This document shows, one piece after another, positions 1 to 57,833 of a DNA stretch of 57,833 nt. The notes beneath the pieces were generated by a model. That model saw nothing but the letters and a program-made list of their open reading frames with translations. It did no database searches and had not been told where the DNA came from. Source of the stretch: an uncultured Sporosarcina sp. Lineage in GTDB: Bacteria > Bacillota > Bacilli > Bacillales_A > Planococcaceae. Numbering within the stretch: the stretch's first letter is position 1; each line of letters begins with the position of its first letter. The stretch is from contig CAOKMT010000013.1 of the NCBI GenBank assembly GCA_948469885.1, forward strand, positions 1 through 57,833, written 5' to 3'. Position numbers and translations under genes: made by a program.

Positions 1-1707
1 GATCGGTGTCGTGTCATCCATCCCAAGCTTCGTCATCATCGACTTCATTTGGTCTGATCCGAAACGGCGCATCAATTCATCTTCCAGCGACAAATAAAAT
101 TGCGTTACCCCCGGATCTCCTTGCCGACCGGAACGTCCGCGCAACTGGTTGTCGATTCTTCGTGACTCATGCCGCTCTGTCCCAAGAACCGCCAAACCGC
201 CGAGTTCGAGGACCCCTTCTCCTAGTTTGATATCCGTTCCCCGTCCAGCCATATTCGTCGCAATCGTGACGGAACCTTTTTCTCCGGCTGCCAAAATGAT
301 ATCCGCTTCACTTTCATGGTTTTTGGCATTCAAGACATTATGTTTCACGCCGAATTGCGTTAAATATTTCGAAATGATTTCAGACGTTTCAATGGCGACT
401 GTCCCGACAAGGACAGGCTGCCCTTTTTGATTACGTTCTTTAATATCTTCCGCAACCGCTTTGAACTTACCTTCCATTGTCGCGTAAATCAAATCCGCAC
501 GGTCATCCCGGATAATCGGACGATTCGTCGGAATTTCAATGACGTTCATATTGTAAATGTTACGAAATTCCTCTTCTTCCGTTTTCGCAGTTCCTGTCAT
601 TCCTGAAAGTTTTTCGTACATTCGGAAATAGTTTTGGAAAGTGATGGTCGCAAGCGTCATCGACTCATTTTGTACTTCCAAACCTTCTTTCGCTTCAATT
701 GCTTGGTGTAATCCGTCGCTATAACGGCGTCCTTTCATGAGACGTCCCGTAAAGGAGTCGACGATGACGACGTTTCCTTCTTCGACAACATAATCGATGT
801 CAACATGCATACTCGCATGCGCTTTCAATGCTTGGTTGATCCCGTGTAGAAGCGTTCCATGTTCCAAATCGAACAAGTTGTCAATATTAAATGCTGCTTC
901 TGCTTTTTCGACACCGCTTTCTGTCAGTACAACACCTTTTGTCGATTCATCATAGGAATAATCTTCTTCTTTTTTCAACGTAATGACAAACCGATTGGCC
1001 AACTTATACAAATTCGCCGCTTTCGCCGCTTGGCCTGAAATGATGAGTGGTGTCCGCGCTTCATCGATTAAAATCGAGTCGACTTCGTCAATAACGCCGA
1101 AATGAAGCGGTCTTTGCACTTTATGATCACTGTATAACACCATATTGTCACGTAAATAATCGAATCCAAGTTCATTGTTCGTACTGTACGTAATATCCGC
1201 TTGATAGGCTTCGCGTTTTTCTTCCTTTGACATACTATTCAAATTCAAGCCAACCGTTAACCCAAGGAAGTTGTAAAGGACGCCCATTTCTTCAGCATCA
1301 CGACTGGACAAGTATTCGTTTACCGTGACGACATGAACGCCTTTTCCTGTCAACGCGTTTAAATAAACCGCGAGTGTCGACGTCAACGTCTTCCCTTCCC
1401 CGGTTTTCATCTCTGCGATATTCCCTTCATGCAATGCCGCCGCCCCGATGATCTGCACACGGAACGGATACATGCCGAGCACACGACGCGACGCTTCCCG
1501 GACAACCGCGAAAGCTTCCACTTGGAGGTCATCCAACGTCTCTCCAGTGGCGATACGCCCTTTGAATTCTTCCGTCTTCCCCGCCAGCGCTTCATCTGAC
1601 AACTTTTCCATATCGGATGCCAATGCTTCCACTCGATCAGCAATCCGGTCAAGTCTTTTTAAATCTCGTTTATTCGAATCAAATATCTTATTTAGCACAC
1701 TTAACAT
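1..1707 (-). CDS. secA: Protein translocase ATPase SecA (3' part missing, cut by window edge)
   Basis: SecA is the cytosolic ATPase that pushes preproteins through SecYEG. The reading frame is open from an ATG at 1707 to the left edge, giving the first 569 of the usual ~800-840 residues. The N-terminus [19 protein letters not shown], the Walker A segment MKTGEGKT, the DEVDS(I)L box and the motif [10 protein letters not shown] are all visible. The visible part ends in nucleotide-binding domain 2, just after a [10 protein letters not shown] motif, so the C-terminal scaffold and zinc tail lie outside. It sits downstream of hpf in the same direction, as in Bacillus. A terminator lies between the two genes, so secA probably has its own promoter in the 267-base gap. 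No frameshift is seen. Identification is secure. Confidence 0.97.
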
Positions 1708-1921
1708 TAAGGTCACATCCTCGTATAGTTCACTCTTCATTTTAACATTGTGAAATGCACGGTGCAAATGAACAGTGCGCACATGGGCTACACAGTAAGC
1801 CCTACTTGTCGATAAATTTAAAACCACCGTTCGGATGGCCTACTGCACACTTCTCCCGTTGGCTTCGATCGGCTGCTTCCTCATACCGACAATTTTCCTT
1901 ATCATTGTGTCTGCACGTCGC

Positions 1922-1956
1922 ACAAAAAACCTCTGAGCAGTCTCACCACTCAGAGG
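1922..1956 (-). terminator. Rho-independent terminator after hpf
   Basis: Perfect 8-bp stem CCTCTGAG/CTCAGAGG with an 11-base loop. On the minus strand it is followed by a run of six T. It lies just past the hpf stop codon and separates hpf from secA. Confidence 0.85.
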
Positions 1957-1974
1957 TCTCTTCTAATCATTTAT

Positions 1975-2529
1975 TCAATTCGTTTCAATCAAACCGTATT
2001 TCCCGTCTTTTCGCTTATAGACGATATTCGTGCCGTCAGATTCTGCATCTGTAAAGATGAAGAAATTATGGCCGAGCATGTTCATTTGCAAAATAGCCTC
2101 TTCTTCATCCATCGGCTTTAAGTCGAATTGCTTCGTACGCACGACGGATATTTCGTCGTGGTGGTCTTCTTCAACGTTGTTATTATTATTGACTGACGCG
2201 AAGAATGCAGCGACGCCTTCACCTTCACGGAATTTACGATTCACTCTTGTTTTATATTTTCGAATTTGACGTTCCAGTTTATCGACGATCAAATCGATGG
2301 CAGCGTATAGATCTTCATGTCGTTCTTCTGCCCGGAGCGTTAATTTTTTCATAGGAATTGTAACTTCTGCTTTAGTTTGTTTATCGTTATACACTTTCAA
2401 ATTCACATTGGCCGGAGCAGTCGCACCACCTGTGAAGTATCTTTCCAGTTTACTCACTTTACTCTCCACATGTTCACGAATCGCTGGAGTGACCTCAATG
2501 TTTTCGCCTCGGATATTGAAATTTAGCAT
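1975..2529 (-). CDS. hpf: Ribosome hibernation promoting factor, long form
   Basis: Long-form HPF binds the 30S decoding region and pairs 70S ribosomes into inactive 100S dimers in slow-growing or stressed cells. The 184-residue length fits the long form. An N-terminal HPF/RaiA domain (about residues 1-105, MLNFNIRGENIEVTPAIREH) is joined by an Asn- and acid-rich linker (VNNNNNVEEDHHDE) to the C-terminal dimerisation domain (about 129-184, VVRTKQFDLKPMDEEEAILQM). The start is supported by AAGGAGG eight bases upstream. Placement between fliT and secA is the usual Bacillales order. The 130-base upstream region may hold a stress promoter (an AGGACTTT...GAAGT stretch is loosely sigma-H-like), but I would not rely on that. 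Confidence 0.96.
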   Translation of the reverse strand: MLNFNIRGENIEVTPAIREHVESKVSKLERYFTGGATAPANVNLKVYNDKQTKAEVTIPMKKLTLRAEERHEDLYAAIDLIVDKLERQIRKYKTRVNRKFREGEGVAAFFASVNNNNNVEEDHHDEISVVRTKQFDLKPMDEEEAILQMNMLGHNFFIFTDAESDGTNIVYKRKDGKYGLIETN

Positions 2530-2660
2530 GTAAATTCCTCCTTTAATTAGCTCTTACAAGTATACTTCTATATGTGCCCCAAAAAGTCCTTTTAAAAACC
2601 TGTAAAAGATAAAAGAAAATGTCGAAATGTGCCAAAAACGTGTCAAGTCGCTTACTAACG

Positions 2661-3044
2661 TCATAAACGTTTTTTCTTTTTAGCCAATTCCTCTTTTCCG
2701 AGCAATTTTAACTCGCTGGCAATCAATCGTTCACGCGCATGATCTTCGTCAAATCGCAATCCGTACAAATAGCCGTTTCGGTATGCTTTCTTCCAGACAA
2801 TCCCTCCGTGCGCTTCCACGGTATGTGTGTGAATCAAAAAAATAATTGTCAAATTCACGCGATTGGACGCTGTCGGAATGTCGAAATTTGTAAAAAACTT
2901 AGCGCCCTTCAAACTTAAATCCATGATCGAACATTCACCTTGTCCGGATGACTTACCTACATCATCTACTTTCCGAATTCGAAACTTGGCGCTTACCGGC
3001 TCACCGAATGTATACCGAAAATATTCGGTCCGCTTATAGAACAT
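2661..3044 (-). CDS. PilZ-domain protein (probable c-di-GMP receptor)
   Basis: This 127-residue protein has the PilZ signature in two parts: a basic start (YKRTEYFRYTF, fitting the RxxxR element near residues 5-10) and MDLSLKGAKF near residues 42-51, which fits the D/NxSxxG element that holds c-di-GMP. A lysine-rich tail (KEELAKKKKRL) ends it. The start has GGGAGG seven bases upstream. It lies between the fliT terminator and hpf, a spot where B. subtilis has no gene, so it probably tunes motility. That role is inference; its partner cannot be told from sequence. Its own promoter is not obvious. Confidence 0.8.
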   Translation of the reverse strand: MFYKRTEYFRYTFGEPVSAKFRIRKVDDVGKSSGQGECSIMDLSLKGAKFFTNFDIPTASNRVNLTIIFLIHTHTVEAHGGIVWKKAYRNGYLYGLRFDEDHARERLIASELKLLGKEELAKKKKRL

Positions 3045-3078
3045 CGTTCATCCTCCCAATCCATCCCGAAATGTTTAA

Positions 3079-3110
3079 AACCCCGATAAGACAGAATCTC
3101 TATCGGGGTT
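3079..3110 (-). terminator. Terminator after fliT
   Basis: Ten-base perfect stem AACCCCGATA/TATCGGGGTT with a 12-base loop. It sits six bases past the fliT stop codon and is followed on the minus strand by TTAAACATTT. It ends the flaG-fliD-fliS-fliT unit. Confidence 0.75.
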
Positions 3111-3115
3111 GCTCT

Positions 3116-3469
3116 TTATTGTTTCGTATCGTAGTATGTGCCACCGCGCCCAACATTACTATACGGATTTACATACTCTTGCATATGCGTTTTTTTAGAT
3201 TGCGCCTGCATAATATCCGTACGAATCCGCTTCGTGAAAAGGGCCAGTTTCGTTTGCAATTCCTTTTCAAGCGCCATCAGTTCTTGTCCCAAGGCTTCTT
3301 CTTCTTTTGTGAAAGGCGCGGCGATACCGTCTTTTAATTTCTCTCGCTCATCGAGCAATTTTTCAATCGCGGCAATTGATGCATCTCTTTGTTCTTCATC
3401 GACATTTTTCGCGGCGTCGAGTAAATTCTCCGTCGCTGTCCGCCAAGCGAGCAATACTTGCCGAATCAT
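3116..3469 (-). CDS. fliT: FliT-like flagellar export chaperone
   Basis: A 117-residue, highly helical, charged protein (for example DAAKNVDEEQRDASIAAIEKLLDEREKL) that starts inside the last codons of fliS (4-base overlap), the usual place of fliT. FliT chaperones the cap protein FliD before export. Sequence conservation in FliT is low, so the call rests mainly on position, size and helical make-up. The C-terminal part (NPYSNVGRGGTYYDTKQ) is probably flexible. Translation is likely coupled to fliS. Confidence 0.75.
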   Translation of the reverse strand: MIRQVLLAWRTATENLLDAAKNVDEEQRDASIAAIEKLLDEREKLKDGIAAPFTKEEEALGQELMALEKELQTKLALFTKRIRTDIMQAQSKKTHMQEYVNPYSNVGRGGTYYDTKQ

Positions 3470-3867
3470 ATTTCATCCACATTCGCATATTGTTTTTGAC
3501 GGTTGATTTGAATCACTTGTTTCCATGTGTCGCGGAATTCTGTAATAATATCTGCCGCCTCACTGAATAATGCAGCGTCGTTCTGTATATTCCCGTCGAT
3601 TAGCCGGCTGTTGGCAAACTCATATAGAATAAGCATGTTTTCCGACACTGGCACGGACTTATCGAGCGTCACCATCAGTTCAGAAATGATCGCTTGCGCT
3701 TTTTGAATCGCAGTATTTTTTGCTTCTATATCGCCTGCTTCCAAGGCTCTTCTACCTTGTTCGATAAATTTCAAACACCCATTATATAACATTAAAGTCA
3801 ATTCGCCCGGTGTCGACGTGTTCACTGAGTTGTTCTGATACGTTGCGTAAGGATTATTAATAGCCAT
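3466..3867 (-). CDS. fliS: Flagellin export chaperone FliS
   Basis: FliS holds flagellin unfolded in the cytosol and delivers it to the export gate; in Bacillus it also interacts with FliW-controlled flagellin homeostasis. The 133-residue product begins MAINNPYATYQNNSVNTSTP and contains ELTLMLYNGCLKFIEQGRRA, both hallmarks of the family, followed by the predicted four-helix bundle. It lies 30 bases after fliD and overlaps fliT. Two flagellin genes in this window (22788-23603 and 29652-30884) are its likely clients. Confidence 0.96.
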   Translation of the reverse strand: MAINNPYATYQNNSVNTSTPGELTLMLYNGCLKFIEQGRRALEAGDIEAKNTAIQKAQAIISELMVTLDKSVPVSENMLILYEFANSRLIDGNIQNDAALFSEAADIITEFRDTWKQVIQINRQKQYANVDEI

Positions 3868-3897
3868 TAAATATCTCTATCTCCTTTTACTTTTATC

Positions 3898-5433
3898 TTA
3901 CATACCGCCGCCGAATGCGCCCATCAGTTGTGCTGATTGTGCATTTGCGCGTTGAATCGCCATTTCCATTGCGGTGAATTGTTTCCAAAGTCGGCTTTCT
4001 GTCATTTCTAAACGAGACTGAAAACGTTCGATTTGCTTATCCATGTCGTTTAAATTACGACCAAGCGCAAAGGTATCATTGACCGAATTCGCTTTCCCCG
4101 CCCGTGCCGAAATAAGTTTTTGCGTGTCTTCCACCGCTTCACGAAGTCTTCGTGCCAACCCTTTTCCTTCATCAGTTTCACCGGATTTAGAAAATAATTC
4201 ATGAATTTTATTCGGATCCTCGCTAATTGCTTCTCTTAACTTGTCTTCATCAATGACTAGTTTTCCATTTTCTAAATAATCTTTTGACGTTGTAATCCCA
4301 ATATCACTCAACGTAATATCTACACCTTCAACTTTTCCCATAAGCGCCGTACGCATTTTACTGAGCATGCTTGAAATAATCGGGTCGTTTCGAAGTGTTC
4401 CACTCATCGCTTTTTCTTCCCATAGTTCAATTTCCTTTTCTTTCATCTCGGATTTTTGCTCCGTTGAAAGCGGATGGAAATCGCGGTACTTCGGTTCCCG
4501 GATTTTGGCATTTAAGTCTTCAATTAGTTTGTTGTAGTCGTCGACGAATTTGACGACGGTCTCTAAGATTTTATCCGTATCGGGAGCAGAGCTGAATGTG
4601 ATAGTCTTCTCACCCGATATTGGGACTCCATCCTTATCTAACGGTGTGGTTGCTTGTTTTAAATTGATTTCAAAGCCGTTGATTTGGAAGATGTTGGAGG
4701 AACGTTCAGTTTTGAGTCCATTAAATGTGAATTCAGCATTAGCGCCTTTAGTTCCTCTGGACTTGTCAGCTGCCACTCTATTATCTTTTTCAACCTTTAA
4801 GAAAGTGTAATTACCCGAAAACTCTATTTCCTTCCCCTCTTCCACCTTACCACTGTTTTTTGCGGTAAATGCAATTTTACCTGTAAAGGAATCAAAGTAT
4901 GCCGAAACATCTGAGTTTTCATTAATGTCATCTAACACGCTCTTTAAAGTTGAATTGGCATCTAGTTTAACTTCGTAGCCACCCTCATCAAACTCCCCCT
5001 CAGCATTAATCGCTTTTATTGTAAATGAAGATGGTACCGTTCTTATAATATCTAGCTCTTTTAATGACTTTGACAAATCAGCATTCGAGGAAACAATGCG
5101 ATCACTACTTTGCATCGTCGCATTTTTCGCCAGCTGATGAATTTGAAGCGATCCCGAAAAATCACTCGTCGAACTTATATTTCGAATCGATACATCATCT
5201 GGTGCACTCACCGAAACTGTTTTTGCCGTAAATGAATTCGAAAGGATCATATTGCTAAATGTATTTTGACTGAAGTCAAAGAGGTTTCGGTTAATGCTTC
5301 GATAATCATCCAATTGCCATTCTAAGTATTGTTTTTTCTGTGTGATTTTATCTAATGGCAAACGTTGCGCAGCCATCATGTCTCGTATAATCGACTCTGT
5401 ATCCATTCCTGTTGCTAATCCGCCAATTCGCAT
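3898..5433 (-). CDS. fliD: Flagellar filament cap protein FliD
   Basis: FliD forms the cap at the filament tip under which flagellin folds. The 511-residue protein has the FliD N-terminus (RIGGLATGMDTESIIRDMM, residues 2-20) and the C-terminal coiled coil (MDKQIERFQSRLEMTESRLWKQF region), with a variable middle that forms the outer cap domains. Its length is ordinary for the family. It is preceded by flaG (18-base gap) and followed by fliS. The operon is read from the sigma-D promoter at 5861-5887. Confidence 0.97.
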   Translation of the reverse strand: MRIGGLATGMDTESIIRDMMAAQRLPLDKITQKKQYLEWQLDDYRSINRNLFDFSQNTFSNMILSNSFTAKTVSVSAPDDVSIRNISSTSDFSGSLQIHQLAKNATMQSSDRIVSSNADLSKSLKELDIIRTVPSSFTIKAINAEGEFDEGGYEVKLDANSTLKSVLDDINENSDVSAYFDSFTGKIAFTAKNSGKVEEGKEIEFSGNYTFLKVEKDNRVAADKSRGTKGANAEFTFNGLKTERSSNIFQINGFEINLKQATTPLDKDGVPISGEKTITFSSAPDTDKILETVVKFVDDYNKLIEDLNAKIREPKYRDFHPLSTEQKSEMKEKEIELWEEKAMSGTLRNDPIISSMLSKMRTALMGKVEGVDITLSDIGITTSKDYLENGKLVIDEDKLREAISEDPNKIHELFSKSGETDEGKGLARRLREAVEDTQKLISARAGKANSVNDTFALGRNLNDMDKQIERFQSRLEMTESRLWKQFTAMEMAIQRANAQSAQLMGAFGGGM

Positions 5434-5451
5434 GATTCATTCACGCCTTCC

Positions 5452-5811
5452 TTAAATTTTCCGGTCCACCAGTAAACCGACGAACTCTTTCATTGCCGCA
5501 TGGATATCCATCAGTTTCTTTGAAGGGATTTCACGTATTACTTCGTCCGTCTTCGTATCGACAATCGTTACGTAGTATTCTTTCAGCTCATCGTGCATGA
5601 CAAATTTCAATTGTGCATTTGCGCTCGCTAAAAATGTATTCATCCCGTCCACCAAGCTGTCCGCCTTTTGAATCGGTAAACGTTGTTCGTTTTTCCCCGT
5701 CATTTCTGCTTGTTCAGCCACCATTGAAACAGGTTCAACTTGCCCGGCTTCTTTGGCAACGGGTGATGCCTCAAAGCGAGCTGCTTGTCCTATGCCTATT
5801 TCACTTACCAT
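5452..5811 (-). CDS. flaG: FlaG family protein
   Basis: A 119-residue FlaG-type protein, a small filament-related protein of unclear molecular role that is co-transcribed with fliD in many bacteria. The C-terminal half carries the family pattern LKFVMHDELKEYYVTIVDTKTDEVIREIPSKKLMDIHAAM. I place the start at ATG 5811 (MVSEIGIG) because GAGGGAGG lies about 8-11 bases upstream; the in-frame start at 5829 would sit on the ribosome binding site. First gene of the flaG-fliD-fliS-fliT operon. Confidence 0.9.
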   Translation of the reverse strand: MVSEIGIGQAARFEASPVAKEAGQVEPVSMVAEQAEMTGKNEQRLPIQKADSLVDGMNTFLASANAQLKFVMHDELKEYYVTIVDTKTDEVIREIPSKKLMDIHAAMKEFVGLLVDRKI

Positions 5812-5860
5812 TCCCTTACCCTCCCTCAACTAGCGTTCGAGATATTGCTCATTGTTTTTT

Positions 5861-5887
5861 ATATCGGCGCTCCCAAGAAGAAGTTAA
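5861..5887 (-). promoter_or_regulatory. Sigma-D promoter of flaG-fliDST
   Basis: On the minus strand TTAA, a 15-base spacer, then GCCGATAT: an exact -10 and correct spacing for the sigma-D consensus (TAAA-N15-GCCGATAT). It lies 50 bases upstream of the flaG start. Confidence 0.88.
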
Positions 5888-5996
5888 GACATTTCAGCTA
5901 AAAACAATAGATTTCCGTTTGGGCTTTTCATATTTCCAACCTTTTCTACCACCGTGATTTTTAAAATTCCTAATATTCCTTTTATTTGCCCAGTCC

Positions 5997-6023
5997 TAAA
6001 GTTTCCATTTTTCAGACCGAATA
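5997..6023 (+). promoter_or_regulatory. Candidate sigma-D promoter of the chemoreceptor gene
   Basis: TAAA at 5997-6000, 15-base spacer, then ACCGAATA. The -35 is exact, the -10 matches 5 of 8. It ends 46 bases before the start codon. Confidence 0.55.
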
Positions 6024-6069
6024 CATTTATAGTAGGTATCATTTACCAGGAAAGAAGAGAGGGTGTTCC

Positions 6070-8067
6070 ATGTTTAAATCAGTTAAAACAAAAATTATCA
6101 TAACGGTCATGGTTTTATTTCTAATCGGCGTTTCTGTCATGACCGCAGTTACAAGTACACAAGTGAAAACAAAAACGAAAGATAGTCTCATCAATCAAAG
6201 CGTTGTCTTTGTAGACGAAATGGGACATTCAATTAACTATTTCTTCGAACAATATGAAAGAGGCTTAACGCAATTATCGACTTCTCGATCTGTTGTAGAA
6301 TTCGATGTGGAAGGCGAAACGGCTGAAAAAGAAGAAGCCAGAACATTACTCGAAATGCTGGATAAAGAGCTTGCTGGTTTCCATGAGCTATACAGTGACA
6401 CGGCATTTGTCTATTTTTCAAGTCCCGACTGGCACATCAATGCACCGAGCACAGAAGTCCCTGCTGATTTCGATCCGACGACGAGGGATTGGTATAAAAA
6501 CGCGATGGCACATCCCGATGCCGTTCAATGGACGAGCACTTATATCGATGAAGTTACCGGTGAATATGTCATCACAGCCACAAAAGCGGTACATCATAAC
6601 GGTACCCCGATCGGTGTCATCGGTCTTGATATCTTCCTAACGGCATTAATGGATCAGATCGAGAATAGCGAGCTCGATTTTGACGGCTATCCGATTATTC
6701 TCGGCTCAGAAGGCGACGCGATCGTCCACCCGACCGCCCTAAGCGAGAACTTAATGCATCTTCCGTTTATCCAGGACATGTACCAACATGAAAACGGCGT
6801 AGTCCAGTATCATTATGATGATGCGGATAACGTAACCGTCTACACGACGACCTCAGGGATGGGCTGGAAAATCGGTGCGGTTTACAACGACGACAATATA
6901 GATGCGATGGCAAATGATTTACGGAACTCGATGATTATCGTTGCCCTGATCACGTTAGCTTTATTTTTCGTCATACTTTACATAATGATCAGTCGCTTGA
7001 TTCGTCCGCTTGGCACGTTGACGACATTGATGGAAGCCGTTTCAGATGGGGATCTGACTGTCAGATCGGACATCCAGTCGAAAGACGAGATTGGCGAATT
7101 GGGGGCTAACTTCAATACGATGATCGATAAAACCAATGCAATTATCCGCGTCGTCAATGACTCTGCGATGAACGTAAGAGAAAGCTCTGAAAGTTTAAGC
7201 GCGGTTTCCGAAGAAACGAATGCTTCAAGTGAAGAAGTGGCCTATGCAGTAAATGAAATTGCCCAAGGTGCATCTCGTTCTGCTGCCGATGCTGAAATAG
7301 TGACAGAACGTTCAGACCTTCTAGGTCAACAAATTAATGACATGACGGAAAAAGCGGATGTCATGACGACGATCGCAATGAAAACTGGCGAAATGAATAC
7401 GAGCGGGCAGCAACAAATGCAATCGCTCTTAACTTCTTTCAACGATTCAGCAAGCAACTTACAAGCGATGGCCGGCGTCGTTACGGCACTGGAAGAAAAA
7501 GTGGGCGCTATCGGCACTGTGATGGACACGATTACTGAAATTTCCGCCCAAACGAATTTACTCGCCTTGAATGCAAGCATCGAAGCTGCGCGTGCGGGCG
7601 AACATGGTCAAGGATTTGCGGTTGTCGCTGAAGAAGTGCGGAAGCTTGCGGAACAATCCGCACGCGCAACGGACGAAGTGCAAACGACGATTCGCGAACT
7701 CCAAGCCGAATCTCGTCAAGTTTCGGAAGAAATGACACGGACTCGAGAAAACTTCCATAACCAAGCGACCGTCTTGAATGACACAGAAAATACATTCGGT
7801 GACATTTCCGCATTGATGGCAGATATGCAAACTTCTATCGATGACGTCGCCAGCGGAATCGCAAGCGTCGCTACTTTAAAAACAGACGTTGCCGAAACCA
7901 TTCAAACAATGGCCGCCACATCTCAAGAAACAGCCGCGGCATGTGAAGAAGTGAGCGCATCGACTGACGAACAAGTACGCGCCATCCATTCCGTGACGGA
8001 AGCGGCGGAAGCATTAACGAAATTGAGCGAAGAGCTTAATCAAGCAGTGAATCAATTTAAGGTTTAA
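6070..8067 (+). CDS. Methyl-accepting chemotaxis protein with extracellular Cache domain
   Basis: A 665-residue chemoreceptor. TM1 is at about residues 8-30, an extracellular double-Cache-like sensor spans about 35-280 ([13 protein letters not shown] and [12 protein letters not shown] are typical Cache strings), TM2 is at about 287-309, then HAMP, then the cytoplasmic signalling hairpin with the conserved tip [21 protein letters not shown] choose ATG 6070 because GAGAGGG lies just upstream; the longer open frame from 5986 lacks a ribosome binding site. Cache sensors of this type often bind amino acids or carboxylates, but the ligand cannot be read. It is a close paralogue of the receptor at 24460-26454. 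One of three genes in this half of the window on the plus strand with a candidate sigma-D promoter nearby. Confidence 0.95.
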
Positions 8068-8074
8068 GCACGAC

Positions 8075-8110
8075 AAAACCGCTTTGGATTTCGTGTCCGA
8101 AGCGGTTTTT
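8075..8110 (+). terminator. Terminator after the chemoreceptor gene
   Basis: Stem AAAACCGCTT/AAGCGGTTTT followed by TTCATTC on the plus strand, eight bases after the stop codon. It may serve the converging ligase gene too. Confidence 0.8.
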
Positions 8111-8136
8111 CATTCATTAAAGATACTATTATTATC

Positions 8137-9699
8137 CTATCGGGAAGGAACTTTCGCGACTTGCTCACGAAGGGCTGTCTTCAATATTTTTCCTGCAGCT
8201 GACTTCGGTAAATCTTCTACGAACTCCACTGATTTTGGCACTTTGTACCGACTTAACAGTTCTCGACAGCGCCTCAACAACTCTTCTTCGGATAATTCCG
8301 TTTCCGGTTTCAACACGACAAAAGCCTTCACGGCCTCTATCCATTTTGCATCAGGGACACCAATGATTGCCGCTTCTAATACTTCCGGACTTTGGTATAT
8401 CGCGTTCTCCACTTCCACAGAATAAATATTGAGCCCGCCCGAAATGATCATATCCTTCTTGCGATCTGCAAGGTAAATGTATGCATCTTCTCCGAAATAG
8501 CCCATGTCTCCGGTATAGTACCAGCCGTCTTTCAAAACTTCCGCCGTCTCTTCAGGCTTGCGCCAATACCCTTTCATAATATTAGGACCCTTCGCGATAA
8601 TTTCTCCAACCTCTCCTTCCCCAACGTCATTCCCTTTCGGATCGATGATACGAAGTTCCACCCCGATCACTTGTCTTCCGACGGATAGTAACCGCTTCTT
8701 CACTTCTTCCGCTTCAGTGTCAAACCCTTCCTGATGGTCTTCCTCTGTCAATGAAGACAAGACCGGCGAAGCTTCCGTCATTCCATAGTTTGCAGAAAAA
8801 TTGCAATCGAACACCTGGCGAGCTTTCTCCAAAATTTCAAACGGCATCGGCGAAGCCCCGTACCTAATCGTCTTCAAACTAGTAAATTGATATGCCTCCA
8901 CTGTTGGATGATGAATAAGCATATTGATCATCGAAGGGACTAGCGTCACACGCGTCACTTGATACTTGTCGATTTTTTCAAAGATCTCCTCCGGATCAAA
9001 TGTCGCATTCATGCAATGCGCCGCCCCGATTGTCGTGAAGATGAAGATAGGAACACTACCCGCCAAATGGAACATCGGGTTCACGTGAAAGTAAATGTCT
9101 TCAGATGAGTACCGGTTCATCATTAATGTATGATAAATATTCGCTACTAAGTTTTTATGACTGAGCATAACACCTTTCGCTTTCCCTGTTGTGCCGCCTG
9201 TATAATAAATTCCCGCAATATCATCCTCGTCTATTTCAACTTCTTGAAATTCCCCTGCTTCTTCCAATAAGTCATCGTATGGCAATGTCCCGACTACGGA
9301 TGCATCTTTCTCTTTTGAAACATAGACAAAATGTTGAATCGATGTCTTCGTTTTGATAGAAGGAAGTAAATGTATAAAATCTTGCCCTATAAACAAATGG
9401 CTCGGTGCACAATCGTTCAAAATGTATTCCATTTCGCTCAATGACATCTTTGTACTAATCGGCGAAAAAATCGCCCCGATCATTAAAGAGGCATACTTAA
9501 TCTCGATAAACCTGTAATTGTTATTCATTAGTATTCCGATTCTATCGCCTTTCTTCACACCTTGTATTTGAAGATTTTTCGCGAGTAGCTTAATCCGGGC
9601 ATATAATTCCTTATAAGTTAGTCGGACTTCTTCATCAAGCACGGCGTATTTATCGGGATAATGCTTGACTGAAGCTTGTAACCCTTTCGTCAGAAGCAT
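8137..9699 (-). CDS. Acyl-CoA synthetase (AMP-forming ligase)
   Basis: A 520-residue ANL-superfamily ligase that activates a carboxylic acid to its acyl-CoA through an acyl-AMP. Visible motifs are the P-loop YYTGGTTGKAKGVMLSH, NYGMTEASP, GWYYTGDMGYFGEDAYIYLADRKKD with the hinge, and the catalytic lysine in PKSAAGKILKTALRE near the C-terminus. I choose ATG 9699 (MLLTKGLQAS) because GAGGAAGGTGG lies just upstream; a longer open frame to 9885 runs through the sigma-54 promoter and is not coding. It faces the sigma-54 activator gene and has a -24/-12 promoter 58 bases upstream. The substrate is unknown; medium- or long-chain or aromatic acids are possible. It is a distinct paralogue of the ligase at 13004-14551. 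Confidence 0.93.
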   Translation of the reverse strand: MLLTKGLQASVKHYPDKYAVLDEEVRLTYKELYARIKLLAKNLQIQGVKKGDRIGILMNNNYRFIEIKYASLMIGAIFSPISTKMSLSEMEYILNDCAPSHLFIGQDFIHLLPSIKTKTSIQHFVYVSKEKDASVVGTLPYDDLLEEAGEFQEVEIDEDDIAGIYYTGGTTGKAKGVMLSHKNLVANIYHTLMMNRYSSEDIYFHVNPMFHLAGSVPIFIFTTIGAAHCMNATFDPEEIFEKIDKYQVTRVTLVPSMINMLIHHPTVEAYQFTSLKTIRYGASPMPFEILEKARQVFDCNFSANYGMTEASPVLSSLTEEDHQEGFDTEAEEVKKRLLSVGRQVIGVELRIIDPKGNDVGEGEVGEIIAKGPNIMKGYWRKPEETAEVLKDGWYYTGDMGYFGEDAYIYLADRKKDMIISGGLNIYSVEVENAIYQSPEVLEAAIIGVPDAKWIEAVKAFVVLKPETELSEEELLRRCRELLSRYKVPKSVEFVEDLPKSAAGKILKTALREQVAKVPSR

Positions 9700-9756
9700 A
9701 TTGTTTCCACCTTCCTCGTTCAACAAATTCTCTCTATGACGCTTATTCACTTTAAT

Positions 9757-9772
9757 TGCAAGAAACATGCCA
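9757..9772 (-). promoter_or_regulatory. Sigma-54 (-24/-12) promoter of the first ligase gene
   Basis: Minus strand TGGCAT-N5-TTGCA: the GG and GC dinucleotides have the exact sigma-54 spacing. It lies 58 bases upstream of the ligase start, with the twin dyads about 75-110 bp further upstream. Confidence 0.85.
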
Positions 9773-9847
9773 TATACACAACTCAAAAACAGAAGCCAGT
9801 GGAAGACTGCCTTGTCTGATAAACTTCTAAAATACGCGTCTATGGTT

Positions 9848-9884
9848 TGTCCACTTAACCGGACACTGTCTTCATTTGTATACA
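9848..9884. promoter_or_regulatory. Tandem dyad operator (probable UAS for the sigma-54 activator), copy A
   Basis: Two 18-bp dyads separated by one base: TGTCC-N8-GGACA (9848-9865) and TGTCT-N8-ATACA (9867-9884). The same arrangement recurs at 21263-21299, and 23 of 24 bases are identical from the GGACA arm onward. It lies upstream of a -24/-12 promoter and 67 bases before the activator's own start, so it may also serve autoregulation. Confidence 0.8.
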
Positions 9885-9951
9885 AATTTTAAAAGGGATC
9901 TAACAGTTTTTGTGGAAGTTACTTTCAAGAGATATAAAGGAGTGTGAAGTT

Positions 9952-12108
9952 GTGTTTGTCTATGAATGTATGAATCGCAAGTTCTCCGTATTGAAACCGA
10001 ACAGTACATTTCGTGAAGCCTTACTTTTATTCAGACGAGAAAAAACCGGTATATTACCGATTATCAATGAAGATCACACGCTTTGTGCGGCGATTAGTCA
10101 ATACTCTCTTTTTCAAGCACTACTGGACGACCATTCTTTGGATGACGTCATCACCCCGTATACAATTCACGATGTCGTCACGGTCTATGCCGACGATACA
10201 ATTACGAATGCACGAGATTTTTTGCTGCAAAAGCAAGTGATCCATGCAATTGTCATTTCACAAGATCATCAAGTGTGCGGTATTTTAGGCAGAGCGGATT
10301 TAATGCGCACATCCCGGTTAATGATCCAAAAATCGCGTCGGCGCAACGCGACATTGACGAACTCCTTACAATCTTTAATCCAACACTTGCCGACCGGCAT
10401 TGTTGCGGTCGATAAAAAAGGCGCCATTCAAGTGATGAACCGGGCCGCAGAAAAAATGTTCGCGCTTTCAGAATCCAATTGTTTAGGACAATCCTTATCC
10501 ACAGTCCTTCCTGAACTGGATGAAGTGCTAGAGCTGAACGGTGAAATGCCTTATCAAAAAATAGCGCTCAAAGGAAATGAACTCCTTGTCAACGCGAAAA
10601 CCTTTTCCGAAGATGAACACCTGTGGGGTAGTTTGGTCATATTGCAACATTTCACGGACTATGAAAAGGTAGCCAATGAACTGGCATCGACGAAAGAACT
10701 GAAACAAACCTTGCAAACCGTCGTAGATACAGCGTATGACGGCCTCATTTTAATCGACGAAAAAGCAGATATCCAAATGATCAACGATGCGATTTGCCAA
10801 CTCGGAAACTATTCAAAAGACGAACTCATCGGACAACCGGTCGATCGATTTTTCCCCGAACTTAAATTGACGGAAACTTTGGATAATGGAATCCAAAAAA
10901 GCAATATCGAAGCGATTATTATGGGTGAACATCGGACACTCGTTTCTAAAATTCCCATTATACAAAATGAACAAACCGTCGGCGTCATCGCCAATATGAC
11001 GTATCGGAATTTAAACAAGTGGAAAGATGTCATTCAAAACTTGGATCACTTAAAAAAAGAAGTTTCCTATTATCGAGGCGAACTTTCACGATTGGAAGGG
11101 ACGCCATTCGATTTGGATGATATCCTAACGCAAAATGAAGAAATGATTCAACTGATCCGAACAGCCCGCCAAGCAGCGTCCGGTTTTTCTAATGTTTTAT
11201 TGCTTGGAGAAAGCGGGACGGGGAAAGAACTATTTGCGCGCGGAATTCATACCGCATCCAAACGGTCAGGCCGTCTCGTTTCCATCAACTGCGCAGCCGT
11301 GCCTTTCGATCTGTGGGAATCTAAAATCTTTGGCTATGAAGAAGGCGCTTTTACGAGTGCGAAACGCGGCGGCAAGCCCGGAAAATTTGAATTGGCGCAT
11401 AACGGGACGCTCTTTCTCGATGAAATTGGCGATATGCCGCTCGATATGCAAGTGAAATTATTACGGGTTCTTCAAGAAAGGGAATTTGAAAGAATCGGTG
11501 GCACGAAGACAATTCAAGCGAACGTCCGAATCATTGCCGCCACGAATAAGAATTTAGCGCAAATGGTCGCGGATGGCACTTTTCGGGAAGACCTTTTTTA
11601 TCGGCTGAACGTCATCCCGCTTCGCATTCCACCGCTACGCCGCCGAAAAGACGATATTCCAATTTTAGCGATGGCCATCGGCAAAAAGTTTAGCCATTTA
11701 ATGGATACAGGACCGATTGCCATGAACGAGGACGTATTCACTTTGCTCTGTTCCCACCATTGGCCCGGCAACGTACGCGAACTAGAAAATGTGATTGAAC
11801 GGGCAATGAACGTCATGGCCGGAAATTTATTAACCGCCGATCATTTTCCAGATTATCCCGGAGAGGGTGAAAAAAGCCATGATGAACAGCAACTGATTCC
11901 CCCTTTTCCGCAAGATGGTTTTCACGTCGGGAAAAAGAAAAATAAAGAGGCAGGTGTAAATTATAAAAACAAAGTGCAAGCGGCTGAGAAAGAGGCAATT
12001 GCATTGGCCTTACAAGCAACAGGTGGAAACCGTACTGCCGCCGCAAAATCACTCGGCATCAGCCGTTCCCAACTGTACAAGAAATTGAACCAGTACAGCA
12101 TTACATGA
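9952..12108 (+). CDS. Sigma-54-dependent transcriptional activator with CBS and PAS domains
   Basis: A 718-residue bacterial enhancer-binding protein. In order: a CBS-domain pair (about 1-125), PAS 1 (about 140-245, with SLIQHLPTGIVAVDKKGAIQV), PAS 2 (about 260-365), the AAA+ domain with Walker A GESGTGKE (419-426), the sigma-54 contact loop GAFTSA (465-470, consensus GAFTGA), Walker B FLDEIGD (about 488-494) and a Fis-type helix-turn-helix at the C-terminus (GGNRTAAAKSLGISRSQLYK). I place the start at GTG 9952 because AAAGGAG lies nine bases upstream; the open frame from 9910 lacks one. CBS domains commonly bind adenine nucleotides, so it may sense energy state or an adenylated metabolite; that is inference. 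It is divergent from one acyl-CoA ligase and its probable operators lie at 9848-9884 and 21263-21299. Confidence 0.95.
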   Translation: MFVYECMNRKFSVLKPNSTFREALLLFRREKTGILPIINEDHTLCAAISQYSLFQALLDDHSLDDVITPYTIHDVVTVYADDTITNARDFLLQKQVIHAIVISQDHQVCGILGRADLMRTSRLMIQKSRRRNATLTNSLQSLIQHLPTGIVAVDKKGAIQVMNRAAEKMFALSESNCLGQSLSTVLPELDEVLELNGEMPYQKIALKGNELLVNAKTFSEDEHLWGSLVILQHFTDYEKVANELASTKELKQTLQTVVDTAYDGLILIDEKADIQMINDAICQLGNYSKDELIGQPVDRFFPELKLTETLDNGIQKSNIEAIIMGEHRTLVSKIPIIQNEQTVGVIANMTYRNLNKWKDVIQNLDHLKKEVSYYRGELSRLEGTPFDLDDILTQNEEMIQLIRTARQAASGFSNVLLLGESGTGKELFARGIHTASKRSGRLVSINCAAVPFDLWESKIFGYEEGAFTSAKRGGKPGKFELAHNGTLFLDEIGDMPLDMQVKLLRVLQEREFERIGGTKTIQANVRIIAATNKNLAQMVADGTFREDLFYRLNVIPLRIPPLRRRKDDIPILAMAIGKKFSHLMDTGPIAMNEDVFTLLCSHHWPGNVRELENVIERAMNVMAGNLLTADHFPDYPGEGEKSHDEQQLIPPFPQDGFHVGKKKNKEAGVNYKNKVQAAEKEAIALALQATGGNRTAAAKSLGISRSQLYKKLNQYSIT

Positions 12109-12152
12109 TGGCCTAAGATAACTTGGCACCACCTAAAATCTTCAAGAAAGAG

Positions 12153-12180
12153 AGGAACCGCCCAAAAAGATGGGCGGTCC
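12153..12180. terminator. Bidirectional terminator between activator and crotonase genes
   Basis: Stem GGAACCGCCCA/TGGGCGGTCC with one bulged base and an A-rich loop, followed by TTTGCC on the plus strand. It sits between the converging ends of the activator gene and the 12.2-21.1 kb operon. Confidence 0.7.
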
Positions 12181-12193
12181 TTTGCCTAATACT

Positions 12194-12973
12194 TCATTCT
12201 CCCACAAATTGGGGCGTTCTTTTTTCCTTAAATGCTTGAACACCTTCTTGATGATCTTGCGTCTGAAATAAAATGGCTTGCCCGAAACCTTCCAATTCTA
12301 ATATATCTTCAAGACTTTTGTTGAAACCGCCGTCAATGATCGATTTCGTATAGCTGAGAGCTTGCACCGGTCCACTCGCCAATTCGGAAGCCAATACTTT
12401 GGCATTTTCAAATACCTCTTCCGGCGCAACCACATGATTGATGAATCCATACCGCTCACCTTCTTCCGCTGTAATCACGGCGCCCCGCCAAATCAATTCC
12501 TTCGCTTTCCATGGGCCGAGCACTTTCGATAAGAAATAATGCGCACCACAGTCCGGGATCGCCCCTAGGTTTTTGAATGCCAACCCAAACTTTGTTCCTT
12601 CCGCGGCAATGATCATATCCGAAGCGAGCGCAATACTGAAACCAGCACCGAAAGCATAGCCGTGAACCGCCGAAATAACCGGCTTAGGCATAGAATGAAT
12701 TTGCTGGATAAGCTTCGCCGCCCCGTTCATCCGTTGCTTCATTTTCACAGCGGGGATCCCCGCCCCCATCGTCTTAATATTGCCACCTGCGCAGAATCCT
12801 TTTCCGTTCCCTTTCAATATGACCACTTTTACGTCGGCGTCTTCTTCACAATCCGTCAATGCGGCCATCAACCCTTCTTTCAGCGGTCCGCTCATCGCAT
12901 TACGGGTTTCAGGTTCGTTAAAAATAATCGTCGCGACCCCTTCACTTTTTTCCACGATAACACTTGCTTCCAT
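12194..12973 (-). CDS. Enoyl-CoA hydratase/isomerase family protein (PaaG-like active site)
   Basis: A 259-residue crotonase-fold enzyme. The oxyanion-hole segments are present (FCAGGN near 60-65 and FGAG at 108-111). Both classical hydratase glutamates are replaced: the GGGCE position reads GAGFS (Ser113) and the QPEI position reads LAFK (Phe133). In their place Asp141 occurs in IPDCGAHYFL, the arrangement known from PaaG-type isomerases. I therefore expect isomerisation or ring/double-bond handling, not plain hydration, which the MaoC pair upstream could supply. It is the last gene of the sigma-54 operon, 30 bases after the second ligase. Confidence 0.88.
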   Translation of the reverse strand: MEASVIVEKSEGVATIIFNEPETRNAMSGPLKEGLMAALTDCEEDADVKVVILKGNGKGFCAGGNIKTMGAGIPAVKMKQRMNGAAKLIQQIHSMPKPVISAVHGYAFGAGFSIALASDMIIAAEGTKFGLAFKNLGAIPDCGAHYFLSKVLGPWKAKELIWRGAVITAEEGERYGFINHVVAPEEVFENAKVLASELASGPVQALSYTKSIIDGGFNKSLEDILELEGFGQAILFQTQDHQEGVQAFKEKRTPQFVGE

Positions 12974-13003
12974 TGTCTATCCCGCCTTTTCCTGTTTTGA
13001 TCT

Positions 13004-14551
13004 TTACTGCATTACATTGACTTCTTTTCTTAATTGCCGCTTCAAAATCTTACCGGATGGATTCCGTGGGAGTGTATCTAAAAACACCAACTCTTTTACT
13101 TTTTGGTAATTCGCTAGATGACTATTCGCAAAAGTGATGAGCGCCTCTTCGGATTGTTTTCTACTCTCCCGTAAAACGACATACGCCTTGGCGGCTTCCC
13201 CCCATTTTTCGTCCGGCATGCCGATGACGGCCACTTCCAGAACGTCGGGATGCGTATAGAGTACTTGTTCAATATCGCGGGGATACACATTGACACCGCC
13301 GCTAATGATCATGTCTTTTTTTCGGTCAAGTAAATAATAAAATCCATCTTCATCCACTTTTCCCATATCCCCTGTTTTGAACCAGCCGCCAGGCAGAAAC
13401 GCTTTCTCTGTTTCATCGGCTTGTTTGTAGTAACCGCAAAATAACAAAGGACCGCGGACTGCGAATTCCCCTTCTTCACCAATGCTGACATCTTTTTCAT
13501 TGTCGTCGAGCAAACGCACTTCCATGTAGCCGACTTGTTGACCGACGCTCGCCGTTTTCTTAATCACATCTTTCGGCTGCTGAATAATATAAGCACCTGT
13601 TTCTGAAGAACCGAAAAACTCCAATAACCCACAACCGAATTTATCCACAATCGTCTTTTTCACTTCTTTGGCAAGTGGGGAGCCCGCGCTGACCAATAAT
13701 TGCAAAGAACGTAAATCATAATTGCTGAATGCAGGCACTTGTAACAAAGCGATATATTGAGACGGGACGAAAAAGGCTTGCGACACTTGTTGGCATTCAA
13801 TCGTCTGCAAAGTCGCTTCAGGATCAAACTCACGTGTGATGACCACTTTCACTCCAAGGATAGCCGGTCTGAAGACGAGTCCAAATCCGACCGCATGGTA
13901 TATCGGCACAGTAATTAACATGACATCCCTTGCCCCGGTCTTCCAATCAATCGCCGACCGCAATATGCGGTATACATTCTTTTCATGGGTGATCATAATG
14001 CCCTTTGGTTCAGATGTCGTCCCCGAAGAAAAAAGGATTGCAAATAAATCGCTTGAGCATACGGCCACGCCCGGATCTTCCATGGCGCCTTTATTCATAA
14101 GGGATTCATACTGAACATACGCTTTCTCGCTTTCTGAACCGATCAAAATTGTCGATCGCTCGACAATCGTGTTCAGCCGTCCGCGGATACACTCGAATTT
14201 TTCCAGTTGCTCGCTTTCGACGAATATATATTTAGCATCCGATTGATTAAGTAAAGTTGCCAAGTTCTCCCCTTCAACCATATAATTGATCGGAATCGAC
14301 ACTGCGCCAACTGTGGAAATCGCGTAGAGCGCTTCCATCATTTCAATCCGGTTACGCATATACAAGGCAATAGGGTCACCTTTTCGAACACCTATTTCAA
14401 GCAAAGAATTCGCTAACTTATTGACCCGCCCATAAAGTTCCTGAAACGTCAACGACTGTTCCCCGTACACGACCGCCACATCATTCGGCCGATTTTTCGC
14501 GTGTACTTTTAACCCCGCATGCACACTCCCGATATCCAAGTTCTGAAACAC
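13004..14551 (-). CDS. Acyl-CoA synthetase (AMP-forming ligase), second paralogue
   Basis: A 515-residue ANL ligase. The adenylate P-loop reads LFSSGTTSEPKGIMITH, the A5-type motif FFGSSETGAYI follows, then GWFKTGDMGKVDEDGFYYLL, the hinge DRKKDMIISGGVNVYP and the catalytic lysine in PRNPSGKILKRQLR. It belongs to the same family as the 8137-9699 ligase but differs throughout, so the two may take different acids. It lies 47 bases after the last TRAP-type binding protein and 30 bases before the crotonase gene, which ties import, activation and oxidation together. Nothing in the sequence reveals the chain length or ring content of the substrate. Confidence 0.93.
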   Translation of the reverse strand: MFQNLDIGSVHAGLKVHAKNRPNDVAVVYGEQSLTFQELYGRVNKLANSLLEIGVRKGDPIALYMRNRIEMMEALYAISTVGAVSIPINYMVEGENLATLLNQSDAKYIFVESEQLEKFECIRGRLNTIVERSTILIGSESEKAYVQYESLMNKGAMEDPGVAVCSSDLFAILFSSGTTSEPKGIMITHEKNVYRILRSAIDWKTGARDVMLITVPIYHAVGFGLVFRPAILGVKVVITREFDPEATLQTIECQQVSQAFFVPSQYIALLQVPAFSNYDLRSLQLLVSAGSPLAKEVKKTIVDKFGCGLLEFFGSSETGAYIIQQPKDVIKKTASVGQQVGYMEVRLLDDNEKDVSIGEEGEFAVRGPLLFCGYYKQADETEKAFLPGGWFKTGDMGKVDEDGFYYLLDRKKDMIISGGVNVYPRDIEQVLYTHPDVLEVAVIGMPDEKWGEAAKAYVVLRESRKQSEEALITFANSHLANYQKVKELVFLDTLPRNPSGKILKRQLRKEVNVMQ

Positions 14552-14598
14552 CTCTTTCCCTTAAATGACGAATCGTCACTCAAAAATGATGTACACGA

Positions 14599-15663
14599 TC
14601 AGTTGTATTTTTTCACTTCTTCCCGGAATGCCTCCAACGTTTTTTCTAGCTCATGATTATTTTTTTCTTTTAAATAACTTTCTTCCACTTCATTATAAAA
14701 TTTTTGCCACTGTGCCCGTTCCTCTTCAGACAACGCATAGATTTCAGCCCCATTCTCCTTAAACTCTTGGATAGCATTTTGGCTGTATTCGTCCATCATC
14801 CTTGCATTCTTCTCCGTATACTCATCCCCAACTTGGACAAGTACTTCTTGCACATTTTCCGGTAGTCCTTGAAAGACCTTTTCATTAATAATTAAACCAG
14901 TGGCACCTCCACCAAAGTCGACACCAGATGTTCCGAATTTGATCAATTCACCCAATCCGTAATCTTTCGTTGAACCAGGATTCAAAACAAGTGAATCAAA
15001 AACGCCTCTTTCCAATCCTTCATACAACTCCGATAATGTAATATTGATCGGGGATGCGCCAATCGTTGGCATTGCTTTATTAGCTAACTCTCCGGACACT
15101 CTTACTTTCGACCCCTTAAGATTTTCAGGAACTTTGATTACTTTTCCTGCTGTCCAAATTTCCGATGAGGTGGCGGCATAGCTGAATAACGGTCTCACGT
15201 TATTACTTAGAAAATCCGATTCCAACATTGGACTTTTTTTGCTTAATTCGTGAAGAACCATTGAACCTTCATAGGAGGTGGAATGCAATCCAGGGATATC
15301 CATAATGGCAGCAGTGATTGGCATTTGACTTGAATAATACGGGCCGATATAAAAGCCGATATCCGTTACACCTGTTGTCGTCAACTCCAACAAATCCGCA
15401 ACTTTCCCCAATTGCTCCGCCGGATAAAACTCAAATTCAACTTGTCCATCGGTCAACGCTGTCACCTTTTCCATGAAAGGTTTAAAAGTTCCCGTTGTGA
15501 TCGTATGCGTTTCAGGTTGGGATACCGCAAATTTCAATATGATTTTCTCACTGACCTCGTCCCCTTGTACCGTGTCCTTTCTTTCTGCCTCTGCATCGCT
15601 ACATGCAACAATGGTTAATAAAAGAGCAACGAACAGAAATACCTTTAAAATGGCTTTCCCCAT
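14599..15663 (-). CDS. TRAP-type (DctP family) solute-binding lipoprotein 1
   Basis: A 354-residue DctP-family binding protein with a lipoprotein signal: hydrophobic stretch, then LTIVAC with the lipidated cysteine at 21. Family landmarks are KFAVSQPETHTI, FEFYPAEQLGKVADLLELT, LKGSKVRVSGE (the conserved arginine that binds the substrate carboxylate) and FGTSGVDFGGG. It is the third of three tandem paralogues of identical length. No membrane (DctQ/DctM) genes lie nearby, so the permease must be elsewhere or the proteins act otherwise. DctP proteins bind carboxylic acids, which fits the neighbouring ligases. GGAGG lies seven bases upstream of the ATG. Confidence 0.9.
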   Translation of the reverse strand: MGKAILKVFLFVALLLTIVACSDAEAERKDTVQGDEVSEKIILKFAVSQPETHTITTGTFKPFMEKVTALTDGQVEFEFYPAEQLGKVADLLELTTTGVTDIGFYIGPYYSSQMPITAAIMDIPGLHSTSYEGSMVLHELSKKSPMLESDFLSNNVRPLFSYAATSSEIWTAGKVIKVPENLKGSKVRVSGELANKAMPTIGASPINITLSELYEGLERGVFDSLVLNPGSTKDYGLGELIKFGTSGVDFGGGATGLIINEKVFQGLPENVQEVLVQVGDEYTEKNARMMDEYSQNAIQEFKENGAEIYALSEEERAQWQKFYNEVEESYLKEKNNHELEKTLEAFREEVKKYN

Positions 15664-15693
15664 CTTTCCACCTCCATGTCATTTCAACTTGCC

Positions 15694-16758
15694 TCACTCC
15701 ACCTTTTCGATAGCACTTCGATAAGTCTCCAAAACATCTTTTAAATCTTCATTGTTTTGCGCTTGTAGCCATTCTTGCTCAAATTCGTCATACACCTCTT
15801 GCCATTCCGCTTTTTCAGCAGCAGACAGTTCATGCACTTCCCCGCCATCTTCCACGAATTTTTTCATGACATTCTGTGTAACTTCATCAAAGTGTTGGGC
15901 ATAAGCGATAGACATGTCAGCTCCGACTTCCATCAATGCTTTCTGGACATGTTCTGGTAAACTTTGATACGTCTTTTCATTGATTAAGATATTGGAAGAG
16001 AGGCCGCCAAATGAAACACCAGCTGTTCCGAATCCTGCTAGTTCTTCCAAACTGTAATCTTTTAACGATCCGGCTCCGAGTGCTACGGCGCCGAACACTC
16101 CTCTTTCAAACCCTTCATAAGTTTCCGCAGCGGTCATATTGATAGGTGTTGCGCCAAACTTCGCCACAAGCTTATTCAATATTTCACCAGTCACTCTCAC
16201 TTTCTCGCCCTTCAAATCTTTCGGAGCTTTAATTTCTTTGCCTCTTGTCCAAAGTTCATAAGGAGGTAGCGCATAGCTGAATACCGGACGCACTCCGTTA
16301 TTTAAAAAATCAGTTTCCAACACAAGATCTTGTTGAACCAACGCTTGCAAAGCAGAGGTGCCTTCGTATGCTGTGTCATACAATCCCGGCAAACTTACTA
16401 GGCCGCTCGTAATCGGCAAGCTACTCGGATCATAACTCGCAATGAAAAAACTAAGATCCGTTACACCGTCACTCGTCAATTGATACAAATCTGCAGCTTT
16501 GCCAAGTTGCTCAGAAGGATAAAATTCAAACTCGACCTGGCCATCCGTCATTTCGGTCACTTTTTCCATGAACGGAACAAATGCCCCTTCATATAAACTA
16601 TGGCTCTCCGCTTGGGATACCGCAAACTTCAACGTGATCGGTTCATCCGACGAACCGGCTTGTGCATGATTTTGACCATCTGTACTATTGCCATTACACG
16701 CCGTTAACGCGAATAACACGCAAAAAAACAGGAATGCCATTATGGTATTTCTCTTCAT
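15694..16758 (-). CDS. TRAP-type (DctP family) solute-binding lipoprotein 2
   Basis: A second 354-residue DctP-family lipoprotein (LFALTAC, Cys21). It is clearly related to its two neighbours but is the most divergent: where the others have DIGFYI or DISFFI followed by YYSSQMP or YYPSQMP, this one reads DLSFFIASYDPSSLPI. The ligand arginine segment is LKGEKVRVTGE. The C-terminal helix region also differs. A different ligand or affinity within one substrate class is likely. GGGGGA lies upstream of its ATG. The gap to copy 1 is 30 bases. Confidence 0.9.
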   Translation of the reverse strand: MKRNTIMAFLFFCVLFALTACNGNSTDGQNHAQAGSSDEPITLKFAVSQAESHSLYEGAFVPFMEKVTEMTDGQVEFEFYPSEQLGKAADLYQLTSDGVTDLSFFIASYDPSSLPITSGLVSLPGLYDTAYEGTSALQALVQQDLVLETDFLNNGVRPVFSYALPPYELWTRGKEIKAPKDLKGEKVRVTGEILNKLVAKFGATPINMTAAETYEGFERGVFGAVALGAGSLKDYSLEELAGFGTAGVSFGGLSSNILINEKTYQSLPEHVQKALMEVGADMSIAYAQHFDEVTQNVMKKFVEDGGEVHELSAAEKAEWQEVYDEFEQEWLQAQNNEDLKDVLETYRSAIEKVE

Positions 16759-16794
16759 TTTTCACATCCCCCTTCTACATGTCTATACGAAATC

Positions 16795-17859
16795 TTAGTT
16801 ATAATTTTTAATTGCTTCTTTAAAGTCATCTAATGTTTTTTCAATATCCGGATTGCTTTGCTCTTTGACCCATTTTGCTTCAACCTCACTATAAAACTTC
16901 TGCCATTGAGCTTTTTCTTCCTCTGACAATTCATACATTTGTATTCCTTGGTCTTTAAAGTCTTCAATAATATTCTGTACATATTCATCCGTTCTGATTG
17001 CATTGCTTTCTGTAAGTTCATCACCCACTTGAACAAGGATTTCTTGTACATTTTCCGGCAACCCTAGGAATACTTTTTCATTAATAATTAGTCCTGTACC
17101 TGATCCGCCAAAATCAATCCCGACAGTTCCAAACTTAATGATTTCCCCCAATCCGTGATCTTTCGTTGATTGCGGGTTTAAATTGAGCACGTTAAAAACA
17201 CCTCTATCAAATCCTTCGTACAACTCCGACAACGATATATTGATAGGTGATGCGTCGAGAGCAACTGTCGCTCGATTCAACACTTCTCCAGTAACTCTCA
17301 CTTTCATCCCTTTTAAATCCTCTGGGACTTTTATTTCCTTGCCCGTTGTCCATAGCTCCCCCGGCGGTGCATCATAACTGAATAATGGTCGGACGCCATT
17401 CCTTAAGAAATCGGTCTCTAGCACCGGATCTTGTTTACTTAGTTCATGGTAGGCCATCGTTCCTTCATGCGAGGTAGAATACAATCCCGGTATGCCAATG
17501 AGCGCACTTGTAATCGGCATTTGACTTGGATAATAGGTAGAAATAAAAAAACTGATATCAGCAACTCCATCACGCGTTAAATCCATTAAATCAGCAAATT
17601 TCCCTAATTGTTCCGCAGGATAAAATTCAAACTGAACTTGCCCGTCAGTTAACTCTGTCACTTTTTCCATAAACGGTTTAAACACTTCGGCAGTGAGTGA
17701 ATGAGTTTCGGATTGGGCAGTGGCAAATTTCAACGTAATCGTTTCACCCGTCTCACTTGCTTGCACATCGTTTTGACTATCTGCATTGTCTTCATTGCAG
17801 GCAGCCAACATAAGCAAGACACATGCAAGGAGGAATACCGCCGACTTCATTCTTTTCAT
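16795..17859 (-). CDS. TRAP-type (DctP family) solute-binding lipoprotein 3
   Basis: The first of the three tandem paralogues in transcription order. I start it at ATG 17859 because GGGGG lies seven bases upstream; this gives 354 residues and Cys21 (LLMLAAC), matching both neighbours exactly in length and signal layout. Landmarks are FATAQSETHSL, FEFYPAEQLGKFADLMDLT, LKGMKVRVTGE and FGTVGIDFGGSGTGL. It is closer to copy 1 than to copy 2. A strong hairpin at 17899-17932 separates it from the acyl-CoA dehydrogenase gene, so the binding proteins may be made at a different level from the enzymes. Confidence 0.9.
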   Translation of the reverse strand: MKRMKSAVFLLACVLLMLAACNEDNADSQNDVQASETGETITLKFATAQSETHSLTAEVFKPFMEKVTELTDGQVQFEFYPAEQLGKFADLMDLTRDGVADISFFISTYYPSQMPITSALIGIPGLYSTSHEGTMAYHELSKQDPVLETDFLRNGVRPLFSYDAPPGELWTTGKEIKVPEDLKGMKVRVTGEVLNRATVALDASPINISLSELYEGFDRGVFNVLNLNPQSTKDHGLGEIIKFGTVGIDFGGSGTGLIINEKVFLGLPENVQEILVQVGDELTESNAIRTDEYVQNIIEDFKDQGIQMYELSEEEKAQWQKFYSEVEAKWVKEQSNPDIEKTLDDFKEAIKNYN

Positions 17860-17898
17860 GATTTTGCCCCCTGGTTTCCAGCTCATTTTTGGTACAAA

Positions 17899-17932
17899 AA
17901 AGGTTGTCGAAATATTTTTTCCGACAACCTTT
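17899..17932 (-). terminator. Hairpin between acyl-CoA dehydrogenase and binding-protein genes
   Basis: Perfect 11-bp stem AAAGGTTGTCG/CGACAACCTTT, followed on the minus strand by TTTTGTACC. It is either a terminator or a partial terminator/processing site that sets the ratio between upstream enzymes and downstream lipoproteins. Confidence 0.7.
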
Positions 17933-17969
17933 AACGACTAAGACAAGTAACCTACGACTTTATCTCTTC

Positions 17970-19142
17970 TTATAAACCAAGATTTTTGGCAATGATGACT
18001 TTCATAATTTCATTGGAACCTGCGAAAATCGGATTAGCCGCGATGTCGCGATAACAGCGAGCGATTTCATATTCCTCCATGAAACCATAGCCGCCGTGAA
18101 GTTGCATACATTCCGGTGCAATTTTACGCGCCATGTCGGAAATCCACCATTTCGCCATTGAGACGGCGGTGACAACTTCTTCCCCATTCATATGTTTGAC
18201 GATCAAGTCGTCGATAAACGTCCGCCCCAGTTGGACTTCCGTCGCCATTTCCGCCAGTTTGAATTGCGTGTTCTGAAAACTGCCGATCGGTTGTCCAAAC
18301 GCTTTCCGCTCTTTCACATACTGCAATGTCAAATCGAGCATTTTCTCTGCCATCACTTGCGCCCGCAGTACACTAATGATCCGCTCTTGTTGCAACTTGT
18401 TCATCAAATAATAAAAGCCTTTGCCTTCTTCTCCAAGCAGATTGTTAACCGGGACACGAACGTCTTCAAAAAAGAGCTCTGCCGTGTCTTGGCTGCGCAT
18501 GCCGACTTTTTCAAGTTTGCGACCACGTGAAAAGCCCGGCGTATTCTGCTCGACAAGAATGAGGCTGATCCCTCTATGGGCAGGCGACGCAGTCGGGTCC
18601 GTTTTACAAGCAACGATAATCAGATCCGAATGGATGCCGTTCGAGATGAACGTCTTTTGTCCATTGATGACATAGTGGTCACCGTCTTTTACAGCGGTTG
18701 TCCCAATACTTGCCAAATCGGAACCGACTTTCGGCTCCGTCATCGCCACAGCCGTGATAATATCTCCGCTTACACATCCCGGCAAATATTTCTCTTTCTG
18801 CGCATCCGTTCCATATGCCGCGATATAAGGAACGATGATGTTACTGTGTAAGGGGATCCCCGACAATCCGGCTCCGACCCGGCCGAATTCCTCGGTTTGA
18901 ATGATAGAAAAGATGAAATCCGCATCCAGTCCGCCATACTGCTCTTCTACCCAAGGGCATAGAAAACCGTTGTCTCCTACCTTTTTCCAAAATGCACGCG
19001 GGATGATCCCTTCTTTTTCCCACTCATCAAAATGAGGAACCGCTTCCTTTTCAAGAAACTTCCTTAAGGAATCCCGAAACAATAAATGCTCTTCTTTTAA
19101 ATAAGATTGACCTGTTTTATGAGATGCCACCATACCAACCAT
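17970..19142 (-). CDS. Acyl-CoA dehydrogenase (long-chain-type active site)
   Basis: A 390-residue FAD-dependent dehydrogenase that makes 2-enoyl-CoA. The flavin/substrate segments AMTEPKVGSDLASI (near 133-146) and the C-terminal RCYRDIAANPIFAGSNEIMK are typical. The usual catalytic Glu of medium- and short-chain enzymes (YEGT) is absent: the position reads FAGS. A glutamate is instead present at 253 in LQQERIIS, the place used by long-chain and isovaleryl-type enzymes, so the enzyme should be active. It lies 24 bases after the MaoC gene. The electron acceptor (ETF) is not encoded nearby. Confidence 0.94.
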   Translation of the reverse strand: MVGMVASHKTGQSYLKEEHLLFRDSLRKFLEKEAVPHFDEWEKEGIIPRAFWKKVGDNGFLCPWVEEQYGGLDADFIFSIIQTEEFGRVGAGLSGIPLHSNIIVPYIAAYGTDAQKEKYLPGCVSGDIITAVAMTEPKVGSDLASIGTTAVKDGDHYVINGQKTFISNGIHSDLIIVACKTDPTASPAHRGISLILVEQNTPGFSRGRKLEKVGMRSQDTAELFFEDVRVPVNNLLGEEGKGFYYLMNKLQQERIISVLRAQVMAEKMLDLTLQYVKERKAFGQPIGSFQNTQFKLAEMATEVQLGRTFIDDLIVKHMNGEEVVTAVSMAKWWISDMARKIAPECMQLHGGYGFMEEYEIARCYRDIAANPIFAGSNEIMKVIIAKNLGL

Positions 19143-19166
19143 GACTTCTACATCCCCTTCTTGGAT

Positions 19167-19601
19167 CTACCGTTGATTGCCCACTAAGTTCTGCTCAACT
19201 TTAGAAGGAAGTTTCGCTTCAAAAGTACCTGCCACTTTTACTTCCCCTTTATCATTCAACGCGACGACTTCCCCGACGATCTTATTATCATCATGCTTCT
19301 CCAACACTTTACCAACGATTTCGATCGCTTCTCCGGGCTTCGTCATCTTCTGGAAACGGACTTTCAGTTTGCTCACATTTTTCCGAGGGATCCAAGTCGT
19401 CACCCCTTGCGACACCATTCCCATGATAAGCATGCCATGGGCGATGAGGCCTGTCCCGGCTTGCTCTCCTACTTCTTCGACCGTATGAAGCGGATTGAAA
19501 TCACCCGATGCGCCAGCGTACTTGACGAGTTGAACACGTGTAATCGGTTCTTTCTTCAAAACCGGAAATGAATCTCCTACATTCAAATCTTCATAGAACA
19601 T
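19167..19601 (-). CDS. MaoC-like dehydratase, catalytic subunit
   Basis: A 144-residue hot-dog-fold protein of the MaoC/(R)-hydratase family, which hydrates 2-enoyl-CoA. The catalytic pair is visible in GDFNPLH (Asp34 and His39), followed by GLIAHGML. I start it at ATG 19601, nine bases after AAGGAG; an upstream in-frame TTG at 19622 overlaps the previous gene and lacks a site. The adjacent gene encodes the partner half that lacks the histidine, so a heteromeric hydratase is likely. Confidence 0.92.
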   Translation of the reverse strand: MFYEDLNVGDSFPVLKKEPITRVQLVKYAGASGDFNPLHTVEEVGEQAGTGLIAHGMLIMGMVSQGVTTWIPRKNVSKLKVRFQKMTKPGEAIEIVGKVLEKHDDNKIVGEVVALNDKGEVKVAGTFEAKLPSKVEQNLVGNQR

Positions 19602-19618
19602 TTGCCCTCTCTCCTTCC

Positions 19619-20071
19619 TCAATGACGGTGCACTGTCGTATTTCTTGAAATCGCTGCCAATTCGCCCCGTTGGTTTTTGTAACGGTTTTCGGTCTTAATA
19701 AGATCCATGCCGCCCGAAGCGCCTTTTTTCACTTTCACATCGATCACTTTACTGTTGACCGTTAATACATCGCCCGGATAAATATCGAGCAGATGCTCGT
19801 ACTCCTGTTCTCCGTGTAAAATCTTCACAGGGTTCAGTTTCAGGATTTTCATCTTTTCATCGAAACTGTAACCGCCCCACGTATCGACGACTTGCAAAAA
19901 TGTAAGTGGGATCGGGACATCATCAAAGCCCGCCTCCTGTGCCGCCTCTTTACTTTGATAAATCGGATTGTCATCCCCGATGGCAGCAGCGAGCTCTTTG
20001 ATCTTCCCTTTTTCTATCTCAAAGCTATACGGCTCGTATTCCAAGCCGATCAATTCTTTTACATTGGACAA
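19619..20071 (-). CDS. MaoC-like N-terminal-type hydratase subunit (non-catalytic half)
   Basis: A 150-residue protein resembling the FAS1-like/MaoC N-terminal hot-dog domain. At the equivalent of the catalytic site it reads IGDDNPIY, keeping the acidic residues but lacking the histidine. Such halves pair with a catalytic MaoC half in two-gene hydratases (for example the Had-type pairs of actinobacteria). The gene ends 17 bases before the catalytic subunit's start, so the pair is probably made together. The exact role of this half (shaping the acyl pocket) is inference from the family. Confidence 0.88.
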   Translation of the reverse strand: MSNVKELIGLEYEPYSFEIEKGKIKELAAAIGDDNPIYQSKEAAQEAGFDDVPIPLTFLQVVDTWGGYSFDEKMKILKLNPVKILHGEQEYEHLLDIYPGDVLTVNSKVIDVKVKKGASGGMDLIKTENRYKNQRGELAAISRNTTVHRH

Positions 20072-20130
20072 ATCCAGTCACCTCTCCCTATTTTAAAGGC
20101 GCCAAACATTGACACCCTCGTCGTTATCGC

Positions 20131-21066
20131 TTATTTCATTTCGACTTTGACTTTCCCAATGAGCGGATCATACGGGAAAACGTCTGCGGATACTTCCAAT
20201 GGTGTGAAATCAGATTTGAACGACTCTTTCATCTGGCTGAGGCTCTCCACATCCCAACCTTCCGAATTATATGCGGAACGCACCGGGCGCGGTTGGGAGA
20301 ACAGGATGATCTCGTCTCCTCTCACACCGAAAATCTGACCACTTACATCGGACGCATCGTCAGTCGCCAAATAAGCAACAATTGGCGCAATCAATGCAGG
20401 CGTCATTTGTTGGATCTTCCCGACTCTTTCCTTCTGATCATCCGTCTCTGTTGGAATCGTCCCGATCAATCGACTCCAAGCGAAAGGTGCGATGGCATTC
20501 GCTGTCACATTGTAACGCGCCATATCTAACGCTGTTGAATTTGTTAAACCGAAAATGCCTAGTTTGGCCGCAGCGTAGTTTCCTTGTCCGATATTCCCAA
20601 TCAACCCTGAAGTAGATGTGAAGTTGATGAACCTACCTCTTTTTTCTTCTTTGAAGTACGGAGCCGCCGCACGGGTCATATTGAAACTCCCTTTTAAGTG
20701 AACAGCGATGACCGAATCCCATTCTTCCTCGGACATTTTGAAAATCATTCGGTCCCGTAAAATCCCCGCATTGTTGACAACTATATCTAATCTACCGAAT
20801 CCATCCAACGCCTGTTGCACCATTTTTTCCGCGTTTTCCAATTCGGAGACCGAGTCATAATTCGCAATCGCTTCGCCGCCTGCCGCTTTGATTTCTTGGA
20901 CGACCTGGTCAGCAACTTGAATATCGTTACCTGCCCCGTCAGGTCCTCCTCCTAAATCATTGACGACGACTTTCGCGCCTTCTTTCGCCATTAAAAGTGC
21001 AATTTCCCGTCCAATGCCACGACCTGCTCCTGTCACGATTGCCACTTTACCATTTAAATTCCCCAT
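20131..21066 (-). CDS. Short-chain dehydrogenase (probable 3-hydroxyacyl-CoA dehydrogenase)
   Basis: A 311-residue SDR. Cofactor motif TGAGRGIG at 12-19, NNAG at 98-101, and the catalytic set Ser151, Tyr164 and Lys168 (STSGLIGNIGQGNYAAAK). The string VVVNDLGG after the second strand points to NAD(H) use. Its C-terminal extension and length resemble the dehydrogenase part of peroxisomal-type multifunctional enzyme 2, which fits work on 3-hydroxyacyl-CoA made by the MaoC pair. It is the first gene of the long sigma-54 operon, with GGAGGGG just upstream of the ATG. No thiolase follows in the operon. Confidence 0.92.
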   Translation of the reverse strand: MGNLNGKVAIVTGAGRGIGREIALLMAKEGAKVVVNDLGGGPDGAGNDIQVADQVVQEIKAAGGEAIANYDSVSELENAEKMVQQALDGFGRLDIVVNNAGILRDRMIFKMSEEEWDSVIAVHLKGSFNMTRAAAPYFKEEKRGRFINFTSTSGLIGNIGQGNYAAAKLGIFGLTNSTALDMARYNVTANAIAPFAWSRLIGTIPTETDDQKERVGKIQQMTPALIAPIVAYLATDDASDVSGQIFGVRGDEIILFSQPRPVRSAYNSEGWDVESLSQMKESFKSDFTPLEVSADVFPYDPLIGKVKVEMK

Positions 21067-21149
21067 TCAATTCCCCTCCATTTTTCTCCTTGTAAAATTG
21101 GTGACTTCTCCCGATCCATCTACAATCCAGCCACTCTACTCAATACAAT

Positions 21150-21165
21150 TGCAAGTTATGTGCCA
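21150..21165 (-). promoter_or_regulatory. Sigma-54 (-24/-12) promoter of the SDR-MaoC-ACAD operon
   Basis: Minus strand TGGCAC-ATAAC-TTGCA: a full consensus match for a sigma-54 promoter, 84 bases upstream of the SDR start codon. The twin dyad operator lies about 100-130 bp further upstream. Confidence 0.92.
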
Positions 21166-21262
21166 ACTTATTTTTCACTAAGAAAAACTTCTAATCTTGT
21201 GATTCCACTACACTTTCATAGAATGCGCCGGCATGGATGCAAAGAATTAAATGGACACTTCT

Positions 21263-21299
21263 TGTCTTTTTGCGTGGACACTGTCTTCATTTGTAGACA
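21263..21299. promoter_or_regulatory. Tandem dyad operator (probable UAS), copy B
   Basis: Two 18-bp dyads one base apart: TGTCT-N8-GGACA (21263-21280) and TGTCT-N8-AGACA (21282-21299), the same layout as at 9848-9884. An extra GGACA half-site is at 21253-21257. It lies in the gap between the nhaC-like gene's end and the SDR gene. Confidence 0.82.
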
Positions 21300-21340
21300 C
21301 TCAGAAATAAACTCATTTATTTTGACATGAACCAAAAAAA

Positions 21341-21367
21341 GCTAAGAACATATAGCATGTTCTTAGC
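21341..21367 (-). terminator. Terminator after the NhaC-like gene
   Basis: Perfect 11-bp stem GCTAAGAACAT/ATGTTCTTAGC followed by seven T on the minus strand. The stop codon of the antiporter gene lies inside the stem. Confidence 0.88.
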
Positions 21368-22646
21368 CTGAAACATTTTTCTTCAATTTTGGATAACCGA
21401 TCAAAATCGCAACAACACAACAAATCCCCATCAACACCGGATAAAACGAATACATCATAATACTCAACGGCGAAATCGCTGCAAGTCCTGCCGCAGCAAG
21501 TAATTGAGCACCATAAGGCAAAACCCCTTGCCAACAGCTCGAAAACGTATCCAATAAGCTTGCCGACTTTCTCGGATCGATTTCATACTCGTCCGCAATT
21601 TGTTTGACGAGCGGGCCTGTAATAATAATCGCTATCGTATTATTCGCCGTCGCAATATCTGCGGCACTTACTAAACCGGCAATGCCGAACTCGGCTCCTT
21701 TTTTTGTTTTCACTTTACGTGTAATCGCCCGAAGTAAATAGTCGATCCCACCATTATGCTGAATGATGCCAACAATCCCACCGATTAAAATAGACACAAT
21801 CGCCAAGTCTTCCATCGTCATAATGCCTTCAGCCGCCACTTGCAATAAACTACTTAAATGATAAGACCCATCAATCAGTCCAATCACGCCCGCAAAAATC
21901 GTGCCGCCTACTAATACAACCAACACATGTGCGCCCGACAAGGCTGCAACCAAAACGGCAATATACGGGAGTATTTTCATTAACTCATACGAATATTCTC
22001 CAACAAGCGCCCCTTCAGTTCCCTGCGTCAGTACCCCGAGAATAAACATCGTCAAGAGTGCCCCTGGGAGTACAATCCAAAAATTCACTTTAAATTTATC
22101 TTTCATTTTCGTACCTTGCGTTCGAACCGCTGCAATCGTTGTATCTGAAATCATCGACAAATTATCCCCGAACATCGCGCCTCCGACAACCGTTGCCATC
22201 GCAAGTGCGACCGGGACCCCTGTCTCACTCGCAATACCGACACCGATTGGCGCAAGTGCCACAATGGTCCCCATCGAAGTTCCCATCGAAACAGAGATGA
22301 AACAACCGATCACGAACAAGCCAACTATCAACAAATTCGCAGGTAGTAAAGATAACCCTAAATTTACAGTCGACTCAACAGCGCCCATGCCTTTTGCAAC
22401 ACCCGCAAAAGCTCCAGCCAAAATAAAAATGACCGCCATTAAAATAATGTTCGGATGCCCTGCACTTTTAGTAAAAACTTCAACCTTTTGACTAAACGCC
22501 TTTTGCCGGTTCATCAAAATCGCAACATTCAACGGCATCCTCGAAAAATCTTTCGTCAAAACACCTGAACCGATAAAAAGAAAGACAAAAATAAATAAAG
22601 GCAAAAACGCAAAGAGACTTCCTTTTTTCATTTCCTCACTCGACAT
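21363..22646 (-). CDS. NhaC-family Na+/H+ antiporter-like transporter
   Basis: A 427-residue polytopic membrane protein with about 11-12 hydrophobic segments. The NhaC-family string MFGDNLSMISDTTIAA is present, with SMGTSMGTIVALAPIGVGIA before it and ADIATANNTIAIIITGPL near the C-terminus. Members exchange Na+ and H+, and some exchange organic ions such as amino acids, so the substrate is open. It stands alone: the terminator after it and 140 bases before the next upstream gene isolate it. It lies between the acyl-CoA operon and the second flagellin gene, without a clear link to either. Confidence 0.88.
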   Translation of the reverse strand: MSSEEMKKGSLFAFLPLFIFVFLFIGSGVLTKDFSRMPLNVAILMNRQKAFSQKVEVFTKSAGHPNIILMAVIFILAGAFAGVAKGMGAVESTVNLGLSLLPANLLIVGLFVIGCFISVSMGTSMGTIVALAPIGVGIASETGVPVALAMATVVGGAMFGDNLSMISDTTIAAVRTQGTKMKDKFKVNFWIVLPGALLTMFILGVLTQGTEGALVGEYSYELMKILPYIAVLVAALSGAHVLVVLVGGTIFAGVIGLIDGSYHLSSLLQVAAEGIMTMEDLAIVSILIGGIVGIIQHNGGIDYLLRAITRKVKTKKGAEFGIAGLVSAADIATANNTIAIIITGPLVKQIADEYEIDPRKSASLLDTFSSCWQGVLPYGAQLLAAAGLAAISPLSIMMYSFYPVLMGICCVVAILIGYPKLKKNVSG

Positions 22647-22787
22647 ATATACGCCACCATTTTTCCATCAAAATTGTATGTGTTTATTACTATCAAACGT
22701 ATAGTATAACATATCGATAAGCGGCCGGTCATCTCTACTCAGAACTCACGGAAAAAATTGACAATAACAAAGAAAAGCGCGTTTCCA

Positions 22788-23603
22788 TCATTGCTTTAAT
22801 AATTGCAAAACGGATTGCGCTTGTTGCATATGCAACGCGAGTATATGCTGGCTCGCTTGCAGTAAAATATTCGCTTTCGTCAGGGCCATCATTTCTTTGG
22901 CAATATCAGTATCCCGAATACGGGACTCGGCAGCCGTCAAGTTCTCTTCCATAACCGCCGCATTATTGTAAGCATGTTCAAGTCGATTCACGTAAGCCCC
23001 CATACGAGAACGTTCCGAGGAAACTTTTCCGATCGCCTCATCCAACAGCCCAATCGACTCGTCCGCCTGCTCCCGAGTAAGGAGGGATGCGTCTTCCAAT
23101 CCTAAAGCCCCTACCCCCATATCGCCGATCGAAAACTCGATCGACTGGCCTGCATTTGGTCCAGCTTGTGTCTTAAATGAAGATCGGGAACCATCCAATA
23201 GAGGAAGTGTATTAAAATTCGTATCCTTCGAATTCCGTTCAATCTCTTCTTTCAGTTGTTGAAATTCAATATCAAGCAACGCACGATCTACATCAGTCAC
23301 TGTATCACTCGCCGCTTGAACACTCAATTCACGCAACCGTTGCAACATCGCATGGGTTTCCTGCAACGCCCCCTCAGCCGTTTGGAATAAAGACATGCTG
23401 TCCTGTATATTCCGCTGGGCCACTTGCAACCCACGAATTTGCGCACGCATCCTTTCGGAAATGGCCAAGCCGGCAGGATCATCCGCCGCACGGTTAATGC
23501 GTAATCCTGAAGAAAGACGTTCCATCGAAAGCATCACTTGATTATTGTGCATATTCATATTGCGCAAAATGTTCAGCCCCATCGCATTCCAATTTCCCAG
23601 CAC
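22788..23603 (-). CDS. Second flagellin (short)
   Basis: A 271-residue flagellin. The N-terminal D0/D1 block (RLSSGLRINRAADDPAGLAISERM, residues about 29-52) and the C-terminal block (ENLTAAESRIRDTDIAKEMM...LLKQ) are both intact, joined by a short middle, so there is little or no D2/D3. It starts before the normal position with MLGNWNAMGLNILRNMNMHN in place of the usual MIINHN. The start is GTG 23603 with GGAGGAGG nine bases upstream. It has its own sigma-D promoter and is single-copy in its unit. The main flagellin Hag lies at 29652-30884. It may be a minor filament or hook-proximal subunit; that is inference. Confidence 0.93.
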   Translation of the reverse strand: MLGNWNAMGLNILRNMNMHNNQVMLSMERLSSGLRINRAADDPAGLAISERMRAQIRGLQVAQRNIQDSMSLFQTAEGALQETHAMLQRLRELSVQAASDTVTDVDRALLDIEFQQLKEEIERNSKDTNFNTLPLLDGSRSSFKTQAGPNAGQSIEFSIGDMGVGALGLEDASLLTREQADESIGLLDEAIGKVSSERSRMGAYVNRLEHAYNNAAVMEENLTAAESRIRDTDIAKEMMALTKANILLQASQHILALHMQQAQSVLQLLKQ

Positions 23604-23637
23604 CCCATCCCCTCCTCCAATCTATTCCTTTTCATTA

Positions 23638-23664
23638 TTATCGGCAAAAATGGAAGATTGTTAA
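23638..23664 (-). promoter_or_regulatory. Sigma-D promoter of the second flagellin gene
   Basis: Minus strand TTAA-N15-GCCGATAA: -10 matches 7 of 8 with correct spacing, 35 bases upstream of the GTG start. Confidence 0.85.
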
Positions 23665-23672
23665 TTGTTCAC

Positions 23673-23703
23673 AAAAAAATCCCTATCCATAGGTGGACAG
23701 GGA
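23673..23703 (-). terminator. Terminator after the coiled-coil gene
   Basis: Stem TCCCTGTCCA/TGGATAGGGA (one G-T pair) on the minus strand followed by seven T. It ends the unit of the 23760-24182 gene just before the second flagellin's promoter. Confidence 0.8.
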
Positions 23704-23759
23704 CTCGGTTTAATTTTATCAATGTTGACACATGGCTCGACATTGCTCAAAAACTGTAT

Positions 23760-24182
23760 TTAAATTAAATCTCTTCTAATTTTAAAAATATCCATTTCAT
23801 TTTTGGCCGTTTTTTGGAATGTGAACTCCAAACCACTTTTGATTTCCGACACATCTTCCTTCAAAGAGGTAATATCTCCTTGCATTTTATGGACATCCAT
23901 CGCTACACTTTCCAATCTGGCATCCGTTTCTTCTTGCCTATCCAAAATAGCACGTGTCAATTTTGTATTTTCATCCAACTGTGCTTTGACACTTGTCAGG
24001 TCAGTTTGAAGAGTCCCGACGTCCGTTTTAAGAACCGAAAGCTCCGTTTTCATACTGGCCACATCGGTTTTGACACTAGATAGCTCCGTTTTCATATCAG
24101 CCATGTCGGTTTTAACGTCCGCGAGTTCACCTTTGATTCCTGTCACTTCCGACAAAATCTGTTGTAATATTTTTTCGTTCAT
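23760..24182 (-). CDS. Coiled-coil protein with heptad repeats, function unknown
   Basis: A 140-residue protein built almost wholly of heptads. Residues about 22-65 alternate the units KTDVxxM/L and KTELSxx (VKTDMADMKTELSSVKTDV and onward), a near-perfect tandem repeat. A long parallel coiled coil is expected. No signal peptide or membrane segment is present, and I do not recognise a named family. GGAGGGATG lies upstream of its ATG. It is a single-gene unit between the second flagellin and a chemoreceptor; whether it works in motility is unknown. Confidence 0.75.
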   Translation of the reverse strand: MNEKILQQILSEVTGIKGELADVKTDMADMKTELSSVKTDVASMKTELSVLKTDVGTLQTDLTSVKAQLDENTKLTRAILDRQEETDARLESVAMDVHKMQGDITSLKEDVSEIKSGLEFTFQKTAKNEMDIFKIRRDLI

Positions 24183-24392
24183 CTACTCATCCCTCCATTG
24201 TAAATATTCATCGTACGTTTCGTTTCACAAGTATGGGGATCAATTAGTTCGTAAATGGGGATATCTTCATTTTACCATAAAAAACGGATCGATTGAAGCC
24301 TTTTTGTAGTTCGAAAAGCATTGGTAATCAGTGTATTGCCTATACACATTCTATAACGATTATTAGTAATTTTACGTCTATTATCCCTATCC

Positions 24393-24419
24393 TTCATTTC
24401 ATCTTTTCTAGGCCGAAGT
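24393..24419 (+). promoter_or_regulatory. Weak candidate sigma-D promoter of the second Cache chemoreceptor
   Basis: GCCGAAGT (6 of 8) at 24412-24419 with TTCA 15 bases upstream. The -35 is poor, so this is tentative. Confidence 0.35.
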
Positions 24420-24459
24420 ATAGATAGAACGAGACTTATTATGATAGAAGAGGTGCTTT

Positions 24460-26454
24460 ATGTTTAGGTCGATCAGAACAAAAATATTACTTACTGTCGC
24501 AATTTTATTTCTAATTGGCATAGCTGCATTGACTGCGCTAAGTAGCATACAAGTGAAACAGAAAACAGAAGAAAACCTGTTGGATCAAAGTGCTTTGCTC
24601 GTTAACGAGATGACACAGTCAATCAGTTACTTCTTCGAACAATTTGAGAAAGGATTACTCCAATTATCCACCGCGGCCCCGGTTTTGGACTTTTCATTAA
24701 CAGGTGCCTTGGATGAAAATAATGCGCGTCTTGACGCCTTAAATGCTGAGCTTTCCAAAAATCTCAATCTATATGACCAGGCGTTGACGGTCTATTATTC
24801 TCACCCCGACCGTCATGTCAACATGCCTTATACGGAATACGGGGATGATTACGACCCGACAACGCGTCCATGGTACCAAAATGCGTTGGAAAATCCTGAT
24901 GTGGTCGCGTGGACAAGTCCTTATATTAATGCCGCGAACGGCGAATACATCATCACCGCTTCCAAAGTTGTCTATGCGAACGGCGAATTTGACGGCGTCA
25001 TTGCTTTCGATATTGAGCTAACCGCATTGACGGATCATCTGTCAAATACGGAACTTGGTTATGGTGGCTATCCCATTATCCTTGACGATGCAGGAACCGG
25101 TATCGTGCACCCTACGTTACGCGGGGAAAGCTTAATGGAATTCCCATACGTTGCAGAGATGTACCAAGACAATAAGCTTGACGGAGCCGTTCATTATACA
25201 CATGAAGGAACTAATAGGATCAATGTATTTTCAACCATTCCTGAACTCGGTTGGAAAGTCGGTGCCGTGTACGATGAAAAAGAAATTATTGAGACTGCCA
25301 AAGATTTACGGAATTCGATGATTGTCATTGCCGCTATTATATTGTTGCTCTTTGTCGGCATCCTTTATGTAGGCATCAGCCGGATGATCAACCCTATTGG
25401 AAAATTGAACACCTTAATGAACGATGTTTCCAATGGCGATTTGACCGTCCGCTCGGATATTCAAGCGAATGATGAAATCGGGCAATTATCAACGAATTTC
25501 AATACGATGATCGAAAACATGAACAACATTATCGGCGTCGTCGACAATTCCGCGCAAAACGTCAGAGGCAGTTCCGAAAGCTTGAGTGCCGTCGCCGAAG
25601 AAACGAGTGCCTCGAGCGCTGAAGTCGCACATGCGGTCAATGAAATCGCACACGGTGCCGCAAGATCGGCGGAAGATGCAGTAACGGTAACGGAACATGC
25701 CGACAAACTCGGCCATCAGATCCAGGACATGACTGAAAAAGCCGAAACGATGACCGAAATCGCCACGAAAGCCGGCGAAATGAATGCGAACGGCCAAGCC
25801 CAAATGAATGAACTGCAGTCAACGTTCAATGACTCCGCACAGACATTACAAGCGATGACTAAAGAAATTGGATTATTGGAAGAAAAAGTAAGCGACATCG
25901 GGATCGTGATGGACACAATCACTGAGATCTCCGCACAAACGAACTTACTTGCATTGAACGCAAGCATCGAAGCGGCACGTGCTGGAGAACACGGTAAAGG
26001 CTTTGCGGTCGTCGCAGAAGAGGTACGCAAACTCGCCGAACAATCCGCAAGATCAACAGAAGAAGTCCGCACGACTGTCCAAGAACTCCAAGAAGAAACA
26101 CGACTCGTTTCCGAACAACTGGAAAACACAAGACAAAACTTCCGCACACAAGGGGCGGTCGTATCCGAAACTGAAATGACGTTCAATGAAATCTCAACAT
26201 TGATGACAGAAATGCGCAGCTCAATTGACGCCGTTTCAGCAGAAATCATGTCTGTCGATTCATTGAAAAATGAAGTTGCCGCAACGATTCAAACGATGGC
26301 AGCCACTTCTCAAGAAACAGCGGCAGCATGCGAAGAAGTGAGCGCCTCCACAGACGAACAACTCCGCGCCATCCAATCAGTTACCGACGCAGCCGAAACA
26401 TTGACGGAACTGAGCGAAGAACTGACGGATGCGGTGGATCGGTTTAAAGTGTAA
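24460..26454 (+). CDS. Methyl-accepting chemotaxis protein with extracellular Cache domain, paralogue 2
   Basis: A 664-residue chemoreceptor with the same layout as the one at 6070-8067: TM1 near 8-30, Cache sensor to about 280 ([39 protein letters not shown]), TM2 near 285-308, HAMP, and the signalling hairpin with [23 protein letters not shown]. The cytoplasmic halves are very alike and the sensors clearly diverged, so it is a duplication with probable ligand change. AGAGGTGC lies just upstream of the ATG. Confidence 0.95.
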
Positions 26455-26460
26455 CGAACT

Positions 26461-26491
26461 TTTCCCGCCTGAACCATTGCCAGGCGGGAAA
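26461..26491 (+). terminator. Terminator after the second Cache chemoreceptor
   Basis: Perfect 11-bp stem TTTCCCGCCTG/CAGGCGGGAAA followed by TTTTCC, six bases after the stop codon. Confidence 0.88.
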
Positions 26492-26621
26492 TTTTCCACT
26501 TTACCCGAGAACCTCGGCGCATGCGTTGCAGTTAAATGTTGCTCTGCTTCATTAGAAGAGTCCAAATAAATTCCGCTTCTCCTATGTACTACAAAAAGGA
26601 TTGTCAGAAAAGAGGTTAACA

Positions 26622-28355
26622 ATGAAACGTAGATCATTAAGCACACGAATGGCTATCATCCTGATTTCAATCATGCTTTCCATATTCATAGCAGTATCTG
26701 GTATCTTTGTTTTCAGTTCCTATAAAACGATACAAGATACAGTCGGGGTACAAGCAAAAACTTCTGTCAACTATCAAGCCAGTCAAATTGATGGAGACAA
26801 ATATAAACAATTCCTAGAAGAACGAGTAGAAAGTGATACATATTGGGAATTACGCAATCAACTTATCAGTATGTTTGAGAGCACTGGCGTTTACATCTAC
26901 ACATTAAACACAAATGCGGATTCCGTCGAAATCATGATTGATGGGTATCCAAAAGGAATGGAGGGTGAAGCCACGATCGGGCAAGAAACATCTGGCGTAT
27001 CCATAGAAGATATAAGGCCTGCCCTTGATGGTGATTCCATACATTCAAAAATGATTAACGATCCAAATCACGGAAGATACTTATCAGCTTTTTCTCCCAT
27101 AAAGGATAGCAATGATAATGTCGTAGGCGTTCTTGCCATTGATGTTCCTGCTGAAGGTGTGGCGGAAATACAATATGATCTGTTGAAAAAAAGCCTTCCC
27201 ATCATCGGCGGTATCTTTTTACTTGTCATTTTTATTTGCACGGCGTTATTTTATATTTACACAAGGAAAGCGCTGGCACCTCTTGGCATCGTAAGCGAAG
27301 CTTTTGAGGACTTTGCGAAAGGACAATGGACTGTGGCTGCTGAAAAAGTAAACAGCATTACATTCCGTTCGGAAAATGAAATTTCTGACCTTACGCATTC
27401 ATTTATTGCTACCCATGAGCAACTAAGCACAATCATGAACAATATGGGTGCACAATCCAATAAAGTGTTACATTCATCCGATGAACTATTTAAAACAATT
27501 GAAAAAACGATGAAAGCAAATAATTCAATTCACACAAAAATGACCGAACTGGCGGAAGGAAGCGCCCTTTCTTTACAAAGTGGAGAAGAATCTGTACTTG
27601 CCATGGAAGAGATGGCGATGGGCATTCAACGAATTGCAGATTCCGGGAATACAATGGCCAACACCTCCAATGATGTCACTCGGTTTGTCGAAAAAGGCCA
27701 CACAGACGCCCTACAAGTCGTCGAAAAGATTATGGAAGTTCAACAAATGGTTCTGCAAACGGAGAATCGAGTCGAAGAACTTAACAATCAATCCATCCAA
27801 ATCCAAGACATTACAAACGTCATGACAAACATTGCAGAACAAACAAACCTACTTGCGTTGAATGCCGCTATCGAAGCCGCACGCGCAGGTGAATCAGGAA
27901 AGGGATTTGCTGTCGTAGCAGATGAAGTTAGACATTTGGCGGAACAATCCAAACAATCTGCCGAAGAAATACGCACACTCATCGAGCGGTTCAAGCAAAT
28001 TACAACAGGTCTTAAGGATGAAATGCTCGTCACTTCTTCAATCGTAACCGAAGGCACAGTAGCCGTACAAGGGATTGGAGAAATGCTGGAGGAAGTCGTA
28101 AAATCGGTTCGTTCCGTCAATGACGAAATTCAAGAAACATCGGCTGTCACAGAGGAGATGTCGGCAGGATCGGAAGAAATTCTTGCTTCTTTGGAACATA
28201 GTAAAGCATTTTCAAGCAGCGCCGCTACTCAAACGACAGAGGTCGTAAACTCCACCGAAGAACAAGTCAAAGTAATCGAATCACTGGAGACGATGAGTGT
28301 AGACCTGCAAAAAGTCTCCCACTCCTTAAACGAAATCATTGACCGTTTCGAATAA
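26622..28355 (+). CDS. Methyl-accepting chemotaxis protein, different sensor
   Basis: A 577-residue chemoreceptor unrelated in its sensor to the two Cache receptors. TM1 lies at about 12-34 ([20 protein letters not shown]), an extracellular domain of about 160 residues follows, and TM2 is near 200-222 ([20 protein letters not shown]). HAMP and the signalling hairpin ([36 protein letters not shown]) complete it. I choose ATG 26622 because AGAGG lies six bases upstream; the open frame begins earlier at a TTG without support. The ligand is unknown. Confidence 0.94.
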
Positions 28356-28400
28356 GGATAATGGCTGACCTTACAAACTTACAAAATACACCCAACTAAA

Positions 28401-28445
28401 AAAACGCGCCATTTCATTCAGCTTTTGAACGAAATGGCGCGTTTT
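28401..28445 (+). terminator. Terminator after the third chemoreceptor of this group
   Basis: Perfect 15-bp stem AAAACGCGCCATTTC/GAAATGGCGCGTTTT with a T-containing tail. Its right arm runs into the degenerate last CRISPR repeat. Confidence 0.85.
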
Positions 28446-28820
28446 ATTCTGTCACTCATATAGAATGCGACTTACAGCAAGTGCCCCGGCCCAAGTACCT
28501 TTTAAGCCTTCCATCATACCGCCATTTCAATCCACGCATTCATAAAGAGTGCGACGGGCGTCGCTGTCTGTCGCTTCACTCTAGCAGTATTTCAATCCAC
28601 GCACTCATAAGGAGTGCGACGCGGTATCTGCTAAAGCCGCGGCGGGCGTTTCATAATATTTCAATCCACGCACTCATAAGAAGTGCGACTTTCTGGTTAA
28701 TATTCCTGGTGCTTTCATTACAAATTTCAATCTACGCACTCATGTAAAGTGCGACAATCGATCATTTACAGAGTGGAATGATTTTTATATTTCAATCCAC
28801 GCACTCATGTAGAGTGCGAC
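28440..28820 (-). CRISPR. Small type I-C-like CRISPR array, decayed, no cas genes nearby
   Basis: Five 32-base repeats at 28524-28555, 28589-28620, 28658-28689, 28724-28755 and 28789-28820, with spacers of 33, 37, 34 and 33 bases. A sixth, strongly degenerate copy ends at 28471 after a 52-base gap. Read on the minus strand the repeat begins GTCGCACTC and ends GTGGATTGAAAT, the pattern of type I-C repeats. The copy nearest 28820 looks intact and the copies change progressively toward the low-coordinate end, so the leader is on the high-coordinate side. No cas gene is present within this window, so the array is orphaned here. Confidence 0.93.
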
Positions 28821-29227
28821 TGCGAAAAGATACCAAAATACAAGAGTAAGCAAATAATATTTAATAACAATTTACTTTTTCAACTAGAATTACTCCTACA
28901 TTCTTCAATAAAGACCAATCTTTACTCCTCATAAATCATTTTTCCTGGTGCGAACCTCCCTAGTTTTTCATGTGCACTTCCGGTTCGCACCAAATTTAAT
29001 CAAATAACTTCTCACTTTATACATTATCGCTTTGTACTCTAATTCACAAATTATGTTACTTTCTATTACATAAGAAAATGCCAAGCTTGTCCCTGTTAAT
29101 GTAGGCGCGAAATTTACATAACTTGAAGCTTTCTTCCGTCCGTTCATTTCATACTGACACATACGTCCGCGAAAGATTTAGATAGAATAATTTTTCTAAA
29201 GCGTAAACACAACAAAACAGCAAATAT
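28821..29227 (-). other. AT-rich probable CRISPR leader region without a gene
   Basis: About 400 AT-rich bases with no credible gene. It holds a perfect 11-bp inverted repeat TGGTGCGAACC/GGTTCGCACCA (28946-28956 and 28982-28992) with a 25-base loop, about 125 bases upstream of the first repeat in the direction of transcription. Hairpins of this kind occur in type I-C leaders as far as I recall. The short open frame at 28968-29162 runs through the hairpin and is not called. Confidence 0.55.
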
Positions 29228-29467
29228 TTACTGAAGAATAGGATTGTACAATCTTTCCAATGCATTATATTCGTCAATCAACTTATTCAGTTCACCATTC
29301 ATCCGCTCAATCTCCATTGGTGAAAGCTCATGTTCTTTAGCGTATTCTGCGATTTTTCTCATTTCATGCAACTTCACATCCATCTCATCTAACAGCCGAG
29401 CTTGTTCCCTTGTCCATTCCAGCTGTTCAACAAGAATCCTCTTTTCCGTTTGTTCATCACGCTCCAT
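29228..29467 (-). CDS. Small coiled-coil protein, function unknown
   Basis: A 79-residue charged helical protein (MERDEQTEKRILVEQLEWTREQARLLDEMDVKLHEMRKIAEYA...). I start it at ATG 29467 because AAGGGGG lies about seven bases upstream. It has no signal peptide or membrane segment. A candidate sigma-D promoter lies 47 bases upstream and hag is the gene before it, so a motility link such as a small regulator or chaperone is possible but unproven. I recognise no named family. Confidence 0.7.
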   Translation of the reverse strand: MERDEQTEKRILVEQLEWTREQARLLDEMDVKLHEMRKIAEYAKEHELSPMEIERMNGELNKLIDEYNALERLYNPILQ

Positions 29468-29513
29468 CTTTTGGCCCCCTTGTCGGTTGCTACAATGCTT
29501 ATGCTTACTCTTT

Positions 29514-29540
29514 ATATCGGTTACAATTCGCAACATTCAA
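29514..29540 (-). promoter_or_regulatory. Candidate sigma-D promoter of the small coiled-coil gene
   Basis: Minus strand TTGA-N15-ACCGATAT: -10 matches 7 of 8 and the spacing is right, the -35 is weak. Confidence 0.55.
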
Positions 29541-29603
29541 ATGAGCATTATTACTGGTTTGACAATCAGTCAATTAGCCGCGATCCGAATACTATTTTAC
29601 TGT

Positions 29604-29638
29604 ATAAAAAAAACACGGTCGATTGCTCGGACCGTGTT
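29604..29638 (-). terminator. Terminator after hag
   Basis: Stem AACACGGTC/GACCGTGTT with a T-tract (TTTTTTAT) on the minus strand, 14 bases past the hag stop codon. Confidence 0.85.
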
Positions 29639-29651
29639 CTTGCTATTACTA

Positions 29652-30884
29652 TTAACGAAGAAGTTGTAGGACTCCTTGTGGTTGTTGGTTGGCTTGTGCA
29701 AGCATTGCTTGTGCTGCTTGAGTTAAGATGTTGTTCTTTGTGAACTCCATCATCTCTTTCGCCATATCAACATCTCTGATACGTGATTCCGCAGCTGTTA
29801 GGTTTTCAGAAGATGCACCTAAGTTGTTGATTGTATGCTCTAAACGGTTTTGAACAGCACCTAGTTTAGAACGCTCTGCTGAAACCGTATCAATCGCTGT
29901 TTGGAATTTAGTAATTGCTGCGTCGGCAGCTTCTTGTGTTGAAATATCGATACTTCCGAATGCTTGATCAGCTTCCAATTTGAGTGGTTCCACCTCTGGT
30001 TTAACTTGAAGGGTACTCTCACCTTCTTCCGCATTAAATGAAACGTCATCTAATGCATAGAAAGTGCCCTCGATTTCAACTGCTACAACCTTATCATCAT
30101 CATCGTCGTCTGTTAGTACTTTGCCTGTGAAAGTTTGTCCACCAATTTGAACTTGCCCGTCCGCCTCTTCAGAATAGTTTCCGCCAGACTGCTCAAATTC
30201 TACTGCCGAACCAGCTGCCTCAAACGAACCTTCTTTTGCGACTACTAAATCACCAATTGAATAGTATTCGCCATCCACTTCAACTGCTACAACTGAGTCA
30301 CCGTTCTTAAGAACATTTGTATCTGCAAATTCTTGATCTCCAACTTTAATAGTTGCAGTACCTGCTTCTAACTTCCCTTCAACACCCAATGCATTAGCGC
30401 CCATTGCATTAATATCAATTTTAAGGTTTTGATTTTCATTAGCACCAATATGGAATGTCGCTTTGAAATCACCATTAAGTAAGTTTTGTGTATTGAATTC
30501 TGTATTATCAGCAATACGAGTTAGTTCTTCTGCTAATTGGTTTGCTTCTTTTTGAAGTTCCGCTCGATCTGTATCTGTGTTCGTATCGTTTGAAGATTGA
30601 ACTGCTAGTTCACGCATACGCTGAAGAATATCGTGTGTTTCATTCAATGCACCTTCAGCAGTTTGAATAAGAGATATTCCGTCTTGAGCGTTTTTAGAAG
30701 CCATATCTAATCCACGGATTTGACCACGCATTTTCTCAGAGATTGCTAGTCCTGCCGCGTCGTCTCCTGCACGGTTAATTTGAAGTCCTGAAGATAATTT
30801 TTCTAAGTTTGCTGAAGCTGCGTTGTTGTTCGCACCTAGTTGACGGTGTGTGTTTAACGCCGCAATGTTGTGATTGATAATCAT
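29652..30884 (-). CDS. hag: Flagellin Hag
   Basis: The main filament subunit, 410 residues. D0/D1 blocks are intact at both ends: MIINHNIAALNTHRQLG and RAGDDAAGLAISEKMRGQIRG at the start, and AESRIRDVDMAKEMMEFTKNNIL...VLQLLR at the end. The middle (about 170-310) is extra and acidic. It contains two related units, the first around KVGDQEFADTNVLKNGDSVV and the second around QIGGQTFTGKVL, both ending in VVAVE(V/I)(D/E)G(E/T)(Y/F)Y; a run of six aspartates occurs in the second. These probably form D2/D3 surface domains. It is transcribed alone from a sigma-D promoter, and its leader carries a CsrA-type hairpin. AAGGAGG lies nine bases upstream of the ATG. Confidence 0.97.
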   Translation of the reverse strand: MIINHNIAALNTHRQLGANNNAASANLEKLSSGLQINRAGDDAAGLAISEKMRGQIRGLDMASKNAQDGISLIQTAEGALNETHDILQRMRELAVQSSNDTNTDTDRAELQKEANQLAEELTRIADNTEFNTQNLLNGDFKATFHIGANENQNLKIDINAMGANALGVEGKLEAGTATIKVGDQEFADTNVLKNGDSVVAVEVDGEYYSIGDLVVAKEGSFEAAGSAVEFEQSGGNYSEEADGQVQIGGQTFTGKVLTDDDDDDKVVAVEIEGTFYALDDVSFNAEEGESTLQVKPEVEPLKLEADQAFGSIDISTQEAADAAITKFQTAIDTVSAERSKLGAVQNRLEHTINNLGASSENLTAAESRIRDVDMAKEMMEFTKNNILTQAAQAMLAQANQQPQGVLQLLR

Positions 30885-30912
30885 AATTTGTTTCCTCCTT
30901 GAGTGTTTGTTC

Positions 30913-30932
30913 GGTTCACGTCCTTGTGAACC
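30913..30932 (-). promoter_or_regulatory. CsrA-binding hairpin in the hag leader
   Basis: On the mRNA, a perfect 7-bp stem GGTTCAC/GTGAACC presents the loop AAGGAC, with GGA exposed. The Shine-Dalgarno AAGGAGGA about 20 bases downstream gives a second GGA. This is the two-site layout known for CsrA repression of B. subtilis hag. Confidence 0.8.
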
Positions 30933-30991
30933 CGTTTTTTTGCTTGCAGGCTAAGCGCCGGCCGAACGCTTATGTGCCGCTTACAATACTA

Positions 30992-31018
30992 ATATCGGAC
31001 AAGTCATTCAGGAGTTTA
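30992..31018 (-). promoter_or_regulatory. Sigma-D promoter of hag
   Basis: Minus strand TAAA-N15-TCCGATAT: exact -35, 7 of 8 at the -10 and correct spacing, about 108 bases upstream of the hag start codon. Confidence 0.9.
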
Positions 31019-31171
31019 GTATTCTTTTAAAAGTTTTTAGTTTTTCTTTTAGGATTTGTGAAGGAAGTGTGGCGAGTCGTAATTGGATGGAGATTTTTTT
31101 GAGGATCTCTTCTTATTTGTGCTTTGAGAGCTGGGTGGAGTAAGTAGTGGGTACGTGTGCATTCCGATTTA

Positions 31172-31212
31172 GACGGGATGACCTGGCACGGAGATGAGAT
31201 GCCAGGCACCCT
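31172..31212. repeat. REP-like palindromic element after csrA
   Basis: Contains GGGATGACCTGGCAC and TGCCAGGCACCC, forming an imperfect hairpin. A related element with the same GGGATGACCTGGCAC string lies at 32083-32122. Both sit at the 3' ends of minus-strand genes and may act as terminators or RNA-stability elements. Confidence 0.6.
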
Positions 31213-31236
31213 TATAGAAAGCTGGATTCCTAATGT

Positions 31237-31458
31237 TCAGTTCTTCTTTAACAGCTTCGAAAACACATCAGCATCGAGCGTTGTTGCTTCTGTGTTTGAT
31301 TCTGAAATGGAAAGGACAAGTTCACCTCTCAAAATATCAACCGACTTAGGCGCCTCTATGCCTATGCGGACAGTGTCACCTTTCACTTCCAAGATGCGAA
31401 TCTCAATATCGTCACCGATTTTGATTGTTTCACCTGATTTACGAGAAAGTACGAGCAT
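31237..31458 (-). CDS. csrA: Carbon storage regulator CsrA
   Basis: A 73-residue CsrA. The first strand MLVLSRKSGETI and the RNA-contact segment DILRGELV with Arg44 are present. The C-terminal tail (EATTLDADVFSKLLKKN) matches the longer Bacillus form that binds FliW. It represses hag translation by covering the ribosome binding site; FliW relieves this when cytosolic flagellin is low. It follows fliW by three bases and lies just upstream of hag, with the target hairpin visible. Confidence 0.98.
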   Translation of the reverse strand: MLVLSRKSGETIKIGDDIEIRILEVKGDTVRIGIEAPKSVDILRGELVLSISESNTEATTLDADVFSKLLKKN

Positions 31459-31461
31459 CGT

Positions 31462-31911
31462 TTACGCCTTCCCTTCTGTTGCTGTGACTTGTTTGCCGAT
31501 CGGGTGGCGCATGGAAAAGGTGTTGTCGCTTAGAATCATTTGTTTCGCTTTTTTGTTTTTCGTTTGAAATATGAGCGGTGCTTGTAAGTTGATGGTCGAT
31601 GAGTCGAATGGGTCTTTTAATGAAAGGACGCTTAAGACGAAAATGTCTTCCGCTTGTTCGATTTCCAGCAAGTCGACTGTCGGCTCGTCGAGATTGAATG
31701 TGTAGTTGTCAATGAGTGTGTATGGATTGCCGACGATGAAAGCAACGTTGGATGTTGTTGTTGATTGGAGCACTTGGAAGACGTTGTTCCCTTCAATCGG
31801 CAGGAGTGCAAATTGTTTTTCGCCTTCGAATCCGGGCATTCCTTTTGGAAAGTGCCATTGTTGGTCGGGTTGGATTTTCAGTTCGCCGTGGAATTTGGTT
31901 TGGATGTTCAT
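31462..31911 (-). CDS. fliW: Flagellar assembly factor FliW
   Basis: A 149-residue FliW, the protein that binds either flagellin or CsrA and so couples flagellin secretion to synthesis. Family strings are LLPIEGNNVFQVLQS and the C-terminal PIGKQVTA. I start at ATG 31911 because AAAGGAG lies eight bases upstream; the in-frame GTG at 31920 is inside that site. In Bacillus fliW directly follows yviE. Here about 14.9 kb separates them, so fliW-csrA must have their own promoter; none is clear in the 31912-32128 gap. Confidence 0.97.
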   Translation of the reverse strand: MNIQTKFHGELKIQPDQQWHFPKGMPGFEGEKQFALLPIEGNNVFQVLQSTTTSNVAFIVGNPYTLIDNYTFNLDEPTVDLLEIEQAEDIFVLSVLSLKDPFDSSTINLQAPLIFQTKNKKAKQMILSDNTFSMRHPIGKQVTATEGKA

Positions 31912-32082
31912 GTAGGTCACTCCTTTTATGTTCTTTGTTGTTAGAATAGCATGGTTTTAGGCATAACAAAAGAACACCGTTTATTCGATTTGAATCGAGA
32001 GGTTAGATCATAGAGTGGGATTTTGAATGATGGGGATGGATAGGCAAGCCGGCTCATCGCCTGTCTGGAATGGAAATCAATA

Positions 32083-32122
32083 CGGGATGACCTGGCACCG
32101 ATACACGATGCCTTGCATCCCG
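32083..32122. repeat. REP-like palindromic element after a chemoreceptor gene
   Basis: A 40-base imperfect palindrome framed by CGGGATG and CATCCCG, carrying the same GGGATGACCTGGCAC string as 31172-31212. It lies six bases past the stop codon of the chemoreceptor at 32129-33418 and may end that transcript. Confidence 0.6.
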
Positions 32123-32128
32123 TGTTCG

Positions 32129-33418
32129 TTAAGACCTTACGAACTTATTAATAACCTCGTATAATTCCCTCGATTGTTCTTGCAGCTGTTCCGCCATTTC
32201 ATCTGCCTGTTCAATGGCATGCACTTGTTCTTCTGTGGAGGCGCGCACTTCTTGGGCGCCGGCTGATGTTTGTTCTGCGATGGCAGCCACTTCTTGGGAT
32301 TGGCGAGCAGTCGTTTCGATATTTTCAAGTTGATGTTCAACAAATTCGGTGATTTCCACGACGGATGCTGCCATGCCATTCACTTTTTCTGTCATTGTTT
32401 CGACGTTGGCGCTCGTTTCCGTCGCACGGTCCGCCTCGTTGGCGGCAATCTTCACTTGCTCTTCAATTTCTTCTACCACTTTTGAGACATCTGTCTGTAT
32501 CGTTGAGACGAGTTGCGCGATTCCTTGTACAGCCGTTGCACTTTCGTCAGCAAGGACACGCACTTCTTCAGCGACGACAGCAAATCCGGCGCCATGTTCC
32601 CCAGCTCTTGCGGCTTCAATCGAAGCATTCAGCGCGAGTAGATTTGTCTGTTTCGCGATATTGCCGACAAGCTGAACAATTTCCCCGATTTCATTCGCAT
32701 TGTGATCGAGTTGACGGATCGTTCCGAGTAACGCCTCGCTTTTATCTGACATTGCACGAATGCCTGACACGAGTGTTGTGAAAACTTCGATCGTCGTGCT
32801 AAGCTCGTCCAGCATTTCATTGGAGCGGTCTGAAGATTGTCCAGCTCTTTTATTCACTTCCACCGCAAGTAGACGAATATCTTCCACCGCCTCTGCCGTT
32901 TCTTGAATCGCGATTGCCGACTCCTGGGCTCCGGAGGAAATTTCCATAATCGTCGAAGCGACAACATCCGCTTGTTCAGTAGCCGAACGCGTACCAGCCG
33001 ATAACTTTTCTGTCGTCGTCGCTGTTTTTTCAAAGTTTGTTTCAATCTGCTCAACAATTTCCCTTAAATTATAAATCATTTGTTGAAATGCTTCTGCGAC
33101 TGAACGGATTTCATCTGACGAGCGGGGCAATTGAATGTCCACCCCAATATTCCCATCGGCAACTTCGATCGCCACTTCTTCAAGTTGCTGTAAAGGTTTC
33201 GTTAAAACTGTACTGAACAGTCCCGCTAGCACACCAGACCAAAAAATTCCCAAACCGAATGTGATGATCGTAAACCAGAAAGGCGCGATATCAGGAAAGA
33301 AATTTGGCTGGATGATATAAATAAAGAAAGCACTTGTCGTATAAGTGACCATCGCCAGCACTGTGACAAAAATAATCAATTTTTTCCGCAAACCACTTTT
33401 TCTTTTAATCTTCTGCAT
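32129..33418 (-). CDS. Methyl-accepting chemotaxis protein without a large external sensor
   Basis: A 429-residue receptor with two close membrane segments (about 13-35 and 45-68) and almost no extracellular domain, then HAMP and a signalling hairpin ([35 protein letters not shown]). Receptors of this type may sense membrane or cytoplasmic signals. It lacks the long Cache sensors of the other receptors in this window and its C-terminal end ([12 protein letters not shown]) also differs. It stands alone between fliW and the amine island. No sigma-D promoter is obvious upstream. Confidence 0.93.
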
Positions 33419-33574
33419 CCTGTCATCTCCCTGTTAAACTTCGGAACATTTCGTTGCTTCACGCTGCTTCGTTCCCCTACATTCATATTAGCGAGAAGCG
33501 TTACCTTTGTCACTCCATACTTTTCTTTAGTAGGGAATTTAGGCATATAAAGCCGTCTAGTCGTATTAGCGGGA

Positions 33575-33595
33575 CTATTATACTTGGTATAATAG
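33575..33595. promoter_or_regulatory. Perfect palindrome over a TATAAT-like sequence
   Basis: CTATTATAC-TTG-GTATAATAG, nine bases mirrored exactly. It contains TATAAT and lies 29 bases upstream of the small plus-strand gene at 33625, so it could be an operator over its -10 element. Confidence 0.5.
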
Positions 33596-33624
33596 ACAAG
33601 CTATATCATGGAAAGAAGTTTTGG

Positions 33625-33792
33625 ATGATGGGTAGTGATAGACAAGGTATATATAAACTCATCGAAAGATTGCCGGATTTTACTGCTGACATGGAAAGGT
33701 ATGTAAAGATAGTAATAATGCCTGATGAAATACTGACAAAAGTAGATTTAGAAGCAATTAAACGTATTGTCTTTGAATACAAAGAGAAATAA
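33625..33792 (+). CDS. Small hypothetical protein
   Basis: A 55-residue reading frame (MMGSDRQGIYKLIERLPDFTADMERYVKIVIMPDEILTKV...). GGAAAG precedes the ATG by about nine bases, a palindrome-covered TATAAT lies upstream, and two hairpins follow, so it looks like a real single-gene unit. The start IYKLIERLP resembles the N-terminal helix of small regulators or antitoxins in Bacilli, but I cannot name a family. There is no partner toxin next to it. Confidence 0.45.
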   Translation: MMGSDRQGIYKLIERLPDFTADMERYVKIVIMPDEILTKVDLEAIKRIVFEYKEK

Positions 33793-33826
33793 CCGTCAAC
33801 CTTGACCAGGGTCCTGACGGTTATTT
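33787..33826 (+). terminator. Terminator after the small gene; shares its arms with 46277-46314
   Basis: Perfect 12-bp stem AAATAACCGTCA/TGACGGTTATTT overlapping the stop codon of the small gene. Eleven bases of each arm are identical to the hairpin at 46277-46314. Confidence 0.75.
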
Positions 33827-33892
33827 CAACAGTTTGTTGCATTAGCCACTTGACTCGGGCTTGCCGCTCTTCTTGTGGCGTACAATTGGATT

Positions 33893-33922
33893 GACTGGGT
33901 GTTGTAACACCCAGTCTTTTTT
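33893..33922 (+). terminator. Second intrinsic terminator in the gap before ald
   Basis: Perfect stem GACTGGGTGTT/AACACCCAGTC with a tiny loop, followed by TTTTTTATT on the plus strand. It probably blocks plus-strand read-through into ald. Confidence 0.75.
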
Positions 33923-33982
33923 ATTATATGTCAATTATAAGGAACCATATGTTTGTGGATGCCAGATACCACGATACTTCTT

Positions 33983-35125
33983 TTATTCCGCCCGCTGCAA
34001 TTCAGGCAGACGCCTCATAAGTTCCTTCGCAGAAACATACTCATACCCCAAATCATCCGCGATCGCTTTATACGTAACATGCCCATCCAATGTATTCAGA
34101 CCTTTCGCGAGTGCTTCATTGTCCAGACAGGCTTGCTCATAACCTTTGTTGGCAATTTGCAGGGCGTATGGAACTGTGACATTTGTCAACGCCATCGTTG
34201 AAGTGTTCGGTACTGCACCTGGCATGTTAGCGACGGCGTAGTGAACAACGCCGTGCTTTTCATATATCGGCGCATCATGGGTTGTGATGCGGTCAGATGT
34301 CTCAAAAATGCCGCCTTGATCGATCGCGATGTCGACAAGGACAGCACCTGGCTTCATCGATTTGACCATTTCTTCGGAAACGAGTTTCGGCGCTTTGGCG
34401 CCTGGAATCAGTACAGCACCTATGACAAGATCGGAATCCTTTACCGACTCGGCAATGTTGAATTGATTCGAAGCAAGTGTTTGAACATCATTTCCAAACA
34501 GTTCTTCCAACTCGGCAAGCCGTGCCATATTCAAATCGATGACGGTCACTTGGGCTCCCATTCCGATCGCGATACGGGCAGCATTAGTCCCGGCCATCCC
34601 GCCGCCAATGACGGTCACTTTTCCGCGTGAAACGCCCGGGACGCCTCCGAGCAGGACACCTCTTCCTCCTTGGGTCTGCTCGAGGAACCTTGCGCCGATC
34701 TGTGTGGACATCCGCCCCGCCACTACACTCATTGGTGTCAACAATGGCAAACTGTTGTCACGAAGTTGGACGGTTTCATAAGCGATGGAGATCACTTTCT
34801 TCTTCACTAAAGCCGCCGCCAATTCCGGTTCCGCCGCCAAATGTAAATAAGTGAAAAGTATAAGTCCTTCGTGGAAATGGTCGTACTCTTCTTTGATCGG
34901 CTCCTTCACTTTCATCACCATATCAACTTGCCAAACATCTTTCACATTGTCTGTCACAGTCGCCCCGGCACGAGAGTAATCAAGATCTGAAAAACCTGAT
35001 TTCAACCCAGCTTCTGTTTCGATGATCACTTCATGACCTGCTGCTGTTAACGTGACAACCCCGCTTGGCGTCATCGCCACACGATTTTCATTGTTTTTGA
35101 TCTCTTTAGGAATACCGATTCTCAT
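33983..35125 (-). CDS. ald: Alanine dehydrogenase
   Basis: NAD-dependent oxidation of L-alanine to pyruvate and ammonia. The 380-residue length and the family strings [43 protein letters not shown] and the NAD-binding [20 protein letters not shown] are all present. The C-terminal [22 protein letters not shown] is also typical. It is the last gene of the amine island, 12 bases after the M20 peptidase gene. It could recycle alanine formed by the class III aminotransferase of the same island, returning pyruvate as amino acceptor. Confidence 0.97.
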
Positions 35126-35137
35126 ACTTCATTCCCC

Positions 35138-36439
35138 CTAAGCTTTTTGTTTTATAGGCCTTGCGCTTTTTCCCTCAAGAATAGAAGTGCTCTCACTCCA
35201 ATGGATCATATAGTTCGCCAGTACATTCGTCACTTCCACGACGCTATCCAGATGCACACATTCATCCGGTCCATGCATGTTTTCACCCATCGGCCCGAAG
35301 CAAATCCCTTTTTTATCGTAATATTGCGTGAACCGTGCATCGTTTCCTGATGCACGTCCGATAATATTCACTTGACGCTCCATCACATCTTCCGCGGTTT
35401 CTTGGAACAGTTTGACGAAAGGATCTACAGGGTCTTGATACCACGGGTCTGTCGCCCAGCCGAACCATTCGAGAACGGGCGGGTGTTCCTTCATCCATTC
35501 ATCCCCTTCGACCGCTTTCATAATCGTGTCGTGGATGAGTTGTTTAATGCTTTGACGGGTTTCCCCTGGAATGAATCCGATTCGCCCTTCCAGTGTCGCT
35601 TTCCCCGGAACGGTCGACACCCAATCACCGGCTTTCATGACACCTAAGTTCAAATGGACAGCCTGTCCCGACCCTTTTTCATATAGCTCGAACTTCACAT
35701 TCTTTGCACGCCATTCGTTTAGTTTGTCTAACTCGCTAAAAACTTTCATCATTTTTGAAATGGCATTCACGCCTTCATGCGCCAAGCCGGCATGAGCTGT
35801 CCTCCCTTTCACTTGCACACGAAAATACAGTATGCCAGCGTGGGAGACCGTCATATTCAAGTTATGCGGCTCGGTTGCAATGTATCCGTCTGTCAGAAAA
35901 CCTTCTTCCAAACAGGCTAAAGTGCCTCCGCCGCCACCCGCTTCTTCTTCGATGACCGAATGGAGTTGGATGTCTCCCGCAATCGGATAATTCAAATCGA
36001 TCAACGTTTTCAGTGCAAACCAATTCGATATGAGACCCGCTTTCATGTCGGCTGACCCTCGGCCGTACAGCTTGTTTCCGATGATTTCTCCACCCCACGG
36101 ATCCATTGTCCAGTTTGCCGAAGGTTCCGGGGAGACGACATCCACATGGCCATTGATCGTCAAAGATTTGCCGTCCCTTTCTCCTTTATGGATGCCGATA
36201 ATATTTTTCCGGCCTTTGAACGGAATGCCTGAATCTATGAAAGCTTCGTGGGAAGAAAGCTTGTCATAGTCCGGCTCAACCTCATGGACGGTCAAGTTAA
36301 GCTCTTCATATTTCTTCTTCATATAAGCTTGCATTTCTTGTTCATTACCAACAACACTTTTAATGCGGACCACTTCCTGAATCGTCTTGAATAATTCTTC
36401 TTTGTTGTCATCGATATACTGTCGAATTTTCTCTTTCAA
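35138..36439 (-). CDS. M20-family metallopeptidase/deacylase
   Basis: A 433-residue zinc hydrolase of the ArgE/DapE/CPG2 family. Metal and catalytic segments are INGHVDVV, GRGSADMKAG, the glutamate pair in HSVIEEEAGG, and the C-terminal His in MGENMHGPDECVHLDS. The dimerisation insert holds RTAHAG. It removes an N-acyl group or splits a small peptide; the natural substrate cannot be fixed. It lies 31 bases after a peptide-binding lipoprotein, which hints at an imported acylated amino acid or dipeptide. No signal peptide, so it is cytosolic. Confidence 0.92.
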   Translation of the reverse strand: MKEKIRQYIDDNKEELFKTIQEVVRIKSVVGNEQEMQAYMKKKYEELNLTVHEVEPDYDKLSSHEAFIDSGIPFKGRKNIIGIHKGERDGKSLTINGHVDVVSPEPSANWTMDPWGGEIIGNKLYGRGSADMKAGLISNWFALKTLIDLNYPIAGDIQLHSVIEEEAGGGGGTLACLEEGFLTDGYIATEPHNLNMTVSHAGILYFRVQVKGRTAHAGLAHEGVNAISKMMKVFSELDKLNEWRAKNVKFELYEKGSGQAVHLNLGVMKAGDWVSTVPGKATLEGRIGFIPGETRQSIKQLIHDTIMKAVEGDEWMKEHPPVLEWFGWATDPWYQDPVDPFVKLFQETAEDVMERQVNIIGRASGNDARFTQYYDKKGICFGPMGENMHGPDECVHLDSVVEVTNVLANYMIHWSESTSILEGKSARPIKQKA

Positions 36440-36470
36440 TCTGATCTCTCCTCGTGTAGTTACATGCTTT

Positions 36471-38012
36471 TCATTTAGCTACATTCCATAGAACCGCCCC
36501 GTGTATATGATCGAAACCTGTTACATCCCCATGTGTCACGGCAATCCCGCTATAATCGCCAAATTTCACGGCTGGTAAATAGTCCCAGAACTCCGCTTGC
36601 ATTTGTGAAAACACTTCTTTTGCGGCTTCGTCGTTTTCGGCGACTAGCAAATCATCAATTAGCGCATCCATATTAGGATCGTTCGTCCAGCCTGTATAAT
36701 TCGTCCTTGAATCCAAAAAGTTCAGTTGGGTCGGGTCAGTGACCGGGTTATAAGCCATGATCATAATGTCATAAGTTGACGGGTCTTCCCTGACTTCCAT
36801 TAACGTTGGCCAGTCATAGACGAGCAGCTCCACTTCCATGCCAATCTCTTCTAGCTGTTGCTGTACGACAATTGCGGCCTGATACTGGTCATCATAATCG
36901 CGCGTCGTCAAAATCCGGACCGTCTCCCCGTTATACCCTGTCTCTTTCAACAATTCTTTTGCAGCGTCGGGATCATGGTTTTCATATACATCTTTTCCTT
37001 GATCGTTATGCCACGCGACATAATCTTTCCCTACGATCCCATGCTCCAACATATAGAATTCTTCTCTCGTATAAGCCGTCACTAAGACGTCCTCTTTTTT
37101 CACCGCTAAATTCACGGCTTGGCGACGCTTTTTATCGACAAATACGCCTTCACGGTTGTTGAAAACGGCCGTCGTAAATCCATCCGGGAAAATAACCGCT
37201 TCCAAATTCGGGTCTTTTGAAATCTGCTCATAATTATCAGTCGGGATATTTAATGCGATGTCATATTCCCCGGTTTGGACACCCGCTGTCCGTGTAGATG
37301 TATCCGGAACCATATGGATCTTCAAACGATCGACCAAAGGCTCTTTTTTCCCGACCAACCCATCGATTTCCGCAGAGGTTGATTGATAGTCTTCATTTTT
37401 TTCAAATTGGATATATTGGTCTTGTTTCCAGTCGACAAATTTAAACGGACCTGTCCCGATATATTCTGTCACGCCTAATTCTCCTGCATTTTCAATAACT
37501 TCTTCCGGCATGATCGCAGCGAAATTGACGTTCATCGCCAATATATATTTCGCGATCGTTAATGGCTTATCCATTTTCAAGATGACTGTGTAATCATCTT
37601 CCTTCACAAACTTGGAATCAGCGAAATAGATTTGGGCTTTGCCGTTTAACAGCTTCCACCGCTCCATGGAAGCGACCACGTCATCGGCGGTCATTTCTTT
37701 GCCATTGTGGAATTTCACGCCTTTTCTCAAGTGGAACGTGATACTCTTTTCGTCATCGCTCGATTCAAATGATTCGGCAAGTAGCGGAGCGACTTCGTTT
37801 TGTTCATTGAACGATAAAAGCGTTTCAAATGTATTTCTCCCAATTTCACTCGTCGCAACGGCCACCGTCAGATGCGGGTCGAGACTGGGAGGTTGCGCCA
37901 TATAAGCGACATTCAGTGTATTTTCTTCGCCTGTGTCAATCTGCCCTGCTGTTCCACTCGTACATCCAACGAGGAATACAGAGAATAAGAGAGTGAATAA
38001 TAACCTACGCAT
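36471..38012 (-). CDS. Peptide/nickel-type ABC transporter substrate-binding lipoprotein (SBP_bac_5)
   Basis: A 513-residue binding lipoprotein with signal peptide and lipobox FLVGC (Cys17). The family strings are NTLNVAYMAQPPSLDPHL, FHLRKGVKFHNGKEMTADDVV and YIGTGPFKFVDW. Such proteins bind peptides or similar solutes for an ABC permease. No permease or ATPase genes are next to it, so it is an orphan here and must share a transporter encoded elsewhere. It lies between an APC permease gene and the M20 peptidase gene with short gaps. Confidence 0.92.
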   Translation of the reverse strand: MRRLLFTLLFSVFLVGCTSGTAGQIDTGEENTLNVAYMAQPPSLDPHLTVAVATSEIGRNTFETLLSFNEQNEVAPLLAESFESSDDEKSITFHLRKGVKFHNGKEMTADDVVASMERWKLLNGKAQIYFADSKFVKEDDYTVILKMDKPLTIAKYILAMNVNFAAIMPEEVIENAGELGVTEYIGTGPFKFVDWKQDQYIQFEKNEDYQSTSAEIDGLVGKKEPLVDRLKIHMVPDTSTRTAGVQTGEYDIALNIPTDNYEQISKDPNLEAVIFPDGFTTAVFNNREGVFVDKKRRQAVNLAVKKEDVLVTAYTREEFYMLEHGIVGKDYVAWHNDQGKDVYENHDPDAAKELLKETGYNGETVRILTTRDYDDQYQAAIVVQQQLEEIGMEVELLVYDWPTLMEVREDPSTYDIMIMAYNPVTDPTQLNFLDSRTNYTGWTNDPNMDALIDDLLVAENDEAAKEVFSQMQAEFWDYLPAVKFGDYSGIAVTHGDVTGFDHIHGAVLWNVAK

Positions 38013-38064
38013 CGCTTCCTCCTTTGATTGTCTTTATTTGCTTATCATTACTTCACGAATAAAA

Positions 38065-39495
38065 CTAGTTCCTAATCATCTTTTGATCCAACTCGACACC
38101 TTCAATCGCATTCCCCACAACAAGTTCCTTCTCTTTGAAAACTTCTGCTTCTATCGAGTCGTCTTCTCCAATCTCATCCATACTACCAAGCTCTTTCCTG
38201 AAGAAATTCGTGATGAACAGCATGTAGATGATGCCGATAACAACCCAGACGATTCCGCCGATGAAAGCATCCGCATGTAAGTGCGACCAGAGAAGTCCTG
38301 TGCTTAAAGCGCCGAGTGTCGGCATAATCAGGTATTTGAATGTTTCTCTGCCCGACCTTTTTTTTTGCCGGATATAGAAGTGGACAATGACCGATAAGTT
38401 CACGAATGTGAAAGCAATCAATGCGCCGAAATTAATGACAGAAGCAATCAACTCCAAATCCGGTCCCACTGCGAACAACGATACGATGCCAGTGAATACA
38501 ATCGTAAAGACGGGCGTCCTGAATTTAGGATGTAACTTACCGAACGTTTTTTTCGGGAGCACGCCATTCCGTCCCATAACAAACAGCAAACGCGATACAC
38601 TTGCATGGGATGCCAGCCCTGAAGCGAACGTCGCTCCAAATGCACCTGCCAGGAAGATCAATTGAAACACTTGGCCACCGACGTAAAGGCCGATTTCAGG
38701 CAATGTGTCGTCCAATGTGTTAAACCTGGACAAATCTGGAAATAACGCTTGCGTAAAATAGGAGGCGATAAAGAAGATCAACCCGCCGATCATCACAGTC
38801 AACAAAATTGCCCTTGGCACAGTTGACGCATCCTTTGCTTCTTCTGTATACATCGTAATCGCGTCAAAACCGATGAACGAGAATGCAACGACAGTCGCTC
38901 CGGTCAAAATGGCCGACAGCTCGACATTGCCATTCGTCAACGGATTGATGGTGAGGAGCGTCCCTTCCCCCATCCCATTCGCGAACTGGAACGTAGCAAG
39001 AATTAAGAATGTCCCGATGAGCACAAGTGTGAAAACGACGAGTATCATGTTGACACTTGAAGTCGATTGCATACTGTACATATTGATGACTGTCACGAGT
39101 GCAACGTAAGAAAGTACCCATATCCAGACCGGAACAGTAGGAAAAAGAGACTCCATATAGATCCTGATGATCAACGCATTGACTAGCGGCAACAGTAAAT
39201 AGTCCAACAACGAGGCCCACCCGACTAGGAAGCCCAAATGAGGCCCCATCGTTTCCCTCGCATACGTATAAGCTGAACCAGCCTGCGGAAATGCCTTCAC
39301 CATTTTCCCGTAACTAATCGCCGTCAACACCATGACAACGAGTGCCACAAGGTACGCTGTCGGAACAAGCCCATTCGTCAGCTTCGACACGATTCCGAAT
39401 GTATCGAAGACGACTGTCGGTGTCATATAGCCAAGTCCTAGTGCAACAATTGCCCAAACGCCAAGAGATCGTTTCAGTGTGGTTTTCTCCACCAT
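38065..39495 (-). CDS. APC-family amino acid/polyamine permease 1
   Basis: A 476-residue permease with about 12 membrane segments. The first helix carries WAIVALGLGYMTPTVVFDTFG and the string FPQAGSAYTYARETMGPHLGFLVGW follows, as in PuuP-type amino acid/amine importers. A charged C-terminal tail (DEIGEDDSIEAEVFKEKEL) faces the cytosol. It is a paralogue of the next gene. The substrate is unknown; amines, diamines or amino acids fit the enzymes nearby. Confidence 0.9.
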   Translation of the reverse strand: MVEKTTLKRSLGVWAIVALGLGYMTPTVVFDTFGIVSKLTNGLVPTAYLVALVVMVLTAISYGKMVKAFPQAGSAYTYARETMGPHLGFLVGWASLLDYLLLPLVNALIIRIYMESLFPTVPVWIWVLSYVALVTVINMYSMQSTSSVNMILVVFTLVLIGTFLILATFQFANGMGEGTLLTINPLTNGNVELSAILTGATVVAFSFIGFDAITMYTEEAKDASTVPRAILLTVMIGGLIFFIASYFTQALFPDLSRFNTLDDTLPEIGLYVGGQVFQLIFLAGAFGATFASGLASHASVSRLLFVMGRNGVLPKKTFGKLHPKFRTPVFTIVFTGIVSLFAVGPDLELIASVINFGALIAFTFVNLSVIVHFYIRQKKRSGRETFKYLIMPTLGALSTGLLWSHLHADAFIGGIVWVVIGIIYMLFITNFFRKELGSMDEIGEDDSIEAEVFKEKELVVGNAIEGVELDQKMIRN

Positions 39496-39570
39496 CCATC
39501 CCCCTCAAATCTCACGCTCTATTTTCTACGCCCTTTCCAATAAATTTCCGACGCAAGCACTTTTCGTCTG

Positions 39571-40911
39571 TTATACAGGTTCATCGATATTTAAAGAGAA
39601 AGCTTGCTTTTTCAAACTTTTCTTCATCACAAACCAATAAATAACCCCAAACCCAAACCAAATGCTTCCCAATATTTTAGATTGCGCGTCGAGGTTGAAA
39701 AGCAACCAAGCTGTAAGTGACGCTCCAATAAGGGGAATGATTAAGTAAATGATAATCCCTTTAAACGAACGCTCTTTTCTTTTCACGAAATACAACGCGA
39801 TCACTGATATGTTGACAGCTGTAAAAGCTAGAAGTGCACCAAAATTAATGAAAGACGCAACAAAGGTTAAGCTTAAAAACAAAGCGGATAAGGATAGGAA
39901 GCCGATGAGTATAATATTATTCACTGGTATTTTTGTCTTTTCATCCAACTTCCCGAAAAAAGCTTTAGGCAATTGCCCATCTCTTCCCATCGCATACAAA
40001 ACACGTGCAGCACTTGCTTGTGAGGCGGCAGCAGAACCGAATTTAACCAATGCGGCGATGGCTAAAAATACCGCTTGCAACGCATTCCCACCAATCAATA
40101 AGATGATTTCATTCGCAGCCGCATCCGAATTCGTGAAACTCATGTAGTTTGGCCAAACATTATGGGCGAGATAAGACACCACGATGAAGCATAGCCCTCC
40201 GAGGATTGTGACGATAAATATTGCCCGTGGTATATTCTTCTCCGGATTTTTCACTTCTTCGGAAAAAGTCGATACCGAATCGAAACCTAAGAAAGAGAAA
40301 CATAACAATGCAGCACCAGCAACGACATATTTGAATGATTCATCGGCGCTGAAGAACGGCTCCAAATTTAGCAACATTCCCGTTCCTGTACCTTGTACGA
40401 TCGATTTGATCGATAACACACAGAAAACAACAAGGAATAGCAATGACAAACTAATCACAATCATATTGACATTCGCACCGAGCTTGACACCTTTTATATT
40501 CACAAAAGTAACGAGGACGATTAAGAACAGTATCCAAACGTACGGTGGAACCTCCGGGATGGCGGCAGAGAAGAAAATTCCAAATAGTAAAAAGTTCACC
40601 ATCGGGATAAGAAGGTAATCCATTAAAATCGCCCATCCTACCAAGAAACCGACTTGAGGATTGATCGCTTTCTGTGCGTATGTGTATGCCGACCCTGTAA
40701 CGGGGTAAGCTCTCGCCATTTGCCCGTAGCTATGAGCCGTGAACAACATGACAACCAATGCAAGAACATACGAGCCGGCTACCATGCCATGAGATAATTG
40801 CGAAGCGATTCCGTACGTACTGAATACTGTCGTCATTGCCATAAAAGCCATTCCATAGACAACGACTGCGGTTAGTGAAAGTGACCTCGATAATTGAACG
40901 TTATCTTTCAT
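39571..40911 (-). CDS. APC-family amino acid/polyamine permease 2
   Basis: A 446-residue permease with about 12 membrane segments and the same landmarks (YGMAFMAMTTVFSTYGIA, YPVTGSAYTYAQKAINPQVGFLVGW, AGAALLCFSFLGFDSVSTFSEE). It differs from permease 1 along its whole length, so the duplication is old. Its upstream region has two copies of TTACGGAATAT 41 bases apart (see regulatory entry), a spacing of about four helical turns. The 75-base gap to permease 1 suggests co-transcription. Confidence 0.9.
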   Translation of the reverse strand: MKDNVQLSRSLSLTAVVVYGMAFMAMTTVFSTYGIASQLSHGMVAGSYVLALVVMLFTAHSYGQMARAYPVTGSAYTYAQKAINPQVGFLVGWAILMDYLLIPMVNFLLFGIFFSAAIPEVPPYVWILFLIVLVTFVNIKGVKLGANVNMIVISLSLLFLVVFCVLSIKSIVQGTGTGMLLNLEPFFSADESFKYVVAGAALLCFSFLGFDSVSTFSEEVKNPEKNIPRAIFIVTILGGLCFIVVSYLAHNVWPNYMSFTNSDAAANEIILLIGGNALQAVFLAIAALVKFGSAAASQASAARVLYAMGRDGQLPKAFFGKLDEKTKIPVNNIILIGFLSLSALFLSLTFVASFINFGALLAFTAVNISVIALYFVKRKERSFKGIIIYLIIPLIGASLTAWLLFNLDAQSKILGSIWFGFGVIYWFVMKKSLKKQAFSLNIDEPV

Positions 40912-40979
40912 TCATTTCACTCCATCACGTATAGTGTCCAAAGGATGAATAAATTTATATCTCGTTATTAGTAGGTGGA

Positions 40980-41031
40980 ATATTCCGTAAACAATAAATG
41001 AACAAGCCCCCTGAATAAATATATTCCGTAA
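40980..41031. promoter_or_regulatory. Direct repeats upstream of permease 2 (candidate LysR sites)
   Basis: TATTCCGTAA occurs at 40981-40990 and 41022-41031. The first overlaps the perfect palindrome GGAATATTCC (40977-40986). A similar CGGAATATTCG is at 45222-45232, near the LysR gene promoter. Confidence 0.45.
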
Positions 41032-41041
41032 GAACCTGTCA

Positions 41042-42667
41042 TTACATATTTACATATTGATCGCTTCGATCGAAAACAACGTCTCCATCCATGATTGTTA
41101 ATGCTACTTGGATAGCAGGTATTTGAGCCACGGGAATATCGAACGGGTTTTGATCCAATACAATCAGGTCTGCGAGTTTCCCTTCTTCCAACGTCCCCAA
41201 CTCTTTCTCTCTGAAAGAACTATAAGCTGCGCCTTTTGTATAAGCCTTTAATGCGTCCGCCAATGTCAGCTGCTCTTTTTTATTCCACACCTCTTCATTG
41301 GTGAAATCCTTTCTCGTGACGGCATAATAAATCTCTTTTAGCGGGGCCAATGTTGTAATCGGATAATCGGTGCCGAATGCGATTTGCCCGGCAGCATCCT
41401 GTAAGGTTTTACAAAGATACACATACGGTTCTTTCTCCTTTTGCACGCGTAGCGTATGGCTTTCTATGGGCATAAGCGCCAAATGCGACGGCTGGATAGA
41501 CGGAATGACACCAATCTCTTTAAAACGTGGAATGTCTGTTGGATGTATTACTTCGATATGTTCGAGCGCATGGCGAGCATCTCTCTTGCCATTGATTTTC
41601 TGTGCTTTCTCGAAAAGATTTAAACCGAGTCGCACTGCTCCGTCTCCAATCGAATGGAAGCGGATTTGAAATCCTTCCTTATCGGCAGCCAACACCCAAT
41701 CCCTTATCGTCTCTTCCGGAAAAGCCGGACTCCCTTGTGTCTCAGGTCGATCCAAATAAGGATCAAGCATATACGCTGTATGACCTGTCACAACACCATC
41801 GATAAATTGTTTAAGACCTGTAAACTTCAACTTTTCCGATGTGAATGTATCGCGCATCGCTTTAGCTTGTTCGATCTCTCCATTCAGTGCTGGATAAAGG
41901 TGTATACGTGTTGTTAATTGTCCTGTTTCATCAAACGTTTTATACAGATTCCAATTTTTCAAACGATCGAAACTACTCGCATACAAATCATTGACCGAAG
42001 TAACCCCTAATCGTGCCGCTTGTTGTAAAAAGGCTTCGAAAAGTTCGCGTTGCTTTTCTTCGGGCATCGCAAGCGCGATATCCGCCACCAGATTCGTTGC
42101 TGTCTCAATCAAGATTCCTGTAATTTGTCCTTCTTCATCTTTCTCGATCATGCCGTACGCAGGATCGGCTGTTTGCCTTGTAATGCCAGCAACTTCCAAC
42201 GCCTTCGTATTGACCCACGTATAATGACCTTCCGCATGAAATAGAATCGTCGGCCGATCGGGAATCACTTCATCCAAATGAAAACGATTTGGAAATTCTT
42301 TGACACCCCAATTCGTTTGGTCCCAACCATATCCGAAGATCCACTCGTCTTCTTGCTTTTCATCCGCAAACTGCTGGACGAGTGTAGCGGCTTCTTCCGC
42401 TGAACGAACTTTCGATAAGTCGACGCTGGCATGTGTGAACAAACTGCCAAACATCAGATGAAGATGTGCATCGTGAAATCCCGACATAATTAACTGATTG
42501 CCGAAATCGTATACCTCCGTTTCCGGACCGATGAACGACCGGATATCTTCTTTCGTACCGATGGCTATCATTTTATTGCCTTTAATTGCAAGGGAAGCTG
42601 GCTTAGGTTCGCTTTCCAAGCCTGTGAATACCGCCTCGCTCGAAATGACTTTATCTGCAAAAACCAT
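41042..42667 (-). CDS. YtcJ-like amidohydrolase (amidohydrolase 3 family)
   Basis: A 541-residue metal-dependent hydrolase. Metal-binding HxH is seen in FHDAHLHLMFG, a later His in FHSIGDGAV, ALEHIEVIHP, and the aspartate in FGTDYPITTL. The C-terminal composite domain (LGTLEEGKLADLIVLDQNPFD) is typical. Members split amide or C-N bonds of small or cyclic amides; the substrate here cannot be read. A CcpA-type cre site lies about 45-59 bases upstream of its start. It lies between permease 2 and the GNAT gene. Confidence 0.9.
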   Translation of the reverse strand: MVFADKVISSEAVFTGLESEPKPASLAIKGNKMIAIGTKEDIRSFIGPETEVYDFGNQLIMSGFHDAHLHLMFGSLFTHASVDLSKVRSAEEAATLVQQFADEKQEDEWIFGYGWDQTNWGVKEFPNRFHLDEVIPDRPTILFHAEGHYTWVNTKALEVAGITRQTADPAYGMIEKDEEGQITGILIETATNLVADIALAMPEEKQRELFEAFLQQAARLGVTSVNDLYASSFDRLKNWNLYKTFDETGQLTTRIHLYPALNGEIEQAKAMRDTFTSEKLKFTGLKQFIDGVVTGHTAYMLDPYLDRPETQGSPAFPEETIRDWVLAADKEGFQIRFHSIGDGAVRLGLNLFEKAQKINGKRDARHALEHIEVIHPTDIPRFKEIGVIPSIQPSHLALMPIESHTLRVQKEKEPYVYLCKTLQDAAGQIAFGTDYPITTLAPLKEIYYAVTRKDFTNEEVWNKKEQLTLADALKAYTKGAAYSSFREKELGTLEEGKLADLIVLDQNPFDIPVAQIPAIQVALTIMDGDVVFDRSDQYVNM

Positions 42668-42711
42668 TCTCTCGCGCTCCTTCCACTTAAGCGTCAGAAT
42701 GCACTCAGACG

Positions 42712-42726
42712 TGGAAACGCTTTCAT
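42712..42726 (-). promoter_or_regulatory. CcpA-type cre site upstream of the amidohydrolase gene
   Basis: Minus strand ATGAAAGCGTTTCCA matches every fixed position of the consensus WTGNAANCGNWNNCW. It lies 45 bases upstream of the start codon and downstream of the GNAT gene. Confidence 0.75.
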
Positions 42727-42764
42727 TTACAAGTGCATTCCTTTTATTTCCTCACAAACATGGT

Positions 42765-43412
42765 TTATGGCGTATACTCTTCATTCTTCCATTCCATAAG
42801 CGTGGCATATTCCAACGACTCTTCATCCCCAGGTAAATAATTCGCAATTACCTTATTAAGTGTAAAGCCATTTTTCAGTTGGAATGTTAAAACGGGATCA
42901 TAGATTTTCCCTTTTATCACTTCTTGTGCATAGTCTTCAGCTGTCATTTGCTTGGCATATTTATAATAGAAAGGCATCCGACCACCGATCAAAATATTTT
43001 CCAAGTTCAGTTCTTGACAAATTCTTTTTCGTCCCTCATATAGGCGGCGACCTAACTGCATCCCTCTGAATTGTTCATTCACGCCAACCTCTATCCCATA
43101 AAGGTTGCGACCTTTAGGATTATGATTGCGAATAAACCCCAAATCACAAATTTCATAATAGGTATGCTTATCTCCATAGTCTTCGAAATTCACGATTAAA
43201 CTTAAAGCGGTTCCGACAATTTCCCCGTTATATTCAAGGCATATTTGCCCCTCGGGAAATAATGCCAGCTGACTCTCAAAGTGCTCGTGTTTCAATGACA
43301 TATCTGGTCCAAAACATCTTGCTGACAGCGCAGCGACCTTCTCGAGATCCTCTTGTACAATTTTACGTACAACTATTTCTTGAACGTTATCTTTTAGGTT
43401 TATTTGTGTCAT
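42765..43412 (-). CDS. GNAT-family N-acetyltransferase, stand-alone
   Basis: A 215-residue GNAT enzyme. The acetyl-CoA loop is seen in GVNEQFRGMQLGRRLYEGRKRICQEL. Before it comes GFIRNHNPKGRNLYGIEVGV, and after it YDPVLTFQLKNGFTL...ATLMEWKNEEY. From memory this closely matches the N-terminal half of Bacillus YhcX-type fusions in which a carbon-nitrogen hydrolase follows. Here the frame stops just where that hydrolase would start, and no hydrolase remnant follows. The acyl acceptor is unknown, possibly an amine of the island's pathway. Confidence 0.88.
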   Translation of the reverse strand: MTQINLKDNVQEIVVRKIVQEDLEKVAALSARCFGPDMSLKHEHFESQLALFPEGQICLEYNGEIVGTALSLIVNFEDYGDKHTYYEICDLGFIRNHNPKGRNLYGIEVGVNEQFRGMQLGRRLYEGRKRICQELNLENILIGGRMPFYYKYAKQMTAEDYAQEVIKGKIYDPVLTFQLKNGFTLNKVIANYLPGDEESLEYATLMEWKNEEYTP

Positions 43413-43457
43413 ACTTCATAACTCCCTTTCGATTGTCAAGAATCTATCGATCATTAG

Positions 43458-43525
43458 AGTAGACTTATCATCCTGCTAACACATCATGAAAAGTTCCGGG
43501 TGTCATTCAAGTAGATAAGTCTACT
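43458..43525. promoter_or_regulatory. Inverted repeats upstream of the GNAT gene
   Basis: A 12-bp arm AGTAGACTTATC (43458-43469) is mirrored exactly at 43514-43525. The right copy is itself part of the hairpin AGTAGA-CTTA-TCTACT (43510-43525). This could be an operator pair or an mRNA structure in the 181-base gap between the aminotransferase and GNAT genes. Confidence 0.45.
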
Positions 43526-43593
43526 GAATAGAATAAGTTAAAATTTACCTGTTACCAAAACCATTTTCCCCATTCCGCATGTCCTTTTTTCAA

Positions 43594-44973
43594 TTACTTC
43601 AAAGTTTCTCTAAACGCAGTGATCGCTTCGTCTATAATACCAATCATTTTGTCGATTTCTTCTTTATTAATGATCAATGGGGGTGCAATCGCGACGATTT
43701 GGTTATGTGCCCCGACTGCTCTTAATATCAATTGACGTTCAAAGCATGCGTCCACAACTGCGTTTGCCGGGAATACAGAAGGATCGAATTGTTTCCCTTT
43801 CGCCGGATCTTCATAAAGTTCAAATGCAGCTAAAAGACCGATTGCGCGACAATTCGTAACGATAGGATGCTTTTCTTCCAAGAACTTCAAGCCTTTTTTC
43901 AATTCAAGTTCCATATTTTTTGTATTTTCAACAAGACGATCACGTTCCATGATTTCAATGTTTTTTAATGCAACTGCACATGCCGTCGGATGTCCGCTAT
44001 ATGTGAAACCATGCGGTACGACAGCATCGAAGCTATCAATTGTTGCTTTTATTTCATCATTCAACATGACGCCACCAAGTTGGGTGTAACCACTCGTCAA
44101 TCCTTTCGCGATGGACATCATATCCGGAACGATATCCCAATTATCTACTCCGAAAAACTTTCCGGTACGACCAAAACCGGTAATGACTTCGTCCGCAAGA
44201 AATAAAATATTAAACTCATCACATAGGTTACGCACCGCTCTCAAATAACCTTCTGGTGGAATGTTCACACCACCTGCCCCTTGTACAGGCTCCACAATAA
44301 TGCCCGCAATTGTATCGGCACCTTCTCTTTCAATCGCTGCTCTTATTGAATCTTCGTAATTTGGCGCTTTTTTATCACCCAATTCGCTTTCTGTCAGAAA
44401 GGCCGTTGCACGAATTACTCCATCGATATTGGAACCCGCAAAACTATGAAATGCCGGAATTCCTGTTGCTGTTTGCGCCGCTACGGTAACGCCGTGGTAG
44501 GCATTATTCAGCGCGATGAACTTTCTTTTTGCCGGTTGCTTTTTCAATTCCCAGTAAAAGCGGGCAAGCTTTATTGCTGTGTCGTTTGATTCGGACCCGC
44601 CTGAAGTATAAAATACGCTATTTAAGTCGCCGGGGGCTAATGACGCCAGCTTTTCTGCAAGTCGGATGGCAGGTTCATTTGAAAACCCTTTAAATTGGGA
44701 TGTATAGGCAAGTGTAGCTAACTGGCTATTCCCTGCTTCGGCAAGCTCTTGATTGCCGTGTCCGATGTTGACATTCCAAAGCATCGACATTCCATCAATA
44801 TACTTTTCACCATCCGTATTTGTAACTGTAATCCCTTGACCTTCTGCAAAGATAATCGCCGGTCCATCATTTACGAAAGCTTTCGGATTTGTAGCAGGAT
44901 GCAAGAAATGCTTTTTGTCCAATTCTGCCAGTTCCACAGTTTTTGAATGTTGAGTCGTATTTTTCGTTGTCAT
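43594..44973 (-). CDS. Class III (PLP) aminotransferase, omega-amino acid/amine:pyruvate type
   Basis: A 459-residue fold type I PLP enzyme. The PLP-phosphate loop GGSESNDTAIKLARFYW, the aspartate in FLADEVITGFGRTG and the lysine in SIAKGLTSGYTQLGG are present. The strings PHGFTYSGHPTACAVAL and HPATNPKAFVNDGP are those of the omega-amino acid/amine:pyruvate transaminases. I start at ATG 44973 because GGGGGG lies seven bases upstream. It would move an amino group from an amine to pyruvate, and ald of the same island could reoxidise the alanine. It is divergent from the LysR gene. Confidence 0.93.
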   Translation of the reverse strand: MTTKNTTQHSKTVELAELDKKHFLHPATNPKAFVNDGPAIIFAEGQGITVTNTDGEKYIDGMSMLWNVNIGHGNQELAEAGNSQLATLAYTSQFKGFSNEPAIRLAEKLASLAPGDLNSVFYTSGGSESNDTAIKLARFYWELKKQPAKRKFIALNNAYHGVTVAAQTATGIPAFHSFAGSNIDGVIRATAFLTESELGDKKAPNYEDSIRAAIEREGADTIAGIIVEPVQGAGGVNIPPEGYLRAVRNLCDEFNILFLADEVITGFGRTGKFFGVDNWDIVPDMMSIAKGLTSGYTQLGGVMLNDEIKATIDSFDAVVPHGFTYSGHPTACAVALKNIEIMERDRLVENTKNMELELKKGLKFLEEKHPIVTNCRAIGLLAAFELYEDPAKGKQFDPSVFPANAVVDACFERQLILRAVGAHNQIVAIAPPLIINKEEIDKMIGIIDEAITAFRETLK

Positions 44974-45331
44974 TGATAAGCCCCCCATTTACTTTTTATA
45001 ATCGCAATGTCACTTAACCAACAATTACCAGACCATCATCGCTAGAAGCGTGTAAATTAGTCATTGCTTAATCATTCTTCGCGAGTTGTAAACTTTTACC
45101 TTCTTTACTTTTAAGTAATACAATCTTTTAAATGTCGATACATTGCTTGAATAGCGCCTACTCCATTCATGGTCGGATCTGCAAAAAAACGTGTGAATAC
45201 TAGCTTACCGACTAAACATTTCGGAATATTCGATATTGTATACCAATTGTAACTTCGTCAATGTATAATGTAAAATATATCTTTTGTATGTTTACCATAT
45301 CTTTTATATATGGAAAGAGAGGGACTTTCAT
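44974..45331. promoter_or_regulatory. Divergent promoter region between aminotransferase and LysR genes
   Basis: An AT-rich 358-base gap. It contains CGGAATATTCG (45222-45232), a TATAAT at 45264-45269 and a CCATAT...ATATGG inverted repeat near 45296-45312. These are the expected places for LysR binding and autoregulation, but no exact operator can be assigned. Confidence 0.4.
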
Positions 45332-46243
45332 ATGAATTTGCATCGATTACATTGTTTTATGAAAGTGGTGGAAGAAGGAAGCATTACAAAAGCTGCTGCT
45401 GCCTTGCAAATGACTCAACCCCCTTTAAGCATTTTAATAAGAAAGTTTGAAGAGGAATTGGATGTCACTTTATTTCATCGATCTGGAAGGAATTTGGAGT
45501 TAACGCCGAGTGGAGAATTTTTGTATAAACAAGGAAAAGAGTTACTCGATATTGCTGATAATACGGAAAAGCAATTGGGTGAATATCATGAGGGAATTAG
45601 AGGAACTGTCAAAATAGGATGCATTACTTCTGCGAATCTGTTTATCTTACCAACCGTTATCAAACGAATTCACGATGAAACCCCTCATATTGTCACACAT
45701 GTAAGCGAAGGAAATTCCTCTTATATTCTAGAGGAATTGCGAAGTCTTTCAATTGATATTGGAATTGTCCGAACGTCAGTGAGAGCGGAAGACATCCATA
45801 CGTCTACATTACTTACCGAACCTTTGCTTCTAGCACTGCCACCAAATCATCCTCTCTGCGAAAAGGATTCCATTGAAATAGACGACCTGAGAAACGAGCG
45901 CTTTCTTTTACCAACGACTTCCCAAGGACAAGGGATTGCAGATGACGTGATTGAGGCATGCCACAATAGCGGGTTCACGCCCAATATCGTTTACTGGGGA
46001 ACCGAAACTTTACCGACACTCTTAATGGTCATGAAAGGTTCCGGTATTTGTTTCGTCCCTAGCTGTTACAGGCAATTTAACTCACCGGATTTACCTGTTC
46101 TGCGACATTTGGCGTCCCCTACGCTTCAAACGAAGCTAAGTATCATCACCCTTCGCAATCGCTACATGTCATCGGTTTCCAAACGATTTTTGTCGATTAC
46201 GGAAGAAATTGCACAAAAGATGGTGAATCTCTCCAATCGTTAA
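45332..46243 (+). CDS. LysR-family transcriptional regulator
   Basis: A 303-residue LysR regulator. The N-terminal winged HTH is clear (HRLHCFMKVVEEGSITKAAAALQMTQPPLSILIRKFEEELDV, residues about 4-45, followed by FHRSGRNLELTPSGE). The effector domain follows. I start at ATG 45332 because GAGAGGGA lies about seven bases upstream; the open frame from 45284 lacks support. It is divergent from the aminotransferase gene, so it probably controls that gene and perhaps the island downstream. Confidence 0.95.
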   Translation: MNLHRLHCFMKVVEEGSITKAAAALQMTQPPLSILIRKFEEELDVTLFHRSGRNLELTPSGEFLYKQGKELLDIADNTEKQLGEYHEGIRGTVKIGCITSANLFILPTVIKRIHDETPHIVTHVSEGNSSYILEELRSLSIDIGIVRTSVRAEDIHTSTLLTEPLLLALPPNHPLCEKDSIEIDDLRNERFLLPTTSQGQGIADDVIEACHNSGFTPNIVYWGTETLPTLLMVMKGSGICFVPSCYRQFNSPDLPVLRHLASPTLQTKLSIITLRNRYMSSVSKRFLSITEEIAQKMVNLSNR

Positions 46244-46276
46244 CCTAATTTAGCGGTGGCTTAATCAAAAAAAAAG

Positions 46277-46314
46277 AAATAACCGTCTCCTTCCAAGGCC
46301 CAAGACGGTTATTT
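46277..46314. terminator. Hairpin terminator between LysR and ynfA genes
   Basis: Stem AAATAACCGTCT/AGACGGTTATTT following the LysR stop codon and facing the end of ynfA. Its arms match 33787-33826. Confidence 0.8.
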
Positions 46315-46372
46315 CACATTTTTTCTTTAAAAGTATCTCTGCTCTAAAAAAGCTATGTATAATGCCTTTCGT

Positions 46373-46699
46373 TTATTGACGTGGTGCAAATAACATCACT
46401 GAAACACCAACGATGCATATCCCTGCACCTATCCAATCATAGAGATCAGGGGCTTTTTTATCAACGCCCCATCCCCATAAGACAGAAAGAACGATAAATA
46501 CCCCTCCATAAGCCGCGTAAACCCTCCCAAATGATGGAAATGATTGGAAGGTAGCCAGAACTCCGTAAAAAGCTAAAGCGATCCCTCCAAAAACTCCCCA
46601 ATAAAACGGTTTACCTTCCCTTAACCATAGCCAGATAAGATAACCGCCACCTATTTCGGCAAGTCCAGCAAATATAAATAAGACAATTGCATAAATCAT
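46373..46699 (-). CDS. ynfA: UPF0060 membrane protein YnfA
   Basis: A 108-residue protein with four hydrophobic segments: [20 protein letters not shown], then [36 protein letters not shown], and [18 protein letters not shown]. These strings define the YnfA/UPF0060 family of small-multidrug-resistance-like proteins. The physiological substrate is unclear. It lies alone between the LysR terminator and yviE. Confidence 0.95.
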
Positions 46700-46816
46700 T
46701 CTTAAGCCGCTCCCTCAAACACTTTTCCTCAGTTTCTTTTTGGATTTAAGTTTCTACCTATTCAATCCTGTATCTATTTCGTTTTCAACGCAATGAAATG
46801 GAGGAGATTTATTTAA

Positions 46817-47371
46817 CTACCCCTTCACATCAATCTGAATCGATGGCCATTGTTCCATATTACCCGTCACTTTGCCTTGAGTATAATGATGGATCGGACG
46901 TTGGATGGTGACATCGTTGACTGGTTTTTGCGGAGTGACTTGGATGTCAAGTGAGCCCGGTTGGAAAGACATTTGGAGCTTTGTCCGGTCTCCAACGAAA
47001 CGGATGCCGAGTGAAGCCGGGGGTGGTGTCGCCGTATGTTTGGCAATGTCAACGATTGGGTTGCCGCCGTTTTCAATTTGGACTAACTGTTGCCCTTCTT
47101 GCGCACGCCTTGCAATTCCTTCCAACACCCCTTGTTTCCCAAGTTGTGCATATTCCTCTGTTCTTTTAAAAACACTTTTCAAATCAAGATCTGCACGATT
47201 TTCGGTGGTATCAATTGATAATTTGGATTTCGTTGTCGACATTTCCAAAATGGCTGCTGGTTGCTGTTGTGACAAAATAGCACGAGGTTGTTCAATTTCT
47301 TGGGTTGGCTTTGTGATTTGCAAGCCCAGTATACCGCGGGTTGTTTGGATTTCGAGTTGTGGAATGTTCAT
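46817..47371 (-). CDS. yviE: YviE/DUF6470 family flagellar-locus protein
   Basis: A 184-residue protein of the YviE (DUF6470) family, with the start MNIPQLEIQTTRGILGLQITKP and the Pro-rich middle ATPPPASLGIRFVGDRTKL typical for it. Its role in flagellar assembly is not established. I start at ATG 47371, six bases after AAGGTG; a GTG three codons earlier lies in that site. It follows flgL, but a terminator-like hairpin lies between the two. In Bacillus the next gene is fliW; here ynfA follows. Confidence 0.85.
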   Translation of the reverse strand: MNIPQLEIQTTRGILGLQITKPTQEIEQPRAILSQQQPAAILEMSTTKSKLSIDTTENRADLDLKSVFKRTEEYAQLGKQGVLEGIARRAQEGQQLVQIENGGNPIVDIAKHTATPPPASLGIRFVGDRTKLQMSFQPGSLDIQVTPQKPVNDVTIQRPIHHYTQGKVTGNMEQWPSIQIDVKG

Positions 47372-47385
47372 ATTTGTCACCTTCT

Positions 47386-47417
47386 AAAAAAAGCGTTTGG
47401 ACAATACAGCCAAACGC
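47386..47417 (-). terminator. Terminator between flgL and yviE
   Basis: Perfect 8-bp stem GCGTTTGG/CCAAACGC followed by seven T on the minus strand, ending just before the yviE ribosome binding site. It would cut the classic flgK-flgL-yviE read-through, fully or in part. Confidence 0.8.
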
Positions 47418-47427
47418 CTTACATTAT

Positions 47428-48300
47428 TTATCTTAAGAAATCCACAAGTGATGGTTGGATGATGCGTGCACCGACAGCAAGTGCAGCCCGGTGGACCGCT
47501 TCTTGGGTAAGCATTTCCGTGATCACTTCTTCATAGTCGATATCTTCGTTGTCACTCATCTGTTTCGTCGCCGCCACTTCTTGGGAAGATAATCGATTTT
47601 CCATCATTTCTACTCGGTTTTGACGCGCCCCGATATCTGCACGTGTCGTCAACACCTTGTCCATATTGGCATCGATTTGGCCGATGAATTGGTCAAATTG
47701 GGTTGTGTTTTCATCTTCTACTGCTTCTTTCATTTGCCCAAACATCTCATCAATCTCTTTGAACATGTCTACTGTATCCGTATTCACCTGCAACATGACG
47801 CCATCGAATACTTCGATTTCAACCGCTTTTCCGAATGCGTCATCCGCTTGCATAACACCGTCTTTAAATAAAGGCTTGTCTGTTTTTGTGCCACTGAAAA
47901 TATATTTATCGCCGACTTTCGTATTTGCCAAGTCTTGAATCTGTTCGCGTAGTTGATCGATTTCACTTTGAATTTTCTTACGGTCTTCCGGCGTCAGCGT
48001 CCCGTTCGCCATATTCGTGGCAAGTTCTTTCGCCCGGTGCATCACTTGACCTACGTGATCGAGCGCATCGTCCGAACTGTCGATCCAGTTGTTCACTTCT
48101 CCGAGGTTACGTTGGAACTGTGCAATTTTATTCACTGTCGTTCTGTAACCGATTCCTTTCATTGCCACGACCGGGTCGTCAGACGGACGGTTCACCTTTT
48201 TCCCTGTCACAAGTTGATCTTGCAATTTACCCATTTTATTATAGCTCGCTGAAAGATTTCGGAGCATATTATTCGATAACATGGATTGTGTTACTCTCAT
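47428..48300 (-). CDS. flgL: Flagellar hook-filament junction protein FlgL
   Basis: A 290-residue HAP3. The N-terminus MRVTQSMLSNNMLRNLSASY and GKKVNRPSDDPVVAMKGIGY are typical, and the C-terminus ends in VHRAALAVGARIIQPSLVDFLR. Together with FlgK it joins hook and filament. It lies 15 bases after flgK. Confidence 0.97.
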   Translation of the reverse strand: MRVTQSMLSNNMLRNLSASYNKMGKLQDQLVTGKKVNRPSDDPVVAMKGIGYRTTVNKIAQFQRNLGEVNNWIDSSDDALDHVGQVMHRAKELATNMANGTLTPEDRKKIQSEIDQLREQIQDLANTKVGDKYIFSGTKTDKPLFKDGVMQADDAFGKAVEIEVFDGVMLQVNTDTVDMFKEIDEMFGQMKEAVEDENTTQFDQFIGQIDANMDKVLTTRADIGARQNRVEMMENRLSSQEVAATKQMSDNEDIDYEEVITEMLTQEAVHRAALAVGARIIQPSLVDFLR

Positions 48301-48315
48301 TTACTGAACCCCCTC

Positions 48316-49830
48316 TTACATTCCGACGCGGCCCATACCGTTGATGATTTTGTCAAGCGTCTCATCGACGACTGTGATCATGCGTGCGGATGCATTATAT
48401 GCGTGTTGGAACTGAATCATATTCGTCATTTCTTCATCAAGTGATACGGCACTAACGGAAGCACGTCGGTGTTCAACTGCACCTAGCAATGTGGCAGTGT
48501 TGAACTGAAGCCGATTCGCTTGTTCGCCGTCGACACCGAGTTGTCCGATGAGACCTTGGAAGTACGTTTGGATTGTTGATTTATCCAAGTCATCCAAAGG
48601 TTTGAACAGCACATCGCCCAAGTTTTTTGCGTTCTTTCCGTTTCCTTCTTCCGCTTCATCTCCGTCTGAAGCCGCAAGTAAATTCGGATCTTTCTTAAGT
48701 TCTTCTGACACAGCCATATTCGCCGCGGTAAATTCACCACCGCCAACTGCGTCAAAGAAATTTCCGCCTTTATTCCCGTTTATATCGGTTCCACTTGTAT
48801 GGACTTGATTCATGGCATTCGCGAAAGCCGATGCCATTTTATTCAGCTTATCTAACATTTCCGGATACAAGCCTTTGACATCTGCACCGTCACTTTCGGC
48901 ATATCCGTATGAATTGACAAGCGATTTCAACTTACCGACATCAGGCATATCCTTCACTGATATTTCTTCATTGCCAATCGTAAAACCTATTACCGGTTCT
49001 GGAGGATTACCGTTCGCACCTGCTAGTTTGACAGAAACTTCTTGAACGTCTGTGCCTTTGACAAGTTGCACTGAATTACCGTTCGTTTTTAATGACACCG
49101 TTACGGCGCCTTCTGCAACTGCCAATGCCTGTCCACCTGATTTTTCATAGCTAATTTCAATCGGAATATACGTAGACAATTCATCCAGAAGCAGATCTCG
49201 TGCATCATACAAGTCATTTGGTAAATAGCCATTCGGCTCGACTTCCGCAATTTGCTGGTTCAAATTGGCAATCTGTTCGAGGATTGAATTAATATCGACC
49301 GTCGCGACGTCAATTTCTGTTCCTAGATTTGTTTGAATATCCGTTAGTGATTTGTGCATGTAATTGAATGAATCCGCGACCGCCATTCCTCTTTGAACAA
49401 CAACCGCACGAGCACCGCCGTTTTCCGGGTTGTTGGCAAGGTCTTGGAGTGATTGCCAAAAGTCGGTCAATGATTGCGCTAATCCGTGCTCGGACGGTTC
49501 GGTTAATATGTCTTCCATTTGAGCAATCGCTTGGGATCTTGATTCCCAATAACCGAGTTTGTTCGACTCTTGTCTATATTGTTGATCGATAAATGAATCG
49601 CGAATCCGTTGAATTGAACCCGCTTCGACGCCTGTTCCGAGGAATCCTGGCATTGTGCCGGCATGGAGACCGGTGCCTGGAAAGCCAGCGGTCGCTTGCA
49701 TGTTGACACGTTGGCGCGAATAGCCGAGCGTATTGGCGTTACTTAAATTATGTCCTGTTGTGTAAAGCGCAGCTTGTTGTGTGAACAAGCCGCGTTTGCT
49801 CGTTTCAAGTCCCATAAATGTGGAGCACAT
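48316..49830 (-). CDS. flgK: Flagellar hook-filament junction protein FlgK
   Basis: A 504-residue HAP1. The N-terminus reads FMGLETSKRGLFTQQAALY followed by TTGHNLSNANTLGYSRQRV, and the C-terminus has MIQFQHAYNASARMITVVDETLDKIINGMG, both standard. The middle is variable. AGGAGG lies nine bases upstream of the ATG at 49830, so the M1 start is preferred over the M6 start. It lies 13 bases after flgN and is presumably carried on the flgM-flgN-flgK-flgL transcript. Confidence 0.98.
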   Translation of the reverse strand: MCSTFMGLETSKRGLFTQQAALYTTGHNLSNANTLGYSRQRVNMQATAGFPGTGLHAGTMPGFLGTGVEAGSIQRIRDSFIDQQYRQESNKLGYWESRSQAIAQMEDILTEPSEHGLAQSLTDFWQSLQDLANNPENGGARAVVVQRGMAVADSFNYMHKSLTDIQTNLGTEIDVATVDINSILEQIANLNQQIAEVEPNGYLPNDLYDARDLLLDELSTYIPIEISYEKSGGQALAVAEGAVTVSLKTNGNSVQLVKGTDVQEVSVKLAGANGNPPEPVIGFTIGNEEISVKDMPDVGKLKSLVNSYGYAESDGADVKGLYPEMLDKLNKMASAFANAMNQVHTSGTDINGNKGGNFFDAVGGGEFTAANMAVSEELKKDPNLLAASDGDEAEEGNGKNAKNLGDVLFKPLDDLDKSTIQTYFQGLIGQLGVDGEQANRLQFNTATLLGAVEHRRASVSAVSLDEEMTNMIQFQHAYNASARMITVVDETLDKIINGMGRVGM

Positions 49831-49843
49831 AATATTATTCCTC

Positions 49844-50341
49844 CTAAGCGTTCGTATCGAAAGTCGTGGAAGGTTTCGATACGCGGTTGCCGCTGATTTC
49901 TTGTTTTGAATAAGTGATGGATTGTGATTCAGGTCTGACCATGTCCAGCGATAGATTCACGAACTGAAGAGATTGGTATGTCAGCTTTTGGTTCAAGTCA
50001 TTTTGCCATTTCAAGTCATGAATCACATGCAGGAGACGGTCTCTCGCCTCCTCTACGCTCCTCTTTTCCATGTCAGGGGCAACTGCGATGACGTCCACGA
50101 CAGTCGGATTGGCCGTTACGGATTTTCCTTGTTCCATCAAATAAGCCGCAACGGCGTTTTCCCTTTGCGTATCCATTTGCGAAATCGCTGCCAGATGGGC
50201 TTGCTCGTCTTTTAATAATTGGTCGAGCGCTTCTATGTCCCCTTCTTTAATGAGTATCGTCTTGTCGCACGCGAGTTGCAATAAGCTGTTATGAAGTTTT
50301 TCCAAGTTATCGAGTGACGTCAAGATTTTCGTTAAAGACAT
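49844..50341 (-). CDS. flgN: FlgN-like export chaperone for FlgK/FlgL
   Basis: A 165-residue helical protein in the position of flgN (yvyG) between flgM and flgK. The segment LTSLDNLEKLHNSLLQLACDKT near the N-terminus fits the family. FlgN chaperones the hook-associated proteins FlgK and FlgL before export. I prefer ATG 50341 over an in-frame TTG at 50362, which has no ribosome binding site; the site for 50341 (AAGAAAG) is also weak, so translation may be coupled to flgM. Confidence 0.88.
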   Translation of the reverse strand: MSLTKILTSLDNLEKLHNSLLQLACDKTILIKEGDIEALDQLLKDEQAHLAAISQMDTQRENAVAAYLMEQGKSVTANPTVVDVIAVAPDMEKRSVEEARDRLLHVIHDLKWQNDLNQKLTYQSLQFVNLSLDMVRPESQSITYSKQEISGNRVSKPSTTFDTNA

Positions 50342-50364
50342 GAAGTCATCTACTTTCTTCAATT

Positions 50365-50628
50365 TTATTTGTTGTAGTAATCGATCAGGTCGACAGCTAA
50401 TTTTTCGGGGTCTACTTTATACGTCCCCGCGTCAATCTGCGCTTTAAGTTGTTCGATCCGTTCGTTTCGTTCCACAGCGTAAGACTGGATTTCCGAAAGT
50501 TGTTTCGCTTCGGAAGAGATTTCGAGCTTATCGGTTTGGATCGGTGCCTTATTGGACGTTTTTTCGATCTTCAATTCATTCGCCTTATACGGGTTGACCG
50601 CAGGTAGGTTAATATTATTGATTTTCAT
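50365..50628 (-). CDS. flgM: Anti-sigma-D factor FlgM
   Basis: An 87-residue FlgM, which holds sigma-D (SigD/FliA) until the hook is finished. The start MKINNINLPAVNPYK and the C-terminal sigma-binding helices (EQLKAQIDAGTYKVDPEKLAVDLIDYYNK) are typical. A strong sigma-D promoter precedes it, as in other Bacilli, so the regulator is made by the sigma factor it inhibits. Confidence 0.95.
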   Translation of the reverse strand: MKINNINLPAVNPYKANELKIEKTSNKAPIQTDKLEISSEAKQLSEIQSYAVERNERIEQLKAQIDAGTYKVDPEKLAVDLIDYYNK

Positions 50629-50666
50629 TTCACTGTCGCTCCTTTCCTTTTTGCTTCTTGTCTCTT

Positions 50667-50693
50667 ATTTCGGCATCTAATTGTGAACGTTTA
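50667..50693 (-). promoter_or_regulatory. Sigma-D promoter of flgM
   Basis: Minus strand TAAA-N15-GCCGAAAT: exact -35, 7 of 8 at the -10, correct spacing, 39 bases upstream of the flgM start codon. Confidence 0.85.
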
Positions 50694-50797
50694 GGGTCTT
50701 TCGGACGAAATTTATCAATCACAGCTCGGCATGATTGCGTCCAGATCAAGTAAGGAAGTTAGCCTAACGTGATTTTAAAAATATTTTGGCATTCATT

Positions 50798-50820
50798 CCG
50801 CCACTTTATAAAAGTGGCGG
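50798..50820. terminator. Hairpin after yvyF
   Basis: Perfect 10-bp stem CCGCCACTTT/AAAGTGGCGG with a 3-base loop (TAT or its complement). No clear T-tract follows on either strand, so it is more likely partial termination or an RNA-stabilising hairpin between yvyF and flgM. Confidence 0.5.
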
Positions 50821-50838
50821 GACTTCTGTTGAATCTAG

Positions 50839-51261
50839 TTAAAGTGTCTCTTCGTTCCTGCCCACATGATAGGCACCCTTTTCACTTTGTTGAAGAGCGT
50901 CCCTGAATTCCTCTGCCGCCTCAAATTGTTTCAGTTCATTTTGTAGTTGCGCAGCACATGCTTCGCATAGCTTTCCCTTCGTCGTCAAAGCGCCGCAGTT
51001 ATCACAAGGATAGCCAAGATTCGGAAACAATGCCGGCTGGAGCCGCCCTCTTCGTACCCATTTATGAAGCAATGTTTCTGTGACGCCCGTTTCCTCTACA
51101 ATCCGTTCGATTGTCGCCGCTCGGTTTTCGCGTCTTCTTAAAAATCGGTACACTTCCTCATACATTTGCTCTTCTTGTTGTGTACACTTTCCGCATACTT
51201 CACGTATGCCCGTATAGTTGAAAAAACCACCACACGTCGGGCAGTTTCGGAGTTCCCCCAT
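50839..51261 (-). CDS. yvyF: YvyF-like zinc-finger/HTH protein of the flagellar-competence locus
   Basis: A 140-residue protein with two cysteine clusters (NCPTCGGFFNY...REVCGKC and YPCDNCGALTTKGKLCEAC) and a helix-turn-helix-like middle (IERIVEETGVTETLLHKWVRRG). Its position between comFC and flgM is that of B. subtilis yvyF; the function is not settled. I start at ATG 51261, nine bases after GGAG; a TTG at 51276 overlaps that site. Confidence 0.88.
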   Translation of the reverse strand: MGELRNCPTCGGFFNYTGIREVCGKCTQQEEQMYEEVYRFLRRRENRAATIERIVEETGVTETLLHKWVRRGRLQPALFPNLGYPCDNCGALTTKGKLCEACAAQLQNELKQFEAAEEFRDALQQSEKGAYHVGRNEETL

Positions 51262-51293
51262 TTTCGTCATCTCCAATCGGTTTGTTCAGTCGA

Positions 51294-51905
51294 CTAGGCA
51301 CGGATGAGCGTCACTGCTTCCACACGTGTCGCTCCCGCTTCTTTTAACGCGGTCGCTGCGTGGCGAAGGGTCGTGCCTGTCGTATAAATATCATCTACCA
51401 CAATATAGGTTGTCGGTTTTATGGTCACATTGGTTTTTACTTTAAATAACGACGGCATGGCGAGACGTTCTGCTTTCGTTTTTTCGCCCATTGATACCAT
51501 GTCGGTCTTTTCAAGGACGTCCATATAAGGGACGTTTGCACTTTTCAACAGTGCTTCCACTTGCGCAAAAGTCCTTGCCACTTTTTTTGCGGGGTGCATC
51601 GGAATCGGGACAATGATCGCATCCTTTTTTAAAACACGCCGCAAGTCGTCGGCAAATACTTCCGCGAGTGCAACGTCTTGCAAAAACTTGAATTGATGTA
51701 AAAACTCTTTCATCGCGGCATTGTATTTATAGAGCGACGTAGTACGATCAATCGTCGTTCCTTCTTCCTTTATATCTATATCGGCACGTTTGAACGAATT
51801 TGAACAGTCGCCGCAAATGAATGCTTGCTGATCCAATCCAAGCAATGATTGCCATGATGGGGTAGCATCCAAGGTTTGTTCACAAAGGAGACATTCCTTC
51901 ACCAT
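51294..51905 (-). CDS. comFC: Competence protein ComFC (phosphoribosyltransferase-like)
   Basis: A 203-residue member of the ComFC/GntX family. The N-terminal zinc-ribbon cysteines (CLLCEQTL...ICGDC) and the phosphoribosyltransferase PRPP motif VVDDIYTTGTTL are visible. It works with ComFA in DNA uptake during transformation. It overlaps comFA by seven bases. AAGGAGG supports the ATG at 51905. comFB, present between comFA and comFC in B. subtilis, is missing here. Confidence 0.95.
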   Translation of the reverse strand: MVKECLLCEQTLDATPSWQSLLGLDQQAFICGDCSNSFKRADIDIKEEGTTIDRTTSLYKYNAAMKEFLHQFKFLQDVALAEVFADDLRRVLKKDAIIVPIPMHPAKKVARTFAQVEALLKSANVPYMDVLEKTDMVSMGEKTKAERLAMPSLFKVKTNVTIKPTTYIVVDDIYTTGTTLRHAATALKEAGATRVEAVTLIRA

Positions 51906-53278
51906 GATACGCCTCCTTCATTCAATCGGATAATCTCCGTTTTGGCATCATCCATCGCATACGTAATCCCATGGTGAAATAAAACAAAGTCGCCATCGGG
52001 ATGGTCGGACGATCGACCGACGCGGCCACCGATTTGAATGAGCGCACCCTTGTCAAAGATTTTTTGCTCAGCGCCGATAACAGCGACTTGAACGTTCGGA
52101 ATCGTAATCCCACGTTCCAAAATCGTTGTCGTCAGAAGACCCGGCAACTGTTTGTTGCGGAGCGAACGGACGATTTCTTTCCGTTCCGGATGTGCAGCAT
52201 GGATTGCTTTTACCCCCGCATCAAGTTTTTGAAATAACGGCTCCGCCAATTCCATCAAAGCAATATTATGGAAAAAGATGAGAAAAGGTTCTTGTTTTTG
52301 CAACCGTTGCGCCGTCCATGTTAAAAGCTTTTTAGGCAAGCTTCCTTTTTTTATATGCCTCGTGTAATGCCAAAGTGTTTCGTAACGCGGGACGGGAAGC
52401 GGATGACCATGGTACCGACGTTGGATCGTGGAAATGGAGGCATTTCTTTTCCTGCCGGCAATGAGCTGTTTGGACGGTGTCGCTGTCACAAAATGAATGG
52501 GTGCACTCTTCTTCACCGCTTTTTTCACAGCATGTTCGAGTGTTTCGTCTGCGGTATATGGAAATGCGTCGGCCTCGTCGACGAAAACGACGTCGAACGC
52601 CTCTTGAAAACGGTACAATTGATGGGTCGTCGCAAGTATGAGCTGTGCCGGACCGATTCCCGGTTTCGCACCGCCGTAGAGCGCTTCTATTAATGTCGAG
52701 GGGAACGCCTCACGTAACCGCGGTTCGAGTTCAAGTATGACATCTACGCGCGGAGCCGCAATGCAGACACGCTTCCCTTCAGTGAGCAGTTGGTAAATCG
52801 GTTGAAACAAAATCTCTGTTTTGCCAGCACCACAAACTGCATAAATCAGATGAGACCTTTGCAATTCTGTACTTCTCATCAGCTCTTCAGACGCCTTTTG
52901 TTGGTGTGTTGTAAGTATTCCGTTCCAAGCGAATGAATGGATCGTCGGATAGACGGTTTGTTCGCCCGCCCATATAATCAGTTCCGTACATGTGGAAACA
53001 CGTCCCATCTTAAGACATTTCCTGCAATACGTGCATGGACCTTCACACTTAGCACAATCGAATGTGGTAAACCTTGACGGTTCGTCGTTTTGACAACGGT
53101 TGCAAATATGCTTCATTTGAGACCATGTCGTTTTTTCGCTTTTAATTCCCGGGATTATTTGAATGTCGCCTGATGCGATATATGCATCGATCGTTTCGGC
53201 TGGAAAAGGGGTGTGTGCGCGCAACCAAATACGTCCCGAAAGAAAGTTTTTCACTTCCGTATTGAATGTATATGCCAC
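51899..53278 (-). CDS. comFA: Competence DNA-uptake helicase ComFA
   Basis: A 459-residue DEAD-box ATPase that powers uptake of single-stranded DNA. A four-cysteine zinc motif (CNRCQND...CAKCEGPCTYCRKC) precedes Walker A CGAGKTEI, the DEAD string VDEADAFPY, TATPSKQL, and the helicase motif RGITIPNVQV with IQIGGRVGRSSDHPDG. I prefer GTG 53278 (8 bases after AAAAGGGG); the GTG at 53287 overlaps that site. It lies just after degV and overlaps comFC. No ComK box is seen, because the degV stop is only about 19 bases away. Confidence 0.95.
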   Translation of the reverse strand: MAYTFNTEVKNFLSGRIWLRAHTPFPAETIDAYIASGDIQIIPGIKSEKTTWSQMKHICNRCQNDEPSRFTTFDCAKCEGPCTYCRKCLKMGRVSTCTELIIWAGEQTVYPTIHSFAWNGILTTHQQKASEELMRSTELQRSHLIYAVCGAGKTEILFQPIYQLLTEGKRVCIAAPRVDVILELEPRLREAFPSTLIEALYGGAKPGIGPAQLILATTHQLYRFQEAFDVVFVDEADAFPYTADETLEHAVKKAVKKSAPIHFVTATPSKQLIAGRKRNASISTIQRRYHGHPLPVPRYETLWHYTRHIKKGSLPKKLLTWTAQRLQKQEPFLIFFHNIALMELAEPLFQKLDAGVKAIHAAHPERKEIVRSLRNKQLPGLLTTTILERGITIPNVQVAVIGAEQKIFDKGALIQIGGRVGRSSDHPDGDFVLFHHGITYAMDDAKTEIIRLNEGGVSW

Positions 53279-53297
53279 TTGCAACACCCCTTTTGTC

Positions 53298-54140
53298 TTA
53301 TTGTCGTTTCACCCAACCAAGCCCCATCGCACCTTCACCGAGATGCGTTCCGATCACGGGACCGAAATGGCTAATTGTAAATTGGACATTCGGCAACCGT
53401 GCAGACAATTCGGCACGCCATTTTTCAGCTTCTTCCAAACGATTCCCGTGAATGATGGACGCTTGGAGCGACATTTTCTCTGCATCTTCCGCCAGCATGT
53501 CCGCGATACGGTTCAGCGCTTTTTTCCGCGTTCTAATTTTTTCGAAAGGAACGATCACTTTCTCTTTAAAATGAAGGAGCGGCTTCACTTGAAGTAGTCC
53601 GCCGATGAGCGCTCCGGCAGCCGATAACCTGCCACCGCGTTGCAAATGAGCTAAATTATCCACCATGAAATAAGCGCGCATCGTTTTCTTCATTTCGTCA
53701 AGCTCCGCGATGATGTCATCCGGCGCCATCCCTTCATTTGCCAATTTAGCCGCTCTCAATACATAAAAGCCTTGCACATAGCAAGCAAGCTCCGAATCAT
53801 ACACACGCACATCCAAACCATCCACCATCTCACCCGCTTGCACCGCTCCTGCGAATGTTCCGCTTATACCACTCGACAGATGAATGGAGATAACTGTGTC
53901 GTATTCTTCTTTTAAAGTTTCGAATAAGTCGACAAATCGACCGACTGAGGGCTGGGAGGTTTTTGGCAACGGCCCTTCTCCTCGTACCTTATCGTAAAAT
54001 TCTGTCGTCCCGATATCGATTTCTTCTTCATACACTTCGCCATCAATTGTTACGGTCAGTGGAACCATTTGGATATTCAATTCTTCTCTTATATATTTTG
54101 GCAAATATGCCGTACTGTCTGTCACAATTACGGTTTTCAT
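53298..54140 (-). CDS. degV: DegV-family fatty-acid-binding protein
   Basis: A 280-residue DegV protein. The start KTVIVTDSTAYLP, the fatty-acid-binding Ser-rich loop SIHLSSGISGTFAGA and HFGPVIGTHLGEGAMGLGW near the end are diagnostic. DegV/FakB proteins hold a fatty acid for kinases such as FakA. Together with the acyl-CoA genes of this window the link is only thematic. The ATG at 54140 is preferred (GGAG nine bases upstream). It lies just upstream of comFA, as in B. subtilis. Confidence 0.95.
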   Translation of the reverse strand: MKTVIVTDSTAYLPKYIREELNIQMVPLTVTIDGEVYEEEIDIGTTEFYDKVRGEGPLPKTSQPSVGRFVDLFETLKEEYDTVISIHLSSGISGTFAGAVQAGEMVDGLDVRVYDSELACYVQGFYVLRAAKLANEGMAPDDIIAELDEMKKTMRAYFMVDNLAHLQRGGRLSAAGALIGGLLQVKPLLHFKEKVIVPFEKIRTRKKALNRIADMLAEDAEKMSLQASIIHGNRLEEAEKWRAELSARLPNVQFTISHFGPVIGTHLGEGAMGLGWVKRQ

Positions 54141-54278
54141 TTTCTTCAACTCCTGCCTCCATTCTACCTAAAATCGGGCGGAATGGGAATCGAAGTTGTC
54201 ATCCAATGTCGCTTTCAATAGCCTCATGCCGGATTCCGTGGTATGTTTTATGGAAACAAATAAAAGAGGATGTTAAGG

Positions 54279-55154
54279 ATGAACAAAAAAGCAAATGCAA
54301 ATGAATGGTTTGTGAAAGAAGAGACACAGTTACTGGAATTTTTATATACGATTTTACCGGACCGTAGTCTGAATTCTGTGAAAGGTATTTTAAAGCGAGG
54401 ACAAGTTTTTGTGAATGGCAAAGCGACAACCCAATTTGATGATAAGTTACAACCGGAAGACCGTGTACAAATTCGGACGAGAGTCGCTACGGACGACGTA
54501 AAATTTAAAGGCATTCAAATTTTGCATGAAGATGATGATGTGATTGTCATCGAAAAAGAAGCGGGACTTTTATCGATTGCCTCCGATCGGGAACGTCAAT
54601 TGACCGCTTACCGGCAGCTGTCCGATTACGTGCGAAATATACATCCACAAAACCGGATTTTTGTCGTCCATCGCCTGGACCGCGATACTTCAGGCATCAT
54701 GATGTTCGCAAAAAGCAAAAATGTTCAACAAGCATTGCAAAATTCATGGCATGAATCGGTGCGTGAACGGACGTATATCGCGCTCGTGGAAGGGTTCGTC
54801 AAACAAGGCGGGACCATCACATCCTGGTTGAAAGAAAACAAAGCGTTCATCGTTTATTCGAGCCGTCAACCGAACGACGGTCAAAAAGCAGTGACTCATT
54901 ATGAAGTGCTCGAATCGAATCGCCGCTACTCCTTATTGAAGGTCGCTTTGGAAACAGGCCGCAAAAACCAAATTCGCGTTCATATGCAAGATATCGGCAA
55001 TCCCATCGTCGGAGACAAAAAATATGGATCGCGTCAAAATCCGATTGGCCGACTTGGGCTCCACGCTCATGCACTCGCTTTCCAGCACCCGACGACAGGT
55101 GAAGAGATGCAATTTGAATCGAAAGCTCCATCTTCTTTTCTACGCACTTTGTAA
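54279..55154 (+). CDS. RluA-family pseudouridine synthase
   Basis: A 291-residue RluA-type enzyme. An S4-like RNA-binding domain at the N-terminus (LNSVKGILKRGQVFVNGK) is followed by the catalytic core with HRLDRDTSGIMMFAK, where the catalytic Asp follows Leu-Asp-Arg. Such enzymes make pseudouridine in rRNA or tRNA; the target cannot be told. The ATG at 54279 is preferred (AGAGG nine bases upstream). It is divergent from degV and is the last plus-strand gene before aspA. Confidence 0.93.
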   Translation: MNKKANANEWFVKEETQLLEFLYTILPDRSLNSVKGILKRGQVFVNGKATTQFDDKLQPEDRVQIRTRVATDDVKFKGIQILHEDDDVIVIEKEAGLLSIASDRERQLTAYRQLSDYVRNIHPQNRIFVVHRLDRDTSGIMMFAKSKNVQQALQNSWHESVRERTYIALVEGFVKQGGTITSWLKENKAFIVYSSRQPNDGQKAVTHYEVLESNRRYSLLKVALETGRKNQIRVHMQDIGNPIVGDKKYGSRQNPIGRLGLHAHALAFQHPTTGEEMQFESKAPSSFLRTL

Positions 55155-55165
55155 CCGATGCAAAT

Positions 55166-55198
55166 ATCCATTTCGCTTTTCGCGGAATGGATTTTTTT
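55166..55198 (+). terminator. Terminator after the pseudouridine synthase gene
   Basis: Stem ATCCATTTCGC/GCGGAATGGAT (one G-T pair) followed by seven T. Confidence 0.8.
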
Positions 55199-55269
55199 AT
55201 CCGCACACTTTGGGTGAGGATGACGCAAATTCACGAAGTTATCCACGATTCAAGACTTTTAACTACAAA

Positions 55270-55305
55270 AAAACTGTCCTAGCGATCATATGCCGGGACA
55301 GTTTT
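55270..55305 (-). terminator. Terminator after aspA
   Basis: Perfect 10-bp stem AAAACTGTCC/GGACAGTTTT, with a T-tract on the minus strand, four bases past the aspA stop. Confidence 0.85.
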
Positions 55306-55309
55306 CATT

Positions 55310-56752
55310 TTAATTGCGTGAGAATGCTTTCAATGCTAATAAGTCTTTGCCGGAAATGCCGGGATTCGTCATTTCGTACGGATCCAAAATAAGATCGAGC
55401 TCTTCTTTCGTCAAAATGCCTTTTTCCATACAGATGGTGCGGATTGGTTTACCCGTTTCCAGTGCTTCTCCTGCAATCGCACTCGCGGTTTCATAGCCGA
55501 CGTGCGGATTGATCGCCGTGATGATGCCAATACTGTTATTGACATACGCTTCCATATTTTCCGCATTCGCTTGAATGCCGTCCAAACAATATTCCCCGAA
55601 AACTGTAAAGACGTTTGTCATCATTTCCATCGACTGCAGTAAATTGAAGACGAGAACAGGTTCCATCACGTTCAATTCGAACTGGCCTGCTTCGGATGCC
55701 AAACAAATCGTCGTATCGTTACCAATCACTTGGAACGCGACTTGATTCATCACTTCGGCCATGACGGGATTCACTTTCCCCGGCATAATCGACGATCCCG
55801 GCTGACGGGCAGGCAACGTAATTTCCGCAAGTCCTGCGCGTGGTCCCGACGCCATCATGCGCAAGTCATTCGCGATTTTGGACATGTTAACCATACAGCC
55901 TCGTAGTGCGGAGGATACTTGCACATATGCATCCGTGTTTTGCGTCGCATCGACGAGGTTGTCCGCCGTCTTCAAATCGAGTCCGCTATTGGTGGCCAAA
56001 TAACTAGCAACTTGTTCGATATATAGCGGTTCGGCATTCAAGCCGGTGCCAACTGCAGTCGCACCCATATTCACTTCATACAAATGCTCTCTTGAAGCGC
56101 CGATCCGATCGATATCTCGTTTTAGCACTCGCCCATATGCTTCAAATTCCTGGCCTAGTCGGATGGGAACAGCATCTTGTAAATGGGTGCGCCCCATTTT
56201 GAGAAATGGTTGAAATTCCACTGCTTTCTTTTTAAACGTCTCGTGGAGCACGTCCATCGCGGCAAGTAATTTCTTCATCTTCCGTAAAGTCGCGATATGG
56301 ATTGCCGTCGGGAATGAATCATTCGTAGATTGTGCCATATTGACATGCGTGTTCGGACTAATAATGTCATAACTGCCTTTCGGCTCTCCGATCAACTCTA
56401 ACGCCCGATTCGCGATCACTTCATTCGCATTCATATTCATCGACGTTCCGGCACCGCCTTGAATCGGATCGACGAGAAATTGCTCGTGAAATCGTCCATC
56501 AAGTATTTCATCAGTAGCTTTCACAATGGCGTTTGCCACTTTTTCATCAAGTTGTCCAACCGCCAAGTTCGCTTGCGCAGCGGATTTCTTCACAATGGCA
56601 AATGCCTCAATCAGATGTCTATTCACTTGGTATCCAGTAATGGGGAAGTTTTCAACCGCCCGCAATGTTTGAATGCCATAATATGCGTCTATTGGTACGT
56701 ACTTCTCTCCGATAAAATCTTTTTCTAGTCGAAATTCTGCCACGTCTTCCAT
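55310..56752 (-). CDS. aspA: Aspartate ammonia-lyase
   Basis: A 480-residue lyase of the fumarase/aspartase superfamily that converts L-aspartate to fumarate and ammonia. The signature GSSIMPGKVNP and the substrate segments MNMNANEVIANRA, SPNTHVNMAQSTNDSFPT and GRTHLQDAVPI are all present. I prefer ATG 56752, eight bases after GGGAG; an in-frame ATG at 56767 lies in that region with a weak site. It stands alone with its own terminator. Fumarase C is an alternative for this superfamily, but NAEPLYIEQVASYLA and its C-terminal end favour aspartase. Confidence 0.93.
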   Translation of the reverse strand: MEDVAEFRLEKDFIGEKYVPIDAYYGIQTLRAVENFPITGYQVNRHLIEAFAIVKKSAAQANLAVGQLDEKVANAIVKATDEILDGRFHEQFLVDPIQGGAGTSMNMNANEVIANRALELIGEPKGSYDIISPNTHVNMAQSTNDSFPTAIHIATLRKMKKLLAAMDVLHETFKKKAVEFQPFLKMGRTHLQDAVPIRLGQEFEAYGRVLKRDIDRIGASREHLYEVNMGATAVGTGLNAEPLYIEQVASYLATNSGLDLKTADNLVDATQNTDAYVQVSSALRGCMVNMSKIANDLRMMASGPRAGLAEITLPARQPGSSIMPGKVNPVMAEVMNQVAFQVIGNDTTICLASEAGQFELNVMEPVLVFNLLQSMEMMTNVFTVFGEYCLDGIQANAENMEAYVNNSIGIITAINPHVGYETASAIAGEALETGKPIRTICMEKGILTKEELDLILDPYEMTNPGISGKDLLALKAFSRN

Positions 56753-56917
56753 TTCGGTCACTCCCATTGCTCAAAATTCATAATAGTTTAATGTTAGTCT
56801 ATTTACGGTTAATTATCCATTGTGATTCTTAACAAACTTCCGACAAATCTCAAAATAGATAATTAGTCCTATCCCCTTTGCATTGTTAAAAATCTCAATC
56901 TGCACATAAAAAACGGA

Positions 56918-56944
56918 AAGCCGCTCCATATGCCAGAGCGACTT
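56918..56944 (-). terminator. Terminator after the S9 peptidase gene
   Basis: Stem AAGTCGCTC/GAGCGGCTT (one G-T pair) followed on the minus strand by TCCGTTTTTT. Confidence 0.8.
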
Positions 56945-56956
56945 CTTTTTCCATTT

Positions 56957-57833
56957 TTACAAATACTTTTCAAACCAACCCATCATTTCAACTAACCGCG
57001 CAATCCGTAAATTCGGCAAACCAGTCCGCGATAAATTGTGATCCGCTTCCGGAAAACGGACGAATTCCGTTTGTTTGCCCATACTTTTCAATGTCATATA
57101 AAGCTGTTCCGCTTGTTCAATCGGACAGCGAAAGTCATTTTCTCCGTGGAGAATCAAAAGCGGTGTCTCAATATTTTCGGCATACTTCAACGGGGAAATC
57201 GCCCATAACTTTTCTACGTCTTCCATACTAGCTCCGTGTTGCCATTCACTGAAATAGTAACCGATATCGGAAACACCATAAAAACTAACCCAGTTTGCAA
57301 TGGATCTTTGTGTCACCGCCGCTTTAAACAGGTCCGTATGTCCAACAATCCAGTTCGTCATGAATCCGCCATAGCTTCCTCCTGTCACACCGAGACGGTC
57401 TTCGTCAATCCAACCGTTTTCTGCAATGACGGATTGAAGCCCTGCCATAATGTCTTCATAATCCCCGTTCCCATAATCTCCGCGAACCGCATCAACAAAT
57501 TGCTGACTATAACCATGACTGCCGCGAGGATTGACATATAAAACACCATAACCTTGGGCTGCCAATAACTGCATCTCATGGAAAAAAGTATTGGCATACA
57601 TCGCATGTGGTCCACCGTGAATGTTCATGATAAGCGGGTATTTTTTCTTTTCGTCAAATCCCGTCGGTTTCATGAGCCATCCGTGCACATCCCATCCGTC
57701 TGCCACTTCATAATGGATCGCTTCCGGTTCGACGAGCGCTACTTCTTCCAAGTAATTTGCATTAAGTGAAGTGATCGCTTCTCGTTCACCTGTCGTCACT
57801 TTCTGTCTGTACAACTCCCCCGGGCTTGTAGGG
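56957..57833 (-). CDS. S9 prolyl oligopeptidase-family peptidase (5' part missing, cut by window edge)
   Basis: The C-terminal 292 residues of an S9 family serine peptidase; the N-terminal propeller domain lies outside the window. The catalytic set is visible: Ser in GGSYGGF, Asp in HGENDFRCPIEQ and His in EADHNLSRTG. The frame stays open to the right edge (PTSPGELYRQK before the first in-frame TTG). It probably acts on short peptides. It is followed by a hairpin terminator and stands upstream of aspA without close coupling. Confidence 0.93.
   Translation of the reverse strand, partial: PTSPGELYRQKVTTGEREAITSLNANYLEEVALVEPEAIHYEVADGWDVHGWLMKPTGFDEKKKYPLIMNIHGGPHAMYANTFFHEMQLLAAQGYGVLYVNPRGSHGYSQQFVDAVRGDYGNGDYEDIMAGLQSVIAENGWIDEDRLGVTGGSYGGFMTNWIVGHTDLFKAAVTQRSIANWVSFYGVSDIGYYFSEWQHGASMEDVEKLWAISPLKYAENIETPLLILHGENDFRCPIEQAEQLYMTLKSMGKQTEFVRFPEADHNLSRTGLPNLRIARLVEMMGWFEKYL

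Follow-up and report, generated by a model that had tools for sequence, protein, structure and literature searches.

The window analysed here, a stretch of 57,833 nt in its entirety, carries closely spaced dyads upstream of two -24/-12 elements, and a sigma-54 activator is encoded next to one of them. This raises the question of whether the dyads are operators of that activator and whether two dyads serve each promoter. Comparison with related loci makes it quite probable that both sites are two-dimer enhancers from which the CBS-PAS-PAS activator acts at both promoters. The features concerned are listed in Table 1.

Table 1. Features of the two putative operators, their promoters and the genes around them.
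Feature	Position	Strand	Sequence	Basis or remark
Operator 1, promoter-proximal dyad	9848..9865	.	TGTCCACTTAACCGGACA	TGTCY-N8-RGACA exact; matrix (relatives only) rank 3/57,812
Operator 1, distal dyad	9867..9884	.	TGTCTTCATTTGTATACA	TGT-N12-ACA exact; 1 mismatch to TGTCYN8RGACA; matrix (relatives only) rank 2/57,812
Operator 2, promoter-proximal dyad	21263..21280	.	TGTCTTTTTGCGTGGACA	TGTCY-N8-RGACA exact; matrix (relatives only) rank 7/57,812
Operator 2, distal dyad	21282..21299	.	TGTCTTCATTTGTAGACA	TGTCY-N8-RGACA exact; matrix (relatives only) rank 4/57,812
Promoter 1, -24/-12 element	9757..9772	-	TGGCATGTTTCTTGCA	exact TGGCAYN5TTGCW match
Promoter 2, -24/-12 element	21150..21165	-	TGGCACATAACTTGCA	exact TGGCAYN5TTGCW match
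Target 1, acyl-CoA ligase (AMP-binding)	8137..9699	-		ATG at 9699 read from sequence; AGGTGG-like ribosome site
Target 2, SDR-to-enoyl-CoA hydratase series, likely operon	12194..21066	-		gene order and family matches
Sigma-54 activator, 718 aa (CBS, PAS, PAS, AAA+, Fis-type HTH)	9952..12108	+		Pfam; GTG start with AAGGAG site
Terminator-like hairpin after target 2	12155..12180	-		weak alone
Terminator-like hairpin after NhaC-like gene, just upstream of operator 2	21339..21369	-		weak alone

Architecture of the two sites

The initial annotation gave the form TGTCY-N8-RGACA for all dyads. This holds exactly for three of the four, while the distal dyad of operator 1 has one mismatch, its end reading TATACA. 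The form has three exact matches in the window, against 0.15 expected from shuffling. All four dyads have TGT and ACA arms with a spacer of 12 and lie upstream of exact -24/-12 elements, and they thus fall within the TGT-N10-12-ACA class. An alignment of the operators that starts at GGACA shows identity at 23 of 24 bases, the count first reported, and 20 of these form an unbroken run. The surroundings had been described as looking unrelated; apart from that run, the longest words common to both promoter regions measure 10 and 9 bases, and identity ends at the operator edges. The dyads within each operator are spaced 19 bp apart, approximately 1.8 helical turns. The gap between operator and element is 75 bp at promoter 1, as given before, and 97 bp at promoter 2, where 98 bp had been given; the difference of 22 bp is about 2.1 turns, in agreement with the two turns noted earlier. 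These two small corrections aside, the twin-dyad observation is confirmed.

Presumed target genes

The mechanical ORF list places the start of the acyl-CoA ligase of target 1 at TTG 9885, and such an ORF would cover operator 1. Target 2 contains genes for an SDR, a FAS1-like dehydratase half, a MaoC half, an acyl-CoA dehydrogenase, three DctP-type proteins (of which the family scan covered the one at 14599-15663), a second acyl-CoA ligase and an enoyl-CoA hydratase. These genes likely form one operon, whose continuity and limits we infer. The hairpin evidence is weak by itself because 20 terminator-like sites were found against 14.1 +/- 3.9 in shuffles.

The adjacent activator

A sigma-54 activator had been reported beside the first site, and its Pfam domains bear this out. 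The sigma-54 interaction AAA+ domain (PF00158) scores 224 bits against a cut-off of 20.2, and the C-terminal Fis-type HTH (HTH_8, PF02954) scores 51.4 bits against a cut-off of 22. The sensor part consists of CBS and two PAS stretches, and no receiver domain is among the 16 families listed by the domain scan. By its domains, the product is predicted to be a one-component Fis-type sigma-54 enhancer-binding protein, which would activate promoters by ATP hydrolysis. The mechanical ORF begins at 9910. The gene is located between its two presumed targets, and a sigma-54 gene is present in the same genome. Assignment of the activator to PrdR was rejected (NCBIfam NF041552, 502.8 bits against a cut-off of 795).

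Rarity in the draft genome

The draft genome that contains the window (3.59 Mb, 225 contigs, 88% complete) was searched for the same patterns. It holds 11 single exact TGTCY-N8-RGACA dyads, three of them in these operators and the other eight all inside stop-to-stop frames that are 100 aa or longer. Tandem TGT-N12-ACA pairs with a gap of 1-3 occur at five places, two of which are these sites, and a reversed-pattern control finds one place. The three other places (L186-L188) are about the chance expectation; the first kind of location, within an open frame, applies to one, a second lies partly within a frame, and the third overlaps no frame that reaches 100 aa. The 3-kb loci around them contain no exact -24/-12 match, and L186 has a match with one mismatch. 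There are 14 exact TGGCAYN5TTGCW matches in the draft genome, and a tandem pair within 350 bp upstream was found only at these two, one of the 14 (L049) being covered for 84 bases upstream. The 24-base stretch was not found elsewhere in the genome with up to 3 mismatches. For the tandem pair, the finding that had been named as contrary evidence, a repeat scattered in the genome without sigma-54 promoters, did not arise.

Comparison with related activators

The position of Walker A and the length of the frame were used to divide the activator loci into group A, comprising 44 CBS-PAS-type activator regions including the window, and group B, comprising 29 other activators. L016 and L157 gave no frame and were placed in neither group; L016 was counted among the loci with an exact divergent -24/-12 element. 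A domain scan of 10 group A members identified CBS, PAS, AAA+ and HTH_8 in all 10. Upstream regions of group A contain 32 TGT-N12-ACA dyads, where other spacers average 7.8, and those of group B contain 3 against 3.1, in a set of loci that is partly non-independent (L009 is similar to L145 and L013 in its upstream region, and L011/L012/L014 and L007/L008 carry similar dyads). A perfect dyad is absent from 23 of the 44 group A regions. Among the 15 loci with an exact divergent -24/-12 element (window included), 23 such dyads occur in 14, and each of 20 other spacers gives 0-6; the sole locus that lacks one, L033, does not encode a CBS-PAS-type activator. The dyad is thus statistically linked to the activator subfamily.

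Pairs with a close spacing of 19 or 20 bp occur in nine of 43 relatives (window excluded), whereas shuffles give a mean of 0.12 and 0 of 300 reach nine. The spacing is 20 bp in these nine relatives and 19 bp in the window. One dyad of the pair is imperfect in six of the nine, and the stretch examined contains an exact divergent -24/-12 element in only five. A matrix built from 29 dyads of relatives only, with its weight mostly on arms that were themselves picked after the window had been seen, places the window operators first and second as pairs; single dyads were ranked over 57,812 positions of the window. The spacing ACA-N2-TGT is also raised (22 in the 44 group A regions), as expected from 20-bp pairs. 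This count by itself fits both GACA-N1-TGTC and TGT-N12-ACA as the unit. The unit GACA-N1-TGTC is disfavoured, since single TGT-N12-ACA dyads are seen as well and the junction is variable.

Among the matches listed from 398 genomes of the class, no activator relative exceeded 42% identity over nearly its full length, and orthologous operators could therefore not be footprinted. At E <= 1e-150, 261 genomes of the order yielded only the own genome and two relatives of 37-38% identity. A named-genome scan (best 80 of 205 matches) returned mostly proteins without the N-terminal part and was left out of the counts. The strict tandem TGTC-N10-GACA with a gap of 1-2, a pattern that detects operator 2 and misses operator 1 with its imperfect distal dyad, was found only in the own genome among 260 genomes of the family. 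Among the 398 genomes of the class it was found in four, the own genome and three of one genus, and the latter three matches sit in open frames of more than 400 aa. Judged from these searches, the tandem arrangement of the exact TGTC variant seems to be local. Acyl-CoA dehydrogenase homologues were identified in nine of the 10 neighbourhoods examined, and the remaining one, L191, had none of the acyl-CoA homologues.

Alternative explanations and proposed mechanism

The proposal that the sites bind the adjacent activator at both promoters is well supported by the relatives' dyads, their pairs and the matrix ranks, and such binding is considered probable. A different protein might bind the sites, either a second sigma-54 activator from this genome or a repressor whose gene lies elsewhere. 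Further activators do exist in the genome; for example, L056 has a recognition helix, SRVSLYNKIKKY, similar to SRSQLYKKLNQY of the adjacent activator, so that it might bind as well, and its neighbourhood (L037) contains one TGT-N12-ACA dyad, which precedes an exact -24/-12 element by 108 bp. However, the inner letters of that dyad are TTTA, it is not of the TGTC type and it has no tandem partner, while the TGT-N12-ACA dyad of the operators recurs upstream in relatives of the adjacent activator and the other activators as a group are without it. This explanation is considered improbable. Still less credible, to the point of being very remote, is that the common 24 bases arose by chance or by recent copying and have no regulatory function. 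The 20-base run does include spacer bases beyond the needs of a palindromic operator, but the copies diverge at the operator edges, the distance of each from its exact -24/-12 element is activator-like, and the stretch is unique in the genome within 3 mismatches.

The alternative with the most weight is that the activator binds the sites but one dyad per promoter is enough, the second being auxiliary. In several relatives, such as L010 and L150, only one perfect dyad is present and the test applied detects no close pair. The earlier suggestion that each promoter needs two hexamer-assembly dyads is not supported in that form. Against this, two dyads are kept at both window promoters and close pairs in relatives exceed the shuffles, so that a sufficient single dyad is a real but rather unlikely possibility.

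Under the preferred reading, each operator would be an upstream activating sequence holding two dimers of the adjacent activator, with one Fis-type HTH dimer on each 18-bp TGT-N12-ACA dyad. Two dimers 19 bp apart, roughly on the same helix face, would concentrate AAA+ domains locally. The CBS/PAS part may read an inducing signal, perhaps acyl-CoA or a nucleotide, upon which the AAA+ ring would form and contact sigma-54 polymerase 75 or 97 bp away by looping. Both promoters would then open, that of the acyl-CoA ligase and that of the SDR-to-enoyl-CoA hydratase series, switching on two sets of acyl-CoA breakdown genes.

Relation to known systems

The earlier statement that no described regulon has this motif was too strong. 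In the published account of Clostridiales sigma-54 activators (PMC6615313, as excerpted), TGT-N10-12-ACA is given for 15 of 39 groups (PrdR, CrbR and 13 further), 32 of 39 have multiple sites per promoter, the activator gene usually adjoins its targets as it does here, and CrbR controls an acyl-CoA operon. The present sites share the arms, the spacer class, the frequent multiplicity and the position upstream of -24/-12 elements. They differ from that account in the TGTC arms, the 19-bp tandem spacing, the CBS-PAS-PAS activator, the Bacilli host and the gaps of 75 and 97 bp, against mostly 100-250 bp in Clostridiales. GabR of Bacillus thuringiensis (PMC4279683) is likewise a one-component PAS-AAA+-HTH activator from Bacilli that controls a catabolic operon through a repeated site upstream of a -24/-12 element. 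However, its site consists of 21-bp inverted repeats 5 bp apart with a 96-bp footprint, its targets are GABA genes, and the excerpted text makes no mention of a CBS part, which is present in the activator here. Predicted sigma-54 targets in Bacilli or Bacillota are enriched for acyl-CoA dehydrogenases, acyl-CoA synthetases and related dehydrogenases (PMC12316311, in part). As presented there, those regulons are promoter predictions with no activator or operator assigned.

Thus, the motif class and multi-site promoters are known, and what is new is one more example of such a bacterial switch; the principles of sigma-54 control are unchanged by these sites. Sigma-54 activators with CBS domains thereby gain a concrete proposed operator and a two-promoter regulon, and as a group they are tied to clusters of acyl-CoA genes in Bacilli. 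Because distant relatives prefer tandem dyads approximately 20 bp apart, this arrangement could aid the annotation of such promoters. We suggest, tentatively and with more doubt than confidence, that the CBS-PAS-PAS activators of Bacilli may be an undescribed subfamily that senses acyl-CoA or the energy state and recognises an operator for two dimers (two copies of TGT-N12-ACA at a spacing of 19-20 bp) whose inner letters have drifted in each lineage. If so, the co-evolution of HTH and operator would be readable across these activators.

Paired dyads and promoters in the window

The initial annotation described one two-site design at 9848-9884 (operator 1) and 21263-21299 (operator 2), which is real and was confirmed in the sequence at both sites. 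The claimed form, TGTCY-N8-RGACA, holds exactly for 9848-9865, 21263-21280 and 21282-21299 (shuffling expectation in the window 0.15), and 9867-9884 is one base off, ending TATACA. The operators share a run of 20 identical consecutive bases; after this run, the longest words common to both promoter regions have 10 and 9 bases. The gap from nearest dyad to -24/-12 element is 75 bp at promoter 1, as claimed, and 97 bp, rather than 98, at promoter 2. By our reading of gene starts both sites are intergenic; a mechanical open frame with TTG at 9885 would cover site 1, and an alternative start of the same frame, ATG at 9699, has a good ribosome site. A further half-site, TGGACAC at 21252-21258, lies close to operator 2, between it and its promoter, and may be part of a third, degenerate site.

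Features of the activator locus
Feature	Coordinates	Strand	Description
Activator gene	9952-12108	plus	encodes CBS, PAS, PAS, sigma-54-interaction AAA+, HTH_8
-24/-12 element, promoter 1	9772-9757	minus	exact TGGCAYN5TTGCW
-24/-12 element, promoter 2	21165-21150	minus	exact TGGCAYN5TTGCW
Target of promoter 1			acyl-CoA ligase gene faced by promoter
Target of promoter 2 (series start)		minus	SDR, two MaoC-type dehydratase halves, acyl-CoA dehydrogenase
Promoter 2 series, rest		minus	three DctP-type proteins (one of three scanned), second ligase, enoyl-CoA hydratase
Terminator-like hairpin	12180-12155		after promoter 2 series
Terminator-like hairpin	21369-21339		after NhaC-like gene, directly upstream of operator 2

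The activator gene lies between both target sets, and sigma-54 is encoded in the same genome. Taken together, these genes look like a single locus, complete in itself, for the breakdown of a carboxylic acid. Terminator-like hairpins in the window are in mild excess (20 vs 14.1 +/- 3.9 in shuffles). The DctP-type (TRAP solute-binding) genes stand three in a row at 14599-17886; no DctQ or DctM gene adjoins them among the ORFs listed, and 25 DctM-family matches occur elsewhere in the genome. Translations inspected by eye place flagellar-type genes (FliS-, FliD-, FlaG- and flagellin-like) at 1975-7000 on one flank of the acyl-CoA locus and several chemotaxis-receptor-like genes at 22788-30884 on the other, as if the locus had been inserted into a motility region. 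A minus-strand run at 33983-44988 contains, also by eye, amino-acid-type genes (alanine-dehydrogenase-like, peptidase-like, two permease-like, aminotransferase-like) and is adjoined by a LysR-like regulator at 45284-46243.

Genome-wide control

The scan of dyad pairs against -24/-12 elements proposed in the initial annotation singled out the window. The draft genome (3.59 Mb) contains 14 exact -24/-12 matches; a tandem pair lies upstream of two, both window promoters only, and any TGT-N12-ACA within 350 bp upstream of four, with L049 covered by 84 upstream bases only. Tandem TGT-N12-ACA pairs with gaps of 1-3 occur in five places (reversed control 1; composition about 1). Exact single dyads TGTCY-N8-RGACA number 11, and the eight outside the window all fall inside frames that run for 100 aa or more between stop codons. 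For one of these, L052, the 189-aa frame that holds the dyad also contains a -24/-12 sequence with one mismatch, about 117 bp away on the promoter side. We read this as chance because such matches are frequent; the window has eight with up to one mismatch (3.9 expected). Another sigma-54 activator of the genome (L056/L037, G000:C4, about 95782-97301) lies beside an exact, divergently oriented -24/-12 element; one TGT-N12-ACA is found 108 bp upstream of that element (L037), and the protein's recognition helix resembles that of the window activator (L056).

Dyads upstream of related activators

Nearly full-length relatives of the activator are 33-42% identical to it. An exact divergent -24/-12 element precedes the activator gene in 15 of 75 loci examined, the window included, and 14 of these carry TGT-N12-ACA (23 dyads; 20 other spacers gave 0-6 each, mean 2.8). 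The sole exception, L033, is not CBS-PAS-type. The 44 CBS-PAS-type regions hold 32 dyads in 21 regions (other-spacer mean 7.8), leaving 23 without any, and the 29 other activators have three (other spacers 3.1). Thus, the dyad tracks the subfamily, with which the site architecture is associated, and not activators generally. With the window excluded, 43 regions retain 30 dyads in 20 regions, values never reached in 300 dinucleotide shuffles (means 5.2 and 4.9). CBS, PAS, AAA+ and HTH_8 were found in all ten CBS-PAS-type members scanned.

For close dyad pairs, the start-to-start distance has its peak at 20 bp (9 vs control 1.4), in nine relatives. Both dyads are perfect in three and one is mismatched in six; in the stretch examined, five have an exact divergent -24/-12 element, two a one-mismatch element and two none. 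Pairs at 19 or 20 bp occur in 9 of 43 loci, the window excluded (300 shuffles: mean 0.12, never 9). Because several relatives have just one perfect dyad, the two dyads that the initial annotation took to be needed at each promoter may not both be required.

A matrix from 29 distinct dyads of relatives only, a few of whose loci are not mutually independent, ranked the window dyads 2, 3, 4 and 7 of 57,812; its weight is mostly on the arms and its frame was picked after the window was known. By pair score the window sites are first and second (30.2 and 25.7; third place 17.5).

In ten neighbourhoods hand-picked from the 44 CBS-PAS-type loci, homologues of the window acyl-CoA dehydrogenase occur in nine, of the ligases in eight and of the enoyl-CoA hydratase in six; the L191 neighbourhood has none of the three. 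These homologues are 27-46% identical and are therefore family members, not necessarily of the same pathway.

Proposed mechanism and relation to known systems

Fis-type activators bind as dimers on 17-18 bp dyads and work as hexamers. Binding at the candidate operators, dimer number, looping and the activator's signal are inferences. Most likely, one activator dimer would occupy each dyad, and two dimers 19 bp apart, on roughly the same DNA face, would seed an AAA+ ring that loops to sigma-54 polymerase. The 22-bp difference in operator-promoter gap (2.1 turns) would keep the phase.

For Clostridiales, PMC6615313 reports that the sites of 15 of 39 activator groups have TGT and ACA arms 10-12 bp apart and that 32 groups have several sites per promoter; CrbR controls an acyl-CoA operon there. 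Two other papers describe TGT and ACA half sites separated by 9, 11 or 12 bp in Desulfovibrio (PMC4641369) and enrichment of acyl-CoA genes among predicted sigma-54 targets in Bacilli or Bacillota (PMC12316311). The best-scoring curated protein model for the window activator, PrdR, gave 502.8 of 795 bits, below its cut-off. Since the site class is already published and the PrdR score falls short, the locus is filed within a known kind of system. The apparently new element is that this site type, with tandem dyads preferably 19-20 bp apart, is assigned to CBS-PAS activators that neighbour acyl-CoA genes in Bacilli; no account of this was found among the open-licence papers searched.
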